DNA from: Tetracentron sinense
Lineage: Eukaryota; Streptophyta; Magnoliopsida; Trochodendrales; Trochodendraceae
Reading direction: 5' to 3'
Assembly (NCBI GenBank): GCA_015143295.1
Contig: JABCRI010001446.1
Span: 62,001-126,000, forward strand
DNA length: 64,000 bases
Part shown: piece by piece, positions 1 through 64,000 of the stretch
Position numbering within the stretch: position 1 is the stretch's first letter
Layout of the letters: every line of letters starts with the position of its first letter
Program-made: the position numbers and the translations under genes
Notes under the pieces: model-generated
Database searches by the model: none
The model's input: the letters and a program-made list of their open reading frames with translations, nothing else
Told to the model about the DNA's origin: nothing

Positions 1-325
1 AAGCTCTAGTTTTGGCACCGTTTACTGGAATTGAGTGATTCTTGAACCATTAGAAAGGTGTTGGAACCCTCTTCGAAGTTCATGTTTAATGTTTTTCCTT
101 ATTTTGAGTTTAAGCTAAGTCAATGGTGGGTTTTATTTAATGGAGATGCAGATCAGTCAACTTTGGGGACAATTTAGTCTATTAATTAAGTGGAATTTAG
201 AAATTCTAAAATGCCAAAAATGTTCATTTTCGAAAGACGAATCCAACGCAGGTTGAATCGTCAAAATCCGACGAACGAGTCAAAAGTTATGGCCAAAACA
301 GTAAAGCGGGTCAAAAATCTATAGG

Positions 326-513
326 CAACCGATCGCTCGGTCAGAAGTAGCGATCGATCGGTCCAAAACCGATCGATCGGTATCTATCGACTGGTCCAGA
401 ATTTTGTATGGGGAAAATTTCCAGAGAGTGCTTTTTTGACCGATCGCCCGGTCAAGAGCACCGATCGCTCGGTTGAGAACCGATCGATCGGTCATAACCA
501 CCGATCGCTCGGT
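326..513 (+). promoter_or_regulatory. Palindrome array of LTR A
   Basis: Copies of ACCGATCGATCGGT or its one-base variants (ACCGATCGCTCGGT, ACCGATCGCCCGGT) begin at about 328, 349, 368, 439, 460, 479 and 500, that is every 19-21 bp in two clusters. The clusters flank the sequence TTTTGTATGGGGAAAATTTT. The array ends about 65 bp before the TATA box. The placement suggests promoter-proximal binding sites; function is inferred. Confidence 0.8.
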
Positions 514-578
514 CTTTCGTGATTTTTACAGAATTTTAGTATGGGCTTTTTGGTCTTTTTGTTCTCAGACCTTGAGGC

Positions 579-586
579 TATAAATA
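579..586 (+). promoter_or_regulatory. TATA box of LTR A
   Basis: TATAAATA followed by GGGG lies in the expected U3 position, downstream of the palindrome array and upstream of a GA-rich leader without ATG codons. LTRs H (61684) and I (63311) carry the same octamer at the matching place. Confidence 0.7.
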
Positions 587-1899
587 GGGGGTCCTACTCG
601 AAATATTAAAATACTCCACCTAGTTCTAACCTAATTTGGCAAAAAGGGGGAGAAACCCTAGGGTTTTGAGAGAGGATTGCTTGGAGAAGAAGGAGGTTGC
701 TAGAAGATTGAGAGGAAAGCTTGGAGATCGTCCTCAAAGCTTCTCCAAATCGTCTCGGGATCGTTTTGTATCCAAGGGAAGGATTCCTAAGGTCGATATA
801 CTATCCTAATCAACTTTATTTTAAGGTTTTGTGAATGTTAAGATGCTAGGAATGGTAGAAATAGATGTTTGATGCATTTTCCCTAATTTTCTAAGAAGCA
901 AGCTAATTATGGATGGATATGTGGATTGGAAATGTGGATTAAATGTGGATAGAATGTATGGAGGATGGGAAATGTATGGAGGATGGGATTAATTTGTGGA
1001 TGTGGATGAATATATGGATTGTATGGATGGAATTATGATTTGATGAATGCATGAAAAGGTAGAGAAACAATGGATTCATATTATGTGTACTCAAGGTGTT
1101 TGTGAAAATGTCTGTGAGAATAAATGCTATGATACTTTTATGAAATGGTGGTAAATGGATTATAAATGATGTTAAGAATTATGATAAGAAATATATATGT
1201 GATTGTTTGTTAAGTATACTTAATTTCTTGCATGGGAATTGATAGTCGGGAAGGTAAGAACTTAGAGGAACATCTCTCAAACCGGGAATTCTCTAACTAT
1301 TTGGTATGGGACATATAGTGGAGTTTCCATGGTGGGAAATCGGAATCTAAGCAATTACCGACTCGAACATTAATTTCGACACTTAAGCACATAAGCACGT
1401 GTATGTTAAGATAAGAGTCTCACAAGTCACACATGTGGACCACAAGCATGAGCATGGCATACGTATGACATTCTGAATAAGCATAAGCATGACATGGTCC
1501 GTATCCTCCAAGAACGGCATGTCAACCTGATTCTTAGACATGGTCCGTATCCTCCAAGAACGGCATGTCAACCACATGATTTCTAAGGCATGGTCCATAT
1601 CCGCCAAGAACGGCATGTCTCATTACTGTGTGATCTGAATAAGTGCATAAGCATAAGCATCTCACAAGCACGTGGTCTCATAAGCATAAGCAACTCCTAA
1701 GTGTATTGTCTTCCAAGTCTAAGATTATCACAAGTACACGAGTCAAGATGATGATATGATGTATATGCGCACACGTTCTTCCGCACTCTGATTATGTTAT
1801 TATGTTATTGGATATGTTTCTAACTAAGTGCAGGTATATTATTATTGTTGGTTGGATTTTATATACACTGAGTACCTTTGTACTCAGCCGGACTTTGTC

Positions 1900-2022
1900 T
1901 TGGCAGGTTTAGAGCAGGAGTACACGGCGGAGCCGTGGGTTGAGGAAACATACGCAGAGGAAGGAGGTGAAGGTGAGCCTTCTGATGAGGGAGCCAGAGA
2001 CTTGGGTGGCTACACCTCTTAG
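1900..2022 (+). pseudogene. LTR small ORF of LTR A, without ATG
   Basis: The reading frame encodes LAGLEQEYTAEPWVEETYAEE, then an acidic stretch and a terminal GGYTS before a TAG stop. The PWVEE.Y.EE core and the Gly-Tyr end match the small ORF in the LTRs of J, B, C, Q, G and E, but the start codon of those copies (ATG TCG GCA GGT) is here TC TTG GCA GGT, with no ATG. Immediately upstream, CTGAGTAC and GTACTCAG (about 1868-1887) form a perfect 8-bp hairpin stem. This copy is either non-functional or translated only after joining to an upstream exon. Confidence 0.45.
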
Positions 2023-2306
2023 TTTTTATTTCATTTGATTGAGAGAGTTGTATTAGACTTGAGTAGATGTTGCTTAGTAGACTTTTATAGTTGTGTATCA
2101 GACTCTTTGGTTTTAGTGGGTTGTATTTGTTGACTATAGACTAGTGCTATTTAGTTGGTTACAGTTGATATATCGAAAATTTTATTATCCTCATTTTTGG
2201 AGACTCGTGTTAGTGTGCCTTGCATGTCATGGATTTTAAGCAGGTTTAAGTAATGTGGCGATCCCAAAGTCCTATTTTAGCCTTGTTGGATTTTGGGGTC
2301 GTTACA

Positions 2307-3062
2307 AAAGGCATCACCAAGAACTCGTAGTGTCCATATCGAGTCCTAAATGTAGTTTTGGGGACATCTTCTGCCTTGATCTTCAACTGGTGGTAGCCTG
2401 ACCGATGATCGATCTTAGAGAAAAATCTCGCCCCCTTTAACTGATCGAACAAGTCATCAATCTTAGGCAATGGATACCTATTCTTTATAGTGACTTTGTT
2501 CAATTGCCTGTAATTGACGCACATCGGCATCGATCCATCCTTCTTCTTAACAAATAAAACCGGGGCACTCCATGGTGAGACACTTGGTCGAATGAAACCA
2601 AGGCCTTACAATTCCTCCAACTCCTTAAGTTCAATCAGGGCCATTCTATATGGAGCCTGGGAGATGGGAGCTGTGCCTGGTGCAAGCTCGATCATAAACA
2701 CAATCTCCCTATCTAGAGGTAACCCTGGCAATTCCTTTGGAAACACATCTAGGAATTCACTCACGACCGGAATAGTCGAAGAGTCCTTTGCCTCGGGGTT
2801 CACTAAGCTTAGTGTCGCGAAGTGAGCAAATCCTTACTTCTCATCCCCCAAAAATGAAATGGCTTCCCTTCTATCGGCTTGAAGAGTACCATCTTCTCAA
2901 AGCAGGCCACATGGTAGTCCTGCTGGACGAGCTGTGTCGATCAATACTCGAGCCAAACATTCATTGACTAGTAAGGTTCCTTACTTCTCAGCGATACGAT
3001 TGAATGAGTAGACCCGGTGTTGATCAATACTCGAGCCAAACATTCATTGACTAGTAAGGTTC
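2307..3062 (-). pseudogene. pol: J pol fragment: protease and reverse transcriptase N-terminal part
   Basis: Reading right to left, the frame enters with [12 protein letters not shown] and then reads NTGSTHS, so the catalytic Asp of the retropepsin DTG triad is changed to Asn. A tract of about 43 bp (2938-2982) is a second copy of 3018-3062, and most of the protease body is missing. Code resumes near 2880 with the linker before RT ([16 protein letters not shown]) and the RT palm segment [16 protein letters not shown] and FFSKID. It ends abruptly at the LTR A insertion, before the FIDD motif. Frameshifts occur near 2600 and 2830. It cannot encode a working enzyme. Confidence 0.85.
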
Positions 3063-3210
3063 CTGAAATTTTAGCTAGCTAAGTCAATCCATGCATCAAT
3101 AGCGTATACATATAGGTATATATATCTATATAACATGCCATATATGTACACAATCGACTAATACATAACAAAATAATTTATGGATAATTAAATAAACTAC
3201 AATTGCGTAC
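3063..3210 (-). other. Putative gag-pol intron of J
   Basis: This AT-rich 148-bp stretch separates gag from protease. Its 5' border reads GTAAG^GTACGCAATTG and its 3' border AAAATTTCAG^GAACC, both good plant splice signals. Removing it joins gag to the protease in the same phase as in elements B and E. In J the last gag codon before the junction is TAA instead of CAA, so the joined frame is broken. Confidence 0.55.
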
Positions 3211-4365
3211 CTTACACTACATCGTCAGATACAAGTGCATCACCTTCTGTCAAGGCAAAAACTCGCCCCTGGTTCGCCTGGCGAGGCAGAGGTGCAGAAC
3301 GTGCAGGCTGGGAGGACGCCTAGTATGATCCTACTGGACAAACTGGGGGCCTAATCCCCTGTGGCTGGCCTGGTAAATGCCGGCTAGGGCAATCCCTGAT
3401 CACGTGGCCCTGGCGACCACAATGAAAACATCCAGCCGATGCTCTTCGGTAATCTCTTGCTAGGTGTCTTCGGCCGCATGAAGTGCAAGCCTCTTGTGTG
3501 TAAGTCGGAGGGGCCGGAGGTGGAGCATACCTCGCCACCTGAGGTACAACAGGGAGTGGGACCGGAAGAGTCTAAGGTCTTGATGCCTGAGGCTCATACT
3601 GCCGTGGAGCTGAAGGCGCATAATACAGCCTCTGTGGTGGTGATGGCCACGCATACTGATAAGGGCCTGTACGAGCCCGCCTCTCTGGAGGTGCTGAACC
3701 ACTAGGTTGGCCTCTCGCCAACTCCATCTTCTTGGACACCGCCTTAGAATTTGCCTTGATCAATAAGGCCTTGTCTACTACCTCCGGATAAGTAGCGTGC
3801 CTGAAAGCCGAGACTTTCTCCATAACAACATCTTTGAGCCCTTGCTCAAACCTTCTCGCCTTCATCGCCTCGGTGGCCATCATATTAGTCGTGAAGCGTG
3901 AATTCTCTCTCTTTCTTTTCCCGTGCTACGATCGGAAAATACTTCTTGTAGAACGTGTCATTGAACTCATCCCAAGTCCTCAAGGCGAACAACCACCAAT
4001 GGTGGGCTTCATCCTTTAGCATGAAAACAGCCCATGCTACTCTATCCTCCTCTGTGGGCGAGAGGACTGCAAAGATCTTCTCCAACAGGAGGATCCAAGC
4101 CTCCGTGGCAAGAGGGTCCACACTCCCATGGAATGATGGAGGCCTCAATCTCCTGAATGCCTCAACCCCAACTATGCGATGTGCTGGTGCTGCAGGCGGT
4201 GGAGTAGGTGCCGCCGACGATGGTATAGTTTGCCGAGTCGCCAGTATGGCGAGAGTCTCAGCATTGCAGCCTAAGACTTGATAGAGGTCCAGCTACTCAA
4301 CCTCATCTCGAGAAGAAGATAAAACTCTAGTGTGTGGTACGCGACCCCGTGTGCCCCGCCTCATG
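3211..4365 (-). pseudogene. gag: J gag pseudogene
   Basis: Starts at ATG 4365-4363 (MRRGTRGR). Recognisable parts are the capsid domain (RPPSFHGSVDPLATEAWI, 4148 downward, and the HHWW tract), a basic Pro/Tyr-rich linker and a zinc knuckle of the CX2CX4HX4C type (CFHCGRQGHVIRDC) near 3400. Frameshifts and a capsid deletion break the frame at several places, including about 3885 and 3572. It would have encoded the structural nucleocapsid/capsid protein. Confidence 0.85.
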
Positions 4366-4704
4366 ACTAAAGTCCTGAGAACAATAGCTCCACATGAGTC
4401 TAACTTAGAACCACAGTTTATCGCATTAATGCAATTCCCACAAAATTTCAAGTAGTACTATTTATATAGTATTAGTATACATCGCATCATAATCATCGGT
4501 GTATACATAATAGACTTAGTGTTCGAGCGTTTCTAGACACGCACTTGGTTGAAACAACCATTTTGACTAAGACTAAAATTTAGTCTCACACTTGGAATCA
4601 TGACTCTCTTCCGACTTACTTCCTTCCTAACTTGTTTCCTAACATATGCTCTTGTCAAGCCGTGGTATCACATTCCAAGTGATCCTACGAGACCTAAAGC
4701 CTAT

Positions 4705-4716
4705 GCTCTGATACCA
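4705..4716 (-). other. Primer-binding site of J (tRNA-iMet)
   Basis: TGGTATCAGAGC on the minus strand, four bases inside the 5' LTR border at 4721, complements the 3' end of plant initiator tRNA-Met. It primes minus-strand cDNA synthesis. Confidence 0.9.
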
Positions 4717-5026
4717 CCTCTGTCGCGACCCAAAACCCACCCTAAGAGTTAGAGTGAATCTTGGACGACTTACCATGACTTACTTGACTTTCTTGACAAA
4801 CCATCCTGTAAAAACTCATAGAGCATATACAATAGAGGATAAAAATAATGGAAACATACCCCAACATGGCACGGTGGAAGTCTAATAGAGCCTTTATGTA
4901 TATATACATGATCCAAGTTTTGTACAAAATGAAATCACAAAAGAAAGTGCGGACATGCCCACCGAAATACATGAGTCTAATCTCTATAACTCACGCACAG
5001 CTCACTCACTCAAAATCAACCACCAC

Positions 5027-5146
5027 CTAATAGTAACCCTCTACCGGAGGTTCCTCCATAGGTTCCTCAACATACTCCTCCTCCACCCAAGGGCTCGGAG
5101 CACAGATATCAAAAGGAGCAGCCGCTCCACTATCAGCTGCCGACAT
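5027..5146 (-). CDS. LTR small ORF of J (39 aa, acidic)
   Basis: The ATG at 5146-5144 opens a 39-codon frame. It starts MSAADSGAAAPFDICAPSP, continues with WVEEEYVEEPMEEPPVEGYY and ends at TAG. Nothing is known of the function. Copies occur at the same LTR position in B, C, Q, G and E. A hairpin (GCTGAG...CTCAGC) lies 10-30 bases upstream of the ATG. It could be an upstream ORF in the element's long leader, or an exon, since its start overlaps a 3' splice-site-like sequence. Recognition rests only on comparison within this window. Confidence 0.45.
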   Translation of the reverse strand: MSAADSGAAAPFDICAPSPWVEEEYVEEPMEEPPVEGYY

Positions 5147-6489
5147 AAGAAGTACGGCTGAGCATGGAATACTCAGCGGGTACCAAACACTAACCAACAA
5201 CCATAGCATAGCAACAACAATATAAAGCAAGAAACAATTTATATCATACAGGAAAGTAAAACAGTTTATATTCATGCTTGTATTACATAAAAGTCGATAA
5301 ATCTCTTGAAATCGTCATGCACTTGACTTGACTTAAAAATCCTCATTTCATGCTTGAAAATTTGTCATGTTTGTCTTGCTTGATCTTGTCGAGCGTGTCA
5401 TGCCATGTGTGTCATGCTTGTCATGCGTGCTTGCTTGGAAATTAAACATGCTCATGTACTTGTGAGATGCGCTTGTGAGATGCACTTGAGAGGGAAGGGA
5501 GACCCTTCTTTCTTGTGAGATGCACTTGCAAGGGAAGGGAGATCGTTCTTTAATGTGATGCACTTGTGAGTGAGGGGAGGCCCCTCATGAAAGGGAAGTG
5601 TAAACTCCCTCCTATGAAATGCTTGTTCTTGTCCTCTTGTCAAAAGCGAGGTAAAACATATCGTAAAATATGTCCCTCCCCTATCCTCCTTATTCTTGAA
5701 AAACCGTCGGTAAAACATGTCATGCATGCCGTGCTCGTGGAATCATATGCATACTTTCATTTGAAATTTAATATGACATTTGAGGAGTTCACAATACATG
5801 GAACATCAATAATTTGAGCAAGTCAATATTCATACCAATTTAGGGAAAGCAACTTATCACACTATCATAAACCCTAGCAATTCCCGTGAAACCTTCAAGC
5901 AAGCATTTCTGGATCTACAACTCATTTTCTTCACATTGGCATTTCATCAAACACGTGGTGTGTCCGTTATTGCTAACCCTAAATCTTGTATTTCTAGGTG
6001 GGTTAAGCTCATAGCATACATGTGTTTTATTATTATCATAATTCCCTTCCCATTTTCGTTCATCACCACACATACACATGGCATCCAATCGTCCATTTAC
6101 ATATAACAATCATCCATTCATCTCCTCTCCTTATCTTGTTTAGAAATTTGGGAAAATCATAAAAAGAAGGAAAACAAGGATAAGAGATAAACTAGAAGGG
6201 TAGTGTAGGGTACTGACCTTGAATAGGATGAAGAAGACCCTTGATGTGGAGTTCTAACCTTGAAGAAGAACTCCCACTTGGTTTGAGGAACTCTAGGTGC
6301 TTTGGGAAGGCCCTTGGTTGCAAATCTCCAAGCTTGAACCTCCCTTGACCTCAAAATCAAAGCCTCTTTGGAGGATTTTCCAAATCTCCTCTCTTCCTCT
6401 TTCTCTCCTCTAGGTTAGAAAAGCCCCAAAATGAGGATCCCTAATCAAGACAAGGGTTTAAGACCCTGAAATCCGGCATCAGTTACCGC

Positions 6490-6748
6490 ATACGATTGAT
6501 CGCACACTTGTCTGCGATCGATCGCAGGTCTTTGCGATCGATTGCACATGGATGCGATCTATCGCACATGAACTCGAGCATTCTTGGACTGAATTTCCCT
6601 GCATGCGATCAATTACAGATATTTGCAATCGATTGCAGATCCTTGCGATCTATCGCACCTAGGGAAATCATCTATCGCATCTGACCTCGAGAGTTTGGGA
6701 ACCGTTTCGCCTGTATGCGATCGCACCAAACTTGCGATCGATCGCACC
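6490..6748 (-). promoter_or_regulatory. Palindrome array of J LTR, TGCGATCGATCGCA type
   Basis: Copies begin at 6491, 6513, 6533, 6553, then 6604, 6624, 6644 and 6734; most steps are exactly 20 bp. The core GATCGATC is shared with the other LTRs, but the outer arms are TGC/GCA instead of ACC/GGT. Both arms change together, as expected for a dimer-binding site or a selected palindrome. Confidence 0.8.
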
Positions 6749-7015
6749 CTCCAGTTTTTGTTGTTTTCTACCATTTTTCCTACTTTGGTAATTCGGGCAT
6801 AACTTTTGACTCGGTTGTCTGATTTTGACAATTCAACTTGTGTAGCATTCGTCTTTCAAAGGGGAACATTTTTAGTATTTTAGAATTTCCAATTTCTTCT
6901 TTATTTGTTTACCAAATTGGCCCTAAAGTTGACTGATCCGTAACTGAGATTCAATAATTCGGGTTTTCGATATATCCGACTTAGGAATACTACTTCTTAA
7001 CACTTGGGTACTACA

Positions 7016-7463
7016 GTGAATGAGAGACCAACTATCTGATAGTATGTTTATGCAAGAGGTTTCTCATTGCATGCACTCAGTGAGTGTATATTTAAGCACC
7101 CATATGCTGATGTGTAGTGTCCACTACAATAGTTTGAGATAAAACTATATTTCAACCATTAAGAACATCTTAGCATTGTGGCAGCCATATAAGTGAAGTG
7201 CCCAGCTTCACCCATAGCTATGACTATATAAGGTATAAGGAACTTGAAAGCTATATCTGCCTATGATAGTCTAATACCTATCACATTCCTTTCCTACAAT
7301 ATATCCTATGGACCTTTATTGATATCTCATATCATATAGACCATCTCATGATCATGGTCGATTACCTATAATGAATTCACAATAGATAAAGAAGATGTCT
7401 TTATTAATCTAATCAATAAGAATCTTACAATCTAAATGACTTTTCAGAGCATAATGTCTAACA
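7016..7463 (-). repeat. Copia-like LTR fragment S
   Basis: On the minus strand it begins TGTTAGACATTATGC at 7463, resembling the starts of N (TGTTGAACATTATGC) and of the D LTR (TGTTCGACATATATGC). It aligns over its whole length, by eye at roughly 85-90 percent, with 11394-11843 in inverted orientation. J is inserted at its left end, and its left border with L is a clean break inside integrase code. Confidence 0.6.
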
Positions 7464-8133
7464 GGTAGAGCGACCCAGTGAGTAACGTCACCGGCTCTAG
7501 TGATGATCTCAAATGGACCCATGTACCTAGGGCTGAGCTTGCCCTTCTTCCTAAACTGCATAACACCCTTTGTGGGCGAAATCTTGACAAAAACATAATC
7601 GCCAATGCTGAACTCAAGATCTTTCCTATGGGTATCGGGATAGCTCTTCTGCCGACTCTGGACAGTTTTCAACGACTCCCTAATGATCTTGACCATGTCT
7701 GTGGTCTTCTCAATCAACTCAGGACCCAAAACCTTCCGTTCACCCACTTCATCTCAATATAGAGGGGACCTGCAACTTCGCCCATACAAAACTTCAAAAG
7801 GTGCCATTTAGATGTTCGCCTGGTAACTGTTGTGTAGGCGAACTCAACCAATGACAAATGATCTTCCTAATTGCCCTTGAAATCCAACATGCAATCTTGG
7901 AGCATGTCCTCTATAATCTGATTCACCATCTTGGTCTGCCCATCGGTCTGAGGATGAAAGACGATGCTAAAGTCCAGATGGGAACCCATGGTACTCTAAA
8001 AAATCTTCCAGAACCTGTAAGTAATTCTCGGATCACTGTTTAACACGATGCTAATTGGTACCCCATCCAACCAAACCACTTCTTTGATGTATAACGCAAC
8101 CAGCTGATTTACATTACACGTAGCTCGATAAAA
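7464..8133 (-). pseudogene. pol: Ty3 integrase pseudogene L
   Basis: The minus strand reads the C-terminal half of a Tekay-type integrase. It covers the region around the second catalytic Asp (VSDRDP equivalent, altered to VLNSDP), HPQTDGQT, the YNN tract, VGERKVLGPELIEKT and [17 protein letters not shown]. Several frameshifts and stops (for example near 7750, 7860 and 8040) break it. It is cut on the left by S and on the right by LTR K, so it is the oldest recognisable layer here. Confidence 0.8.
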
Positions 8134-9135
8134 TGACCCCAAATCTTACCATAACCAAAATAGGACATTGGGTCGCCATATTTCTTAAACCTACTTCAAT
8201 CCAATGACATACAACACTAGATTCTAAAAATGAGAATAATAAATTTTTGATATATGAATCAAACCATCCTGCTCAAGTCTATGGTTAACATAAACATAAC
8301 CCACCATAAACAAAAGAATATGATACCTAACTATAAAGTAATCTGATAAGCAACATCATCTCAAGGTCTATTATAAAAACTCCTCACAACTCAAGAGTAA
8401 AAGCCTAGTGGTAAGGCTACCTGTCCAAATCTCATTCTCCCTTAGCAAAGGGATCAATCTCCTTCACTAAATCGTAAACCTCCTCCACCCAAGGCTCACC
8501 TACAAACTCGGGCTCCACACCTGCCAAGACAAAAATCTGGTTGAGTACAAAAGCAATCGATGTATATAAATCCAACCAACAACATAGTATCCCTGCACTT
8601 AGTTAAAATGATAACCAATAGCACAATAACATAATCAGAGTGCAGAAGAACATGTGTTCATATACATCATATCGTCACTTTGACTTGTGTACTTGTGAGA
8701 ACCTTAGACTTAGGAGACAACATACTTAAGAGATGCTTATGCTTATGAGACCACGTGCTTATAAGATGCTTATGCTTATGAAGTTTTGAGTAGGTTATTC
8801 AGATCCCTCATCAGGCCTGTTCAAATCTCTCATTGGAAGTATGAAATGCTTATGGTTATAAGTTTTTGAGCAACTTATTCAGATCCATACACGTATTTAA
8901 ATTCCTTATTGGGCTTATTTAGTCTATCAGGCATATGCAATGCTTATGCTTATGGTCCACATGTGTGACTTGTGAGATTCTTATCTTACACACATGTGAG
9001 TTTATGCATAAGTGTCACAATTAACATTCAAATCGGTCATGCCTTAGGTTCTAAACCTCCTACAAGAAATTCCGTTAGGTTACATCTCCCTGGTTAGAGA
9101 ATTCTCAACATGAAAGTTTTTCCTCTAAGTTCTTA
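8134..9135 (-). repeat. LTR fragment K (same family as LTR A)
   Basis: The minus strand matches the 3' half of LTR A. It has the GGCGACCCAATGTCC terminus (near 8150-8175), the CATAAGCA-type repeats (about 8730-8960) and the small-ORF remnant at 8432-8527 (LAGVEPEF..EPWVEEVYD..., stop at 8432, no ATG). It is truncated at 9136 by the start of element M. The left border is degraded (expected TGTAACGACCCC, found AAAATGACCCC). Confidence 0.65.
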
Positions 9136-10897
9136 TGTAGAACCCCAGATCTTGATGGCATGGCATGGTGAATAGTGTTGTGGATAGTATCTAAGGCTTA
9201 AAGCCTACTGTAATGCCTTGAATGATTATCAATGATAATGAGAACCTTGTTTTGATATATTTCAGATGGATGATGTGTTATAGCATGTAATAAAGCCTTA
9301 TGAATAATTTCTTAGTTTGTGGGTGTTTGGGATGAAGGAGTAAGAGTATAAAATACTCTAAGTGTCAACAATGGTTATGTCTTAACATACCCTCAACTTT
9401 GGGGAACTCTAGTTTTTACACCATTGATCATAATCGAATGATTCTTAAACCATTAGAAAGGTATTGAAACCCTCTTCGAAGTTCATGTTTATCATTTTTT
9501 CAGATTTCTAGTCAAAGATAGGTTAAATATTAGATTTTCAAAATTGGGTCTGCTCAAATTCTGGGCTGCAGAAATCCATTCCAGACCAGTCAGCTTTAGA
9601 GCCCAATTAGACAAATTATTTTTCAAAATTAAGATTTGTTCAATAAAGACAAAATTATTTGTCTTTGAATGATGAATCCAACGTAAGTTGAATTATCAAA
9701 ATCTGATAAGCTAGTCAAAAGTTATGGCCGAAACACCGAAGCGGAGATTTGCATAAAATCTCACTTCAGTGAACTTGAGCAAAACAACGTTTTTGAGTCC
9801 AGGGAGTAGCCCGCTCAAGCGAGATCGCACAGACACATTTTTTTAAAGGTTTTTCACTAACCTAACACTATATATACCCAATTTTGGGGGGTCTAAGGGT
9901 TCCAACACTTAGAGATGAGCATTTTGAGAGAAAAGAGAGGAAACCTAGGTTTCCAAAAGGGGGTTTTCTTGTAAGATCAAGGAGGAGCTCAAATCCTTAC
10001 TTCCCAAACTTCCTAAAAGCTTGGATCTTCTTCCTCAAGCATGAATTTCACCACTTGAAGCTTCGAATTCACTTCTACAAGCATTCTCAAGTCTTTTCCC
10101 TAGAAATTTCAATGTAGATACATTCTACTAACCTTCCTTGCTATAATTCATTAATATGTGTTTCTATTATTGTGTTCTTTTCTTCAAAAAATAAGATACA
10201 AGTATAATTTTGATAAACTATTTTTATTATGAACCATTGCTTGCTAGTAGGATGAAATGTTTGGGCTTTAGAGTAATTAATGGTTATTTTCTTGTAGGTG
10301 CAAATCTATTCTATGCTACATTAAGTTATGCTAAGTAACCCATGTATATGCCATGCTAAGTAACCTACGTATATGCTACACTATGCTAAATTATGCTAAG
10401 CAAACCATATATATGATAAGTACTTTAGGGAGACTAAGGTATATAGTTGTATAGGTGTATGTTATTGAATTAAATAGAATGAAATTGGGTTTAAGTGATG
10501 TATGATGGTTTCCTCACCTACCATGATAGCATATTCAAGACTTTATAAGATTATGGAAAATTGATAGTCTAACCTTAAAAGTAAGTTTGGAATTATGGTT
10601 TGATGAAATAAGCTAAGTAGTCATGTATGCCATCTTCATCAATGAAATTCCATGTTTTGGGATCTCATGTTGGGGTTTTGTTAAACTTGGGTTAGGTAAC
10701 CTGAGTTATTATCATATGTAAATACAAAATTTATATTTCAGTTTTAGTTGACTTTTGTACTTGGAATACAATTGATGTTATAAGAAATTTCAGGTTCACT
10801 ATTAGTCATGCCTTGTATATGCTTTGCAAGATGGTTTGAAGTATAAGTCACGTCACCAAAGCCTCATAACTCCTAAGGGGGATTTTGGGGCGTTACA
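9136..10897 (+). repeat. 5' LTR of element M (1762 bp)
   Basis: Starts TGTAGAACCCCAGATC and ends GATTTTGGGGCGTTACA. It includes a TATA box (TATATATA, about 9869) and a leader, then AAT^GTAGATACATTC (near 10110), matching the donor-like site of the other LTRs, and a 3' splice-site-like TTTTCTTGTAG^GTGC (near 10298). Imperfect ATGCTAAGTAACC repeats lie at 10320-10420. No clear palindrome array is visible, and the small ORF is absent. Confidence 0.75.
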
Positions 10898-11393
10898 AAG
10901 TTGGTATGAGAGCTTAGGCATTAGATATCCTTCGGGTTACTTAGTATTTGATACCATGATTGAAACAAGGCGTTAGGTTTAAGAAAAGAGTCATATTCCA
11001 AGTATAGACTAATCATTTAGTCTTAGTCCATAACCGGTTGAGACATCAACCGAATGAAATGTCTAGTCTCACTAGAATCAAAATTTTATCTTTATAATCT
11101 TATATGTTGTAATGTTATGTGTTACTATACTTTATATGTTGTGTGCGTACTATATACCATACGCTAAGTGAAAACCTTGCTTGGTGACCTGGTTTCCCAG
11201 TTAGACTCATGAGTTACTGTGGTACTTAGGCTAGAGTCTAGCCCAAATGTTGGTTGACAAGATATTCGTATGTCCTTATCATGCCTTGTGTTATTAGGTT
11301 TCAGTAGGGAATTTTTTCCCGGATGAGACTATGGATTCACTTTCGTCTTACAAGTCTCGTAGATTTGGAGTCCTTGCGAAACTAAGGACTTAG
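10898..11393 (+). other. Element M primer-binding site and leader
   Basis: TTGGTATGAGAGCTTAGG (PBS core 10902-10913) differs by one base from the tRNA-iMet complement. The following 480 bp is non-coding leader with no gag start, ending where the copia-like LTR N is inserted. The rest of M is not in the window. Confidence 0.65.
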
Positions 11394-12979
11394 TGTTGAA
11401 CATTATGCATTGAAAAGTCATTTAGATTGTAAGATTCTTATTGGTTAGATTAATAAAGACATCTTCTTTTTCTATTGTGAATTCATTATGGGTAATTGAC
11501 CAAGATCATGACATGATCTATACGATATGAGATATCGAATAAGGTCCCTAGGATATATTGTAGGAAAGCTATGTGATAGGTATTGAACAATCACAGGCAG
11601 ATATAGCTTTCCAGTTCCTTATACCTTATAGAGTCACAACTATGGGTGAAGCTGGGCATTTCACTTTTTTGGCTGCCACAATGCTAAGATGTTCTCAATG
11701 GTTGAGATGTAGTTTTATCTCAAACTATTATAGTGAAGACAACACATCAGCATATGGGTGCTTAAATGTACACTGGCTGATTGCATGTAATGAGAGACCT
11801 CTTTCATAAACATACGATCAGATAGTTGGTCTCTCATTCACATTGAAAAGTTTTAATGATTCTTAGATCTGATGAGTTAATTTATAACTGAGCAGTGATC
11901 TAACTGTTTTGATTGCACCTAAGTACTCTTTACCTGAGGGACTACGATAAGGTGACAGTTGAATAATCAGAAAGCTGTTCGAGTCATAATGAATTTCAAA
12001 CAAGAAATCCATGCTCACTAAATTGAGAGATTATCCAAGTTTTGGGTAAGACGGTCCATTAAGCTTAAAGCATGCACAGGTGATTTTGAAATCAAATAAG
12101 TTTGAAATATATTTTTTAATAAAATATATTATACTTAATAAAAGTTTTTTCTCAAAATGTTTTAACATAAGAAATAGTTTCTTATGGCTTAATCAAATGT
12201 CTTGGAAACCTGGATGATGTACAATAGGCTATGGGTTAGATAGTATATTAATATTGAAGGCCTATCAGGGATAATTTTATTAGAACGATAAATCAAATTC
12301 AAAAGTTCATGTGGCGGGATCCTTTATTTGTTTATGTTCTTACACTGGGATTCAATTGCAACATGGATATCTCATATCACTTGCAATTCCGGTGTCCTTC
12401 CTATTAAAGGGTCAATGGGATAACATCGCATAACCTAGGGTTAGAATGTCCCAGAGCAATATGTGGAGATGCTCATAAAGAAATACAAGCTCGAAATAGT
12501 AGATTAAATGTTAATCTATAATTAATGGATTAAATGTTAATCTAGAATTTTAGATTAAATGTTAATCTAAATTAAAGGGTAATAATAATTATTATTTTAT
12601 CAACCAAAAATAATGGAATATGGGTTGGACCCATATTCATAAAAGTCCATACAAGATGGACCTTATTGGTGGGCCCAAGCTTATGGGATAGAACCCCAAG
12701 ATGGGCGACTACTTTATCTTCCCTATGTATAAGGGATTTTGGTTAGTAGATAATTATTAATTAACTAACCCTTATCTAATAAGATTAGATACTTAACTTA
12801 GAAGTCAAGAAACAAAGAGATAAGGATAAGGATTATCCCTTATCCTCAATGAAAAAATTCGGTGAATCCCAAATCTATGTTTGAGTCAAGAATTCACAAA
12901 TCCAAGAGGGGATGGTTCGGTTTCCTTAAAAGTCTATCTACCCTTAATAGTTTAATGTTTAAGTTATTAAGTTAAGGGA
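11394..12979 (+). repeat. Copia-like LTR N, probably partial
   Basis: Starts TGTTGAACATTATGCATTG. Its first 450 bp is an inverted near-copy of S. Further on are ATTAAATGTTAATCTA repeats (about 12503-12575), a TATGTATAAGGG promoter-like site near 12725 and a GATAAGGATAAGGATTATCC tract. I see no coding sequence and no clear CA terminus before block P begins. It could be a solo LTR or a truncated 5' LTR. Confidence 0.45.
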
Positions 12980-14258
12980 TGATGAATTTAAGTGCAGAAA
13001 TAGGAAAAACAATTAAACCATAATACAAGGATTTTTACGTGAAAACTCTTTTGGGAAAAACCACGGGACCTAGTCCAGCCAAGAAAAATCACTAAGACAA
13101 AGTAAACAAGAACTTACAAGACTCGAACTTGACTCCTTCGAACTCGAAACTACGATCCTTCAGTTCTCAGTCCTCCACGCCTCGAAAATTTATCACATAC
13201 TCACAAGTCTCATGATCAACAGCAGCCACTCGTACTTCTTTTTGTGTCTTGAAAACAGTCAACGATCTTCCGATCGATCTCCGTCAATGACGGCTTCGGA
13301 TTCCACCGACCAAATCACACTACCATGATCCTTCTCGGATCAATCTCCTTCGCAAATGCTCCAGAACACTCCGGCCAAGTTGTTCTATCTAGAATGGGTT
13401 GATGGTTTGATTAAAATCAACTCCTAGATGGACTCCTTTAATGGACAAGTCCAAACAAGCAAGAATGAAACTTTAGGCTACAGACTCTAGGCTGAAAGCA
13501 TCAATCAAAGAGGAGGAGAAAAATTAGTTTCTAGAGTTTGTAAGAACTCTAGAAGGAGTTAAAAACCCTCTCTATACTCTCCCAAAGTTGTGCTCCACGA
13601 ACTAGAGGGGTTCACACTTTATAGGGAATCAAAATCCAAGTTTAGAAGTTGTTTAAAACCCAAAATAGCATGAAAAATGACCAAGGAAAGGATTTGGAAG
13701 TTGTCCCATATCAGGGTCATCCCTGGGGGCTACTTTCATCAACCCAACCATGTACTTCGATCGACCAAAGTATCCTCCAGGGTAGACCCTCAATTTTGTA
13801 AGATTCTGCCATTTGCACCATACAAAAAACCTACCATATCAGGGTCGACCTTGAGGTGCAGATATGATTTTAAAAATAAATTTTGGCTCTCACACCACTT
13901 ATGAAAGTTGTAGATCTTTTTGACGCGGTCAATTTGATATAGTATAGAGCAAAATCTGATTACGGTTTGGGAGATATGCCACCTACAAGCAACCTTGGTT
14001 TTTTGAAAAATTTCAGAATTTTGAACTTGTTTTGCACTGCATATCTCAACACCTAGGGTCCATATGATTAGTCTAAGACAATGTCCACCTAAAGTATCAT
14101 ATTATGGTTAATCTAAGTCAATTCTGACCTAAGGTAACATGGTATCTAGGTCACATACCATCCTATGAGTGAAACAAAGGAAATGATCAACCGAGTCTTC
14201 AATGCTCTTCAACTTCACTTGTCAAGGATGCTTGATGGTAATGACACAAAATACACAC
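12980..14258 (-). repeat. LTR-like block P, left part
   Basis: Read on the minus strand this looks like an LTR promoter and leader. A TATAAA box (13618-13623) precedes a leader of about 640 bp that ends TTCATCA at 12980. Upstream of the TATA box are three palindromic CAGGGTCxxCCCTG-type motifs (near 13709, 13768 and 13833) flanking TTTTTTGTATGGTGCAAATGG, the same plan as the palindrome arrays of the Ty3 LTRs. No protein is encoded. Element B is inserted at its right end and P seems to resume at 53945. Exact termini and TSD were not found. Confidence 0.4.
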
Positions 14259-14549
14259 TGTCGCAACTCAAAACCCACCCTAGGAGTTAGAGTGAATCTT
14301 GGACGACTCATCATAACTTGTATGACCAAAATAACCTACAAAAGACCTAGAACATATACAATAGAGGACAATAATAGCGGAAACATAACTACAAAGCACA
14401 ACGGAAGACTAACAAAACTCTATGTATATATATATGTGATCTAAGTTTATACAAAAAGATACACAACGAAAGTGCGGACAGGCCCGCCAAAATACATGAA
14501 TACATCTCTCTCAACTCACCCACAGCTACTCACTCAGAATCTACCACCT

Positions 14550-14669
14550 CTAATAATAACCCTCTACCGGAGGTTCCTCCACAGGTTCCTCGACATACTC
14601 CCCCTCCACCCAAGGGCTCGGAGCACAGATATCAAAAGGAGCAGCCGCTCCGCTATCACCTGTCGACAT
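14550..14669 (-). CDS. LTR small ORF of B 3' LTR (39 aa)
   Basis: ATG at 14669, 39 codons, stop TAG. The peptide begins MSTGDSGAAAPFDICAPSP, then WVEGEYVEEPVEEPPVEGYY. It has the same length and ends as the copies in J, Q and G, differing at a few residues. The function is unknown. The ATG overlaps a 3' splice-site-like TTCTTATGTCGACAG^GT. Confidence 0.45.
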   Translation of the reverse strand: MSTGDSGAAAPFDICAPSPWVEGEYVEEPVEEPPVEGYY

Positions 14670-14954
14670 AAGAAGTATGGCTGAGCATGGAATACTCAGC
14701 GTGTACCAAATGCTAACCAACAGTCATAGTACAGCAACAATGATATATATATAAGCAGGAAGCAGTTAATCTCATAACAGGAAAGTAAAGCAGTTTATAA
14801 TCAAGCTTGCATTTTCATAAAAGCCGATAAAACCCTTGAAAACGCCGTGCACTAGACTTGACTCAAATTGCCTCTTTCGTGCTTGAACTTGTCTTGTTGT
14901 ATCATGTCGTGTCATGCGTGTCATGCCATATCATGCTTGCTTGAAAAATAAATT

Positions 14955-15262
14955 ACTTGTGAGGGAAGGGAGACCCTTCTTCCTAAATGCTCAAGCCTGC
15001 CATGCCTTGTCTCTTGCTTGCTTGGAAAATAAACTACTTGCGAGGGAAGGGAGACCCTTCTTCCTAAATGCTCATGCTTGCCATGCCATGTATCTTGCTT
15101 GCTTGAAATTTAAACTACTTCTGAGGGAAGGGAGACCCTTCTTCCTAAATGTTCATGCTTGCCATGCCATGTATCTTGCTTGCTTGAAATTTAAACTACT
15201 TGTGAGGGAAGAGAGACCCTTCTTCCTAAATGCACTTGCGAGGGAAGGGAAACCCTTCTTTA
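14955..15262 (-). repeat. 81-bp tandem repeat in B LTR
   Basis: GAGGGAAGGGAGACCCTTCTT recurs at 14961, 15042, 15123 and 15204 with an 81-bp period, plus a shortened copy at about 15240. Each unit holds the imperfect inverted repeat AAGGGAGACCCTT. Long open frames through it on the plus strand (antisense to B) arise because the period is a multiple of three; I do not regard them as genes. Confidence 0.85.
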
Positions 15263-16161
15263 TGAATGCTGGTCTTGTTCTTGCGAAAAGTGAGGTAAAA
15301 CATATCGTAGGATATGTCCCACCTCTAATTATCGTTCTTGAAAAACCTCGGAAAATAATGTCATGCATGCCGTGCTTGTGGAATCATGTACAAACTTGCA
15401 TTTGAATTTAAATATCACAATTGTGTAATTCACAATACATATAACATCAATAATTTGAACAAGTCAACATTCATGCAATTTAGTGAAAATAAGGAAGCAC
15501 ACTATCATAGGCCCTAGCAATTTCCATAATTAATTATGCATGCATTTCTTAATTTATAAGTCCATTTATTCACCTTGGCATTTCATCAAACATGGGTGTG
15601 TTCATTATTTATAAAACCTACATCATGCTTTTCTAGGTGGGTTGGTACTCACATCACACATGTATGTTCATTATTAGTATAATGCCCTCCTCATTTTATT
15701 CATCACAACCATACACACGGCATCCAATCGCCTATTCACATCCAACAACCATCCATTCATCCCATTAGGTTCATACGTTAGGAAAACCATAAAGAAGAAG
15801 GAAAGAAACAAGATATGAACTAGGAGGGTAGCAAAAGGTACCGACCTTGACAAATGAGGGAAGAAACCCCTTACAAAAACGTGCGTGAGTCACTGCCCTA
15901 GCTTGGAGAACGTGCTCCACGAGTGCTTGAGCCTTAATCTTGAAGGAAAATGAGCTTGAGGTGATCTAGGGTCTTCAAACCATTTGATTTCTCCCCAAAT
16001 GCAAACCCTAGGTTAGGAAATCCCTTTCTCCTTTCTCTCTATCTCTCAAGGTCTCTTAGTATGGTGAACGAACCCTAAAGACTCGGGCAAAGCCTTTAAG
16101 GCATGAGTGAAGTGCCCAAAAGATGAAAACACCCTTAATGAAAATTCTGCAAAAACGTGAA

Positions 16162-16347
16162 GACCAAGCGATCGGTGGTTATGACTGATCGATCGGTTGC
16201 CTACCGAACGATCGGTGTTCCTAACCGAGCAACCGGTCAAAAACATGCTCTTTGGAAAATTTCCCCATACAAAAAAATGCACCAGTCGATAGCCTTCGAT
16301 CGATCGGTTGTGGACCGATCAATCGCTACAATGGACCGATCGATCGG
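16162..16347 (-). promoter_or_regulatory. Palindrome array of B 3' LTR
   Basis: Seven or so copies of the ACCGATCGATCGGT family lie in two clusters flanking GGAAAATTTCCCCATACAAA. Several copies carry mutations (ACCAAGCGATCGGT, ACCGAGCAACCGGT). The intact partner array in the 5' LTR is at 53510-53674. Confidence 0.75.
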
Positions 16348-16613
16348 TGGTCTGCAGGTTTTTAACACTGAGTCCATTTTTCACCCATTCCTACTATTTG
16401 GACCCATTCTACTTCTATTCTAACATCTTCTAAACTTGACTAGAACCTCTTTAAAGCTTATAGGCTTTATTAAATAATTTATTTAATTAATTATAACATT
16501 CTTGACACAATTCCATCGAAGTTTCAAATTCTCATTTCATGAAATTGAGATTACAAGACACCATGTCTTGACACACGTCCCAAGGCATATACAAAAAGTT
16601 TTGGGGCTCTACA

Positions 16614-16625
16614 TCCTCCCCCCTT
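16614..16625 (-). other. Polypurine tract of B
   Basis: AAGGGGGGAGGA on the minus strand abuts the 3' LTR start. It is the plus-strand primer site for reverse transcription. Confidence 0.85.
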
Positions 16626-16721
16626 ACAAAAATTTCATCCTCGAAATTTGGATGACACATGTGTTACAAACCGAAACAAATTTACAAGTCATATATAAAA
16701 CCTATACAAAACTCACTCAAA

Positions 16722-17300
16722 CAATTCCGAGTACTTTGCTTTGACTTCGGCCTCCGCTCCCATGTAGCTTCTTCTCGAGCATGATGCTTCCATTGCACAA
16801 GAACCAAGGGAATAGTTTTATTGCAAAGGACTTGATCTCTACGATCCAATATATGAACCGGCCTCTCAACTAATGTGAGATCCTCCTGTATTTCCAACGG
16901 CTCTAAGTCTATGACATGCGAAGGATCCGTAATGTACTTCCAAAGCATAGACACATGGAAAACGTTGTGAACCGTGGCCATATAAGGTGGAAGAGCTACC
17001 CTGTAAGAAACTTCACCAACTCGCGTTATGATTCCGAACGGGCCAACATATCGAGGACTAAGCTTGCCTCGCCTGCCAAATCTCATAATCCCCTTACTAG
17101 GAGATACCTTCACAAAGACTTGATCCCCAACTTGGAATTCCAAGTCCCTACAGTGAGTCTCAGCATAGCTTTTCTAACTATCTTGGGTAGCTTTCAACTG
17201 ATCTCGGATGATCTTGACTATACCCGCAGTTTGCTCGATCAACTCCGGACCAAACACCTTTAATTCTCCTACCTCAACCCAGTAGAGAGGAGACCTACAA
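16722..17300 (-). pseudogene. pol: B pol 3' part: integrase C-terminus and chromodomain
   Basis: The minus strand encodes the DNA-binding C-terminal part of integrase ([34 protein letters not shown], the GPY/F module) and a chromodomain ([12 protein letters not shown], then [14 protein letters not shown]). A frameshift after TWER changes the last 15 or so residues, and a stop lies near 17173. The upstream part of the gene continues at 27390 beyond element C. TACAA at 17296-17300 is one copy of the TSD made by C. Confidence 0.9.
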
Positions 17301-18662
17301 TGTAGCGCCCCAGATTTTCTACAAGCCCTGTCCATGTGCAAGCACTGTTCATGTGAGTGAATAATGCCGAGGGCACTAGTATTGGAAGGGCCAAAGGCCA
17401 TTATTATAAGTTAGGTTGTAATTGGAAAGTGAGGTGAATAGTGCTAGTGCACGAGGCATAAAGAGGCTAGGGCCTCTCATGCTTATCGGTGTGAATTCAA
17501 TGATCACCTAGGTGGGATGAAAACCTATGGAGAATGATCTATGAGGTGTGATTAGGGTGTTGGACACCAACAAAAAGAGTGTGAAAACCCTCGAGGTATT
17601 CTAGGTGTCGAAAAGGTATGTTTCGGCAATTTCCCCAACTTTAAAGGGCTCTACTTTAGTCGTCGTTATTCAGAATCGAGTGATAACTGAATTTTTCGAA
17701 AGGTATTAGAACCCTCTTCAAGGTTCATGTTGATCACTTTCCCTGATTTGGAGTCGGGGTCGAGTCAAAAGTGGGATTTCCAAAATCGGGTCAGCTGCAA
17801 ATCTGGGCTGTCGCAACCCATTACAGACCAGTCAGCTTTAGGGGCATTTTGGTCTATGAATAAAGAAGAATTAGAATTTCTTCAAAACATAAAAGTTGTT
17901 ACTCTTCAAACGACGAATCCAACGCAAGTTGAATCGTCAAAATCGGAACTCCAAGTCAAACGTTATAGCCAAAATACTGAAGTGTGTTTTGCAGCACCAG
18001 TCAATACCGAGAGCTCGGTCCACTACCGAGAGATCGGTCATCTATCGGTCCTACGCGATTTTCAAAAACTTTTTAGGGGTTTTTTGGTTTTTTGGCCACT
18101 CCACCCTTATTTTTACGGGTTGGCTCGAGCCAAGGGTGTTCATAAACACCCTTAGCCATATTTTGAGAGGGAGAGAAGAGGAAAGGGGTTTTCCAAAACC
18201 TAGGTTTCCATTTTGAAGAGAAATCAAAGGGGTTTGAGACCCTAGATCATCCTCAGCCAAGGTGAATAAAATGAATGATAAATTAAGGGAGTGCACGCCT
18301 AATTACCCATGAAATTGTTAGGGCTTATGTTAGTGTGTTTCTTGCGTTTCTTAAAATGTGAAAATTAGTACTTGCTTCAATTGTGATATGCTATGCTTTG
18401 TGAATCACCCCAATTTGTCATATTTAATTTCAAATGCAAGTATGTACACGATCCCACGAGCACGACATGAAATGACATGACTTACCGATGTTTTAAGGAC
18501 GGGATGTAGAGGTGGGGCATATCCTATGATATGTTGCCCTTCGCTTTTAGCAAGGACGAGACATGCATGCATTGCATAGGGAAGGGTCTCCCATCCCCTC
18601 GCATTACACGCATAGCATAGCATTGCATGATACGCATAGCATGGTATGGCATGTCATGCATA

Positions 18663-18949
18663 GAGATGCTAGTTGCGACGGTCTATGAACGGCAGCTAGG
18701 CATACATGGTTCATGCATAGAGATGCTAGTTGCGACGGTCTATAAACGGTAGCTAGGCATACATGGTTCATGCATCGAGATGCTAGTTGCGACGGTCTAT
18801 GAACGGCAGCTAGGCATACACGGTTCATGCATAGAGATGCTAGTTGCGACGGTCTATGAACGGCAGCTAGGCATACACGGTTCATGCATAGGGATGCTAG
18901 TTGCGACGGTCTATGAACGGCATCTAGGCATCCCATTTCATCGTAGGGG
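18663..18949 (+). repeat. 57-bp tandem repeat, five copies, in C 5' LTR
   Basis: GATGCTAGTTGCGACGGTCT recurs at 18665, 18722, 18779, 18836 and 18893, an exact 57-bp period. The 3' LTR has only four copies (26464-26692). Open frames through the repeat on both strands follow from the period being a multiple of three. Confidence 0.92.
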
Positions 18950-19237
18950 TAGAGCATATCCTAAGATATGTTTTGCTCCGACACCACAAGTACACTAGCA
19001 TGTTCAATTTCCAAGAAAGCACGCATGATTAGACACACTCGACAAGGTCAAGCGAGATGATTTCAAGAGTTTTTCCGACTTAGATATGATTACAGCATGA
19101 ACTATAAACTGATTGTTTTTCCCTGTTAATTGTATGAACTGTTTCCTGCTTTATTCTAATTCTATATTGCTATGTTGCTATGACTGTTGGTTAGTATTCG
19201 GTACCCGCTGAGTATTCCATGCTCAGCCGTACTTCTT

Positions 19238-19357
19238 ATGTCGGCAGGTGATAGTGTAGCGGCTGCTCCTTATGGTATCTGTACTCCGAGCCATTGGGCA
19301 GAAGAGGAATGCGTTGTGAAACCTATGGAGGAACCTCCGGTAGAGGGTTACTATTAG
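19238..19357 (+). CDS. LTR small ORF of C 5' LTR (39 aa)
   Basis: ATG TCG GCA GGT at 19238 opens 39 codons: MSAGDSVAAAPYGICTPSH, then WAEEECVVKPMEEPPVEGYY. It keeps the length and both ends of the copies in Q, B and J but has changed the core (PWVEEEYVEE to HWAEEECVVK). The upstream hairpin GCTGAG...CTCAGC is intact. Confidence 0.45.
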   Translation: MSAGDSVAAAPYGICTPSHWAEEECVVKPMEEPPVEGYY

Positions 19358-19644
19358 GTGGTGATAGATTCTGAGTGAATAGCTGTGGGTGAGCATGAGT
19401 GATTATATCCATCTATTTTGGCGGGCATGTCCGCACTTTCTTTGTTTTGATTTCTTTGTATTAAAACTTGGACCATGTGTATATACTTAGAGGTTTGTTA
19501 GACTTCCGCTGTATCTTATAGTTATGCTTCCGTTGTTATCCTCTATTGTATATGATCTGTGGGTGTTTTGCAGGTTGATTTAAGGTTAGGTCACGTCGCC
19601 AAAGTATCCTAACTCCTAGGGGGTATTTTGGGGCGCGACAGAAG

Positions 19645-19656
19645 TGGTATCAGAGC
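19645..19656 (+). other. Primer-binding site of C (tRNA-iMet)
   Basis: TGGTATCAGAGC, four bases after the LTR end, complements initiator tRNA-Met. Confidence 0.92.
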
Positions 19657-21362
19657 TTAGGCTTTAGGTCTCTAGGGTCACTTAGAATCTTATACCACGG
19701 CTTGACAAGAGCATATGTTGGGAAACAAGTTAGGATGGAAGTAAGTCGGAAGTGAGTCTTGTTCTAAGTTTGAGACTAAATGTTAGTCTTAATCTAAAAT
19801 GGTTGCTCCAACCAAGCACAGGTCTTAGAAACGCTAGAACACCAAGGTATAATATTACAACTACTCTGATGACTTGACGAGATGAATATGATGATACTAT
19901 ACTTTGTATGTAGTATTGTTATATGGTGTTATATGCTATATGGTGTGTGTACAATGTACTTATACTATTATGTGTGGTATTGTTAGGGGGCATTAAATGT
20001 GGTGTGCATACTATATGTCATGTACTAAGTGACAACCAATGTGTTAGGAATTAATTCCCAGCTAGACTTATGAGTTGAGTAATACTCCGGCTGGAGTTCA
20101 GACTATGTGTGAGTTGGTAAATGGTGGTAGGTCCTTGCCATACCCTGTACTATGGGGTCTTCGTAAATAATAGCCTTCCGAGTGAGACAATAGAATTCTC
20201 CTTCGTCTTACAAGATTAAAAAAAAATAATAATAAATAAATAAAAATTTAGAATTTACGAAAATAGGGACATAGGCTTGATAAGTAATATTATGAGCATT
20301 TGGTGTAATTTTAAACTTGTTAAACTATACTAGATGCGTCTTACATCACAAAGAAATATAAGTCACACATCATGGTATGACGATAATTCCATGAAACCCC
20401 ACGACTAGTAGAAACAGATATAGATAGTAATACGTTTTAACTCAAGGAACAAATATAATTTTAACTACCCAGGGATGCTCGATGCACGCTTCTAAGTACA
20501 GTTGCGCATTTTCTACAGCACGTCTTAGACCCAGTGCTCAGTCCCAATTAAACATAATTTTTGGATGAGCTCACGGATGTTTGATGCACGTTTCTAGATG
20601 CGCGCCTGCAGCACGCCCTAGACTCAGTGCTCGGTCCTAGTCTAGATACAGATGCGCGTTCATTCTGCAGCACGTTCTAGACATGATGCCAGTCCAAAAA
20701 TAATAAAGAATTTCTAACTTCAAAGGGTAGCATGCACATTCATACATATCTTGAGCATCATATATAGCATAGGCATCATGCATCACATAAGCATCATACA
20801 TTTCATACATGGCATGAACATCACACGGATATCATAAAACATCACATACATATTCCGCATGCATCATGTAGATCTTAGAAGCATCATACATGTCACCAGA
20901 TTTAGAGGACATCACCTAAACAACTCAATTAGATGAATTAGTCATTAGTATTAGTTCAAACTGGCTAAGGTCTTAAGTGTGTGGCCGGTTAATACCATAA
21001 TCGAGTGTGAAGCTTAGCGTCACTAGGGAAACTACTTGTACAATTATACTATTCTAATTGTACTTAGATATGTATGATGTGCTCGCATAGGTTAGGGGCT
21101 TGAGTCCAACCTCTGCTTAGGAGAATTTGTTGCCCTTAAGTAGCAACTAACGAGTTAGGCTTAGACCATAACCGGTTGCAACTCAACTAACCTTGTATCT
21201 TGGCTTCACTAGGAACCTTAGAGTATATTATTATGCTATGGTATGTGTATCTTGATGTATGTGCTCGACTTTAATAAATACCTACTATTATGAAATGCAA
21301 CGTCGGATTTTGAAGGGATTCGAATTAGACTCATGCTTTGCTATTGTCTTCAGGAGTAAACC
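19657..21362 (+). other. Untranslated leader of C
   Basis: 1.7 kb without a credible ORF. It holds an A-rich stretch (20217-20250), three imperfect repeats around TAGACxCAGTGCTCxGTCC (20460-20700) and a run of CATCATRCAT-type repeats (20740-20900). The long leader may contain packaging signals; this is inference. Confidence 0.6.
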
Positions 21363-22028
21363 ATGAGACGTGGCGATCAGGATCATGGATACCACACCAG
21401 GAGAGGTGGAGTACCTCCTCCTCCATCAGGGAATGAGCAGCCTAACCTCACCCAGGTCTTGGGGTCCATAGCAGAGTCACTAGCAATACTTGTCGCTAGG
21501 CAACCCACTACCCCCACTCCTGCGGCGGTACTTGTACCCATCCCTACGCATCATACCACAGGAAGTGAGGCACCTTGGAGGATGAGGCCCCCGGTGTTTG
21601 ATGGTGACATGGACCCATTGGTTGCAGAAGCATGGGTTAGGTACCAGTCCTCTGGACATATGCAGGTACAGAGTCCTCCGACTGCACCACAGACTTCTCT
21701 TTCGGTTGCTCCACCGGCATCGCACACGGCTACCGTGCAGGCACCCCACCTCGCACTATCTCAGGCCGTGGGATATGCGCCCTCCGCCTACTCTTATAAG
21801 ATCTGTAACCTTTGTGGGAGGAGGCATGAGGCCAGAGAGTGTAGGAGGTTCTCCGGTGGATGTTTCCACTGTGGTCGCCGGGGCCACGTGATCAAGGATT
21901 GTCCACGCCGTCAGATGCCACCGTATTCTCAGGGAAATAGGCCCACAGTTAAGCGGTCACCTCTGCAGGACTCTACACAGGCATCAAGCCCCCAGCAGTT
22001 CACCCAGCCACCTTACCAGGCTAACTAG
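21363..22028 (+). CDS. gag: Truncated Gag of C (221 aa)
   Basis: ATG 21363 gives MRRGDQDHGYHTRRGG, the same start type as gag of E, B and J. Residues 73-92 match the beginning of the capsid domain (MRPPVFDGDMDPLVAEAW). The sequence then jumps at about residue 92/93 to the Ser/Thr/Pro-rich linker, so roughly 140 residues of the capsid core are deleted without breaking the frame. A CX2C motif (CNLC, 148-151) and a zinc knuckle (C167, C170, H175, C180) remain. The product could bind RNA but lacks most of the domain that assembles particles. The stop is followed 38 bp later by solo LTR Q. Full-length relatives have about 417 residues. Confidence 0.85.
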   Translation: MRRGDQDHGYHTRRGGVPPPPSGNEQPNLTQVLGSIAESLAILVARQPTTPTPAAVLVPIPTHHTTGSEAPWRMRPPVFDGDMDPLVAEAWVRYQSSGHMQVQSPPTAPQTSLSVAPPASHTATVQAPHLALSQAVGYAPSAYSYKICNLCGRRHEARECRRFSGGCFHCGRRGHVIKDCPRRQMPPYSQGNRPTVKRSPLQDSTQASSPQQFTQPPYQAN

Positions 22029-22278
22029 GGTCAAGCCCTTGCCATGCCAGAACAGAATGCTCAGACTGTAGAGCCCCGGACCTTTTCACATTTAATGCAT
22101 GACACTTTCGTTGCCATTTTACCTTTAAAGAGGTATACTTAATAAATAAGGAAGAAATTGGAAATTCCGAAATGTCAGAAATGTTCGTTTTCAAAGTACG
22201 AACCCAACGCAAGTTGAATCGTCAAAATCGGACGAACGAGTCAAAAGTTATGGCCAAAACAGTTTGGACCTGCAGACC

Positions 22279-22462
22279 ACCGATCGCTCGGTCCATGGAG
22301 CGATCGATCGGTCCAAAACCGATCGCTCGGAGGCTATCGACTGGTCGAGATTTTTGTATGGGGAAATTTTCCAGAGAGTGAAATTTTAACCGATCGCTCG
22401 GTTATGAAAACGATTGATCGGTAGGCAACCGATCGATCGGTCATTAACACCGATCGCTCGGT
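22279..22462 (+). promoter_or_regulatory. Palindrome array of solo LTR Q
   Basis: Motifs begin at 22279, 22299, 22318, then 22389, 22409, 22428 and 22449 (steps of 19-21 bp). The clusters flank TTTTTGTATGGGGAAATTTT. The array ends about 60 bp upstream of the TATATA box. Confidence 0.82.
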
Positions 22463-23931
22463 CCTCGCGTTTTACAGAATTTTCACTAAGGGCATTTTCG
22501 GCATTCGGGTGTTATACCCTTTCTTATATAGGATTGCCCGAGCCTTTAGGGCTCATTCTCAACCCTTAGAGTCTTTTGAGAGATAGAGAGAAAGGAGAAG
22601 GTTTTCCCTAAACCTAGGGTTTCCATTTTGAAGAGAAATCAAAGGGGTTTGAGACCCTAGATCATCCTCAAGTCTATTTTCTCCAAGTCTCGGCTCAAGC
22701 TCGTGTGGGGCACTCTCCTCAAGCTAGGGCAGCAACTCACGGTCGTTTTGGAAAGGGGGATTTCTTCCTCACTTGATCAAGGTCGGTACTTCTTGCTACC
22801 CTCCTAGTTATAGTTCTTCTTTTCCTTTATTTTCTTTGTGTTCCTTTATACATCCATGTATTATGAGATGGGTTGTGAATGGTGAATGGTGAATGATGAA
22901 TGGAGATGAATGTGGGCGATTGGATGCCGTGTGTATTGATGTGATGGATGAACGGGGAGGGCATTGTACCCATAATAAACATACATATGTGATGTGAGTA
23001 AAACCCACCTAGAAAAGCATGTTGTAGGGTAAATAAATAATGAACACACTATGTTTGATGAGATGCCAAGGTGAATAAAATGAGTGATAAATTAAGGGAA
23101 TAAATGTTTAATTATTCATGAAATTGTTAGGGCATATGATAGTGTGTTTCTTACATTTCTCAAAATGTGCGATTTATTACTTGTTCAAATCGTGATATGC
23201 TATGCTTTGTAAATTACCCAAATCGTCATATTTAATTCCAAATGCAAGTATGCACACGATCTCACGAGCACGCATGCATGACATGGATTACCGACGTTTT
23301 TCAAGAATAGGATTTAGAGGTGGGGCATATCCTATGATATGTTTTACCTCGCTTTTGGCAAGGACAAGACAATCATGCATTTTCATAAGAAGGGTCTCCC
23401 TTCCCTCACAAGTGCATACATAACATAAGAAGGGCCTCCCTTCCCTCACAAGTACATCTCACAAGAACATCTCACAAGTGAAAGGACATGACAAGCATGG
23501 GCATTTAGGAAGAAGGGTCTCCCTTCCCTCACAAGTAGTTTACTTTTTCAAGCAAGCATGACAAGACATGGCATGACAAGCATAATCATTCTAGGAAGAA
23601 GGGTCTCCCTTCCCTCACAAGTAGTTTACTTTCCAAGCAAGCATGACATGGCATGACACGCATGATACGATAGGATAAGACAAACGTGACAAGCTTCCAA
23701 GCAAGGAAATGGTATTTTCAGTCAAGTCAAGTGCACGGTATTTTCAAGGGTTTTACCGGCTTTTATGAATTCAAGCATGATTATATACTCCTTTACTTTA
23801 TTGTCCTGATATGAATTTTTCCTGTTTTATATGCATGAATTGTCTCCTGCTTTATATATGCTATCTGTATGCTATGACTATTGGTTAGTATTTAGTACCC
23901 GCTGAGTATTCCATGCTCAGCCGTACTTCTT

Positions 23932-24051
23932 ATGTCGGCAGGTGATGGCGGAGCAGCTGCTCCATTTGATATCTGTGCTCCGAGCCCTTGGGTGGAGGAG
24001 GAGTACGTCGAGGAGCCTTTGGAGGAACCTCCCGTAGAGGGTTACCATTAG
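23932..24051 (+). CDS. LTR small ORF of Q (39 aa)
   Basis: ATG 23932: MSAGDGGAAAPFDICAPSP, then WVEEEYVEEPLEEPPVEGYH, stop TAG. The residue composition is acidic and Pro-rich, with no signal peptide or membrane segment. It sits 12 bases downstream of the hairpin GCTGAGTATTCCATGCTCAGC. The function is unknown. Confidence 0.5.
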   Translation: MSAGDGGAAAPFDICAPSPWVEEEYVEEPLEEPPVEGYH

Positions 24052-24361
24052 GTGGTTGTAGATTCTATGTGGTTTAGCTGTGGGTGAGCATGAGTGATTA
24101 TATCCATGTATTTTGGCGGGCGTGTCCGCACTTTCTTTGTTTTGTTTTCTTTTGTATTAAACTTGGACCATGTGTATATATATACTTAGAGGTTTGTTAG
24201 ACTTCCGTTGTGTTTTATAGTTATGCTTCCGCTGTTATCCTCTATTGTATATGTCCTGTGAGTTTTGCAGGTTGGTTCGTCAAGCAAGTCATGTAAGTAA
24301 TGGTTAAGTCGTCCAAGATTCACTCTAACTCCTAGGGTGGGTTTTGGGTCGCGACACAGAC

Positions 24362-24705
24362 ATTAGATGATATGGCATGAGGATATGAGAGAAGAGACAA
24401 AATTAATTTTTTTTTTGTTTGTAGAAGGGAATGTATTTTGTGTTTTGTCGTGGGCAGTCAGTTGCCGCTTGTATGTGATTATGCTACCATATGTTATGAA
24501 AGTTCCCATCTATTTAGAATGATGTTGCGTTCTATAAGAAAACTAGGTGCCTCGCCAACAAGTGATTACCTAGCCTTCTAGTGATTAATAGAGGATTATC
24601 ATGTCGTTCAGTGGGAAAGGTTAAGCATGGGCAAGTGTCCTCGTTTGATTTAGTAACATCCTACGTCCTAATTTCGAGGACGAAATTCGTATAAGGGGGG
24701 GAGGA
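24362..24705 (+). other. 3' internal remnant and polypurine tract of C
   Basis: About 344 bp without coding sequence, including a T10 tract near 24407 and the conserved TTTCGAGGACGAAATTCG (24672-24689) that precedes the PPT in Tekay-type elements. The PPT AAGGGGGGGAGGA is at 24693-24705. Confidence 0.75.
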
Positions 24706-27384
24706 TGTAGCGCCCCGGATTTTCTACAAGCCCTGTCCATGTGCAAGCACTGTTCATGTGAGTGAATAATGCCGAGGGCACTAGTATTGGAAGGGCCAAA
24801 GGCCATTATTATAAGTTAGGTTGTAATTGGAAAGTGAGGTGAATAGTGCTAGTGCACGAGGCATAAAGAGGCTAGGGCCTCTCATGCTTATCGGTGTGAA
24901 TTCAATGATCACCTAGGTGGGATGAAAACCTATGGAGAATGATTTATGAGGTGTGATTAGGGTGTTGGACACCAAGGAAAAGAGTGTGAAAACCCTCGAG
25001 GTATTCTAGGTGTCGAAAAGGTATGTTTCGGCAATTTCCCCAACTTTAAAGGGCTCTACTTTAGTCGTCGTTATTCAGAATCGAGTGATAACTGAATTTT
25101 TAGAAAGGTATTAGAACCCTCTTCAAGGTTCATGTTGATCATATTCCCTGATTTTGAGTCGGGGTCGAGTCAAAAGTGGGATTTCCGAAATCGGGTCAGC
25201 TGCAAATCTGGGCTGTCGCAACCCATTACAGACCAGTCAGCTTTAGGGGCATTTTGGTCAATGAATAAAGAATAATTAGAATTTCTTCAAAACATCAAAG
25301 TTGTTACTCTTCAAAAGATGAATCCAACGCAAGTTGAATCGTCAAAATCAGAACTCTGAGTCAAAAGTTATAGCCAAAATACTGAAGTGTGTTTTGCAGC
25401 ACCAGTCAATATCGAGAGCTCGGTCCACTACCGAGAGATCGGTCATCTATCGGTCCTACACGATTTTCAGAAAATTTTTAGGGGTTTTTTGGTCTTTTGG
25501 CCACTCCACCCTTATTTTTAAGGGTTGGCTCGAGCCAAGGGTGTTCATAAACACCCTTAGCCATATTTTGAGAGGGAGAGAAGAGGAAAGGGGTTTTCCA
25601 AAACCTAGGTTTCCATTTTGAAGAGAAATCAAAGGGGTTTGAGACCCTAGATCATCCTCAAGCACGTTTTCCTTCAAGATCTCGGCTCAAGCTTGTGCGG
25701 AGCTCGTGTTCCAAGCTAGGACAGCAACTCACGGTCGTTTGGAAGAGGGATTTCATCCTCATCTCTTCAAGGTCGGTACTCCTTACTACCCTCCTAGTTA
25801 TATCTTCTCTTTTCCTTTATTTCTTCTTGTTTTCCTTCATATATATATATATATATATATGTTATGAGATGGGTGGTATGTATGGTAAATGGAGATGGAT
25901 GTTGGCGAATGGATGCCGTGTGGATGATGTAATGAATGAATGGGGAAGGGCATGGTACTAATAATAAACATACAAGTGTGATGTGAGTATAACCCACCTA
26001 GAAAAGCATGATTTAGGTTTAAGTAATTAATGAACACACCCTATGTTTGATGAAATGCCAAGGTGAATAAAATGAATGATAAATTAAGGGAGTGCACGCC
26101 TAATTACCCATGAAATTGTTAGGGCTTATGTTAGTGTGTTTCTTGCGTTTCTTAAAATGTGAAAATTATTACTTGCTTCAATTGTGATATGCTATGCTTT
26201 GTGAATCACCCCAATTTGTCATATTTAATTTCAAATGCAAGTATGTACACGATCCCACGAGCACGACATGAAATGACATGACTTACCGATGTTTTAAGGA
26301 CGGGATGTAGAGGTGGGGCATATCCTATGATATGTTGCCCTTCGCTTTTAGCAAGGACGAGACATGCATGCATTGCATAGGGAAGGGTCTCCCATCCCCT
26401 CGCATTACACGCATAGCATAGCATTGCATGATACGCATAGCATGGTATGGCATGTCATGCATAGAGATGCTAGTTGCGACGGTCTATGAACGGTAGCTAG
26501 GCATACATGGTTCATGCATCGAGATGCTAGTTGCGACAGTCTATGAACGGCAGCTAGGCATACATGGTTCATGCATAGAGATGCTAGTTGCGACGGTCTA
26601 TGAATGGAAGCTAGGCATACACGGTTCATGCATAGGGATGCTAGTTGCGACGGTCTATGAACGGCATGTAGGCATCCCATTTCAGCGTAGGGGTAGAGCA
26701 TATCCTAAGATATGTTTTGCTCCGACACCACAAGTACACGAGCATGTTCAATTTCCAAGAAAGCACGCATGATTAGACACACTCGACAAGGTCAAGCGAG
26801 ATGATTTCAAGAGTTTTTCCGACTTAGATATGATTACAGCATGAACTATAAACTGATTGTTTTTCCCTGTTAATTGTATGAACTGTTTCCTGCTTTATTC
26901 TAATTCTATATTGCTATGTTGCTATGATTGTTGGTTAGTATTCGGTACCCGCTGAGTATTCCATGCTCAGTCGTACTTCTTATGCCAGCAGGTGATAGTG
27001 TAGCGGCTGCTCCTTATGGTATCTGTACTCTGAGCCATTGGGCAGAAGAGGAATGCGTTGTGAAACCTATGGAGGAACCTCCGGTAGAGGGTTACTATTA
27101 GGTGGTGATAGATTCTGAGTGAATAGCTGTGGGTGAGCATGAGTGATTATATCCATGTATTTTGGTGGGCATGTCCGCACTTTCTTTGTTTTGATTTCTT
27201 TGTATTAAAACTTGGACCATGTGTATATACTTAGAGGTTTGTTAGACTTCCGCTGTATCTTATAGTTATGCTTCCGCTGTTATCCTCTATTGTATATGAT
27301 CTGTGGGTGTTTTGCAGGTTGATTTAAGGTTAGGTCACGTCGCCAAAGTATCCTAACTCCTAGGGGGTATTTTGGGGTGCGACA
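24706..27384 (+). repeat. 3' LTR of C (2679 bp)
   Basis: Starts TGTAGCGCCCCGG, ends TTTTGGGGTGCGACA. It retains the segment deleted from the 5' LTR, with the donor-like TTCAAG^GTCGGTACT (25771/25772) and an (AT)11 microsatellite (25839-25860). It has four 57-bp repeats and a small ORF at 26982-27101 (MPAGDSV..., 39 aa). Confidence 0.92.
26982..27101 (+). CDS. LTR small ORF of C 3' LTR (39 aa)
   Basis: ATG 26982, 39 codons, differing from the 5' LTR copy by MPAG for MSAG and TLSH for TPSH; the end EEPPVEGYY is unchanged. Confidence 0.42.
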   Translation: MPAGDSVAAAPYGICTLSHWAEEECVVKPMEEPPVEGYY

Positions 27385-30122
27385 TACAACTTCACCCATA
27401 CAAGGCCTCAAATGGAGCCATTTGGATGCTTGCCTGGTAGCTGTTATTGTAGACGAATTCAACCAAAGGCAAGTATTCTTCCCAACTGCCCTTGAAATCC
27501 AACATACAAGCTCGAAGCATGTCTTCGATGATTTGGTTCACCCTCTCGGTTTGTCCGACCGTTTGTGGATGAAAGACAGTGCTGAAATCAAGTCGGGAAC
27601 CCACGGCTTCCTGAAAACTCTTCTAGAACTTGGACGTGAATCTCGGATCCCGATCTGACACAATACTAACTGGTACCCTGTGTAGCCTAACAACTTCCTT
27701 GATGTACAGAGCGGTCAACTGGCTAGAATTGAACGTGGTCCGGTAAGGTAAGAAATGCGCGGACTTTGTCAAATGGTCCACCACAACCCATATTGCATCT
27801 GAGCCCCTTGCCGTCTTTGGCAAGCCAACTATGAAGTCCTTGGAGATGTTCTCCCATTTCCACTCAGGAATAGGAAGAGACTGTAATAGACCTGCGGGTC
27901 GCATGTGCTCTGCTTTCACCTGCTGGCACACCAAACACCGTGCCACATATTCTGCAGCATCCGTCTTCATATTCTGCCACCAAAAGTGACTCTTGAGGTT
28001 CCGATACATCTTTGTACCCCCAGGATGCACTGTGTATTTCGAACAGTGAACCTCATCCATAATCTCCCTCCGAAGATCTAAATTAGCCGGAACACAAAGC
28101 CTTCCCTTGAATGTGATAGCACCTCGGCTAGTGAGAGAGAAGTCCTCACTACCCTTGGTAACTTCCTTGTCCCAAAAAGCCAACAATTCAGCATCCATGG
28201 CTTGATATTGTTGGATCAAATCTATAATGTACGGCCGGATCGTGACATTTGCCAAAATAGGACTGTGGATAGAATCATTCACACTGATGTCCAGATTTTC
28301 CAAATCTTCCAATAGTCTCCATTCTCGAACTAACATATGGGCTAATAACCTCGGAGGTCTTCTACTCAAGGCGTCTGCTACAATGTTTGCTTTGCCCGGG
28401 TGGTATTGGATGGTGCAGTCAGTCTTTCAAAAATTCCATCCAACGCCTTTGCCGTAGATTCAGCTCCTTTTGGGAAAAGAGATACTTGAGACTCTTGTGA
28501 TCCGTGAACACATAGAACTCTACCCCATAAAGGTAATGGCGCCAAATCTTGAGTGCAAACACGACCACCGCAGGCTCCAAGTCGTGCATGGGATAATTCT
28601 TTTCATGCTCCTTCAATTGCCTGGATGCGTAGGTAATGACTTTCTTGTGTTGCATGAGCACACACCCAAGTCCAACGTGCGAGGCATCACTATACACCTC
28701 ATACCCACCATGGCCGGATGGCACAATAAGGATGAGGGCTGTAGTAAGCCTCTTCTTGAATTCCGTGAAACTGATCTTGCACTTATCGCTCCACACGAAC
28801 TTCGCATTCTTCCTTGTCAAGTAAGTGAGTAGTGCAGCAAGGCTAGAGAAACCCTCTACGAATCACCTATAATAGCCTGCTAACCCAAGGAAATTGCATA
28901 TCTCAGTGATACTCTTGGGCCTTGCCCAACTCATGACTGCCTCTATCTTCTTCGGATCTACTGAAATGCGTTCCGCGGATACAACGTGGCCTAGGAATGC
29001 CACCTCTTCCAACCAAAACTCACATTTGCTAAGTTTGGCGTACAGCTTGAGCTCTCTTAGCATTTCCAAAGTAAGACGAAGGTCTCACATGTGATCCTTC
29101 CGTGTCTGGGAATACACCAAGATATCGTCGACAAACACAATCACGCATCGATCCAGGTATGGTCGGAACACCCGGCTCATCAAATCCATAAAGGCTGCCG
29201 GCGCATTTATGAGACCAAAAGGCATCACAAAGAACTCGTAGTGTCCGTATCGAGTCCAAAAAGCAGTTTTGGGCACATCCTCGGCCTTGATCTTCAACTG
29301 GTGGTAACCAGACCGAAGATCGATCTCAGAGAAAAATCTCGCCCCCTTTAACTGATCGAACAAGTCATCAATCCTAGGCAATGGATAATTATTCTTTATA
29401 GTGACCCTGTTCAACTGTCGGTAATCGACGCACATCCGCATAGAGCCATCCTTCTTCTTAACAAATAACACCGGGGCACCCCACGGTGAGACACTTGGTC
29501 GTATGAAACCAAGGCCTTGCAATTCCTCCAACTGAGTCTTCAACTCCTTGAGTTCAATAGGGGCCATTCTCTACGGAGCCCTGAAAATAGGAGCTGTGCC
29601 TGGTACAAGGTCGATCACAAACTCAATCTCCCTGTCTGGAGGCAATCCTAGCAACTCCTCTGGAAATACATCCAAGAATTCACTCACGATTGGAATAGTC
29701 TAAGAGTCCTTTGCCTCGGGGTTTGCTAGGCTCAAGTCGCAAAACGGGCAATATCTCTACTTCTCAATTCCCAAAAATGAAATAGCTTGCCTTCCACTGG
29801 TTGGAAGAGTACCATCTTTTCAAAACAAGCCACATGCCCATGATGTGTTGCTAACCAATCCATTCCCAAGATGACATTGAAGTCTTGAAATCCGATGATG
29901 ATTAGATCAACCGCCAATTCGTGGCTCCCCACTTGAACCACACTATTTCTACACACTTTATCTGCCACTACTGTCTTGCCGAGAGGAGTCGAAATGGCCA
30001 ACTCCTGTTCCAACTAACTAGGCTCGGAGGAAAAACCTGAGAGAAACTCGGCGATACGAATGAATGAGTAGACCCGGTGTCGATCAATACTCGAGCCAAA
30101 CATTCATTGACTAGTAGGGTTC
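27385..30122 (-). pseudogene. pol: B pol main part: protease, RT, RNase H, integrase core
   Basis: Read right to left. The protease active-site DTGSTHSF is intact near 30080. RT has [22 protein letters not shown] and FVDDILVYS near 29110. RNase H has VYSDASHVG and [11 protein letters not shown]. The integrase zinc finger has H...H and CLVC near 27935. The integrase core has DFIVGLP, VSDRDP and, after a stop, HPQTVGQTER. Nonsense or frameshift breaks occur near 29085 (CGA to TGA in DHAR), 28863, 28419-28440, 27623 and 30013-30020; the first is a C-to-T change at a CpG, typical of methylated repeats. The gene continues at 17300 after element C. Confidence 0.92.
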
Positions 30123-30267
30123 CTGAAATTTTATCTAGCTAAGTTAATCCATGCATCAACAGCGTATACATATCGGTATATATACAAATAATCATGCCAT
30201 ATACGTACACAATCAAATAATCCATAACAAAAATTTAAGGAAAATTAAATAAACTACAACTGCGTAC
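30123..30267 (-). other. Putative gag-pol intron of B
   Basis: 145 bp, AT-rich, with borders GTGCAAG^GTACGCAG and AAAATTTCAG^GAACC. The unspliced gag frame ends shortly after the donor. Splicing continues the frame as [14 protein letters not shown] into the protease. Borders and phase match J and E. Confidence 0.65.
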
Positions 30268-31507
30268 CTTGCACTACATCGTCAGATGCAAGTGCATCAC
30301 CCTCTGTCAAGGCAAAGACTCGCCCTTGGTTCGCCTGGCGAGATGGAGGTGTAGACTGGGATGACGCCTGGTATGATCCTACTGGGCGTGCTAGGGGCCT
30401 AATGCCCTGAGACTAGCCTGGTTAATGCCAAGTAGGGCAATCCCTGATCATATGGCCCTGGCGACCACAATGATAACATCCACCCAATGCTCTTTGGCAA
30501 TCTCCTGCTGGATGCCTTTGGCCGCATGAAGTGCAGACCTCATATGTGTAAGTCGGAGGGGCCGGAGGTGAAGTGTACCTCACCACCTAAGGTACCACTG
30601 GCCGTGGAGCTGGAAGAGCCTGAGGTCGCGGTGCCTGAGGCACGTACGACCGTGGAACTGGAGGCACATAAGATGGCCTCATAGGTGGTACTGGCCACGT
30701 GTACTGATAAGGTCCGGTCCTAGCTCGCCTCTCTGGAGGTGTTGAGCTACTAGATTGGCCTCTCACCAACTCCTTCTTCTTGGACACGGCCTCGGAATTC
30801 ACCTCGACCAATAAGGCCTTGTCTACTACCTCAGGGTAGGTAGCATGTCCGAAAACCGAAACCTTCTCCATGATAACATCCTTGAGCCCTTACTCAAACC
30901 TTCTCGCCTTCATTGCCTCGGTGGCAACCATATGAGTCGCGAAGCGTGATAGCTCCAGGAACTTAGCCTCATAAGCGGCCACAGTCATCGAACCTTGCTC
31001 ACGGTTGATGAACTCTCTTTCTTTCTTTTCCCGTGCTCCAACAAGAAAGTCCTTCTTATAAAAAGTATCCTTAAACTCCTCCCAAGTCCAAGGTTGACCC
31101 TGCATGGTCAAATCTCGCGTCCTCAATGCGGACAACCACCAATGGTGGGCTTTGCCTTCTAGCATGAAAACAGCCCATGCTACTTTCTCTTCCTTTGTCA
31201 GAGAGAAAACCACAAATATCTTCTCTACTTGGAGGATCCAAGCCTCCGCAGCAAGAGGGTCCACACTCCCATGGAATGATGGAGGCCTCAATCTCCTGAA
31301 TGCCTCAACCCCAGCTGTATGATGTACTGGAGCCGTAGGCGGTGGATTAGGTGCCGCTGATGATGGAATAGTCTGCCGAGCCGCCAGGATGGCAAGAGTC
31401 TCAGCAATAGAGCCTAAGACCTGTGAGAGGTCTAGCTACTCAACTTCATCTCGAGAAGAAGATGAAGCTCTAGTATGTGGTCCACGACCCCGTGTGCTCC
31501 CTCTCAT
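30268..31507 (-). pseudogene. gag: B gag pseudogene
   Basis: ATG 31507-31505 gives MRGSTRGRG. The capsid domain (RPPSFHGSVDPLAAEAWI, HHWWLSALRT, FKDTFYKKDF, MTVAAYEAKFLELSRFA) reads openly from 31291 to 30890, then a stop replaces a codon at about 30890. The Pro-rich linker follows (30871-30587) and the zinc-knuckle region near 30440-30480 is frameshifted. It would have encoded the structural protein of B. Confidence 0.88.
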
Positions 31508-31846
31508 GACTAAAGTCCTGAGAATAATAGCACCACATGAGTCTCACTTGAAACCATAATTTATCACAGTTCCATTTCACAATAATTCAATTTGTATTAG
31601 TTGTATAATACTAATATACCTTGCATCACAACCATCGGTGTATTTATAATATTATACCTTGGTGTTCTAGCGTCTCTAAGACCCGTACTTGGTTGAAACA
31701 ACCATTTTGACTAAGACTAAAGTTTAGTCTTACACTTGGATCATGACTTGCTTCCGACTTACTTCCTTCCTAACTTGTTTCCTAACATATGCTCCCGTCA
31801 AGCCATGGTATTAGATTCTAAGTGACCCTAGAGACCTAAAGCCTAA

Positions 31847-31858
31847 GCTTTGATACCA
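31847..31858 (-). other. Primer-binding site of B
   Basis: TGGTATCAAAGC on the minus strand, one base different from the tRNA-iMet complement (G to A), four bases inside the 5' LTR. Confidence 0.85.
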
Positions 31859-31862
31859 CTTC

Positions 31863-32801
31863 TGTCGCGACCCAAAACCGACCCTAGGAGTTAGAGTGAA
31901 TCATGGACGACTCATCATAACTTGCATGACTTGCTTGACCAAAATAACCTGCAAAAGACCTGGAGCATATACAATAGAGGACAATAATAGTAGAAACATA
32001 ACTACAAAGCACAGCGGAAGACTAACAAACCTCTATGTATATATATATGGGATCCAAGTTTATACAAAAAGATACACAAAGAAAGTGCGGACAGGCCCGC
32101 CAAAATACATGAATACATCTCTCTCAACTCACCCACAGATACTCACTCAAAATCTACCACCTCTAATAATAACCCTCTGCTGGAGGTTCCTCGACATACT
32201 CCCCCTCCACCCAAGGGCTCGGAGCACAGATATTAAAAGGAGCAGCCGCTCCGCTATCACCTGCCGACATAAGAAGTACGGCTGAGCATGGAATACTCAG
32301 CGTGTACCAAATGCTAACCAACAGTCATAGTACAATAACAATGATATATATATAAGCAGGAAGCAGTTACTCTCATAACAGGAAAGTAAAGCAGTTTATA
32401 ATCATGCTTGCATTTTCGTAAAAACTGATAAAACCCTTGAAAACGTCGTGCACTTGACTTGACTCAAATTGCCTCTTTTGTGCTTGAACTTGTCTTGTTG
32501 TATCATGTCGTGTCATTCCATGTCATGCTTGCTTGGAAAATAAACTACTTGTGAGGGAAGGGAGACCCTTCTTCCTAAATGCTCAAGCCTGCCATGCCAT
32601 GTCTCTTGCTTGCTTGGAAAATAAACTACTTGTGAGGGAAGGGAGACCCTTCTTCCTAAATGCTTATGCATGCCATGTCATGTATCTTGCTTGCTTGGAA
32701 TTTAAACTACTTGTGAGGGAAGGGAGATCCTTCTTCCTAAATGCTCATGCTTGCCATGCCATGTATCTTGCTTGCTTGGAATTTAAACTACTTGTGAGGG
32801 A
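31863..32801 (-). repeat. 5' LTR of B, first part
   Basis: Plus-strand start TGTCGCGACCC. It contains the small ORF (32163-32270) and the 81-bp repeats (about 32545-32800), and is interrupted by element D after the TSD copy AGGGA (32797-32801). It continues at 52601. Confidence 0.92.
32163..32270 (-). CDS. LTR small ORF of B 5' LTR (35 aa)
   Basis: ATG 32270 to TAG 32163. It equals the 39-aa copy in the 3' LTR except for substitutions (for example MSAG, FNICAPSP) and a 12-bp deletion that removes four residues of the VEEPVEEP repeat while keeping the frame and the GYY end. Confidence 0.42.
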   Translation of the reverse strand: MSAGDSGAAAPFNICAPSPWVEGEYVEEPPAEGYY

Positions 32802-34982
32802 TGAAAGTATGCCTCTTTTTAATTTTAGAAACACAGTTCTTGGGGGGCATACATCGAATCCCAAGATCTTACTAAGATTCTAATTGATTTTATTCAATGA
32901 AGGTTAGAATAACATTCACCTTTGCGACTTTGAAATTGTTAAGTCAAATCCACATAAGAATAGTACTCGCAAAACTTCACAAGTGTCAAGTCTCCTGTCG
33001 ATTCACACGAACCTTCTTTTTCCTTTAAAGCTTTCTCTAATGGAAGCTAATGGTCATTCCAAATTCCATGTTCTTTTATCTTTTCTTCTTTTCTTTGATC
33101 CAAGAACTTGTCTTGATCAAACAAGATCCAATCTTGATCTTCAAAGAACTTGTTCTTGATCATCAAGATCAAAAACCATACAAAAAGAAAGAAGGGGAAG
33201 GGTGACCGTACACCCTCAAAGGGGGAGAGGGCTGGGCGTGAACTTGAGGAGAGGGAGAGAAGAAAAAATTCTGGAGAATTATATATTCCTTAAAGGCCTG
33301 GGCATCCACTCCTTTATATATAAGTTCCCTCTTGGTTGCTTGAATTGTAATCCAATTATAATTCATTAACCTTATCCTAATCCAATTAGGATTCCTCAAT
33401 AGTTTCCTTTATTGATTATTCTCCTAATCCAATTAGGATTAATCTTAAAAGAAACTAACCTTATCCATTAGTAACTAATCTTATCCTTATCCAATAAGGA
33501 ATCTTGAATTAGTAACTAACTAATGGAATCCCTAACAATTAGGGAATCTTTAATTAGTAACTAACTAACTAACCTTATCCAATAAGGTGTTAATTATTTA
33601 GAAACTAATTAAACTAAAACTTCCTCCATGAAGTGGACGTCCCACCCTAGGTGGGTCCCACTCCACACGTCCCCAATGGGTTCTAAACCCTTTTGGTCAC
33701 TTTAACTATTCTTTTAAAATATTCTCCAATGGGTCCTACCCATTTGGTATTTCACATCTAATGTGATTCCACATTTTAGAGCTTCACTATACCATATAGT
33801 GATCACTTAGAGCAATTAATTAATTTAATTAATAATTAAATTAAATACTTTAAGAAGGTCCTTGTGTGTGGGATCTAAAGGGATCTCCTATTTCCAGTTG
33901 TGGGACCAAGTACTCAACCTTTTTGGTTAAAGCATTGTTACTAGGAAACACTTTTCCTACACTCCATTAGGATTATATAATTTTATCTATATCCCTGGAC
34001 TTCCACCAATCACAATTAATGTCCATTAACATAATGTGATTAACCTCCATAAATTAGAGAATTGCTTGTAAGTACCATCTCGCAATATATTTACAAATAA
34101 ATCCTTCCACAGTCCGATATCACTTGTAATCTTCCAGGATTGGAACAATTCCATTGTCTTAGTCCCTAGCTTATGAATAGAACCCTTTCTCATGATTACT
34201 TTTTCATTGAACTGAACCTCCAAAACACTTTTGAAGAAACATTAGAAAAGAACTGACATATATATTTATATATACTTTTCCATATTAAAAATATCAACTT
34301 CGATAAAAACCATTTACCAAAAAGCACCAGTACTAGACTTACCAGTTCAGTTCAACAAGTATCACCTTGATATCATTATCTCTAATTAAGGAGTTGTGGA
34401 TTCCTTATTGAGTGTTTACACACTTCTCCAAACATTGTGTACATGTCCCAACGTACCCGGTGTTAGTCCTGTGTATTGGACATTGCCGATTGGCACATCA
34501 AAGCCATATAGACAGATGTCTGAGAAGATGTTAACCTCTCAGGTCTAAGGACAATTTTTTAAATGGATAACCCTAATACAATTTGACAGTGTATTCCATA
34601 GGGTATCCACTAGTGACCCCGTTCAGTATTATGTACTTGCTACATATACTCACATGTTAGTCAAGAGTCACCACTCTCTGTGAATGAGATTCATCACACT
34701 ATCTCATAGAACTACACATGTGTAAGCCATGATGAAGTTCGGCGCCCAACCAGTACTCTAGAGGCTTCGAACAATATTAGGTTTACAAGGAACCGGAAAA
34801 TCATATCTCCTCGCAACCTTTGCATGATTTTCCTACAATGTTACATATGGAACTTTATGTCATCATCATATGAGACAGTAATTAATATAAATACCCTTTA
34901 TAGTTGATTGTGTGAATATGATGCTTGTCTAATCAACATAGAAAAGTCTCTTATTGGCTTTCGAGGGCATATATGTCGAACA
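32802..34982 (-). repeat. 3' LTR of D (2181 bp)
   Basis: On the minus strand it starts TGTTCGACATATATGCCC and ends GGCATACTTTCA. A TATATATAAAGG promoter box lies at 33312-33323. CCTAATTGGATTAGGAT-type repeats follow at 33340-33600. No palindrome array or small ORF is seen, unlike the Ty3 LTRs. Confidence 0.88.
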
Positions 34983-37900
34983 ATCTCCCACTTGCACTCG
35001 AAGCCAATTAGATGTAATGCCTATCTTCTCAGTGATGTTTCTTAAACACTAGCTGAAGCATAAATTAATATACATGGGTTTGTCATGTCTGCTTTACCAC
35101 AATTATTGTAGTGATGCAATAACACTTGCAACTCTTGCAAATTTATTATCAATAACCACAGTCTTAAAAGACTAAACAAAAATGATACTGTCTAACAGTC
35201 ATTTTCAAAAGTTAACATGCTTGTGCTTTATCATTGTACAATGCTCCGGACTAATCTGACAAATATCTTATCACATCAACATGTGATAAATATCCGGTCT
35301 AGTACAAGTATACTTTCTCATGATATCATATATCTAAGTGAAACAGATTCCATCCCATAAAGGTAGAAACTCTTTTCTTGAAATCTTACTTGCACAAAAA
35401 CATGATTGTTATTGGGAGAATAACAATATCATTTTCTTTTTGTCTCTCAACCATTTAGGACTAAGAAAACATGTTGTCAAAGTTATTGTCCTTCATTTCA
35501 TAATTGCTAGATCAAATCTAAGAGAAAAATAATATTCATACTTCATTCACAATGAAAAGAATATTATCTTTAGATAGAGCCAGGAAAGTAATTATACTCC
35601 CACTAACCAATTCGCACACAAAGGATACTTTCATTCTTAGATGAAAATCAGACATTTGATTATTTAATCAGAATAAAAGTTAGTCCAACTACAGATTCTA
35701 GGACCTGTGGGTTCTAGTGTACTATTTAGGTATAGTGAAAGTAGAAAGTTGATCTCTATCAATTCTCATAGTTATTGGTCTATTGGGCTTCCGTTCTAGA
35801 ACAATTCTAGATTCAGTTTCTCTTCTAGGAAACTTACATTCCTATTTACAAATATCTTTTGTTATCCAGGAATAGAGACTAAGTATCTCTAATGCGAATC
35901 CCAAGCTCATCTTCCATCAAATCATATCAAATATAATTTGATTTAACAACACCATCATGCTATGGTTTGTTCTGGGAATTATCTGAGACAAGATGTAATG
36001 AGAGTAAATTATGAAATTTCTATTAAGAGGTACTCTTCTCAATCATGGAAGACTTACCTAGCTGTTTCTTTATTTCAGTACGGAATTCCTTGAACTTTTC
36101 AAAGAAGGTGAAATAAAGTTAGCTACCTTTTAATGGAAGATTCATATAATTACGATCATCCGACTTTTGTCCCATTCCCAAGTAGAAGTTTTATCTACTC
36201 GGATTTCTCCTTCTCCTTAACAAACATGCAACTATTGCACTTATGCAAGATCATACCGAGCATTAGGAGTTGGAGGTTCCAACAATTAAGTTGGACTTGA
36301 TGAGTATACAAACTGGACAATCCTTCCAAAGGTTTGTCTTGTATCCAATGACCAATTGCTTCACTATGAAGCACAATCCTTATACTTTACTTTCTTCTCA
36401 GAAGAGCCCTTGTCCATACTACCAAAATACATTTCCAATGGAAAATCTTGGATTTCTTTCCTTTGCATAAATGCTCGGGATTTAGAAAATCCAATTCTTT
36501 TGAACATCTTTGCAAGTAGCATTGAACTCTTCAAAGGCTCTTAGTCATATACAACATGTAGAATTTCAGACAATCTGATTTCCTACTTGTTTAACATAAC
36601 CATATTAACGGACTCTGGGAGTTTCTCGAGAATCATATCCTCTTATCCCATAAATTTATTTCAATTTATCTCAGCATCAAGAATTGGGATTTATGAATCC
36701 AATGATCTCTATCATATTCTTTGTGACTGGGTTTCCCTAGTCAACTTGGTGTCTACTTGTCATTTTATATAGTCAACTGCCTAGCAGCCCTATTGTATTC
36801 TGTAAATATCTTAAATGACATTTACCATTAGTAGTAAGAACTTGGATAATTCTTTAGATAGTAAGCACAAACTTGAGATTCCTTTTCCATTCCAAACACT
36901 TTGAATTGGTCAAAAGATTCTCATTAAAGTCTTGGTAAGGTGGTTATAGAATGACATGACAATTAAAACTTACATCATAATTTCACACATTATAATATCA
37001 TTAGATCAGGGCTTTTGATCTTTGATGATATTGCTCATCATTCAATCAAATTTCATGACCCCTCAATCTATAAAATTAGGAAATATGCTACTTCATATTT
37101 CTGATGAGCATTGGGTACCTTATAATACACATGCAATCTTCCATTTTAGGATAGTACCACACATGCACTACAAGGTAGATAGTAACTATCCATCACTGAG
37201 CATCTCATGCATAACTCCTTATGTAAATCAGTGATTCCTAATTTTCTTGCGACCTCCAAGGACAACATGACTGTCACTGTTTCAGCAGTCATGTTCCTTG
37301 GTTAAGTGAAACCCATCATTTTGGTTTATCATATGATCAAGTAGGGCTGTGCCCCCATTTTAGTTGACACTCCCTATCAGGCCATACACAAACCTATCTA
37401 CTATAGAAATAAGGTTCTAGGAGTTTAACTCAGACTGAATTATGTCAATACCGTTTGGCAAGACAAGATTTAGGCTAATTAATTCCTAGTCTTATTGATA
37501 ATGGAAGGTCATAGGGCAATATTATCCCGTAGGATAGATTAGCCCATTTAATTCACTTAATATTTTTCTTGAGGGAAAACAGAATATTATGAACAAATTA
37601 TACATCTAATGCATATATAAAAAGCATTCACAATATTTATCATTGTATCATATGTATAAAGCAATATACAAAATCATCACATGATAATAAATCAAATTTT
37701 GTTTTAATTAGATCAAACTAATTCCAATGAACTCCCACTAGCCCCAAAAATCTTTATAGATCAAATCCAATGGTACAAAGGTTATTTTTAACATCAATGG
37801 GTTTTAGATGGTTCATTCATCCATATGATGGACCATTGGTCATTCCAAGCACCATGGGCCCAAAATAACAATTATAAAGTGTCTATGTGCATCACTAAAG

Positions 37901-39356
37901 CCCATAAGTCAAAATAGACTATATTGCCCTTTAATTCTCTACGAATTAATTTTTAGCACATTAGGGTTCACCAACCCTATGTCTAGTAAAATTATGGGAG
38001 TCTTTAAACAACTCTCTAAGCCCTCTACTAGGGTCTATAAGTGTCATTCAAGCACTTCCTATAATCGTGAATATTGTTAGCTTACATCTATGCCAATTAA
38101 GACATAATTATCTCATAATCATGCAAGTAACATATTCCACATAAAAATTTCAACATGGACTACATGCATCACGTCCAAAAGAGCTATAATAATGTGTTTT
38201 ATTTAAACACAAACTTTTTATGTTTTAACAAAACACATATTATGGGGTTTGATCCAATTATCTAAAATTTGCATAAAAACGATAATCACATTATCACAAG
38301 GGTTATGTACTTTTCTAAGTAACTAAAAGCTATAACAAATCATCACATGAAATACATAATATAGCCGCACAATGGGTCCACATGATCATGCTATCTTAGA
38401 AATCCTACAACTACTCTTGTAGGACGCCTTCTAAGATTTATTCTCCATGCGATCACCATCATCTTCTATCATCAATTCGATTTCTCCATAGAGAAAAACC
38501 AGCAACTCCTAATACTAAGATTACATCATATTCAAAATAAGAAACCTTGAGAAACCACCCAAAATAGGGTGCTCAAGGGGAGTACAACTCATAAGAAGAA
38601 AGAGAAGAGAATAGAGAGAGAAGAAGGCATGATTATGGAACCCATCCACCATTCAACAAGAATATATATTAACAATTCATCAACTATGAATAATTACATA
38701 GCATGAAAAATTACTTAGAAAGTCCATAACCTCAATAAGAGTTTTGTTAACCTTAGGGAAACTCTTTCCCATATGGTTAAGGCCTCTATTAACATTTAAT
38801 AGATAAACCCTAGAGCAAAGAAAGCAAGCATGTCAAGAATGAATTCTTAGGGATTTTAGATCATCATTAAAAGAAAACAATTTTCCTTTAATGCTTGGAA
38901 AGTCATTAAGAGAAACAATTTCTCTAAAATTTAATCTAACCCTAAAATTCATCCTCACATTCCTCAATTGATAAACAAATAGAAAACACCATATTAAATT
39001 CGGCTAAGCTAGGGATCTAATCCCTTCCATTTTATTTTGATCTAATAACAATAAAAAGACCAAAATAAAAATCAGCAAATTGCTAATTTTTAATATCACT
39101 TTATATTGATTCCAAAATAAATTCAAAATCAATAATAAGTGATTTCAAAATTTTCCATAAGGGCCAACTGCTTTAGGGATTATTTGATTTAACAATTAAA
39201 TAAAATAATACCCTAAACAATAGTATTAAATGTCCATAAAATAAGTGATCTCTCTCAATTAAAAATCACTTGAGAGAAAACCCTGTATCTCAACCAATGG
39301 CATTTATGTAATTACTTGATTAACTATTAATCAAATAAAAACTTATAAATACTATG
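34983..39356 (-). pseudogene. D internal region, left part: copia pol remnants
   Basis: The PPT is at 34983-34995. Minus-strand reading near 36115-36060 gives FEKFKEFRTEIKKQLGK, near 35885 SLGFALE, and near 35300 CTRPDI. These match the copia integrase core, the integrase C-terminal region and the RT/RNase H junction. Stops and indels lie between them, and most of RT appears deleted. From 36200 to 39356 I see no recognisable domain, only AT-rich decayed sequence that should derive from gag and protease. Confidence 0.7.
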
Positions 39357-39641
39357 TAGGTTGTCACGCCCCAAAATACCCCCTAGGAGTTAAGGGATAC
39401 TTTAGAGGTGACTACGTGAACCTGCCAAACCATCCTGTAATGGAAGAGGCTAAACATAATATAATACAATGATAATCAGAGCGCGGAAACTAAACATAAG
39501 TTCGGAAGCATAAGCCAACTTTTTCTTTTCTTCTATTACTCCATATAGTATTCCAAGTTAACATCTACTAAATACAATCAAAGTAAAGGTGGACATGCCC
39601 ACCTATCAAAATACAAAAAGGAACTCTCTAACACTCTCCTC

Positions 39642-39782
39642 TCAACAGTAGTCGAGGTATGGCCACACATCCAAGTCCCCATCCTCTTGAGACTGCCATG
39701 GGATAGGTGGCTCCCTCTCCTCTACATACTCCTCCTTGACCCAAGGCTCGGGGTCGAGGACATCCACAGTACCTGCCGACAT
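39642..39782 (-). CDS. LTR small ORF of E 3' LTR (46 aa)
   Basis: ATG 39782: MSAGTVDVLDPEPWVKEEYV, then EEREPPIPWQS and an acidic tail ending WPYLDYC, stop TGA. Only MSAG and the PWVxEEYVEE core are shared with the 39-aa copies of the other family. Over the core the codons differ at third positions (GTC/GTG, TAT/TAC, GTA/GTC), which points to selection on the peptide. The role is unknown. Confidence 0.5.
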   Translation of the reverse strand: MSAGTVDVLDPEPWVKEEYVEEREPPIPWQSQEDGDLDVWPYLDYC

Positions 39783-40060
39783 AAAAGTACGGCTGAGCAT
39801 GGAATACTCAGCGAGTACAAACTACTAGCTAACCATAACAATAGCGAAAGCATAACAACAGTGAGCAATACAAGATATTAATTTGAAGCAATAGTGAAAG
39901 CATAAGATACATAGCCATATCTTGACATGCGTGTATGAATGCAAAAACCTCGGTAAAACTCATGTCTCGGAAACCTTTTTCGTGTCTCGGTCAAATCATG
40001 TATGTGTGTCGTGTCTTGTCTTGTATTTCATGTCTTGATTTGTTCTTGACTTGTATACTT

Positions 40061-40475
40061 GTGAGCCAGAGGCTAGCACCCTTCCTTGGGCTACTAACCT
40101 CCTTGTCATGTTCTTGTTCCATTTCTCTTGTGAGCCAGAGGCTAGCACCCTTCCTTGGGCTACCAACCTCCTTGTCATGTTCTCTCTTGCATTTCACTTG
40201 TGAGCCAGAGGCTAGCACCCTTCCTGGGGCTACCAACCTCCTTGTCATGTTCTTGTTTCATTTCACTTGTGAGCCAGAGGCTAGCACCCTTCCTTGGGCT
40301 ACCAACCTCCTTGTCGTGTTCTTGTTTCATTTCACTTGTGAGCCAGAGGCTAGCACCCTTCCTTGGGCTACCAACCTCCTTGTCGTGTTCTTGTTTCATT
40401 TCACTTGTGAGCCAGAGGCTAGCACCCTTCCTTGGGCTACCAACCTCCTTGTCATGTTCTTGTTTCCTTGTTTGC
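40061..40475 (-). repeat. 69-bp tandem repeat, six copies, in E 3' LTR
   Basis: GTGAGCCAGAGGCTAGCACC recurs at 40061, 40130, 40200, 40269, 40338 and 40407. The 5' LTR has five copies (47677, 47746, 47816, 47885, 47954). Antisense and sense frames through it are open because 69 is a multiple of three. Confidence 0.95.
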
Positions 40476-41439
40476 TTTATTATGCACAATTACTCTTGGA
40501 AAACCCAATTCATGCATGCATGCGTGCTTGTGTGCTTGTCAATAGTGGTAATCATGATGACATACTTGAATGGGCGGATCACAAGAATATGACATTTCAA
40601 TCCTTAACATAGTGGTATGAGAATTTAGGCAACATATAGCACATTTGAGCAATTTATCATTCCTAAGGAATTTACACAATTTCTATTTCCATTTTCTTCA
40701 TTAAGTCCATTTATTCCTAGTTTAGGCATTTTGTCAAACACATAGCATGCAAGGTTCCTTAATGGTTCATCTTCTTCTTTTTAGTGCCTACTTTCCATCC
40801 AAAATCAAGGTATGTTCATTATTGGTAAAGTACCCATCCACCATTTCCATCACACACATCACCCAACATACACCTCGGCATCCAATCGCCACATCAACAC
40901 CCACACACATCCATACCTTTTTTCTTATCTTATTTAGGTTCATTGGAGATGATACATTTTATATGGGAGGCAAACATAATAGCATAAATCACATTTCATA
41001 AGGAAAACCTAGATTTATTGCTAGGGTAAGTTAGTAGGGTGTACTAACCTTGAACCAAGGCTTGATCCTTAGTAGAAACCTTGATTGAAGCTCCAACTCG
41101 CAAGAAGAAAGATCCTTGCTTGAAGAAGGCTTAGTGTGGGGAAAACAACCTTGAAGTTGCCGTAGAAAACGCTGCCCTACCTTGGAGAAGGAGTCCCACA
41201 CGAACTTGAGGTTGGATTTTCGAAATCCAAGCTTTTAGGGATGCTCTTGGGGTGCTTAAACCATTGATCTTACTCTCAATGGAAAGGGGGTTTTGGAACC
41301 CTAGTTTCTTCTCCCTCTCTCTCAAATATCCCTAAGTGTTGTAAGTGAGGCCTCAAAGGGTCGAGCAAACCCTTATGGGTAAGGGTTTAACACCCAAAAG
41401 ACGAAAACGCCCTTACTGAATTTTCTGAAAAACACGAAG

Positions 41440-41624
41440 ACCGAGCGATCGGTGGTTATGACCGATCGATCGGTTGCCTACCGAGCGATCGGTGTTTATG
41501 ACCGATCGACCGGTCAAAAACTCACTCTTTGGAAAATTTCCCCATACAAACTTTCTGACCGCGCGATAGCTACCGATCGATCGGTTATGGACCGATCGAT
41601 CGCTGACTGGACCGAGCGATCGGT
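41440..41624 (-). promoter_or_regulatory. Palindrome array of E 3' LTR
   Basis: Motifs begin at 41440, 41461, 41480 and 41501, then (after GGAAAATTTCCCCATACAAA) 41558 (degenerate), 41572, 41591 and 41611. The arrangement is 4+4. The identical array in the 5' LTR is at 48985-49169. Confidence 0.85.
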
Positions 41625-41836
41625 CCTCTGTATGTCTGGACTGTTTTGACCATATCTTTTGACTCGCTCGTCGGATTTCGACGATTCAACTTGCGTTGGG
41701 TTCGTCTTTCGAAAACGCACATTTCTGACGTTTCGAAATTTCCAATTTCTCTCTTATTTATTAATTAGACTACGAAAACGGCCAATTAGCTATGAAAGTG
41801 CCATTCATTAAAGATGAAAAAATCCGGGGTGCTACA

Positions 41837-41849
41837 TTCTCCCCCCCTT
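41837..41849 (-). other. Polypurine tract of E
   Basis: AAGGGGGGGAGAA (minus strand) directly before the 3' LTR. Confidence 0.92.
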
Positions 41850-41945
41850 ACAAAAATTTCATCCTCGAAATTTGGACAATGCGTGCTTTACAATTTAAAC
41901 AACTTAGCATAACAATTTGAAACAAATTACAAGTCATACATAAAA

Positions 41946-44900
41946 TCATTCAAACAACTCGGGGTACTTCGCCTTGACTTCGGCCTCACGTTCCCACGTA
42001 GCCTCTTCTCGAGCGTGATGTTGCCATTGCACGAGAACTAGCGGAATAGTCTTGTTGCGAAGTACTTGGTCTCTCCTATCCAAAATATGAACCGGCTTCT
42101 CAACTAAAGTGAGGTCCTCTCGGATCTCAATCGGACCAAGCTCGATGACATGAGAAGGATCCGAGATGTACTTCCGAAGCTGGGAGATATGAAACACGTT
42201 GTGGACCGCCGCCATGTGAGCGGGCAAGGCAACACGGTAAGCCACCTCGCCAACTCGAGTAATGATCTCGAACGGACCCACATATCTCGGGCTAAGCTTG
42301 CCTCTCTTCCCGAATCGCATAACACCTTTGGTCGGTGAAATCCTTACAAACACAAAATCACCGACTCGGAATTCAAGATCCCTCCTTCGGTTGTCGGCAT
42401 AGCTTTTCTGTCTATCTTGTGCGGTCTTCAACCTCTCCCGGATAAGCTTGACCCTATCCACGGTTTGTTCAATTAACTCGGGGCCCAAAATCTTTCTTTC
42501 TCCCACTTCATCCCAATACAACGGGGATCTACAACTTCTTCCGTACAAAGCCTCGAAAGGCGCCATTTGTATGCTTTCTTGATAACTATTGTTGTAAGCG
42601 AATTCCACCAAAGGTAGGTGATCTTCCCAACTTCCCTTGAAGTCTAGCATACATGCTCGGAGCATATCTTCAATAACCTGATTCACCCTCTCGGTTTGCC
42701 CGTCGGTCTGTGGGTGGAAAGCTGTGCTAAAGTCTAATCGGGAGCCCATTGCACCTTGAAAACTTTTCCAAAACCTGGATGTGAATCTTGGGTCTCTATC
42801 CGACACAATACTCACTGGCACCCCATGTAATCGGACTATTTCCTTGATGTATAGCTCCGCTAACTGATTGGAGTTGAATGTAGTCCGGTACGGTAAGAAA
42901 TGAGCGGACTTCGTGAGTCTATCAACAACTACCCATATAGCATCAGTCTTCCTAACCGTCTTCGGCAACCCCACGATGAAATCCATAGAGATATGTTCCC
43001 ATTTCCACTCGGGAATAGGGAGGGACTGCAAAAGGCCCGCTGGTCTCAAATGCTCTGCTTTCACCTGTTGGCATACCAAACACCGTGCCACATACTCCGC
43101 AACCTCCCTCTTCATGTTTCGCCACCAAAAGTGACTCTTGAGGTTCCGGTACATCTTTGTCCCCCCGGGATGCACTGTATACTTAGACCGGTGAGCTTCG
43201 TCCATAATCTCTCTCCGAAGGTCTGCATTGGCTGGGACACAAAGCCTTCCCTTGAATGTAATAGCACCTCGGCTAGTGAGAGAGAAGTCCGTACTACCCT
43301 TGGCCACTTCCCTATCCCGGAAAACCAACAAGTCAGTGTCCGTGGCTTGATACTCCTGGATCAAGTCTATAAGGTACGGCCGAACTGTAACATTTGCCAA
43401 AACCGGACTGCGGACAGAATCGTTCACACTGATGTCTAGATTTGCCAAATCGTCTAACAGTCTCCATTCCCGCACCAACATGTGAGCCAACAACCCCGAT
43501 GGTTTCCTACTCAGAGCGTCTGCCACCATATTTGCTTTTCCCGGGTGATATTGGATAGTGCACTCGTAGTCCTTTAAGAACTCAATCCAACGCCGTTGTC
43601 GTAAGTTTAACTCTTTTTGGGAAAAGAGATACTTGAGGCTCTTGTGGTCCGTGTACACATAGAACTCCACCCCGTACAGATAATGTCGCCAAATTTTAAG
43701 TGCAAACACGACCGCCGCAAGCTCCAAGTCGTGAGTGGGGTAGTTCTTTTCATGCTCTTTCAACTGCCTTGACGCATAGGCAATGACCTTCTTGTGTTGC
43801 ATTAGGACACACCCGAGTCCAACATGCGAGGCATCGCTGTACACCTCATACCCAAAAGGTCCAGATGGCACAGTAAGGACAGGGGCTGTGGTGAGGCGTT
43901 TCTTCAACTCTTGGAAACTTACTTCACATCGGTCACTCCAACTGAACTTTGCACTTTTTCTTGTCAAGTAGGTGAGAGGTGCAGCCAAACTGGAGAATCC
44001 CTCCACAAATCTCCGGTAGTAGCCTGCCAATCCGAGGAAACTACGTATCTCCGTAACGCTCTTGGGCCTCTCCCAACTCATGACTGCCTCAACCTTGGCT
44101 GGATCTACAGAAATACCCTCGGCCGACACCACATGTCCAAGAAATGCGACCTTCTCTAACCAGAACTCGCACTTACTCAATTTGGCATATAGCCTATGCT
44201 CTCTCAACATCTCCAGAGCAAGGCGGAGGTCTCGCGCGTGATCTTCCCGTGTCTGGGAATACACCAAAATGTCATCAATGAATATAATCAAGCATCGATC
44301 CAAGTAAGATCGGAACACCCGGTTCATCAAATCCATGAATGCCGCCGGTGCATTCGTCAGCCCAAAAGGCATGACAAGGAACTCGTAATGCCCATACCGA
44401 GTCCTGAAAGCCGTCTTCTGAACATCTTCCGCCTTGATCCTTAATTGGTGATACCCCGATCTAAGATCAATTTTGGAGAAGAATCTCGCTCCCTTCAGTT
44501 GGTCAAACAAGTCGTCTATCCTTGGCAAGGGATAACGATTCTTGATAGTTACCTTGTTCAACTGACGGTAGTCTATACACATCCTCATAGACCCGTCTTT
44601 CTTCTTTACAAAAAGGACCGGAGCTCCCCACGGTGACACACTTGGTTGGATGAAACCAAGTTGTTGTAACTCCTCAATCTGCTTCTTTAATTCTTCAAGC
44701 TCTATAGGGGCCATTCTATATGGTGCCCTTGAAATCGGAGCGGTACCCGGAGCAAGCTCTATAGCGAATTCAATCTCTCTATCAGGAGGTAATCCGGGAA
44801 GTTCTTCCGGGAACACATCTAAGAACTCACTCACAACTGGAATAGCCGATGAGTTTTGTGATTCTGGGTGTGCTATACTCAAGGCTGCGAGGCGAGCAAT

Positions 44901-45266
44901 GTCCCTCTCTCTTAATCCTCGGAAGTGAAAAGGCTTACCCCCTTCCGGCTTGAAATTCACCATCTTTTCAAAACATGCAACATGCCCGTGATGGCTTGCC
45001 AACCAATCCATACCAAGAATGACGTCAAAGTCTAAATCTTGGAAACCCAGGACGATAAGGTCGGCTAACAATTCATTCTCCCCCACTTGAACCACACTAT
45101 CCCTGAATATCTTGTCCGTATCAACCGACTTGCCGAGTGGAGTTGCAATGGTCAACTCCCGCTCCAACGGAGTAGCCTCAGTCGAAAAGCCCTTTGCAAA
45201 ACTTGGGGAGACAAAAGAGTGAGTAGACCCTGTGTCTATCAACACTCGAGCGAGACATTCGTTCAC
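41946..45266 (-). CDS. pol: E Pol polyprotein (protease, RT, RNase H, integrase, chromodomain)
   Basis: Open for 1106 codons from the GTG at 45266, which is not a likely start: no ATG lies between the upstream stop and the protease, so translation probably enters by splicing from gag. Domains: retropepsin DTG at 11-13; RT with FFSKID (D267) and FIDD (D331, D332); RNase H with D478, E515, D540 and D583; integrase zinc finger H692, H699, C729, C732; integrase core D762, D823, E859 with 35 residues between the last two; GPF at 997-999; chromodomain about 1059-1106. All catalytic residues are present. The RT/RNase H wording ([17 protein letters not shown]) and the chromodomain place it in the Tekay/Del chromovirus lineage. 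Chromodomains of such elements are thought to steer integration to heterochromatin, which fits the nested surroundings. Confidence 0.96.
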
Positions 45267-45277
45267 TAATAAAGCGC

Positions 45278-45411
45278 CTGTGCGATTAAGTAACTAATAT
45301 CAGTAGATTTCAAATAGTAACAAGCATCATACATAGGTAACCCTTAGTATAACTAACCGCATAACAAGCCACAGAAATTTTATACAACTTAAACTCAAAA
45401 TTCTCGCGTAC
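45278..45411 (-). other. Putative gag-pol intron of E
   Basis: 134 bp with borders GTGCAAG^GTACGCGAG and TTAATCGCACAG^GCGC. Unspliced, Gag stops five codons after the donor. Spliced, the codon CAA is followed by a split Gly codon and the frame runs into the protease ([14 protein letters not shown]). Two in-frame stops inside the stretch rule out simple read-through, and no slippery frameshift site is evident. The positions and phase are shared with B and J. Confidence 0.7.
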
Positions 45412-46648
45412 CTTGCACGACATCGTCGGATGCACGTGCGTCTCTCTCCGATAGAGCAAAAACTCGACCCTGAGTGGCTGGGCGAGGAGGCCGGGCAGAC
45501 TGTGAGGCCCTTGAAGCCTGAGAAGAGCTAGGCTGAGATGTCTGCCTAATCGGGGGCCTGCTCCCCGAAGACTGAGCTGGCAATCGACGTCGGGGACAAT
45601 CCCGAATCATGTGGCCCTGGTCGCCACAATGAAAACAGCCTCCTGTAGCCTTCCGACATTCCCCTACTGGATGCCTCCTTCCACAAAGGGTGCAGACATC
45701 ATGTGAATAAGTGGGAGGAGTATAACCCGTAGCCTGAGTCACTGCGGGGCGAGGAGCATACGAGGTAGCCGGGCGAAAAGCCGGTGGAGAAAAAGGGCGG
45801 AGAGCCTGTGGTGCCGAGTACATCCTCTGTGACTGAGCCGGCCCTGCGAACTGATAAGACATAGTCCTAGCTCTCTTCTCCCCTGAACTACTAGACTGTC
45901 CCTTCTCTATTCCTCTTCTCTTAAAGAACTCTTCGGAATTCGACTCGGCCAACAATGCCTTGTCCACAACTTCTGAATATGTCTCATGTCGGAACATTGA
46001 GACACGATCCTTGAGGTAGGCCTTCAACCCCCTCTCGAATTTCCGGGCCTTCATAGCCTCGGTAGCTATCATGTGTGGAGCAAATCGAGATAGCTCTGAG
46101 AACTTGGCTTCGTAAGCCGCTACCGACATATTACCTTGCTCCAAGGTAATAAATTCAATTTCTTTCTTTTCTTTCATCCCAACCGGAAAGTATTTCTTGT
46201 AGAAAACGTCCAAGAATTCTCCCCATGTCCATTCTTGGCCTTGTCGGGTCAACTCTCGAGTCCGAAGTGCAGACTTCCACCAATGGTCGGCCTCGCCTTC
46301 AAGCATAAAGGCAGCCCATGTGACCCTCTCTACTTCCGTAGGTGCCAAAACCGAGAATATCTTCTCAAGTTGCCGAATCCAACCCTCGGCAATAAGTGGA
46401 TCAATGCTTCCACAAAAAGTTGGAGGCCTCATCCTCCGGAAAGCTTCTATCCCGGCTTGGGCTCGGTTAGGAGGAGCCGGTATAAGTGCCGCATTAGGCG
46501 GGGTGGCCGGTTGCCTTGCCGCCAACATAGCCAAAGTCTCGGCTATGGATGCGAATGCTTGGGCAAAGTCGGGCTGATCATCACCCGATGGAGCATCACC
46601 TCCATTACCCCTCGTGTTGTACCCGCGACCCCGGGTATTGCGTCTCAT
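45395..46648 (-). CDS. gag: E Gag (417 aa)
   Basis: ATG 46648-46646 (MRRNTRGRGYN), chosen because B, C and J gag start with the same M-R-basic motif; the frame is open slightly further upstream without an ATG. Residues about 73-215 form the retrotransposon capsid domain (MRPPTFCGSIDPLIAEGWI, ADHWWKSALRT, FYKKYFPVG, MSVAAYEAKFSELSRFA). A Pro/Ser/Tyr-rich linker follows. C319/C322 form an extra CX2C. The zinc knuckle CX2CX4HX4C is C338, C341, H346, C351. The C-terminus (ASDDVVQGTREF) overlaps the splice donor, so the last four residues or so are specific to the unspliced product. It would package element RNA in cytoplasmic particles. Confidence 0.95.
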   Translation of the reverse strand: MRRNTRGRGYNTRGNGGDAPSGDDQPDFAQAFASIAETLAMLAARQPATPPNAALIPAPPNRAQAGIEAFRRMRPPTFCGSIDPLIAEGWIRQLEKIFSVLAPTEVERVTWAAFMLEGEADHWWKSALRTRELTRQGQEWTWGEFLDVFYKKYFPVGMKEKKEIEFITLEQGNMSVAAYEAKFSELSRFAPHMIATEAMKARKFERGLKAYLKDRVSMFRHETYSEVVDKALLAESNSEEFFKRRGIEKGQSSSSGEKRARTMSYQFAGPAQSQRMYSAPQALRPFSPPAFRPATSYAPRPAVTQATGYTPPTYSHDVCTLCGRRHPVGECRKATGGCFHCGDQGHMIRDCPRRRLPAQSSGSRPPIRQTSQPSSSQASRASQSARPPRPATQGRVFALSERDARASDDVVQGTREF

Positions 46649-46961
46649 GATTTCTCCTGAGAACGACAATACAGCATGAGTCTAACTTGGATACGCATTT
46701 AGTACAATTTTTCGCAATTCACTCAATACATATTCATCAAGCACATTTAATAAGTACAACACCAATAATGTACACATGGTATATAACACAATAGCATAAC
46801 ATACAATCCGTGTTCCTAGCGTAGGACACTATGTTCGGTTGAAGTTCAACCCATTTTGACTAAGACTAACTTGTTAGTCTATACTTGGAACACAACTCTC
46901 TAAGGTGATTCTAATACCTTGTTCAATCATCTAAGTGACCCTAGGGACTCTAATGCCTAGA
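46649..46961 (-). other. Leader of E between PBS and gag
   Basis: About 310 bp, AT-rich, no ORF. Nothing else recognisable. Confidence 0.6.
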
Positions 46962-46973
46962 GCTCTGATACCA
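46962..46973 (-). other. Primer-binding site of E (tRNA-iMet)
   Basis: TGGTATCAGAGC on the minus strand, four bases (GAAG) inside the LTR border. Confidence 0.95.
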
Positions 46974-46977
46974 CTTC

Positions 46978-49381
46978 TGTCACGCCCCAAAATACCCCCT
47001 AGGAGTTAAGGGATACTTTAGAGGTGACTACGTGAACCTGCCAAACCATCCTGTAATGGAAGAGGCTAAACATAATATAATACAATGATAATCAGAGCGC
47101 GGAAACTAAACATAAGTGCGGAAGCATAAGCCAACTTTTTCTTTTCTTCTATTACTCCATATAGTATTCCAAGTTAACATATACTAAATACAATCAAAGT
47201 AAAGGTGGACATGCCCACCTATCAAAATACAAAAAGGAACTCTCTAACACTCTCCTCTCAACAGTAGTCGAGGTATGGCCACACATCCAAGTCCCCATCC
47301 TCTTGAGACTGCCATGGGATAGGTGGCTCCCTCTCCTCTACATACTCCTCCTCGACCCAAGGCTCGGGGTCGAGGACATCCACAGTACCTGTCGACATAA
47401 AAGTACGGCTGAGCATGGAATACTCAGCGAGTACAAACTACTAGCTAACCATAACAATAGCGAAAGCATAACAACAGTGAGCAATACAAGATATTAATTT
47501 GAAGCAATAGTGAAAGCATAAGATACATAGCCATATCTTGACATGCGTGTATGAATGCAAAAACCTCGGTAAAACTCATGTCTCGGAAACCTTTTTCGTG
47601 TCTCGGTCAAATCATGTATGTGTGTCGTGTCTTGTCTTGTATTTCATGTCTTGATTTGTTCTTGACTTGTATACTTGTGAGCCAGAGGCTAGCACCCTTC
47701 CTTGGGCTACCAACCTCCTTGTCATGTTCTTGTTCCATTTCTCTTGTGAGCCAGAGGCTAGCACCCTTCCTTGGGCTACCAACCTCCTTGTCATGTTCTC
47801 TCTTGCATTTCACTTGTGAGCCAGAGGCTAGCACCCTTCCTTGGGCTACCAACCTCCTTGTCATGTTCTTGTTTCATTTCACTTGTGAGCCAGAGGCTAG
47901 CACCCTTCCTTGGGCTACCAACCTCCTTGTCGTGTTCTTGTTTCATTTCACTTGTGAGCCAGAGGCTAGCACCCTTCCTTGGGCTACCAACCTCCTTGTC
48001 ATGTTCTTGTTTCCTTGTTTGCTTTATTATGCACAATTACTCTTGGAAACCCAATTCATGCATGCATGCGTGCTTGTGTGCTTGTCAATAGTGGTAATCA
48101 TGATGACATACTTGAATGGGCGGATCACAAGAATATGACATTTCAATCCTTAACATAGTGGTATGAGAATTTAGGCAACATATAGCACATTTGAGCAATT
48201 TATCATTCCTAAGGAATTTACACAATTTCTATTTCCATTTTCTTCATTAAGTCCATTTATTCCTAGTTTAGGCATTTTGTCAAACACATAGCATGCAAGG
48301 TTCCTTAATGGTTCATCTTCTTCTTTTTAGTGCCTACTTTCCATCCAAAATCAAGGTATGTTCATTATTGGTAAAGTACCCATCCACCATTTCCATCACA
48401 CACATCACCCAACATACACCTCGGCATCCAATCGCCACATCAACACCCACACACATCCATACCTTTTTTCTTATCTTATTTAGGTTCATTGGAGATGATA
48501 CATTTATATGGGAGGCAAACATAATAGCATAAATCACATTTCATAAGGAAAACCTAGATTTATTGCTAGGGTAAGTTAGTAGGGTGTACTAACCTTGAAC
48601 CAAGGCTTGATCCTTAGTAGAAACCTTGATTGAAGCTCCAACTCGCAAGAAGAAAGATCCTTGCTTGAAGAAGGCTTAGTGTGGGGAAAACAACCTTGAA
48701 GTTGCCGTAGAAAACGCTGCCCTACCTTGGAGAAGGAGTCCCACACGAACTTGAGGTTGGATTTTCGAAATCCAAGCTTTTAGGGATGCTCTTGGGGTGC
48801 TTAAACCATTGATCTTACTCTCAATGGAAAGGGGGTTTTGGAACCCTAGTTTCTTCTCCCTCTCTCTCAAATATCCCTAAGTGTTGTAAGTGAGGCCTCA
48901 AAGGGTCGAGCAAACCCTTATGGGTAAGGGTTTAACACCCAAAAGACGAAAACGCCCTTACTGAATTTTCTGAAAAACACGAAGACCGAGCGATCGGTGG
49001 TTATGACCGATCGATCGGTTGCCTACCGAGCGATCGGTGTTTATGACCGATCGACCGGTCAAAAACTCACTCTTTGGAAAATTTCCCCATACAAACTTTC
49101 TGACCGCGCGATAGCTACCGATCGATCGGTTATGGACCGATCGATCGCTGACTGGACCGAGCGATCGGTCCTCTGTATGTCTGGACTGTTTTGACCATAT
49201 CTTTTGACTCGCTCGTCGGATTTCGACGATTCAACTTGCGTTGGGTTCGTCTTTCGAAAACGCACATTTCTGACGTTTCGAAATTTCCAATTTCTCTCTT
49301 ATTTATTAATTAGACTACGAAAACGGCCAATTAGCTATGAAAGTGCCATTCATTAAAGATGAAAAAATCCGGGGTGCTACT
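46978..49381 (-). repeat. 5' LTR of E (2404 bp)
   Basis: Same contents as the 3' LTR with five rather than six 69-bp repeats, small ORF at 47258-47398 (MSTGTVDVLDPEPWVEEEYV..., 46 aa) and palindrome array at 48985-49169. This is the promoter copy for element transcription. Confidence 0.95.
47258..47398 (-). CDS. LTR small ORF of E 5' LTR (46 aa)
   Basis: ATG 47398. It differs from the 3' LTR copy by MSTG for MSAG and by Glu for Lys in the PWVxEEY core; the latter equals the other family and is probably the ancestral state. In the element transcript it would lie in the long leader upstream of gag. Confidence 0.5.
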   Translation of the reverse strand: MSTGTVDVLDPEPWVEEEYVEEREPPIPWQSQEDGDLDVWPYLDYC

Positions 49382-49386
49382 TAGGT

Positions 49387-50407
49387 AGTCATTCTGAGCA
49401 CATGTAATTGATCCAAATCAACTGCAATAATTATGGTATTATTCCCATAAACTTTTTAGGGAACCATAAATGATATCATAATTAACATTTAATTAAATGA
49501 TAGCCCGTGGACTCGAAGCAGATAATTAAACAATTTAATTAAATCTCAGTCCGTTCTCTCGAATCAAATAATTAAACTACTTAATTAATTGATAACCCAT
49601 TAAACGATTTAATAGCATCACATGCTCTCAAATCAAATAATGGAATTTTGGAAAAATTTGAAAGCCTGTTTGGAAAATTAATTTAGAAAACTTCTTTTCC
49701 CGCTTTAGATTTTTGACTCAAGTTTTGACCCTCAAAACGATTGATTCTGGAAAAACTTTCTTCACGAAAGTTGTAGATCTTTTCGACGGCTTTGAAACGA
49801 TGTACTGATGGACCTAAATTGGACTTACGGTCACAAAGTTATGGCTGAAATACTGAAACTTTATCGATTCTTCTAATCAAATACAAATCCGAAAATCTAT
49901 GAATCAATTTTAATCGAAATAAGCTTTAATTTCCAAGAACGCTTAAGCAAGGGTGTCTAACACTATGAGATTTATTAATTAACATTTAATAAATAAAATC
50001 TCATCTATATATGCTAGCCAAAATATCAATGGGTATCTAAGTGGTCTAAATCAAAAGGAAAACTTGCCCTGGGCTCTCTAAAATAAATTAAACAATTTCA
50101 TTTAATATTCTAAAAGGATTTTCAATCCTTGAAGGCTATAATCAAGATTTAGATATCTCTAAATACCTATCCCTTATGAAAAGATGTTTTGAAAAAATCC
50201 AAAACCAAAATTAGTATCACACTAATTTATAAGGGTCTGATCTCTCCCTCAATAACTAGAGGGATCCCTTAGCCCTAATAAATGATTATCCAATAATCAA
50301 GAATCTAGAAGATTGAATCATTAGGGTAACCAAAATTCATAGGGGAGGCATTCTTGATATAATTAAAATTTGATTATACCCTGAAACCAAAGAGAAGCAT
50401 AGCCAAG
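49387..50407 (-). other. D internal region, right part
   Basis: About 1 kb of AT-rich sequence between element E and the D primer-binding site. It should correspond to the copia leader and gag start, but I recognise no ORF or domain. It carries several ATTAAATGA/TTTAATTAA-type tracts (49480-49620). Confidence 0.5.
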
Positions 50408-50419
50408 GCTCTGATATCA
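50408..50419 (-). other. Primer-binding site of D
   Basis: TGATATCAGAGC (minus strand) beside the right LTR, one base off the tRNA-iMet complement. Confidence 0.75.
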
Positions 50420-50420
50420 C

Positions 50421-52595
50421 TGAAAGTATGCCTCTTTTTAATTTTAGAAACACAGTTCTTGGAGGGCATACATCGAATCCCAAGATCTGACTAAGATTCT
50501 AATTGATTTTATTCAATGAAGGTTAGAATAACATTCACCTTTGTGACTTTGAAATTGTTAAGTCAAATCCACATAAGAATAGTACTCACAAAACTTCACA
50601 AGTGTCAAGTCTCCTGTCGATTCACACGAACCTTCTTTTTCCTTCAAAGCTTTCTCTAATGGAAGCTACTGGCCCTTCCAAATTCCATGCTCTTTTATCT
50701 TTTCTTCTTTTCTTTGATCCAAGAACCTTTCTTGATCAAACAAGATCCAATCTTGATCTTCAAAGAACTTGTTCTTCATCATCAAGATTAAAAACCAAAC
50801 AAAAAAGAAGAAGGGGAAGGGTGACCGTACACCCTCAAAGGGGGAGAGGGCTAGGCGTGAACTTGAGGAGAGGGAGAGAAGAAAAAATTCTGGAGAATTA
50901 TATATTCCTTAAAGGCCTGGGCATCCACTCCTTTATATATAAGTTTCCTCTTGGTTTCTTGAATTGTAATCTAATTATAATTCATTAACCTTATCCTAAT
51001 CCAATCAGGATTCCTCAATAGTTTCCTTTATTGATTATTCTCCTAATCCAATTAGGATTAATCTTAAAAGAAACTAACCTTATCCATTAGTAACTAATCT
51101 TATCCTTATCCAATAAGGAATCTTGAATTAGTAACTAACTAATGGAATCCCTAACAATTAGGGAATCTTTAATTAGTAACTAACTAACTAACTAACCTTA
51201 TACAATAAGGTTTTAATTAATTAGAAACTAATTCCTCCATGAAGTGGGCGTCCCACCCTAGGTGGGTCCCACTCCACATGTCCCCAATGGGTTCTAAACC
51301 CTTTTGGTCACTTTAACTATTCTTTTAAAATATTCCCCAATGGGTCCTACCCATTTGGTTTTTCACATCTAATGTGATTCCACATTTTAGAGCTTCACTA
51401 TACCATATAGTGATCACTTAGAGAAATTAATTAATTTAATTAATAATTAAAATAAATACTTTAAAAAGGTCCTTGTGTGTGGGATCTAAAGGAATCTCTT
51501 ATTTCCAGTTGTGGGAACAAGTACTCAACCTTTTTGGTTAAAGCATTGTTACTAGGAAACACCTTTCCTACACTCCATTAGGATTATAGAATTTTATCTG
51601 TATCCCTGGACTTCCACCAATCACAATTAATGTCCATTAACACAACGTGATTAATCTCCAGAAATTAGAGAATTGCTTGTAAGTACCATCTCAAAAATAT
51701 ATTTACAAATAAATCCTTCCACAGTCCAATATCATTTGTAAGCTTCCAGGATTGGAACAATTCCACTGTCTTAGTCCCTAGCTTATGAATAGAACCCTTT
51801 CTCATGATTACTTTTTCATTGAACTGAACCTCCAAAACACTTTTCAAGAAACATTAGAAAAGAACTGACATATATATTTATATATACTTTTCCATATTAA
51901 AAATATCAACTTCGATAAAAACCATTTTACCGAAAAGCACCAGTACTGGATTTAACAATTCAGTTCAACAAGTATCACCTTGATATCAATATCTCCAATT
52001 AAAGAGTTGTGGATTCCTTATTGAGTGTTTACACACTTCTCCAAACATTGTGTACATGACCCAACGTACACGGAGTTAGTTCTGTGTATTGGACATTGTC
52101 GATTGGCACATCAAAGCCATATAGACAGATGTCTGAGAAGATGTTAACCTCTCAGGTCTAAGGACAATTTGTCAAATGGATAACCCTAATACAATCTGAC
52201 AGTGTATTCCATAGGGTATCCACTAGTGACCCCGTTCAGTATTATGTACTTGCTACATATACTCACATGTTTGTCAAGAGTCACCACTCTCTGTGAATGA
52301 GATTCATCACACTATCTCATTGAACTACACATGTGCAAGCCATGATGAAGTACGGTGCCCAACCAGTACTCTAGAGGCTTCGAACAAAATTAGGTCTACA
52401 AGGAACCGGAAAATCATATCTCCTCGCAACCTTTGTATGATTTTCGTACAATGTTACCTATGAAACTTTATGTCATCATCATATGAGACAGTAATTAATA
52501 TAAATACCCTTTATAGTTGGTTGTGTGAATATGATGCTTGTTTAATCAACATAGAAAAGTCTCTTATTGGCTTTCGAGGGCATATATGTCCAAGA
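50421..52595 (-). repeat. 5' LTR of D (2175 bp)
   Basis: Partner of 32802-34982, diverged by scattered substitutions and small indels (clearly more than the E LTRs). The outer end reads GTCCAAGA, so the terminal CA (plus strand) is changed to GA. A TATATATAAAGG box is near 50932-50943. Confidence 0.88.
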
Positions 52596-52600
52596 AGGGA

Positions 52601-53939
52601 AGAGAGACCCTTCTTCCTAAATGAACTTACGAGGGAAGGGAAACCCTTCTTTATGAATGCTTGTCTTGTTCTTGCCAAAAGCGAGGTAAAACATATCGTA
52701 GGATATGTCCTACCTCTAATTATCGTTCTTGAAAAACCTAGATAAATAATGTCATGCATGGCATGCTCGTGGAATCGTTTACAAACTTGCATTTGAATTT
52801 AAATATGACAATTGGGTAATTCATAATACATATAACATCAATAATTTGAACAAGTAAACATTCATGCAATTTAGGGAAAATAAGGAAGCATACTATCGTA
52901 GGCGCTAGCAATTTTCATAATTAATTAAGCATGCATTTCTTAATTTATAACTCCTTTTATTCACCTTGGCATTTCATCAAACATGGGTGTGTTCATTATT
53001 TATAAAACCTACATCATGCTTTTCTAGGTGGGTTGGTACTCACATCACACATGTATGTTCATTATGGGTATAATGCCCTCCCCATTTCATTCATCACAAC
53101 CATACACACGACATCCAATCGTCCATTCACATCCAACAACCATCCATTCATCCCATTAGGTTCATACATTAGGAAAACCATCAAGAAGAAGGAAAGAAAC
53201 GAGATATGAACTAGGAGGGTAGCAAAAGGTACCGACCTTGACAAATGAGAGAAGAAACCCCTTGCAGAAACGTGCGTGAGTCGCTGCCCTAGCTTGGAGA
53301 ACGTGCTCCACGAGTTCATGAGCCTTGATCTTGATTTCTCCCCAAATGCAAACCCTAGGTTAGGAAACCCCTTTCTCCTTTCTCTCTATCTCTCAAGGTC
53401 TCTTAGTATGGTGAATGAACCCTAAAGACTGGGGCAAAGCCTTTAAGGCATGAGTGAAATGCCCAAAAGACGAAAACACCCTCATTGAAAATTTTGCAAA
53501 AACGCGAAGACCGAGCGATCGATTTCCTACCGAGCGATCGGTGTGCCTAACCGAGCGATCGGTCAAAAACATGCTCTCTGAAAAATTTCCCCATACAAAA
53601 AAATGCACCAGTAGATTGCCTCCGATCGATCGGTTGTGGACCGATCGATCGCTACAATGGACCGAGCGATCGGTGGTCTGCAGGTTTTCGACACTGAGTC
53701 CATTTTTCACCCATTCCTACTATTTGGACCCATTCTACTTCTATTCTAACATCTTCTAAACTTGACTAGAACCCCTTTAAAGCTTATAGGCTTTATTAAA
53801 TAATTTATCTTATTAATTATAACATTCTTGACACAATTCCATCGAAGTTTCAAATTCTCATTTCATGAAATTGAGATTACAAGACACCATATCTTGACAC
53901 ACGTACCAAGGCATATACAAAAAGTTTCGGGGCTCTACA
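52601..53939 (-). repeat. 5' LTR of B, second part
   Basis: Continues 31863-32801 after element D (its TSD copy AGGGA is 52596-52600) and ends GGGGCTCTACA at 53939. It has the CATATCGTAGGATATG palindrome (near 52688), a donor-like TGTCAAG^GTCGGTACC (minus strand, near 53236) and the palindrome array at 53510-53674 with better-preserved motifs than the 3' LTR. Confidence 0.92.
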
Positions 53940-54036
53940 CACACATAATCACCTAGACTCACTTGTTTTGAAACCGGAATAAGCCAACACAAAAAACATG
54001 GACTTTACACTCTCCATGAAGCTCACGCCCACCTCT
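53940..54036 (-). repeat. LTR-like block P, right part
   Basis: Joins to 14258 once B and one TSD copy are removed (AATACACAC continuing to ATAATCACC). Only about 95 bp are visible before the copia-like LTR R. The true end of P may be at ...AAAAAACA (about 54000), but no TSD supports this. Confidence 0.35.
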
Positions 54037-54693
54037 TGGAGAATCTAGAATGTCTAGATTCTTATTTTCTTAATTTTAGGGAGTTAGTTACATCCCATTA
54101 ATTAAGAAAACCTTTTAGGAAAAAGAATCCTAAATTAGAAAGTTTCTAATTACTAACGTTTTATAGATAAACTAGGAGTCTTTTAATGATAAGGGTTATC
54201 ATTATTAGTAACTCTAATGGATAACTATCATTATGAGATAATGATAAGGATAATGATCAAGATGTGGATAAGATCCACATCTATATATACTCCTAGACCA
54301 AACCGTGTGGGAGGAATCATTATTATTCTCCAAAATTTAGTGAGCTATAATGGAGAGCCCAGGGGATTTTTTGAGTTAGGGTTTTGAACCTTAAGAGTTT
54401 TGAGAGTTAGAGAGTCTACTCCATAATCTCCTTCATCCTCTTGTTCTTCAAAAGGCCAAGGAAAGATTTGTAAGCTTCGCGGAGATAGCGAAGAGCGAGA
54501 ATCGAGTTTGAGATATTTCTTAGAGAAATCTTTACAAAGAGTTCTGAAGCTTCATCGTTTTTTATGCTTCACCGATGAGCATCATTCACCAAGGTAATAT
54601 TCTACTACAATATAGTTAATATTAAATGTTTTTTATGGTGTAAAGATCTTCAGGATCCAGTATTCCATAATTTTTTTTTCTAGATTCCCTACA
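54037..54693 (+). repeat. 5' LTR of copia-like element R (657 bp)
   Basis: The start TGGAGAATCTAGAA and end TTCTAGATTCCCTACA are imperfect inverted ends. A TATATATA box lies at 54282-54289, followed by a GA-rich leader and CACCAAG^GTAATATTC (near 54594). It is immediately followed by a PBS, which fixes its right end. The left end is inferred from the inverted ends only. Confidence 0.6.
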
Positions 54694-55125
54694 AGTGGTA
54701 TCAGAGCTCATGGCTAAGGAGTGAATTTTTTAATTTTTTAAAGGATAATTAAATAAGTAAAATAATTCATGAGATGAATTCTATTTATTATTTAAGCTCG
54801 TAGTTATTCTTTTATTTGTTCATGAGATGAATAAATAAATAATTATTTATATATTATTTATCGAATGAGATTTGATAATAATAATAATTAAATAATTTTA
54901 AAACTAGCTATTTATGTGTTTTAATTAATTTTTGAAACAAATAATTTAATTATTAAAACATTTTAAATGATTTGATCATTGATGAATGTTTTTCTAATAA
55001 ATAGATTTTATTCAAAAAGTTTTAAAACCCTATATTGTGATGAGATCACGTTTATTTTTCCTTCTCTTGGTTTTTATTTTTTATCTTGAATAATATCCGA
55101 ACCAATCTTGAATAATGACATAACC
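54694..55125 (+). other. Primer-binding site and leader of R
   Basis: TGGTATCAGAGC (54696-54707) matches initiator tRNA-Met. The following 420 bp is AT-rich and non-coding (TAATTATTTA-type tracts) and is cut at 55126 by LTR H. No gag start is seen. Confidence 0.75.
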
Positions 55126-57155
55126 TGTAGAGCCCCGGAATTTGGGTTCACTATTCATGTGAATAGTGCCCTTGTATGGTGTGTGCAAATGCCTAAGGCC
55201 TTACATAGTGTAGAGCCCCAGAAATTTAGTTCACTGTTCATGTGAATAATGCCCTTACATGGTGTGTGTGTAAAGGCCTAAGGCCTCCCATTGTGTTCTT
55301 GATATTATGATTAGTCAAGTGAGGGTTTTAGGTACATGGTTTGATTCTTAAAAAGAGTGTAAAGATACTCTAAGTGGGTAAATCAAAGATATAAAATATC
55401 CTAACTGTTTAAATGGGTTGTTGGTGAATAGTGCTAGTGCCTGAGGCATAAAGAGGCTGGAGCCTCTCACGCATGTCGGTGTGAATTTAATGTTCATTGA
55501 GGTGGGTTAAAAACCTATGGAGAAGGATTTATGAGGTGTGAATAGGGTATTGGACACAAGGGAAAAGAGTGTGAAAACACTCGAGGTGTTCTAGGTGTTG
55601 AAAAGGTATGTCTCGGCATTTGCCTCAACTTTAAAAGGCTCAAGTTTAGTCATCGTTGCTCGGAATCGAGTGATTATTGAATTTTTGGAAAGGCATTAGA
55701 ACCCTCTTCAAGGTTCATGCTGATCACTTTCCCTGATTTTGAGTCGGGGTTGAGTCAAAAGTCCAAGTTCCAAAGTCGGGACTGTTGAAAATCTGGGCTG
55801 TCGCAACCCATTGCAGACCAGTCCGCTTTAGGGGCATTTTGGTCCACGAATAAAGAAGAATTATAATTTTTTTAAAATATAAAATTTGTTCCTCTTCGAA
55901 AGACGAATCCAACGCAAGTTGAATCGACAAAATTGGACGAGCGAGTCAAAAGTTATGGCCAAAATACCAAAGCGTATTTTTGCAGAGCACCGATCGCTTG
56001 GTCCACTACCGGTAGATCGGTCATAAGTACCGATCGATCGGTCCACTACCGGTAGATCGGTCATCTATCGGTCGTCTATCGGTCCTACGCATTTTGTAAA
56101 AATTTTATTAGGAGTTTTTTGGTCTTTTGGCCACTCCACCCTTATTTTTAAGGGTTGGCTCGGGCCAAGGGTGTTCACAAACACCCTTAGCAATATTTTG
56201 AGAGAGAGTAAGAGAGGAGAATAGGGGTTTTCTCCTAGGGCATCAAGTGGAGAAAGATCAAGGGTTTAGAAACCCTAGAGCATCCCAAAAGCTTGGATTT
56301 CTCAATCCACGGCTCAAGCACGTGAGGAGCAGATTCTCCAAGCTCGGCAGCGTTCTTCCTCGACATTTTCAAGGGTTTCTTCCCCTATTCAAGGTTAGTA
56401 CACACCCTACTAACTACTCTAGTAATAACCTAGGTTTGTTTTAAAAGTATGCTTGTGGATTTCCTTAGTTTATTCTTTTCTTGTTTTACTTTATTAAATC
56501 CCTAAAACAAGCAAGATAAAGAGGAAATTATGGATGTGAGATGTTGGATGTGGATAAGGCGATTGGATGCCATGTGTTGTGATGGATGTATGTTGGAAAA
56601 TGGTGGAAGGGCATTGTACGCATAATAAACGCACACCATGTGTTTGTTTGACGAAACATATGAACTAAAAGAACTTGAAATAATGTGGCTAGGAATGTGT
56701 TGCACATTAGGTGTTTGACAAAATGCATGAGTGAGAATGCCAAGAATGAAATGAAGGATTGGGGAAATATGATTTGTGTAGCTTTCCTTAAAAAGGTGAT
56801 TTTAAAACAAATGCTCTATATGTTTTCAATTAATTCCTCATGTCTATGCAATTATAAGAAATGTCACATTATGCTTTATTGTTTCATGTTAACATGATTA
56901 TTAAAAAGAATTGAAAGGCAACATGTGTCCCATGATTCATCTATGATGGTATGATTGTCACGAATGCCACACACACCAAGCACGCATGCATGAACCAAAC
57001 TTATAAGTATAAGTACATGAAAAGAAAAACCAAGAACAAGAAATGTGAATTGTGAAACAATCAGGAATTTCAAGGGTAGGGCATATCCCTAGGATATGTC
57101 ACACCTGGCTCACAAGTTAAACAAGTCAAGCAAGCAAGAATAACATGAGGCTGAT

Positions 57156-57440
57156 GTGTTCCGTTCCATCATAGTCCGGGCATTAGCTAAGCAAGTAAAT
57201 TTACTAGTGTGTTCCGTTCCATTATAGTCCGGGCATTAGTAAGCAAGAATGCTAGTGTGTTCCGTTCCACCATAGTCCGGGCACTAGTCAAGGCAAAGCA
57301 AGGAGACTAATGTGTTCCGTTCCATTATAGTCTCAGCATTAGTCAAGCAATAATAACTAGTGTGTTCCGTTCCACCATAGTCCGGGCACTAGTCAAGGCA
57401 AGGCAAAAAGACTAATGTGTTCCGTTCCATTATAGTCCGG
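57156..57440 (+). repeat. Tandem repeat of F, left part
   Basis: GTGTTCCGTTCCAYYATAGT recurs about every 55-65 bp (57156, 57209, 57257, 57309, 57361, 57416). Two alternating unit types end in GGGCATTAG or GGGCACTAG. The array continues after G at 59782. Confidence 0.85.
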
Positions 57441-57734
57441 GCTTTTGTCGCGCCCCAAAACCCACCCTAGGAGTTAGAGTGAACTTTGGACGACTAATCA
57501 TGACTTGCTTGACAACCAACCTGCAAAACCCACAGAGCATATACCATAGAGGACAATATAGCGGAAACATAACTATAAAACACAGCGGAAGTCTAACGAA
57601 ACCTCTATGAATATACATACGCAAATCCAAGTTATACAAAAGTAACCAAAAGAAAGTGCGGACAGACCCGCCAAAATACATGAATGTATATCTCTCATCT
57701 CACCCACAGCTATTCACTCAGAATCTACAACCAC

Positions 57735-57854
57735 CTAATGGTAACCCTCTACGGGAGGTTCCTCCAAAGGCTCCTCGACGTACTCCTCCTCCACCCAAGG
57801 GCTCGGAGCACAGATATCAAATGGAGCAGCTGCTCCGCCATCACCTGCCGACAT
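57735..57854 (-). CDS. LTR small ORF of G (39 aa)
   Basis: ATG 57854, stop 57735. The peptide is the same as in Q: MSAGDGGAAAPFDICAPSP, then WVEEEYVEEPLEEPPVEGYH. The function is unknown. Confidence 0.5.
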   Translation of the reverse strand: MSAGDGGAAAPFDICAPSPWVEEEYVEEPLEEPPVEGYH

Positions 57855-59406
57855 AAGAAGTACGGCTGAGCATGGAATACTCAGCGGGTACTAAGCACTA
57901 ACCAACAGTCATAGCGTACAGATAGCATACATAAAGCAGGAACAATTCTTATAAGTTAGAAGGAAACAATTCATATCATACAAGGAAGTAAAAGCAATTT
58001 ATAATCATGCTTGTATTTCGTAGAAAGCCGTTAAAACCCTTGAAAACCTTGTGCACTTGACTTGATTGGAAATACCATTTCCGTGCTTGAAACTTGTCAT
58101 GTTGTCTTATCTTATCATATCATGCGTGTCATGCCATGTCATGCTTGCTTGGAAAGTAAACTACTTGTGAGGGAAGGGAGACCCTTCTTCCTAAATGCCC
58201 ATGCTTGTCATGTCATGTATCATGCTTGCTTGTTCGGAAAAGTAATCTACTTGTGAGGGAAGGGAGACCCTTCTTCCTAAAATGCTCATGCTTGTCATGC
58301 CGTGTCATGTCATGCTCGTATCATGCTTGGAAGAGTAAACTACTTGTGAGGGAAGGGAGACCCTTCTTTCTAAATGCTCATGTCATGTCCTTTCACTTGT
58401 GAGATGTCCTTGTGAGATGTACTTGCGAGGGAAGGGAAACCCTTCTTATGATATGTATGTACTTGCGAGGGAAGGGAGACCCTTCTTATGATAATGCATG
58501 ATTGACTTGTCCTTGCCAAAAGCGAGGTAAAACATATCGTAGGATATGCCCCACCTCTAAATCCCATTCTTGAAAAACGTCGGTAATCCATGTCATGCAT
58601 GCGTGCTCGTGAGATCGTGTGCATACTTGCATTTGGAATTAAATATGACAATTTGGGTAATTTACAAAGCATAGCATATCACGATTTGAACAAGTAATAA
58701 ATCGCACATTTTGAGAAATGTAAGAAACGCACTATCATATGCCCTAACAATTTCATGAATAATTAAACATGTATTCCCTTAATTTATCACTCATTTTATT
58801 CACCTTGGCATCTCATCAAACATAGTGTGTTCATTATTTATTAACCCTACAACATGCTTTTCTAGGTGGGTTTTACTCACATCACATATGTATGTTTATT
58901 ATGGGTACAATGCCCTCCCCGTTCATCCATCACATCAATACACACGGCATCCAATCGCCCACATTCATCTCCATTCACCATTCACCATTCACCATTCACA
59001 ACCCATCTCATAATACATGGATGTATAAAGGAACACAAAGAAAATAAAGGAAAAGAAGAACTATAACTAGGAGGGTAGTAAGAAGTACCGACCTTGAACA
59101 ATGAGGAAGAAACCCCTTCCAAAAACGACCGTGTAGCTGCTGCCCTAGCTTTGATCACTAGCTCCTCGAATGCTTGAGCCTTGATCTTGAAGAAAACGGG
59201 CTTGGGGTTGATCAAGGGTCTTAACCCCTTTGATTTCTCCCAAATGAAAACCTAGGTTTTGGAAACCCTTCTCCTTTCTCTCTATCTCTCAAAAGACTCT
59301 AAGGGTTGTGTATGAACCCTCAAATGATCGGGCAAAGCCTTTAAGGTATGAGTGAAACGCCCAAAAGATGAAAACACCCTTACTAAATTTTTTGCAAAAA
59401 CGCGAG

Positions 59407-59570
59407 TACCGAGCGATCGGTTGCCTACCGATCGATCGGTCTCATAACCGAGCGATCGGTTAAAATTTCACTCTCTGGAAAATTTCCCCATACAAAAATC
59501 TTGACCAGTCGATAGCCTCCGAGCAATCGGTTTTGGACCGATCGATCGCTCCATGGACCGAGCGATCGGT
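59407..59570 (-). promoter_or_regulatory. Palindrome array of solo LTR G
   Basis: ACCGAGCGATCGGT, ACCGATCGATCGGT and variants, in two clusters around GGAAAATTTCCCCATACAAA, mirror the array of Q. Confidence 0.8.
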
Positions 59571-60322
59571 TGCCTGCAGGTCCAGACTGTTTTGGCCATA
59601 TCTTTTTACTCGCTCGTCGGATTTTGACGATTCAACTTGCGTTGGGTTCGTACTTCGAAAAGGAACATTTCTGACATTTCGGAATTTCCAATTTCTTCCT
59701 TATTTATTAATTATACCTCTTTAAAGGCAAAATGGTAACGAAAGTGTCATGCATTAAATGTGAAAAGGTCCGGGGCTCTACAGCATTAGTCAAGCAAGAA
59801 TAACTAGTGTGTTCCGTTCCACCATAGTCCGGGCACTAGTAAAGTCAAGACACGAGGCTAATGTGTTCCGTTCCATTATAGTCCGGGCATTAGTCGAGCA
59901 TGACAAGAACCTAGTACGTCCATCCATTTCATAGTTCGGGTACTAGTTAAACAAGACAAGCAAGAATAACAAGAACCTAGTATGTCCGTCCATTTCATAG
60001 TTCGGGTACTAGCTAAACAGGAACAAAACAAGGCATGTGTGATTCCCACGATACAAGAATAAGTTGTAAATACAGCAAGCAAGTTTTGGAAACCACAAAA
60101 AGTATTTTCAAGAATAAGTCATTACTTTTGAATACGAATTTACAATGCGTAAGTTAAAATATGATGTTCATGATTTACTTTACGTTGTTATGTCGTTTTA
60201 GCTTCCGCACTCTGATTATGTATCTTTTGGATGAACTGTATCTTGTATTACATATTAATGAAATTACTCTTGTTAGTTAGTAGCTTGTACTCGTTGAGTA
60301 TTCCATGCTCAGCTGTACTTTT

Positions 60323-60421
60323 ATGTCGGCAGGTACACTATACACATATGGACTCTGGTCCCTTGGACTGAGGCTACTCAAGGAGAGTAGGAGGTTATTC
60401 GAATGGTTAGCTAGATGTTAG
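60323..60421 (+). pseudogene. LTR small ORF of F, frameshifted
   Basis: The ATG TCG GCA GGT start and upstream hairpin (GTTGAG...CTCAGC) are kept, but the ATG frame reads MSAGTLYTYGLWSLGL and loses the core. The PW.E motif (VPWTEATQGE) is found in another frame, so an indel has occurred after the start. Confidence 0.4.
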
Positions 60422-61437
60422 GGTTGGCCTGTGGCCATGGGTTGGGATGAGAGAGAGAGAGAAATGTATTTTGGGATTTCCTTTTGGGGATTTTTCATGT
60501 GAGCTTGAGTGGGTAACTCAAGCATTTGCACCCTTTGTGATTATTTTATTTTATTCAGTCATTGTTTTACATTGACAGTTGGAATAACATTTATGTTAAA
60601 GAAAATTTTTGGATCACTATTTGGCATGCCTTGTATACTCTTTGCAGGTTAGTTTTAAGTACAAGTCACGTCGCCAAAGATCCTAACTCCTAGGGGGTAT
60701 TTTGGGGCGTGACACATAGTGTTCTTGGTATTATGGTGTGTAAAATGAGGGTTTTAGGTATGTATTTGGAGTCTCAAAATGAGAGTATATAGATACTTTA
60801 AGTGGTTAAAAATAAGGGTATAAAATACCCAAGGTGTTTAATGAGTTGTGAGTGATTAGTGTAATAAATAGTGCTAGTGCGCGAGGCATAAAGAGGTCGG
60901 GCCCTCTCATGCATGTTGGTGTATGTTAAATGATCACTCAGAAGGATTAAAAATATATGGGGGAAGAGGTGTGAGTATGGTTTTGGACCCGAGGGAAAAG
61001 AGTGTGAAAACACTTGAAGTGTTCTAGGTGATAAAGAGGTATGTTTCGGCATTTCCGACAAATTTACGAAGCCTTAGTTTAGGCGCCGTTGCTCAGAATC
61101 AAGTGATTCTTGAGTTTTTGGAAAGGTATTGGAACCCTCTACGAGGTTCATGTTGATCATTTTTCTGGATTTTGGATCGGGGTTAAGTCAAACGCCCAAT
61201 TTCCAAAATCGGGTCTGCTGTAAATCTGGGTTGCTGAAACCCATTTCCTGACCAGTCAACTTTAGGGGAAAATTTTTCCATGAAGAAAGAAGAATTAAGA
61301 TTTTTATAAAATATAAATTTTTTCCCCTTCGAAAGAAAAATCCAACGCAAGTTGAATCGTCAAAATCTGACTAGCGAGTCAAAAGTTATGGCCGAAATAC
61401 CAACGTGAGAAAAACTTGAAAAACATTATGTCAGAGC

Positions 61438-61628
61438 TACAATCAATCGTAGAAGAGCTACGAACGATCGTAGTTACGAACGATCGTAAAGCTCCAGAAA
61501 TGCTGAAAACTTACTGGGGAGGCTATGATCGATCGTAGGAAGCCTACGAACGATCGTAGAGCTCCGAAAACTGAGCAAAGTCACTGTAAAACCTATGATC
61601 GATCTTAGGAAGCCTATGAACGATCGTA
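61438..61628 (+). promoter_or_regulatory. Palindrome array of LTR H, TACGATCGATCGTA type
   Basis: Motifs begin at 61438, 61459, 61475, 61524, 61545, 61594 and 61615. Many read TACGAACGATCGTA or TATGATCGATCGTA. Pairs are 21 bp apart. The core GATCGATC is kept with TAC/GTA arms. The array ends about 55 bp upstream of the TATA box at 61684. Confidence 0.8.
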
Positions 61629-62848
61629 GGCGCGCGAATCAAACTCTTTAGTGTGTGATTTTTAGGGTTTACACCCCTTGGCCTATAAATAGGAGACCTT
61701 TTTGGGGGTTTTGGGTTACCCTAAATCTAGAGAGAGATCTTAGAAGAGAAGGGAAGAGAGTGGAGGATTTCAAGAGGGGTTTTTGGATTTGGAGAAGAAG
61801 AGCACAAATCAAGCCTTGATCTCGCTCCTACGCACCATTGGAGCTTGGATCTTCATCCACAAGCTTGGGTTTCGCTTCTACAAGCTTCCTCAAGCTTTTT
61901 CAAGCATTGGATCAAAGGGATTTCATCCTATAAGGTAGATACACTCTACTAGGTTCTAATTTCATAAACTCTTAAAGAAAAACATGATTTTCTTGACAAG
62001 TAGAGATATAGATGGCCTTGTATATATGGAAATGTACTCTTCTAGCTATTGAATTCATGAAACCTTCTTTATATCAAGATAAAATCCTATGGTTGGTGAT
62101 GTGAGTTAATTGTGATGATGCTATGCTTTTAACCAACAAATGAAAGACGGTAAATAGTGAGTTGTTCTACATGTTAGTATCCAAAAGATGAAAAGCATGT
62201 TAAAAGCCATAAGTTTTGGGAGAAACAAGTAGAAAAACCTTATTTTGAATGTGATTGGAATGGTGTGATATTATTGTATAGGGATTATGGTGATGGATGA
62301 ATTATATTAAGTATGAGACATATGACCATATGTAAAGTGTTTTCTTTAATGTCTACCATGTTATATCACAATTGCTACACAGACACATATGCATATGCAT
62401 AATCGATTTTTTCTAAATTATGGGTATCCAAAAGAAGACGTACATGTATATAAGATGAAATACAAGAATAAGAAGAAAAAGAGTATAAGATGCAAATGAA
62501 CCACTTGAAAAGTATAAGATGCAAGTGAACTAAATGAACAGTACAAGAAGCAAAAGCAGTATAAGAAAAGTACAAGAAGCAAAAAGATGTATACGGAATG
62601 TATAAGAAGCATAAGTATACAAAAAGTACAAGAAGCATAAGATATTACAAGAAGTACAAGAAGATGGAAAGTATACGGAAAAAGCCAATGGGGATGTGAT
62701 GATAGCAGGCCGCCTGAAAAGGAAATGGATACTGGCATTGGACTCCGATGATAGCAAGCCGGAATTGGATACTGGTCGTCTACCCCGAAGGTAGCCGAAG
62801 GTGAGGAGAACATTAGGCCACCCAGCTTACGTGGGTATGGGTACTAGT

Positions 62849-64000
62849 TGTAGCACCCCGAACTTTTTCATCCTTAATAAATAGCACCTTCATAGCTAAT
62901 TGGCCGTTTTCATAAGTTTTCGTAGTCTAATTAATAATAAGGGAGAAATCGGAAATTCCGAAACGTCAGAAATGTTCGTTTTCGAAAGACGGATCCAACA
63001 CAAGTTGAATCGTCGAAATCCGACAAGCGAGTAAAAAGATATGGTCAAAACAGTCCGGACATCACAGAGCACCGATCGCTCGGTCATTACCTGCGATCGA
63101 TCGGTCCACTACCGATCGCTCGATGGCTATCGCACGGTTAACTTTTTTGTATGGGGAAATATTCCAGAGAGTGTGTTTTTGACCGATCTCTCGGTCATAA
63201 CACCGATCGATCGGTAAGCCTCCGATCGCTCGGTCCATAGCACCGATCGATCGGTCATACGCAGTTTTCTTCATTAAGGGTGTTTAAGACTTTAAACACA
63301 ACCCCTTGCCTATAAATAGGCTGAGTTCGTGCCTTAGGGTTTCAGAAACCCTCTGTGCCCTATCTTAGGAGATTTTGAGAGAGAGAAGAAGGAGAGGAAC
63401 TACTTGTTGATCAAGCTTGTGGAAGATCAAGGTTCTTCCACTTCCCTTGGTGATTCTCAACCAAGAACACAAGGTTATTGCTTGTTCAAGCCTTTGGGAA
63501 TCAAAATCTTTGATTTCACCAAGGTAGATACACTCTACTACAATCTTGCAATCCTACTAGTTACTAGATATGATTCTTCTTATATATGCCCTATCTATAT
63601 GTATTGATTCTATGTATGCAAAGGTGTGATTATATACTTGGATGTAGGTTACTATTATGATGCACTCTAAGTGTTTGATGAAATACCTCTAAGGGATTCT
63701 ATGCTTAATTATGATGATTTCTCTTATTAAGTGCATATGCTCGCATGTCTCGCATAAACCGATGGTTTCCATGGATTTCTCCAAGTACAAACAAAGGTTT
63801 TTCACGAAAAGACGAATAATGAATGATTCTAAGTAACTCTATGATTTCTCTAAGATCGTTTCACAAGCTCTAAGGATCATACCATGCTCACAAGAAAACT
63901 CTATGATAATGCTCTAAGATCGTCTCACAAGCTCCACGGATCACAATAAAAATGCTCTAAGATCTCTAAGGTTATGCTCTATGGAAATGTTCTACGGTAT
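62849..64000 (+). mobile_element. LTR I, Ty3/gypsy type, 3' end outside window
   Basis: Starts TGTAGCACCCCGAAC. Its first 350 bp clearly matches the minus-strand start of the E LTR, so it belongs to the same or a sister family. It has a palindrome array (63069-63257), a TATA box (63311-63318), an ATG-free leader (63340-63523) and a donor-like CACCAAG^GTAGATAC (63523/63524). The remainder to 64000, with GATCRTYTCACAAGCTC repeats (63850-63960), is non-coding. Confidence 0.85.
63069..63257 (+). promoter_or_regulatory. Palindrome array of LTR I
   Basis: Seven to eight motifs of the ACCGATCGATCGGT family lie in two clusters around TTTTTGTATGGGGAAATATT, at about 20-bp steps, ending about 55 bp before the TATA box. 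Confidence 0.82.

Follow-up and report, generated by a model that had tools for sequence, protein, structure and literature searches.

Tnt1 and Tto1, with their U3 activator boxes, and ONSEN, with its heat-shock elements, carry repeated U3 sites for host transcription factors beside the LTR promoter. All three are Ty1/copia elements with known stress factors, and to our knowledge none of them uses the palindrome or the plan described here. Tekay/Del chromoviruses are known for their long LTRs. A closer precedent is found in the Sireviruses (Ty1/copia), as palindromic RM boxes have been reported in 13 of the 21 examined, with 8 to 32 boxes per element and 3 to 14 in the 3' LTR. Most of these boxes form CpG islands, the ends of which lie 37 bp upstream of the TATA box on average (PMC2829016). 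The same paper calls them Sirevirus-specific, the comparison there being with other Ty1/copia elements. The preliminary description of the DNA analyzed here knew of no earlier report of such an array, which is no longer tenable at the level of kind, as the Sirevirus boxes are palindromic and were already known (PMC2829016).

The arrays studied here are found in LTRs spread over a window of 64 kb, that is, the whole stretch of DNA analyzed, and their coordinates are collected in Table 1 together with those of the elements that carry them.

Table 1. Palindrome arrays, LTRs, and carrier element in the window (positions are those of the window)
Feature	Position	Strand	Details
A array, ACC type, 3+4	328-513	+	TATAAATAGG 65 bp past array
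A2 array, other palindrome TGCGATCGATCGCA	6491-6746	-	3 (6644, 6624, 6604) + 4 (6553, 6533, 6513, 6491)
H, LTR-like, with common upstream block (63-70% identity)	9391-9870	+	negative case
B array, ACC type, 3+4	16163-16348	-	3' LTR of insertion with 5' LTR B2
C array, ACCGAGAG[CA]TCGGT x2, step 19	18006-18038	+	
Q solo LTR (2.3 kb)	22067-24356	+	CAGAC on both sides; inside span of element C
Q array cluster 1	22279-22331	+	sites 22279, 22299, 22318; degenerate abutting copy 22332-22345
Q constant 20-mer TTTGTATGGGGAAATTTTCC between clusters	22353-22372	+	
Q array cluster 2	22389-22462	+	sites 22389, 22409, 22428, 22449
Q TATA-like CTTATATAGG	22523-22532	+	60-62 bp past array
C2 array, first copy ATCGAGAGCTCGGT	25411-25443	+	second LTR of element C
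Element E, chromovirus, Gag and Pol ORFs uninterrupted	39362-49380	-	TSD ACCTA, PBS TGGTATCAGAGC, G-rich PPT
Element E LTRs	39362-41835 and 46978-49380	-	99.2-99.4% identical over two main pieces
Element E ORFs	Gag 45398-46681; Pol 41949-45293	-	
E1 array, ACC type, 3+4	41440-41624	-	3' LTR of element E
E2 array, ACC type, 3+4	48985-49169	-	5' LTR of element E
B2 array, 3+3, one 21-bp unit missing	53510-53674	-	5' LTR, same insertion as B
F array	55989-56061	+	ACCGATCGCTTGGT / ACCGGTAGATCGGT / ACCGATCGATCGGT / ACCGGTAGATCGGT, steps 19, 21, 19
G array, ACC type, 3+3	59408-59570	-	
J array, seven copies, other palindrome CTACGAACGATCGTAG / CTATGATCGATCGTAG	61437-61629	+	TATAAATAGG 54 bp past array
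I array, ACC type, 3+4	63071-63255	+	TATAAATAGG 55 bp past array

One carrier, element E, is a young Ty3 element. Pieces of it match Retrotrans_gag, Ty3_capsid, zf-CCHC, RVT_1, RT_RNaseH_2, and SH3_Tf2-1 (Pfam), and the final 200 amino acids of its Pol match the Chromo domain (PF00385) at residues 155 to 199 with E = 3.4e-5 and 24.1 bits, just under the cut-off of 25.1. The position of SH3/Chromo, C-terminal to RT within one ORF, corresponds to the Ty3 order. From these domain matches, including the Chromo match just below cut-off, we can classify E as a chromovirus, and we take it to be Tekay-like, a name given from its 2.4-kb LTRs. The named relatives of its Gag are from plants (Vitis, Actinidia, Camellia, Musa, Juglans, and others). 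The best two of 89 matches, which are not among these, have identities of 55% and 61%. The host is probably an angiosperm. Element C has the TSD TACAA and contains the solo LTR Q within its span, while B and B2 are the LTR pair of one older insertion with the TSD GTGTG.

Several other features were observed. The B2-B insertion (14259-53939, minus strand) now covers about 40 kb, with C (and Q in its span) and E inside. Tandem repeats of about 81 to 93 bp are found in the downstream parts of several LTRs (14912-15233, 32526-32801, 58120-58382, and 23487-23655), and most of their units carry GGGAAGGGAGACCCTTC, itself an inverted repeat; the LTRs of E have different repeats, of 69 bp, at 40057-40466 and 47673-48013. 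A direct repeat pair of 2.2 kb (32802-34983 and 50421-52596) is 95.6% identical.

All seven motif starts originally given for Q are correct, with the exact ACCGATCGMTCGGT at four of the seven sites and at most two mismatches at every one. Allowing up to three mismatches on both strands, the window contains 128 matches against 3.34 expected, a count that none of 100 shuffles reached (the largest gave 11), and all 128 lie inside the arrays of 11 LTRs, namely A, B, C, Q, C2, E1, E2, B2, F, G, and I. A motif scattered outside LTRs or randomly spaced had been named as grounds for abandoning the idea, and within the 64-kb window neither was seen. Missing from the loci listed at that stage were the arrays of C, C2, and F and the arrays of other palindromes in A2 and J. 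When the window was searched, independently of the motif, for 14-bp palindromes that are nearly perfect and occur in clusters, 22 clusters were found, and 12 of these are the arrays of A, A2, Q, E1, E2, B2, and G, those of B, C, C2, F, I, and J being below the cluster rule of the search. The remaining 10 are mostly AT-rich, or are ATGCATGC runs in both E LTRs, and a few of their members contain CG. We also counted, again without the motif, the 14-bp palindromes with at least 6 of 7 pairs in 14 U3 pieces. For nine of them (A, A2, C, Q, E1, E2, B2, G, and J) none of 500 dinucleotide shuffles had as many; the counts of Q and G each include one non-array site, and of the three palindromes in C one is an array site. 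The count was reached by 5 shuffles of 500 in B, 1 in I, 14 in F, and 11 in C2, where the two palindromes counted are non-array sites. H provides a negative case, as a search for 14-bp palindromes at the same threshold found none there, and no array.

The arrangement of the sites is quite rigid. A full array of the ACC type has three sites, a 71-bp step over the constant 20-mer, and four more sites, the steps being 20 to 21, 19, 71, 20 to 21, 19, and 21 bp, while in the 3+3 arrays of B2 and G the final 21-bp unit is absent as a whole. The gap step is identical in all seven ACC-type arrays measured, and 46 of the 47 within-cluster steps, every array type included, fall between 19 and 22 bp, the exception being one of 16 in J. 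The preliminary description had proposed a step of about 20 bp (it is 19 to 21 bp within the ACC clusters), and with the constant gap step the spacing is stricter than claimed there. It had also proposed a 4+4 plan, which has to be corrected to 3+4, as the "fourth" site of cluster 1 is a degenerate copy at a 14-bp step that abuts site 3 in A, E1, Q, and I. The constant segment, supposed to be always flanked by both clusters, is indeed found there with 0 to 2 changes in the seven ACC-type LTRs aligned, but the short arrays of F, C, and C2 are without it. Likewise, the idea that all copies share one helical face fits within a cluster, at steps of 19 to 21 bp, but would not follow for the whole array, since 71 bp corresponds to 6.8 turns at 10.5 bp per turn.

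In sense orientation, U3 comprises an upstream block (...CGAAAGACGAATCCAACGCAAGTTGAATCGTC...GTTATGGCC) common to most of these LTRs, followed by the array, the TATA box if there is any, and a GAGAGA-rich stretch. The TATA box is clear in four LTRs, at the distances given in Table 1; the 55 to 65 bp first reported apply to A, Q, and I, with J only 1 bp nearer, and elsewhere the box is weak or was not found. Weak TATA-like letters are all that is seen in E1, E2, B, B2, and G, at 61 to 62 bp, and in A2, at 28 bp, and the patterns tried detected no TATA box in F and C. Upstream of the array, B and B2 are unlike the other LTRs, so the array behaves as a module.

Among the 47 ACC copies the loosest position is near the center (position 9 is C in 25, A in 21, and T in 1), as expected for two half-sites. 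Full palindromy is not required, as pair 6-9 is symmetric in 21 of 47 copies and pair 2-13 in 36 of 47, site 2 having the form [AT]GCGAT(C/T)GATCGGT in seven of seven LTRs. By its letters, site 2 reads as a hybrid of TGC and ACC half-sites.

The sites were compared with their surroundings, first between elements and then within one insertion. The alignment comprised the ACC-type LTRs A, B, B2, Q, G, E1, and I, seven in all, leaving out E2, which is identical to E1 over 496 U3 bases, as well as six LTRs with differing arrays (F, C, C2, A2, J, and H). Pairwise differences amount to 149 of 1904 (7.8%) in the sites, 405 of 1319 (30.7%) in the spacers, 523 of 2114 (24.7%) upstream, 681 of 1931 (35.3%) downstream, and 18 of 420 (4.3%) in the constant 20-mer, counts that are not independent, as the LTRs are related and all come from one 64-kb window. 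When the site mask was moved through 166 rotations, the true register alone gave a difference that low. The contrast is visible in individual pairs, namely A-E1 (3/98 in sites versus 23/67 in spacers, p = 6e-8), A-I (9/98 versus 29/67), Q-E1 (7/98 versus 21/66, p = 8e-5), Q-I (9/98 versus 23/65), and B2-Q (5/84 versus 17/59), and is not seen in the close pair Q-G (3/84 versus 2/59), which is too similar to show one. Gap openings are also rarer in the array, where they number 0.77 per 100 aligned pairs if 10 losses of whole units are disregarded, compared with 1.47 in the upstream and 2.80 in the downstream sequence.

Within one insertion the picture is different. B and B2, whose arrays are expected to have been identical at insertion, are the single LTR pair used as the decay control, and they differ at 8 of 84 site positions (9.5%; 3 of the 8 changes are CpG transitions) and at 74 of 1344 positions (5.5%) over the whole alignment. 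Spacers and 20-mer together account for 6 differences in 81 positions, the upstream sequence for 8 in 265, and the downstream sequence for 52 in 914. The site differences are not below the overall rate, so after insertion the sites are lost no more slowly than the sequence around them. As they are constrained between elements and decay within B/B2, we can assume that the sites are kept by selection during replication, and a mutational cold spot is ruled out. Such a contrast would be predicted by selection on replicating copies, not by cold spots or homogenization. It also bears on the possibility that slippage and gene conversion made and homogenized the copies without any function, in line with the whole 21-bp units missing from B2 and G and with a tandem repeat of period 70 in J. 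Homogenization would have carried the spacers along, yet these diverge far more than the sites, and neither the decay of the B/B2 sites nor the slot-specific variants common across LTRs, such as site 2, agree with it. We therefore consider a neutral tandem repeat very unlikely, being largely refuted by the site/spacer contrast and the B/B2 decay.

Related LTRs carry other palindromes in the same U3 slot and at about the same step, namely TGCGATCGATCGCA in A2, CTACGAACGATCGTAG in J, and ACCGAGAGATCGGT in C. Symmetry is retained in these as well: in the eight copies counted in A2 the outermost pair is symmetric in all and the next pair in seven, and in the seven copies of J the outer three pairs are symmetric throughout. 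C and C2 share the form listed for C in Table 1, and F has a mixture with ACCGGTAGATCGGT. Compared with the ACC type, both ends differ together in A2 and J, and most copies have a core containing CGATCG. We dropped the idea that A2 follows the exact plan of Q, as its gap step is 51 and not 71 bp and it has extra upstream copies (one at 6733 plus weaker ones); its other steps are 20 to 22 bp. Those of J are 21, 16, 49, 21, 49, and 21 bp. On the 110-bp upstream block, identity is 82% for A2-A, 80% for A-I, and 85% for A-Q. The LTR nearest to F, in which only part of the sites are of the ACC type, is C (85%), so that ACC-type sites occur in both groups. The changes in A2 and J could tentatively be regarded as separate, with branch supports of 0.2 to 0.99. 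In F, half-sites CTATCGGTC after the array (56056-56090) are repeated at steps of about 11 bp, that is, one helical turn.

CpG is abundant in the arrays, with observed/expected ratios of 1.32 to 1.93 in 12 of them. The array of E2 has 24 CpG (1.85 observed/expected) versus 47 (0.49) in the rest of that LTR, in which the first 150 bases, upstream of the array, are likewise CpG-rich (1.73). Such retention of CpG, in an LTR otherwise poor in it, is consistent with selection, with low methylation, or with the two combined. It could also indicate an anti-silencing island, in which the CG-dense array would recruit a factor that keeps U3 unmethylated, by a VANC-like logic, with transcription following from that. 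This reading, which we consider unlikely, agrees with the CpG-rich U3, with CpG transitions away from the slot consensus at only 6 of 282 CpG positions, and with the use of different motifs by the tandem arrays of related elements, which has been reported for VANC targets as well (PMC5735166). However, selection for any reason would retain CpG, the string "palindrom" is absent from the main text of PMC5735166, and no likely factor of its own was seen among the frames of E that were searched. Besides gag and pol it has 16 stop-to-stop frames of at least 90 amino acids, and the five searched gave no Pfam match above cut-off (the only one listed was DUF807, 18 bits against 25). About 300 bp separate the 5' LTR from the gag ORF and about 110 bp separate pol from the 3' LTR, so the additional 5' ORF that characterizes one Tekay group is absent from E, as it is from two other sunflower Tekay groups (PMC11728184). 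Coding sequence across the array was rejected, with just one 90-amino-acid sense frame listed there in E.

The constraint could instead operate at the level of RNA. Once transcribed, in the 3' U3 or in antisense, the palindromes might form hairpins or dimer contacts for packaging or dimerization, or give rise to siRNAs as in maize Sireviruses, whose palindrome clusters are where small RNAs concentrate (Bousios 2016 as cited in PMC10760457). Predicted folds are stable in part of the arrays, with z-scores of -7.8 in part of J, -7.6 in cluster 2 of E1, -5.5 in the A2 cluster, -4.3 and -4.1 in cluster 2 of Q (both strands), and -3.4 in the whole Q array. Cluster 1 of Q, on the other hand, folds hardly better than shuffles (-1.3; 22 of 200 shuffles), and the piece just downstream of the array already gives -2.6. 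The z-scores do not decide on a role in RNA, as palindromy alone is enough to lower the folding energy. A stem would need no fixed 20-bp step, 71-bp gap, or TATA distance, siRNA targeting would select against the arrays, and maize Ty3 elements are generally described as lacking an obvious structure peak (PMC10760457), all of which makes a function at the RNA level quite unlikely. No known RNA family was recognized, with 0 Rfam matches at gathering score.

A last alternative takes the palindromes as targets into which related elements would preferentially insert, or through which LTRs would recombine. Nested elements abound in the window, and plant LTR elements weakly favor palindromes as places to insert (PMC6911290), but that preference involves 5 to 6 nt and is not significant for Tekay (p = 0.61; PMC6911290), and none of the four defined insertion points (B, C, E, and Q) is flanked by array sequence. 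On these grounds we reject an integration target as hardly credible.

The reading we prefer, with a probability of about 0.6, is that a DNA-binding protein, dimeric and probably of host origin, docks on the array as on a multimeric platform and drives LTR transcription. The array would be the cis-regulatory core of the LTR promoter, directly upstream of the TATA box, with six to seven palindromic 14-bp operators that would each dock one dimer of a sequence-specific DNA-binding protein, set in two clusters at steps of about two helical turns around TTTGTATGGGGAAATTTTCC as a second conserved element. Cooperative binding would activate LTR transcription, keep the CG-rich U3 open where the element replicates, or both, and after insertion a copy would be freed from replication-linked selection and its sites would decay. 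In some families the array may have been rebuilt with other arms (TGC..GCA and CTA..TAG) around the CGATCG-containing core, which can be read as a switch of partner or of partner specificity. The initial suggestion of a multimeric, promoter-proximal regulatory site in U3 thus gains from the position, the selection between elements, and the fixed spacing, and the word "regulatory" is probably justified. We also consider, as a doubtful extension, that chromovirus families co-resident in one genome possess interchangeable lock arrays with the same ruler (slot, step of about 20 bp, and CGATCG-containing core) and family-specific ends. A rapidly evolving family of DNA-binding proteins would then supply a separate reader for each array, and the switching of arms would record an arms race or a partitioning between elements and host regulators.

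Relatives were also sought outside the window. In viral contigs, the two-palindrome pattern and a 20-base piece of the upstream block had 0 matches each, and an RT piece gave seven pattern matches, no relative among them. In genome contigs the RT piece found two relatives among 25 stretches, both on short contigs filed under bacteria, which look like plant contamination of bacterial records, probably so for the first. This one (L001:1-3816, filed under Streptomyces clavifer) has a Ty3 RT 74% identical to that of E and stops short of the array position. The second (L002, filed under Labilibacter sediminis) is a plant-like Ty3 element, and its LTR contains at 701-805 a CG-rich tandem array with units of 18 to 19 bp, AGACTTACGCAAGTGCGCA. 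A TATA-like TATGTATATTAG follows directly, and the distance from the array to the PBS is about 430 bp. This may be a structure of the same type from another plant, but it is a lead only, as the repeat is weakly palindromic.

In comparison with known systems, E resembles Tekay/Del chromoviruses in its Gag-Pol with a chromodomain after the integrase (PMC6317226, PMC11728184). The portions of these descriptions consulted contain no palindrome array, with 0 occurrences of "palindrom" in the main text of PMC11728184, and no such array in Ty3 or Tekay LTRs appeared among the matches listed in a literature search (titles and starts of abstracts, open-licence PMC). VANDAL elements also have tandem arrays of short motifs in non-coding DNA that differ between related families, but they are DNA transposons with their own VANC gene, and their motifs (YAGTATTAY and AGTTGTCC/AC) are not palindromes (PMC5735166); here the partner may be an unlinked protein, none having been seen among the frames searched in E. 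The likeness to the Sirevirus RM boxes is closer, as these are palindromes of 10 to 20 bp, mostly containing CG, at least eight per element, clustered in the upper half of the LTR and upstream of the TATA box, with a sequence that varies by element around a common signature (PMC2829016). The window likewise has multiple palindromic U3 boxes before the TATA box, the latter clear in A, Q, I, and J only. The arrays described here differ in their carriers, which are Ty3 chromoviruses, E matching Ty3 and not Ty1/copia in domains and order, and in their core, which contains CGATCG within ACC/GGT, TGC/GCA, or CTA/TAG arms instead of the CGG-CCG of the RM boxes, a core that the Tnd-1 box ACAATCGATTGT lacks too (PMC2829016). 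They differ further in that the sites form two clusters, one on either side of a constant 20-mer, whose steps and separation are fixed, and in that constraint between elements was measured here against decay within one insertion. The kind of palindromic box is thus known from Sireviruses, and what appears to be new is that Ty3 chromoviruses have a promoter of this kind, in which the boxes follow a fixed ruler of two clusters and their arms can be switched. Palindromic box arrays were hitherto a Sirevirus feature, and the same kind of promoter would now extend to the Ty3 chromoviruses, which are abundant in plants; if this is true, two superfamilies either arrived at the same promoter logic or have it in common. 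A simple test of LTR motif function that can be used on any genome is offered by the contrast seen here between elements and within an insertion, and the arm switches provide natural variants for finding the binding protein, and hence what turns these elements on.
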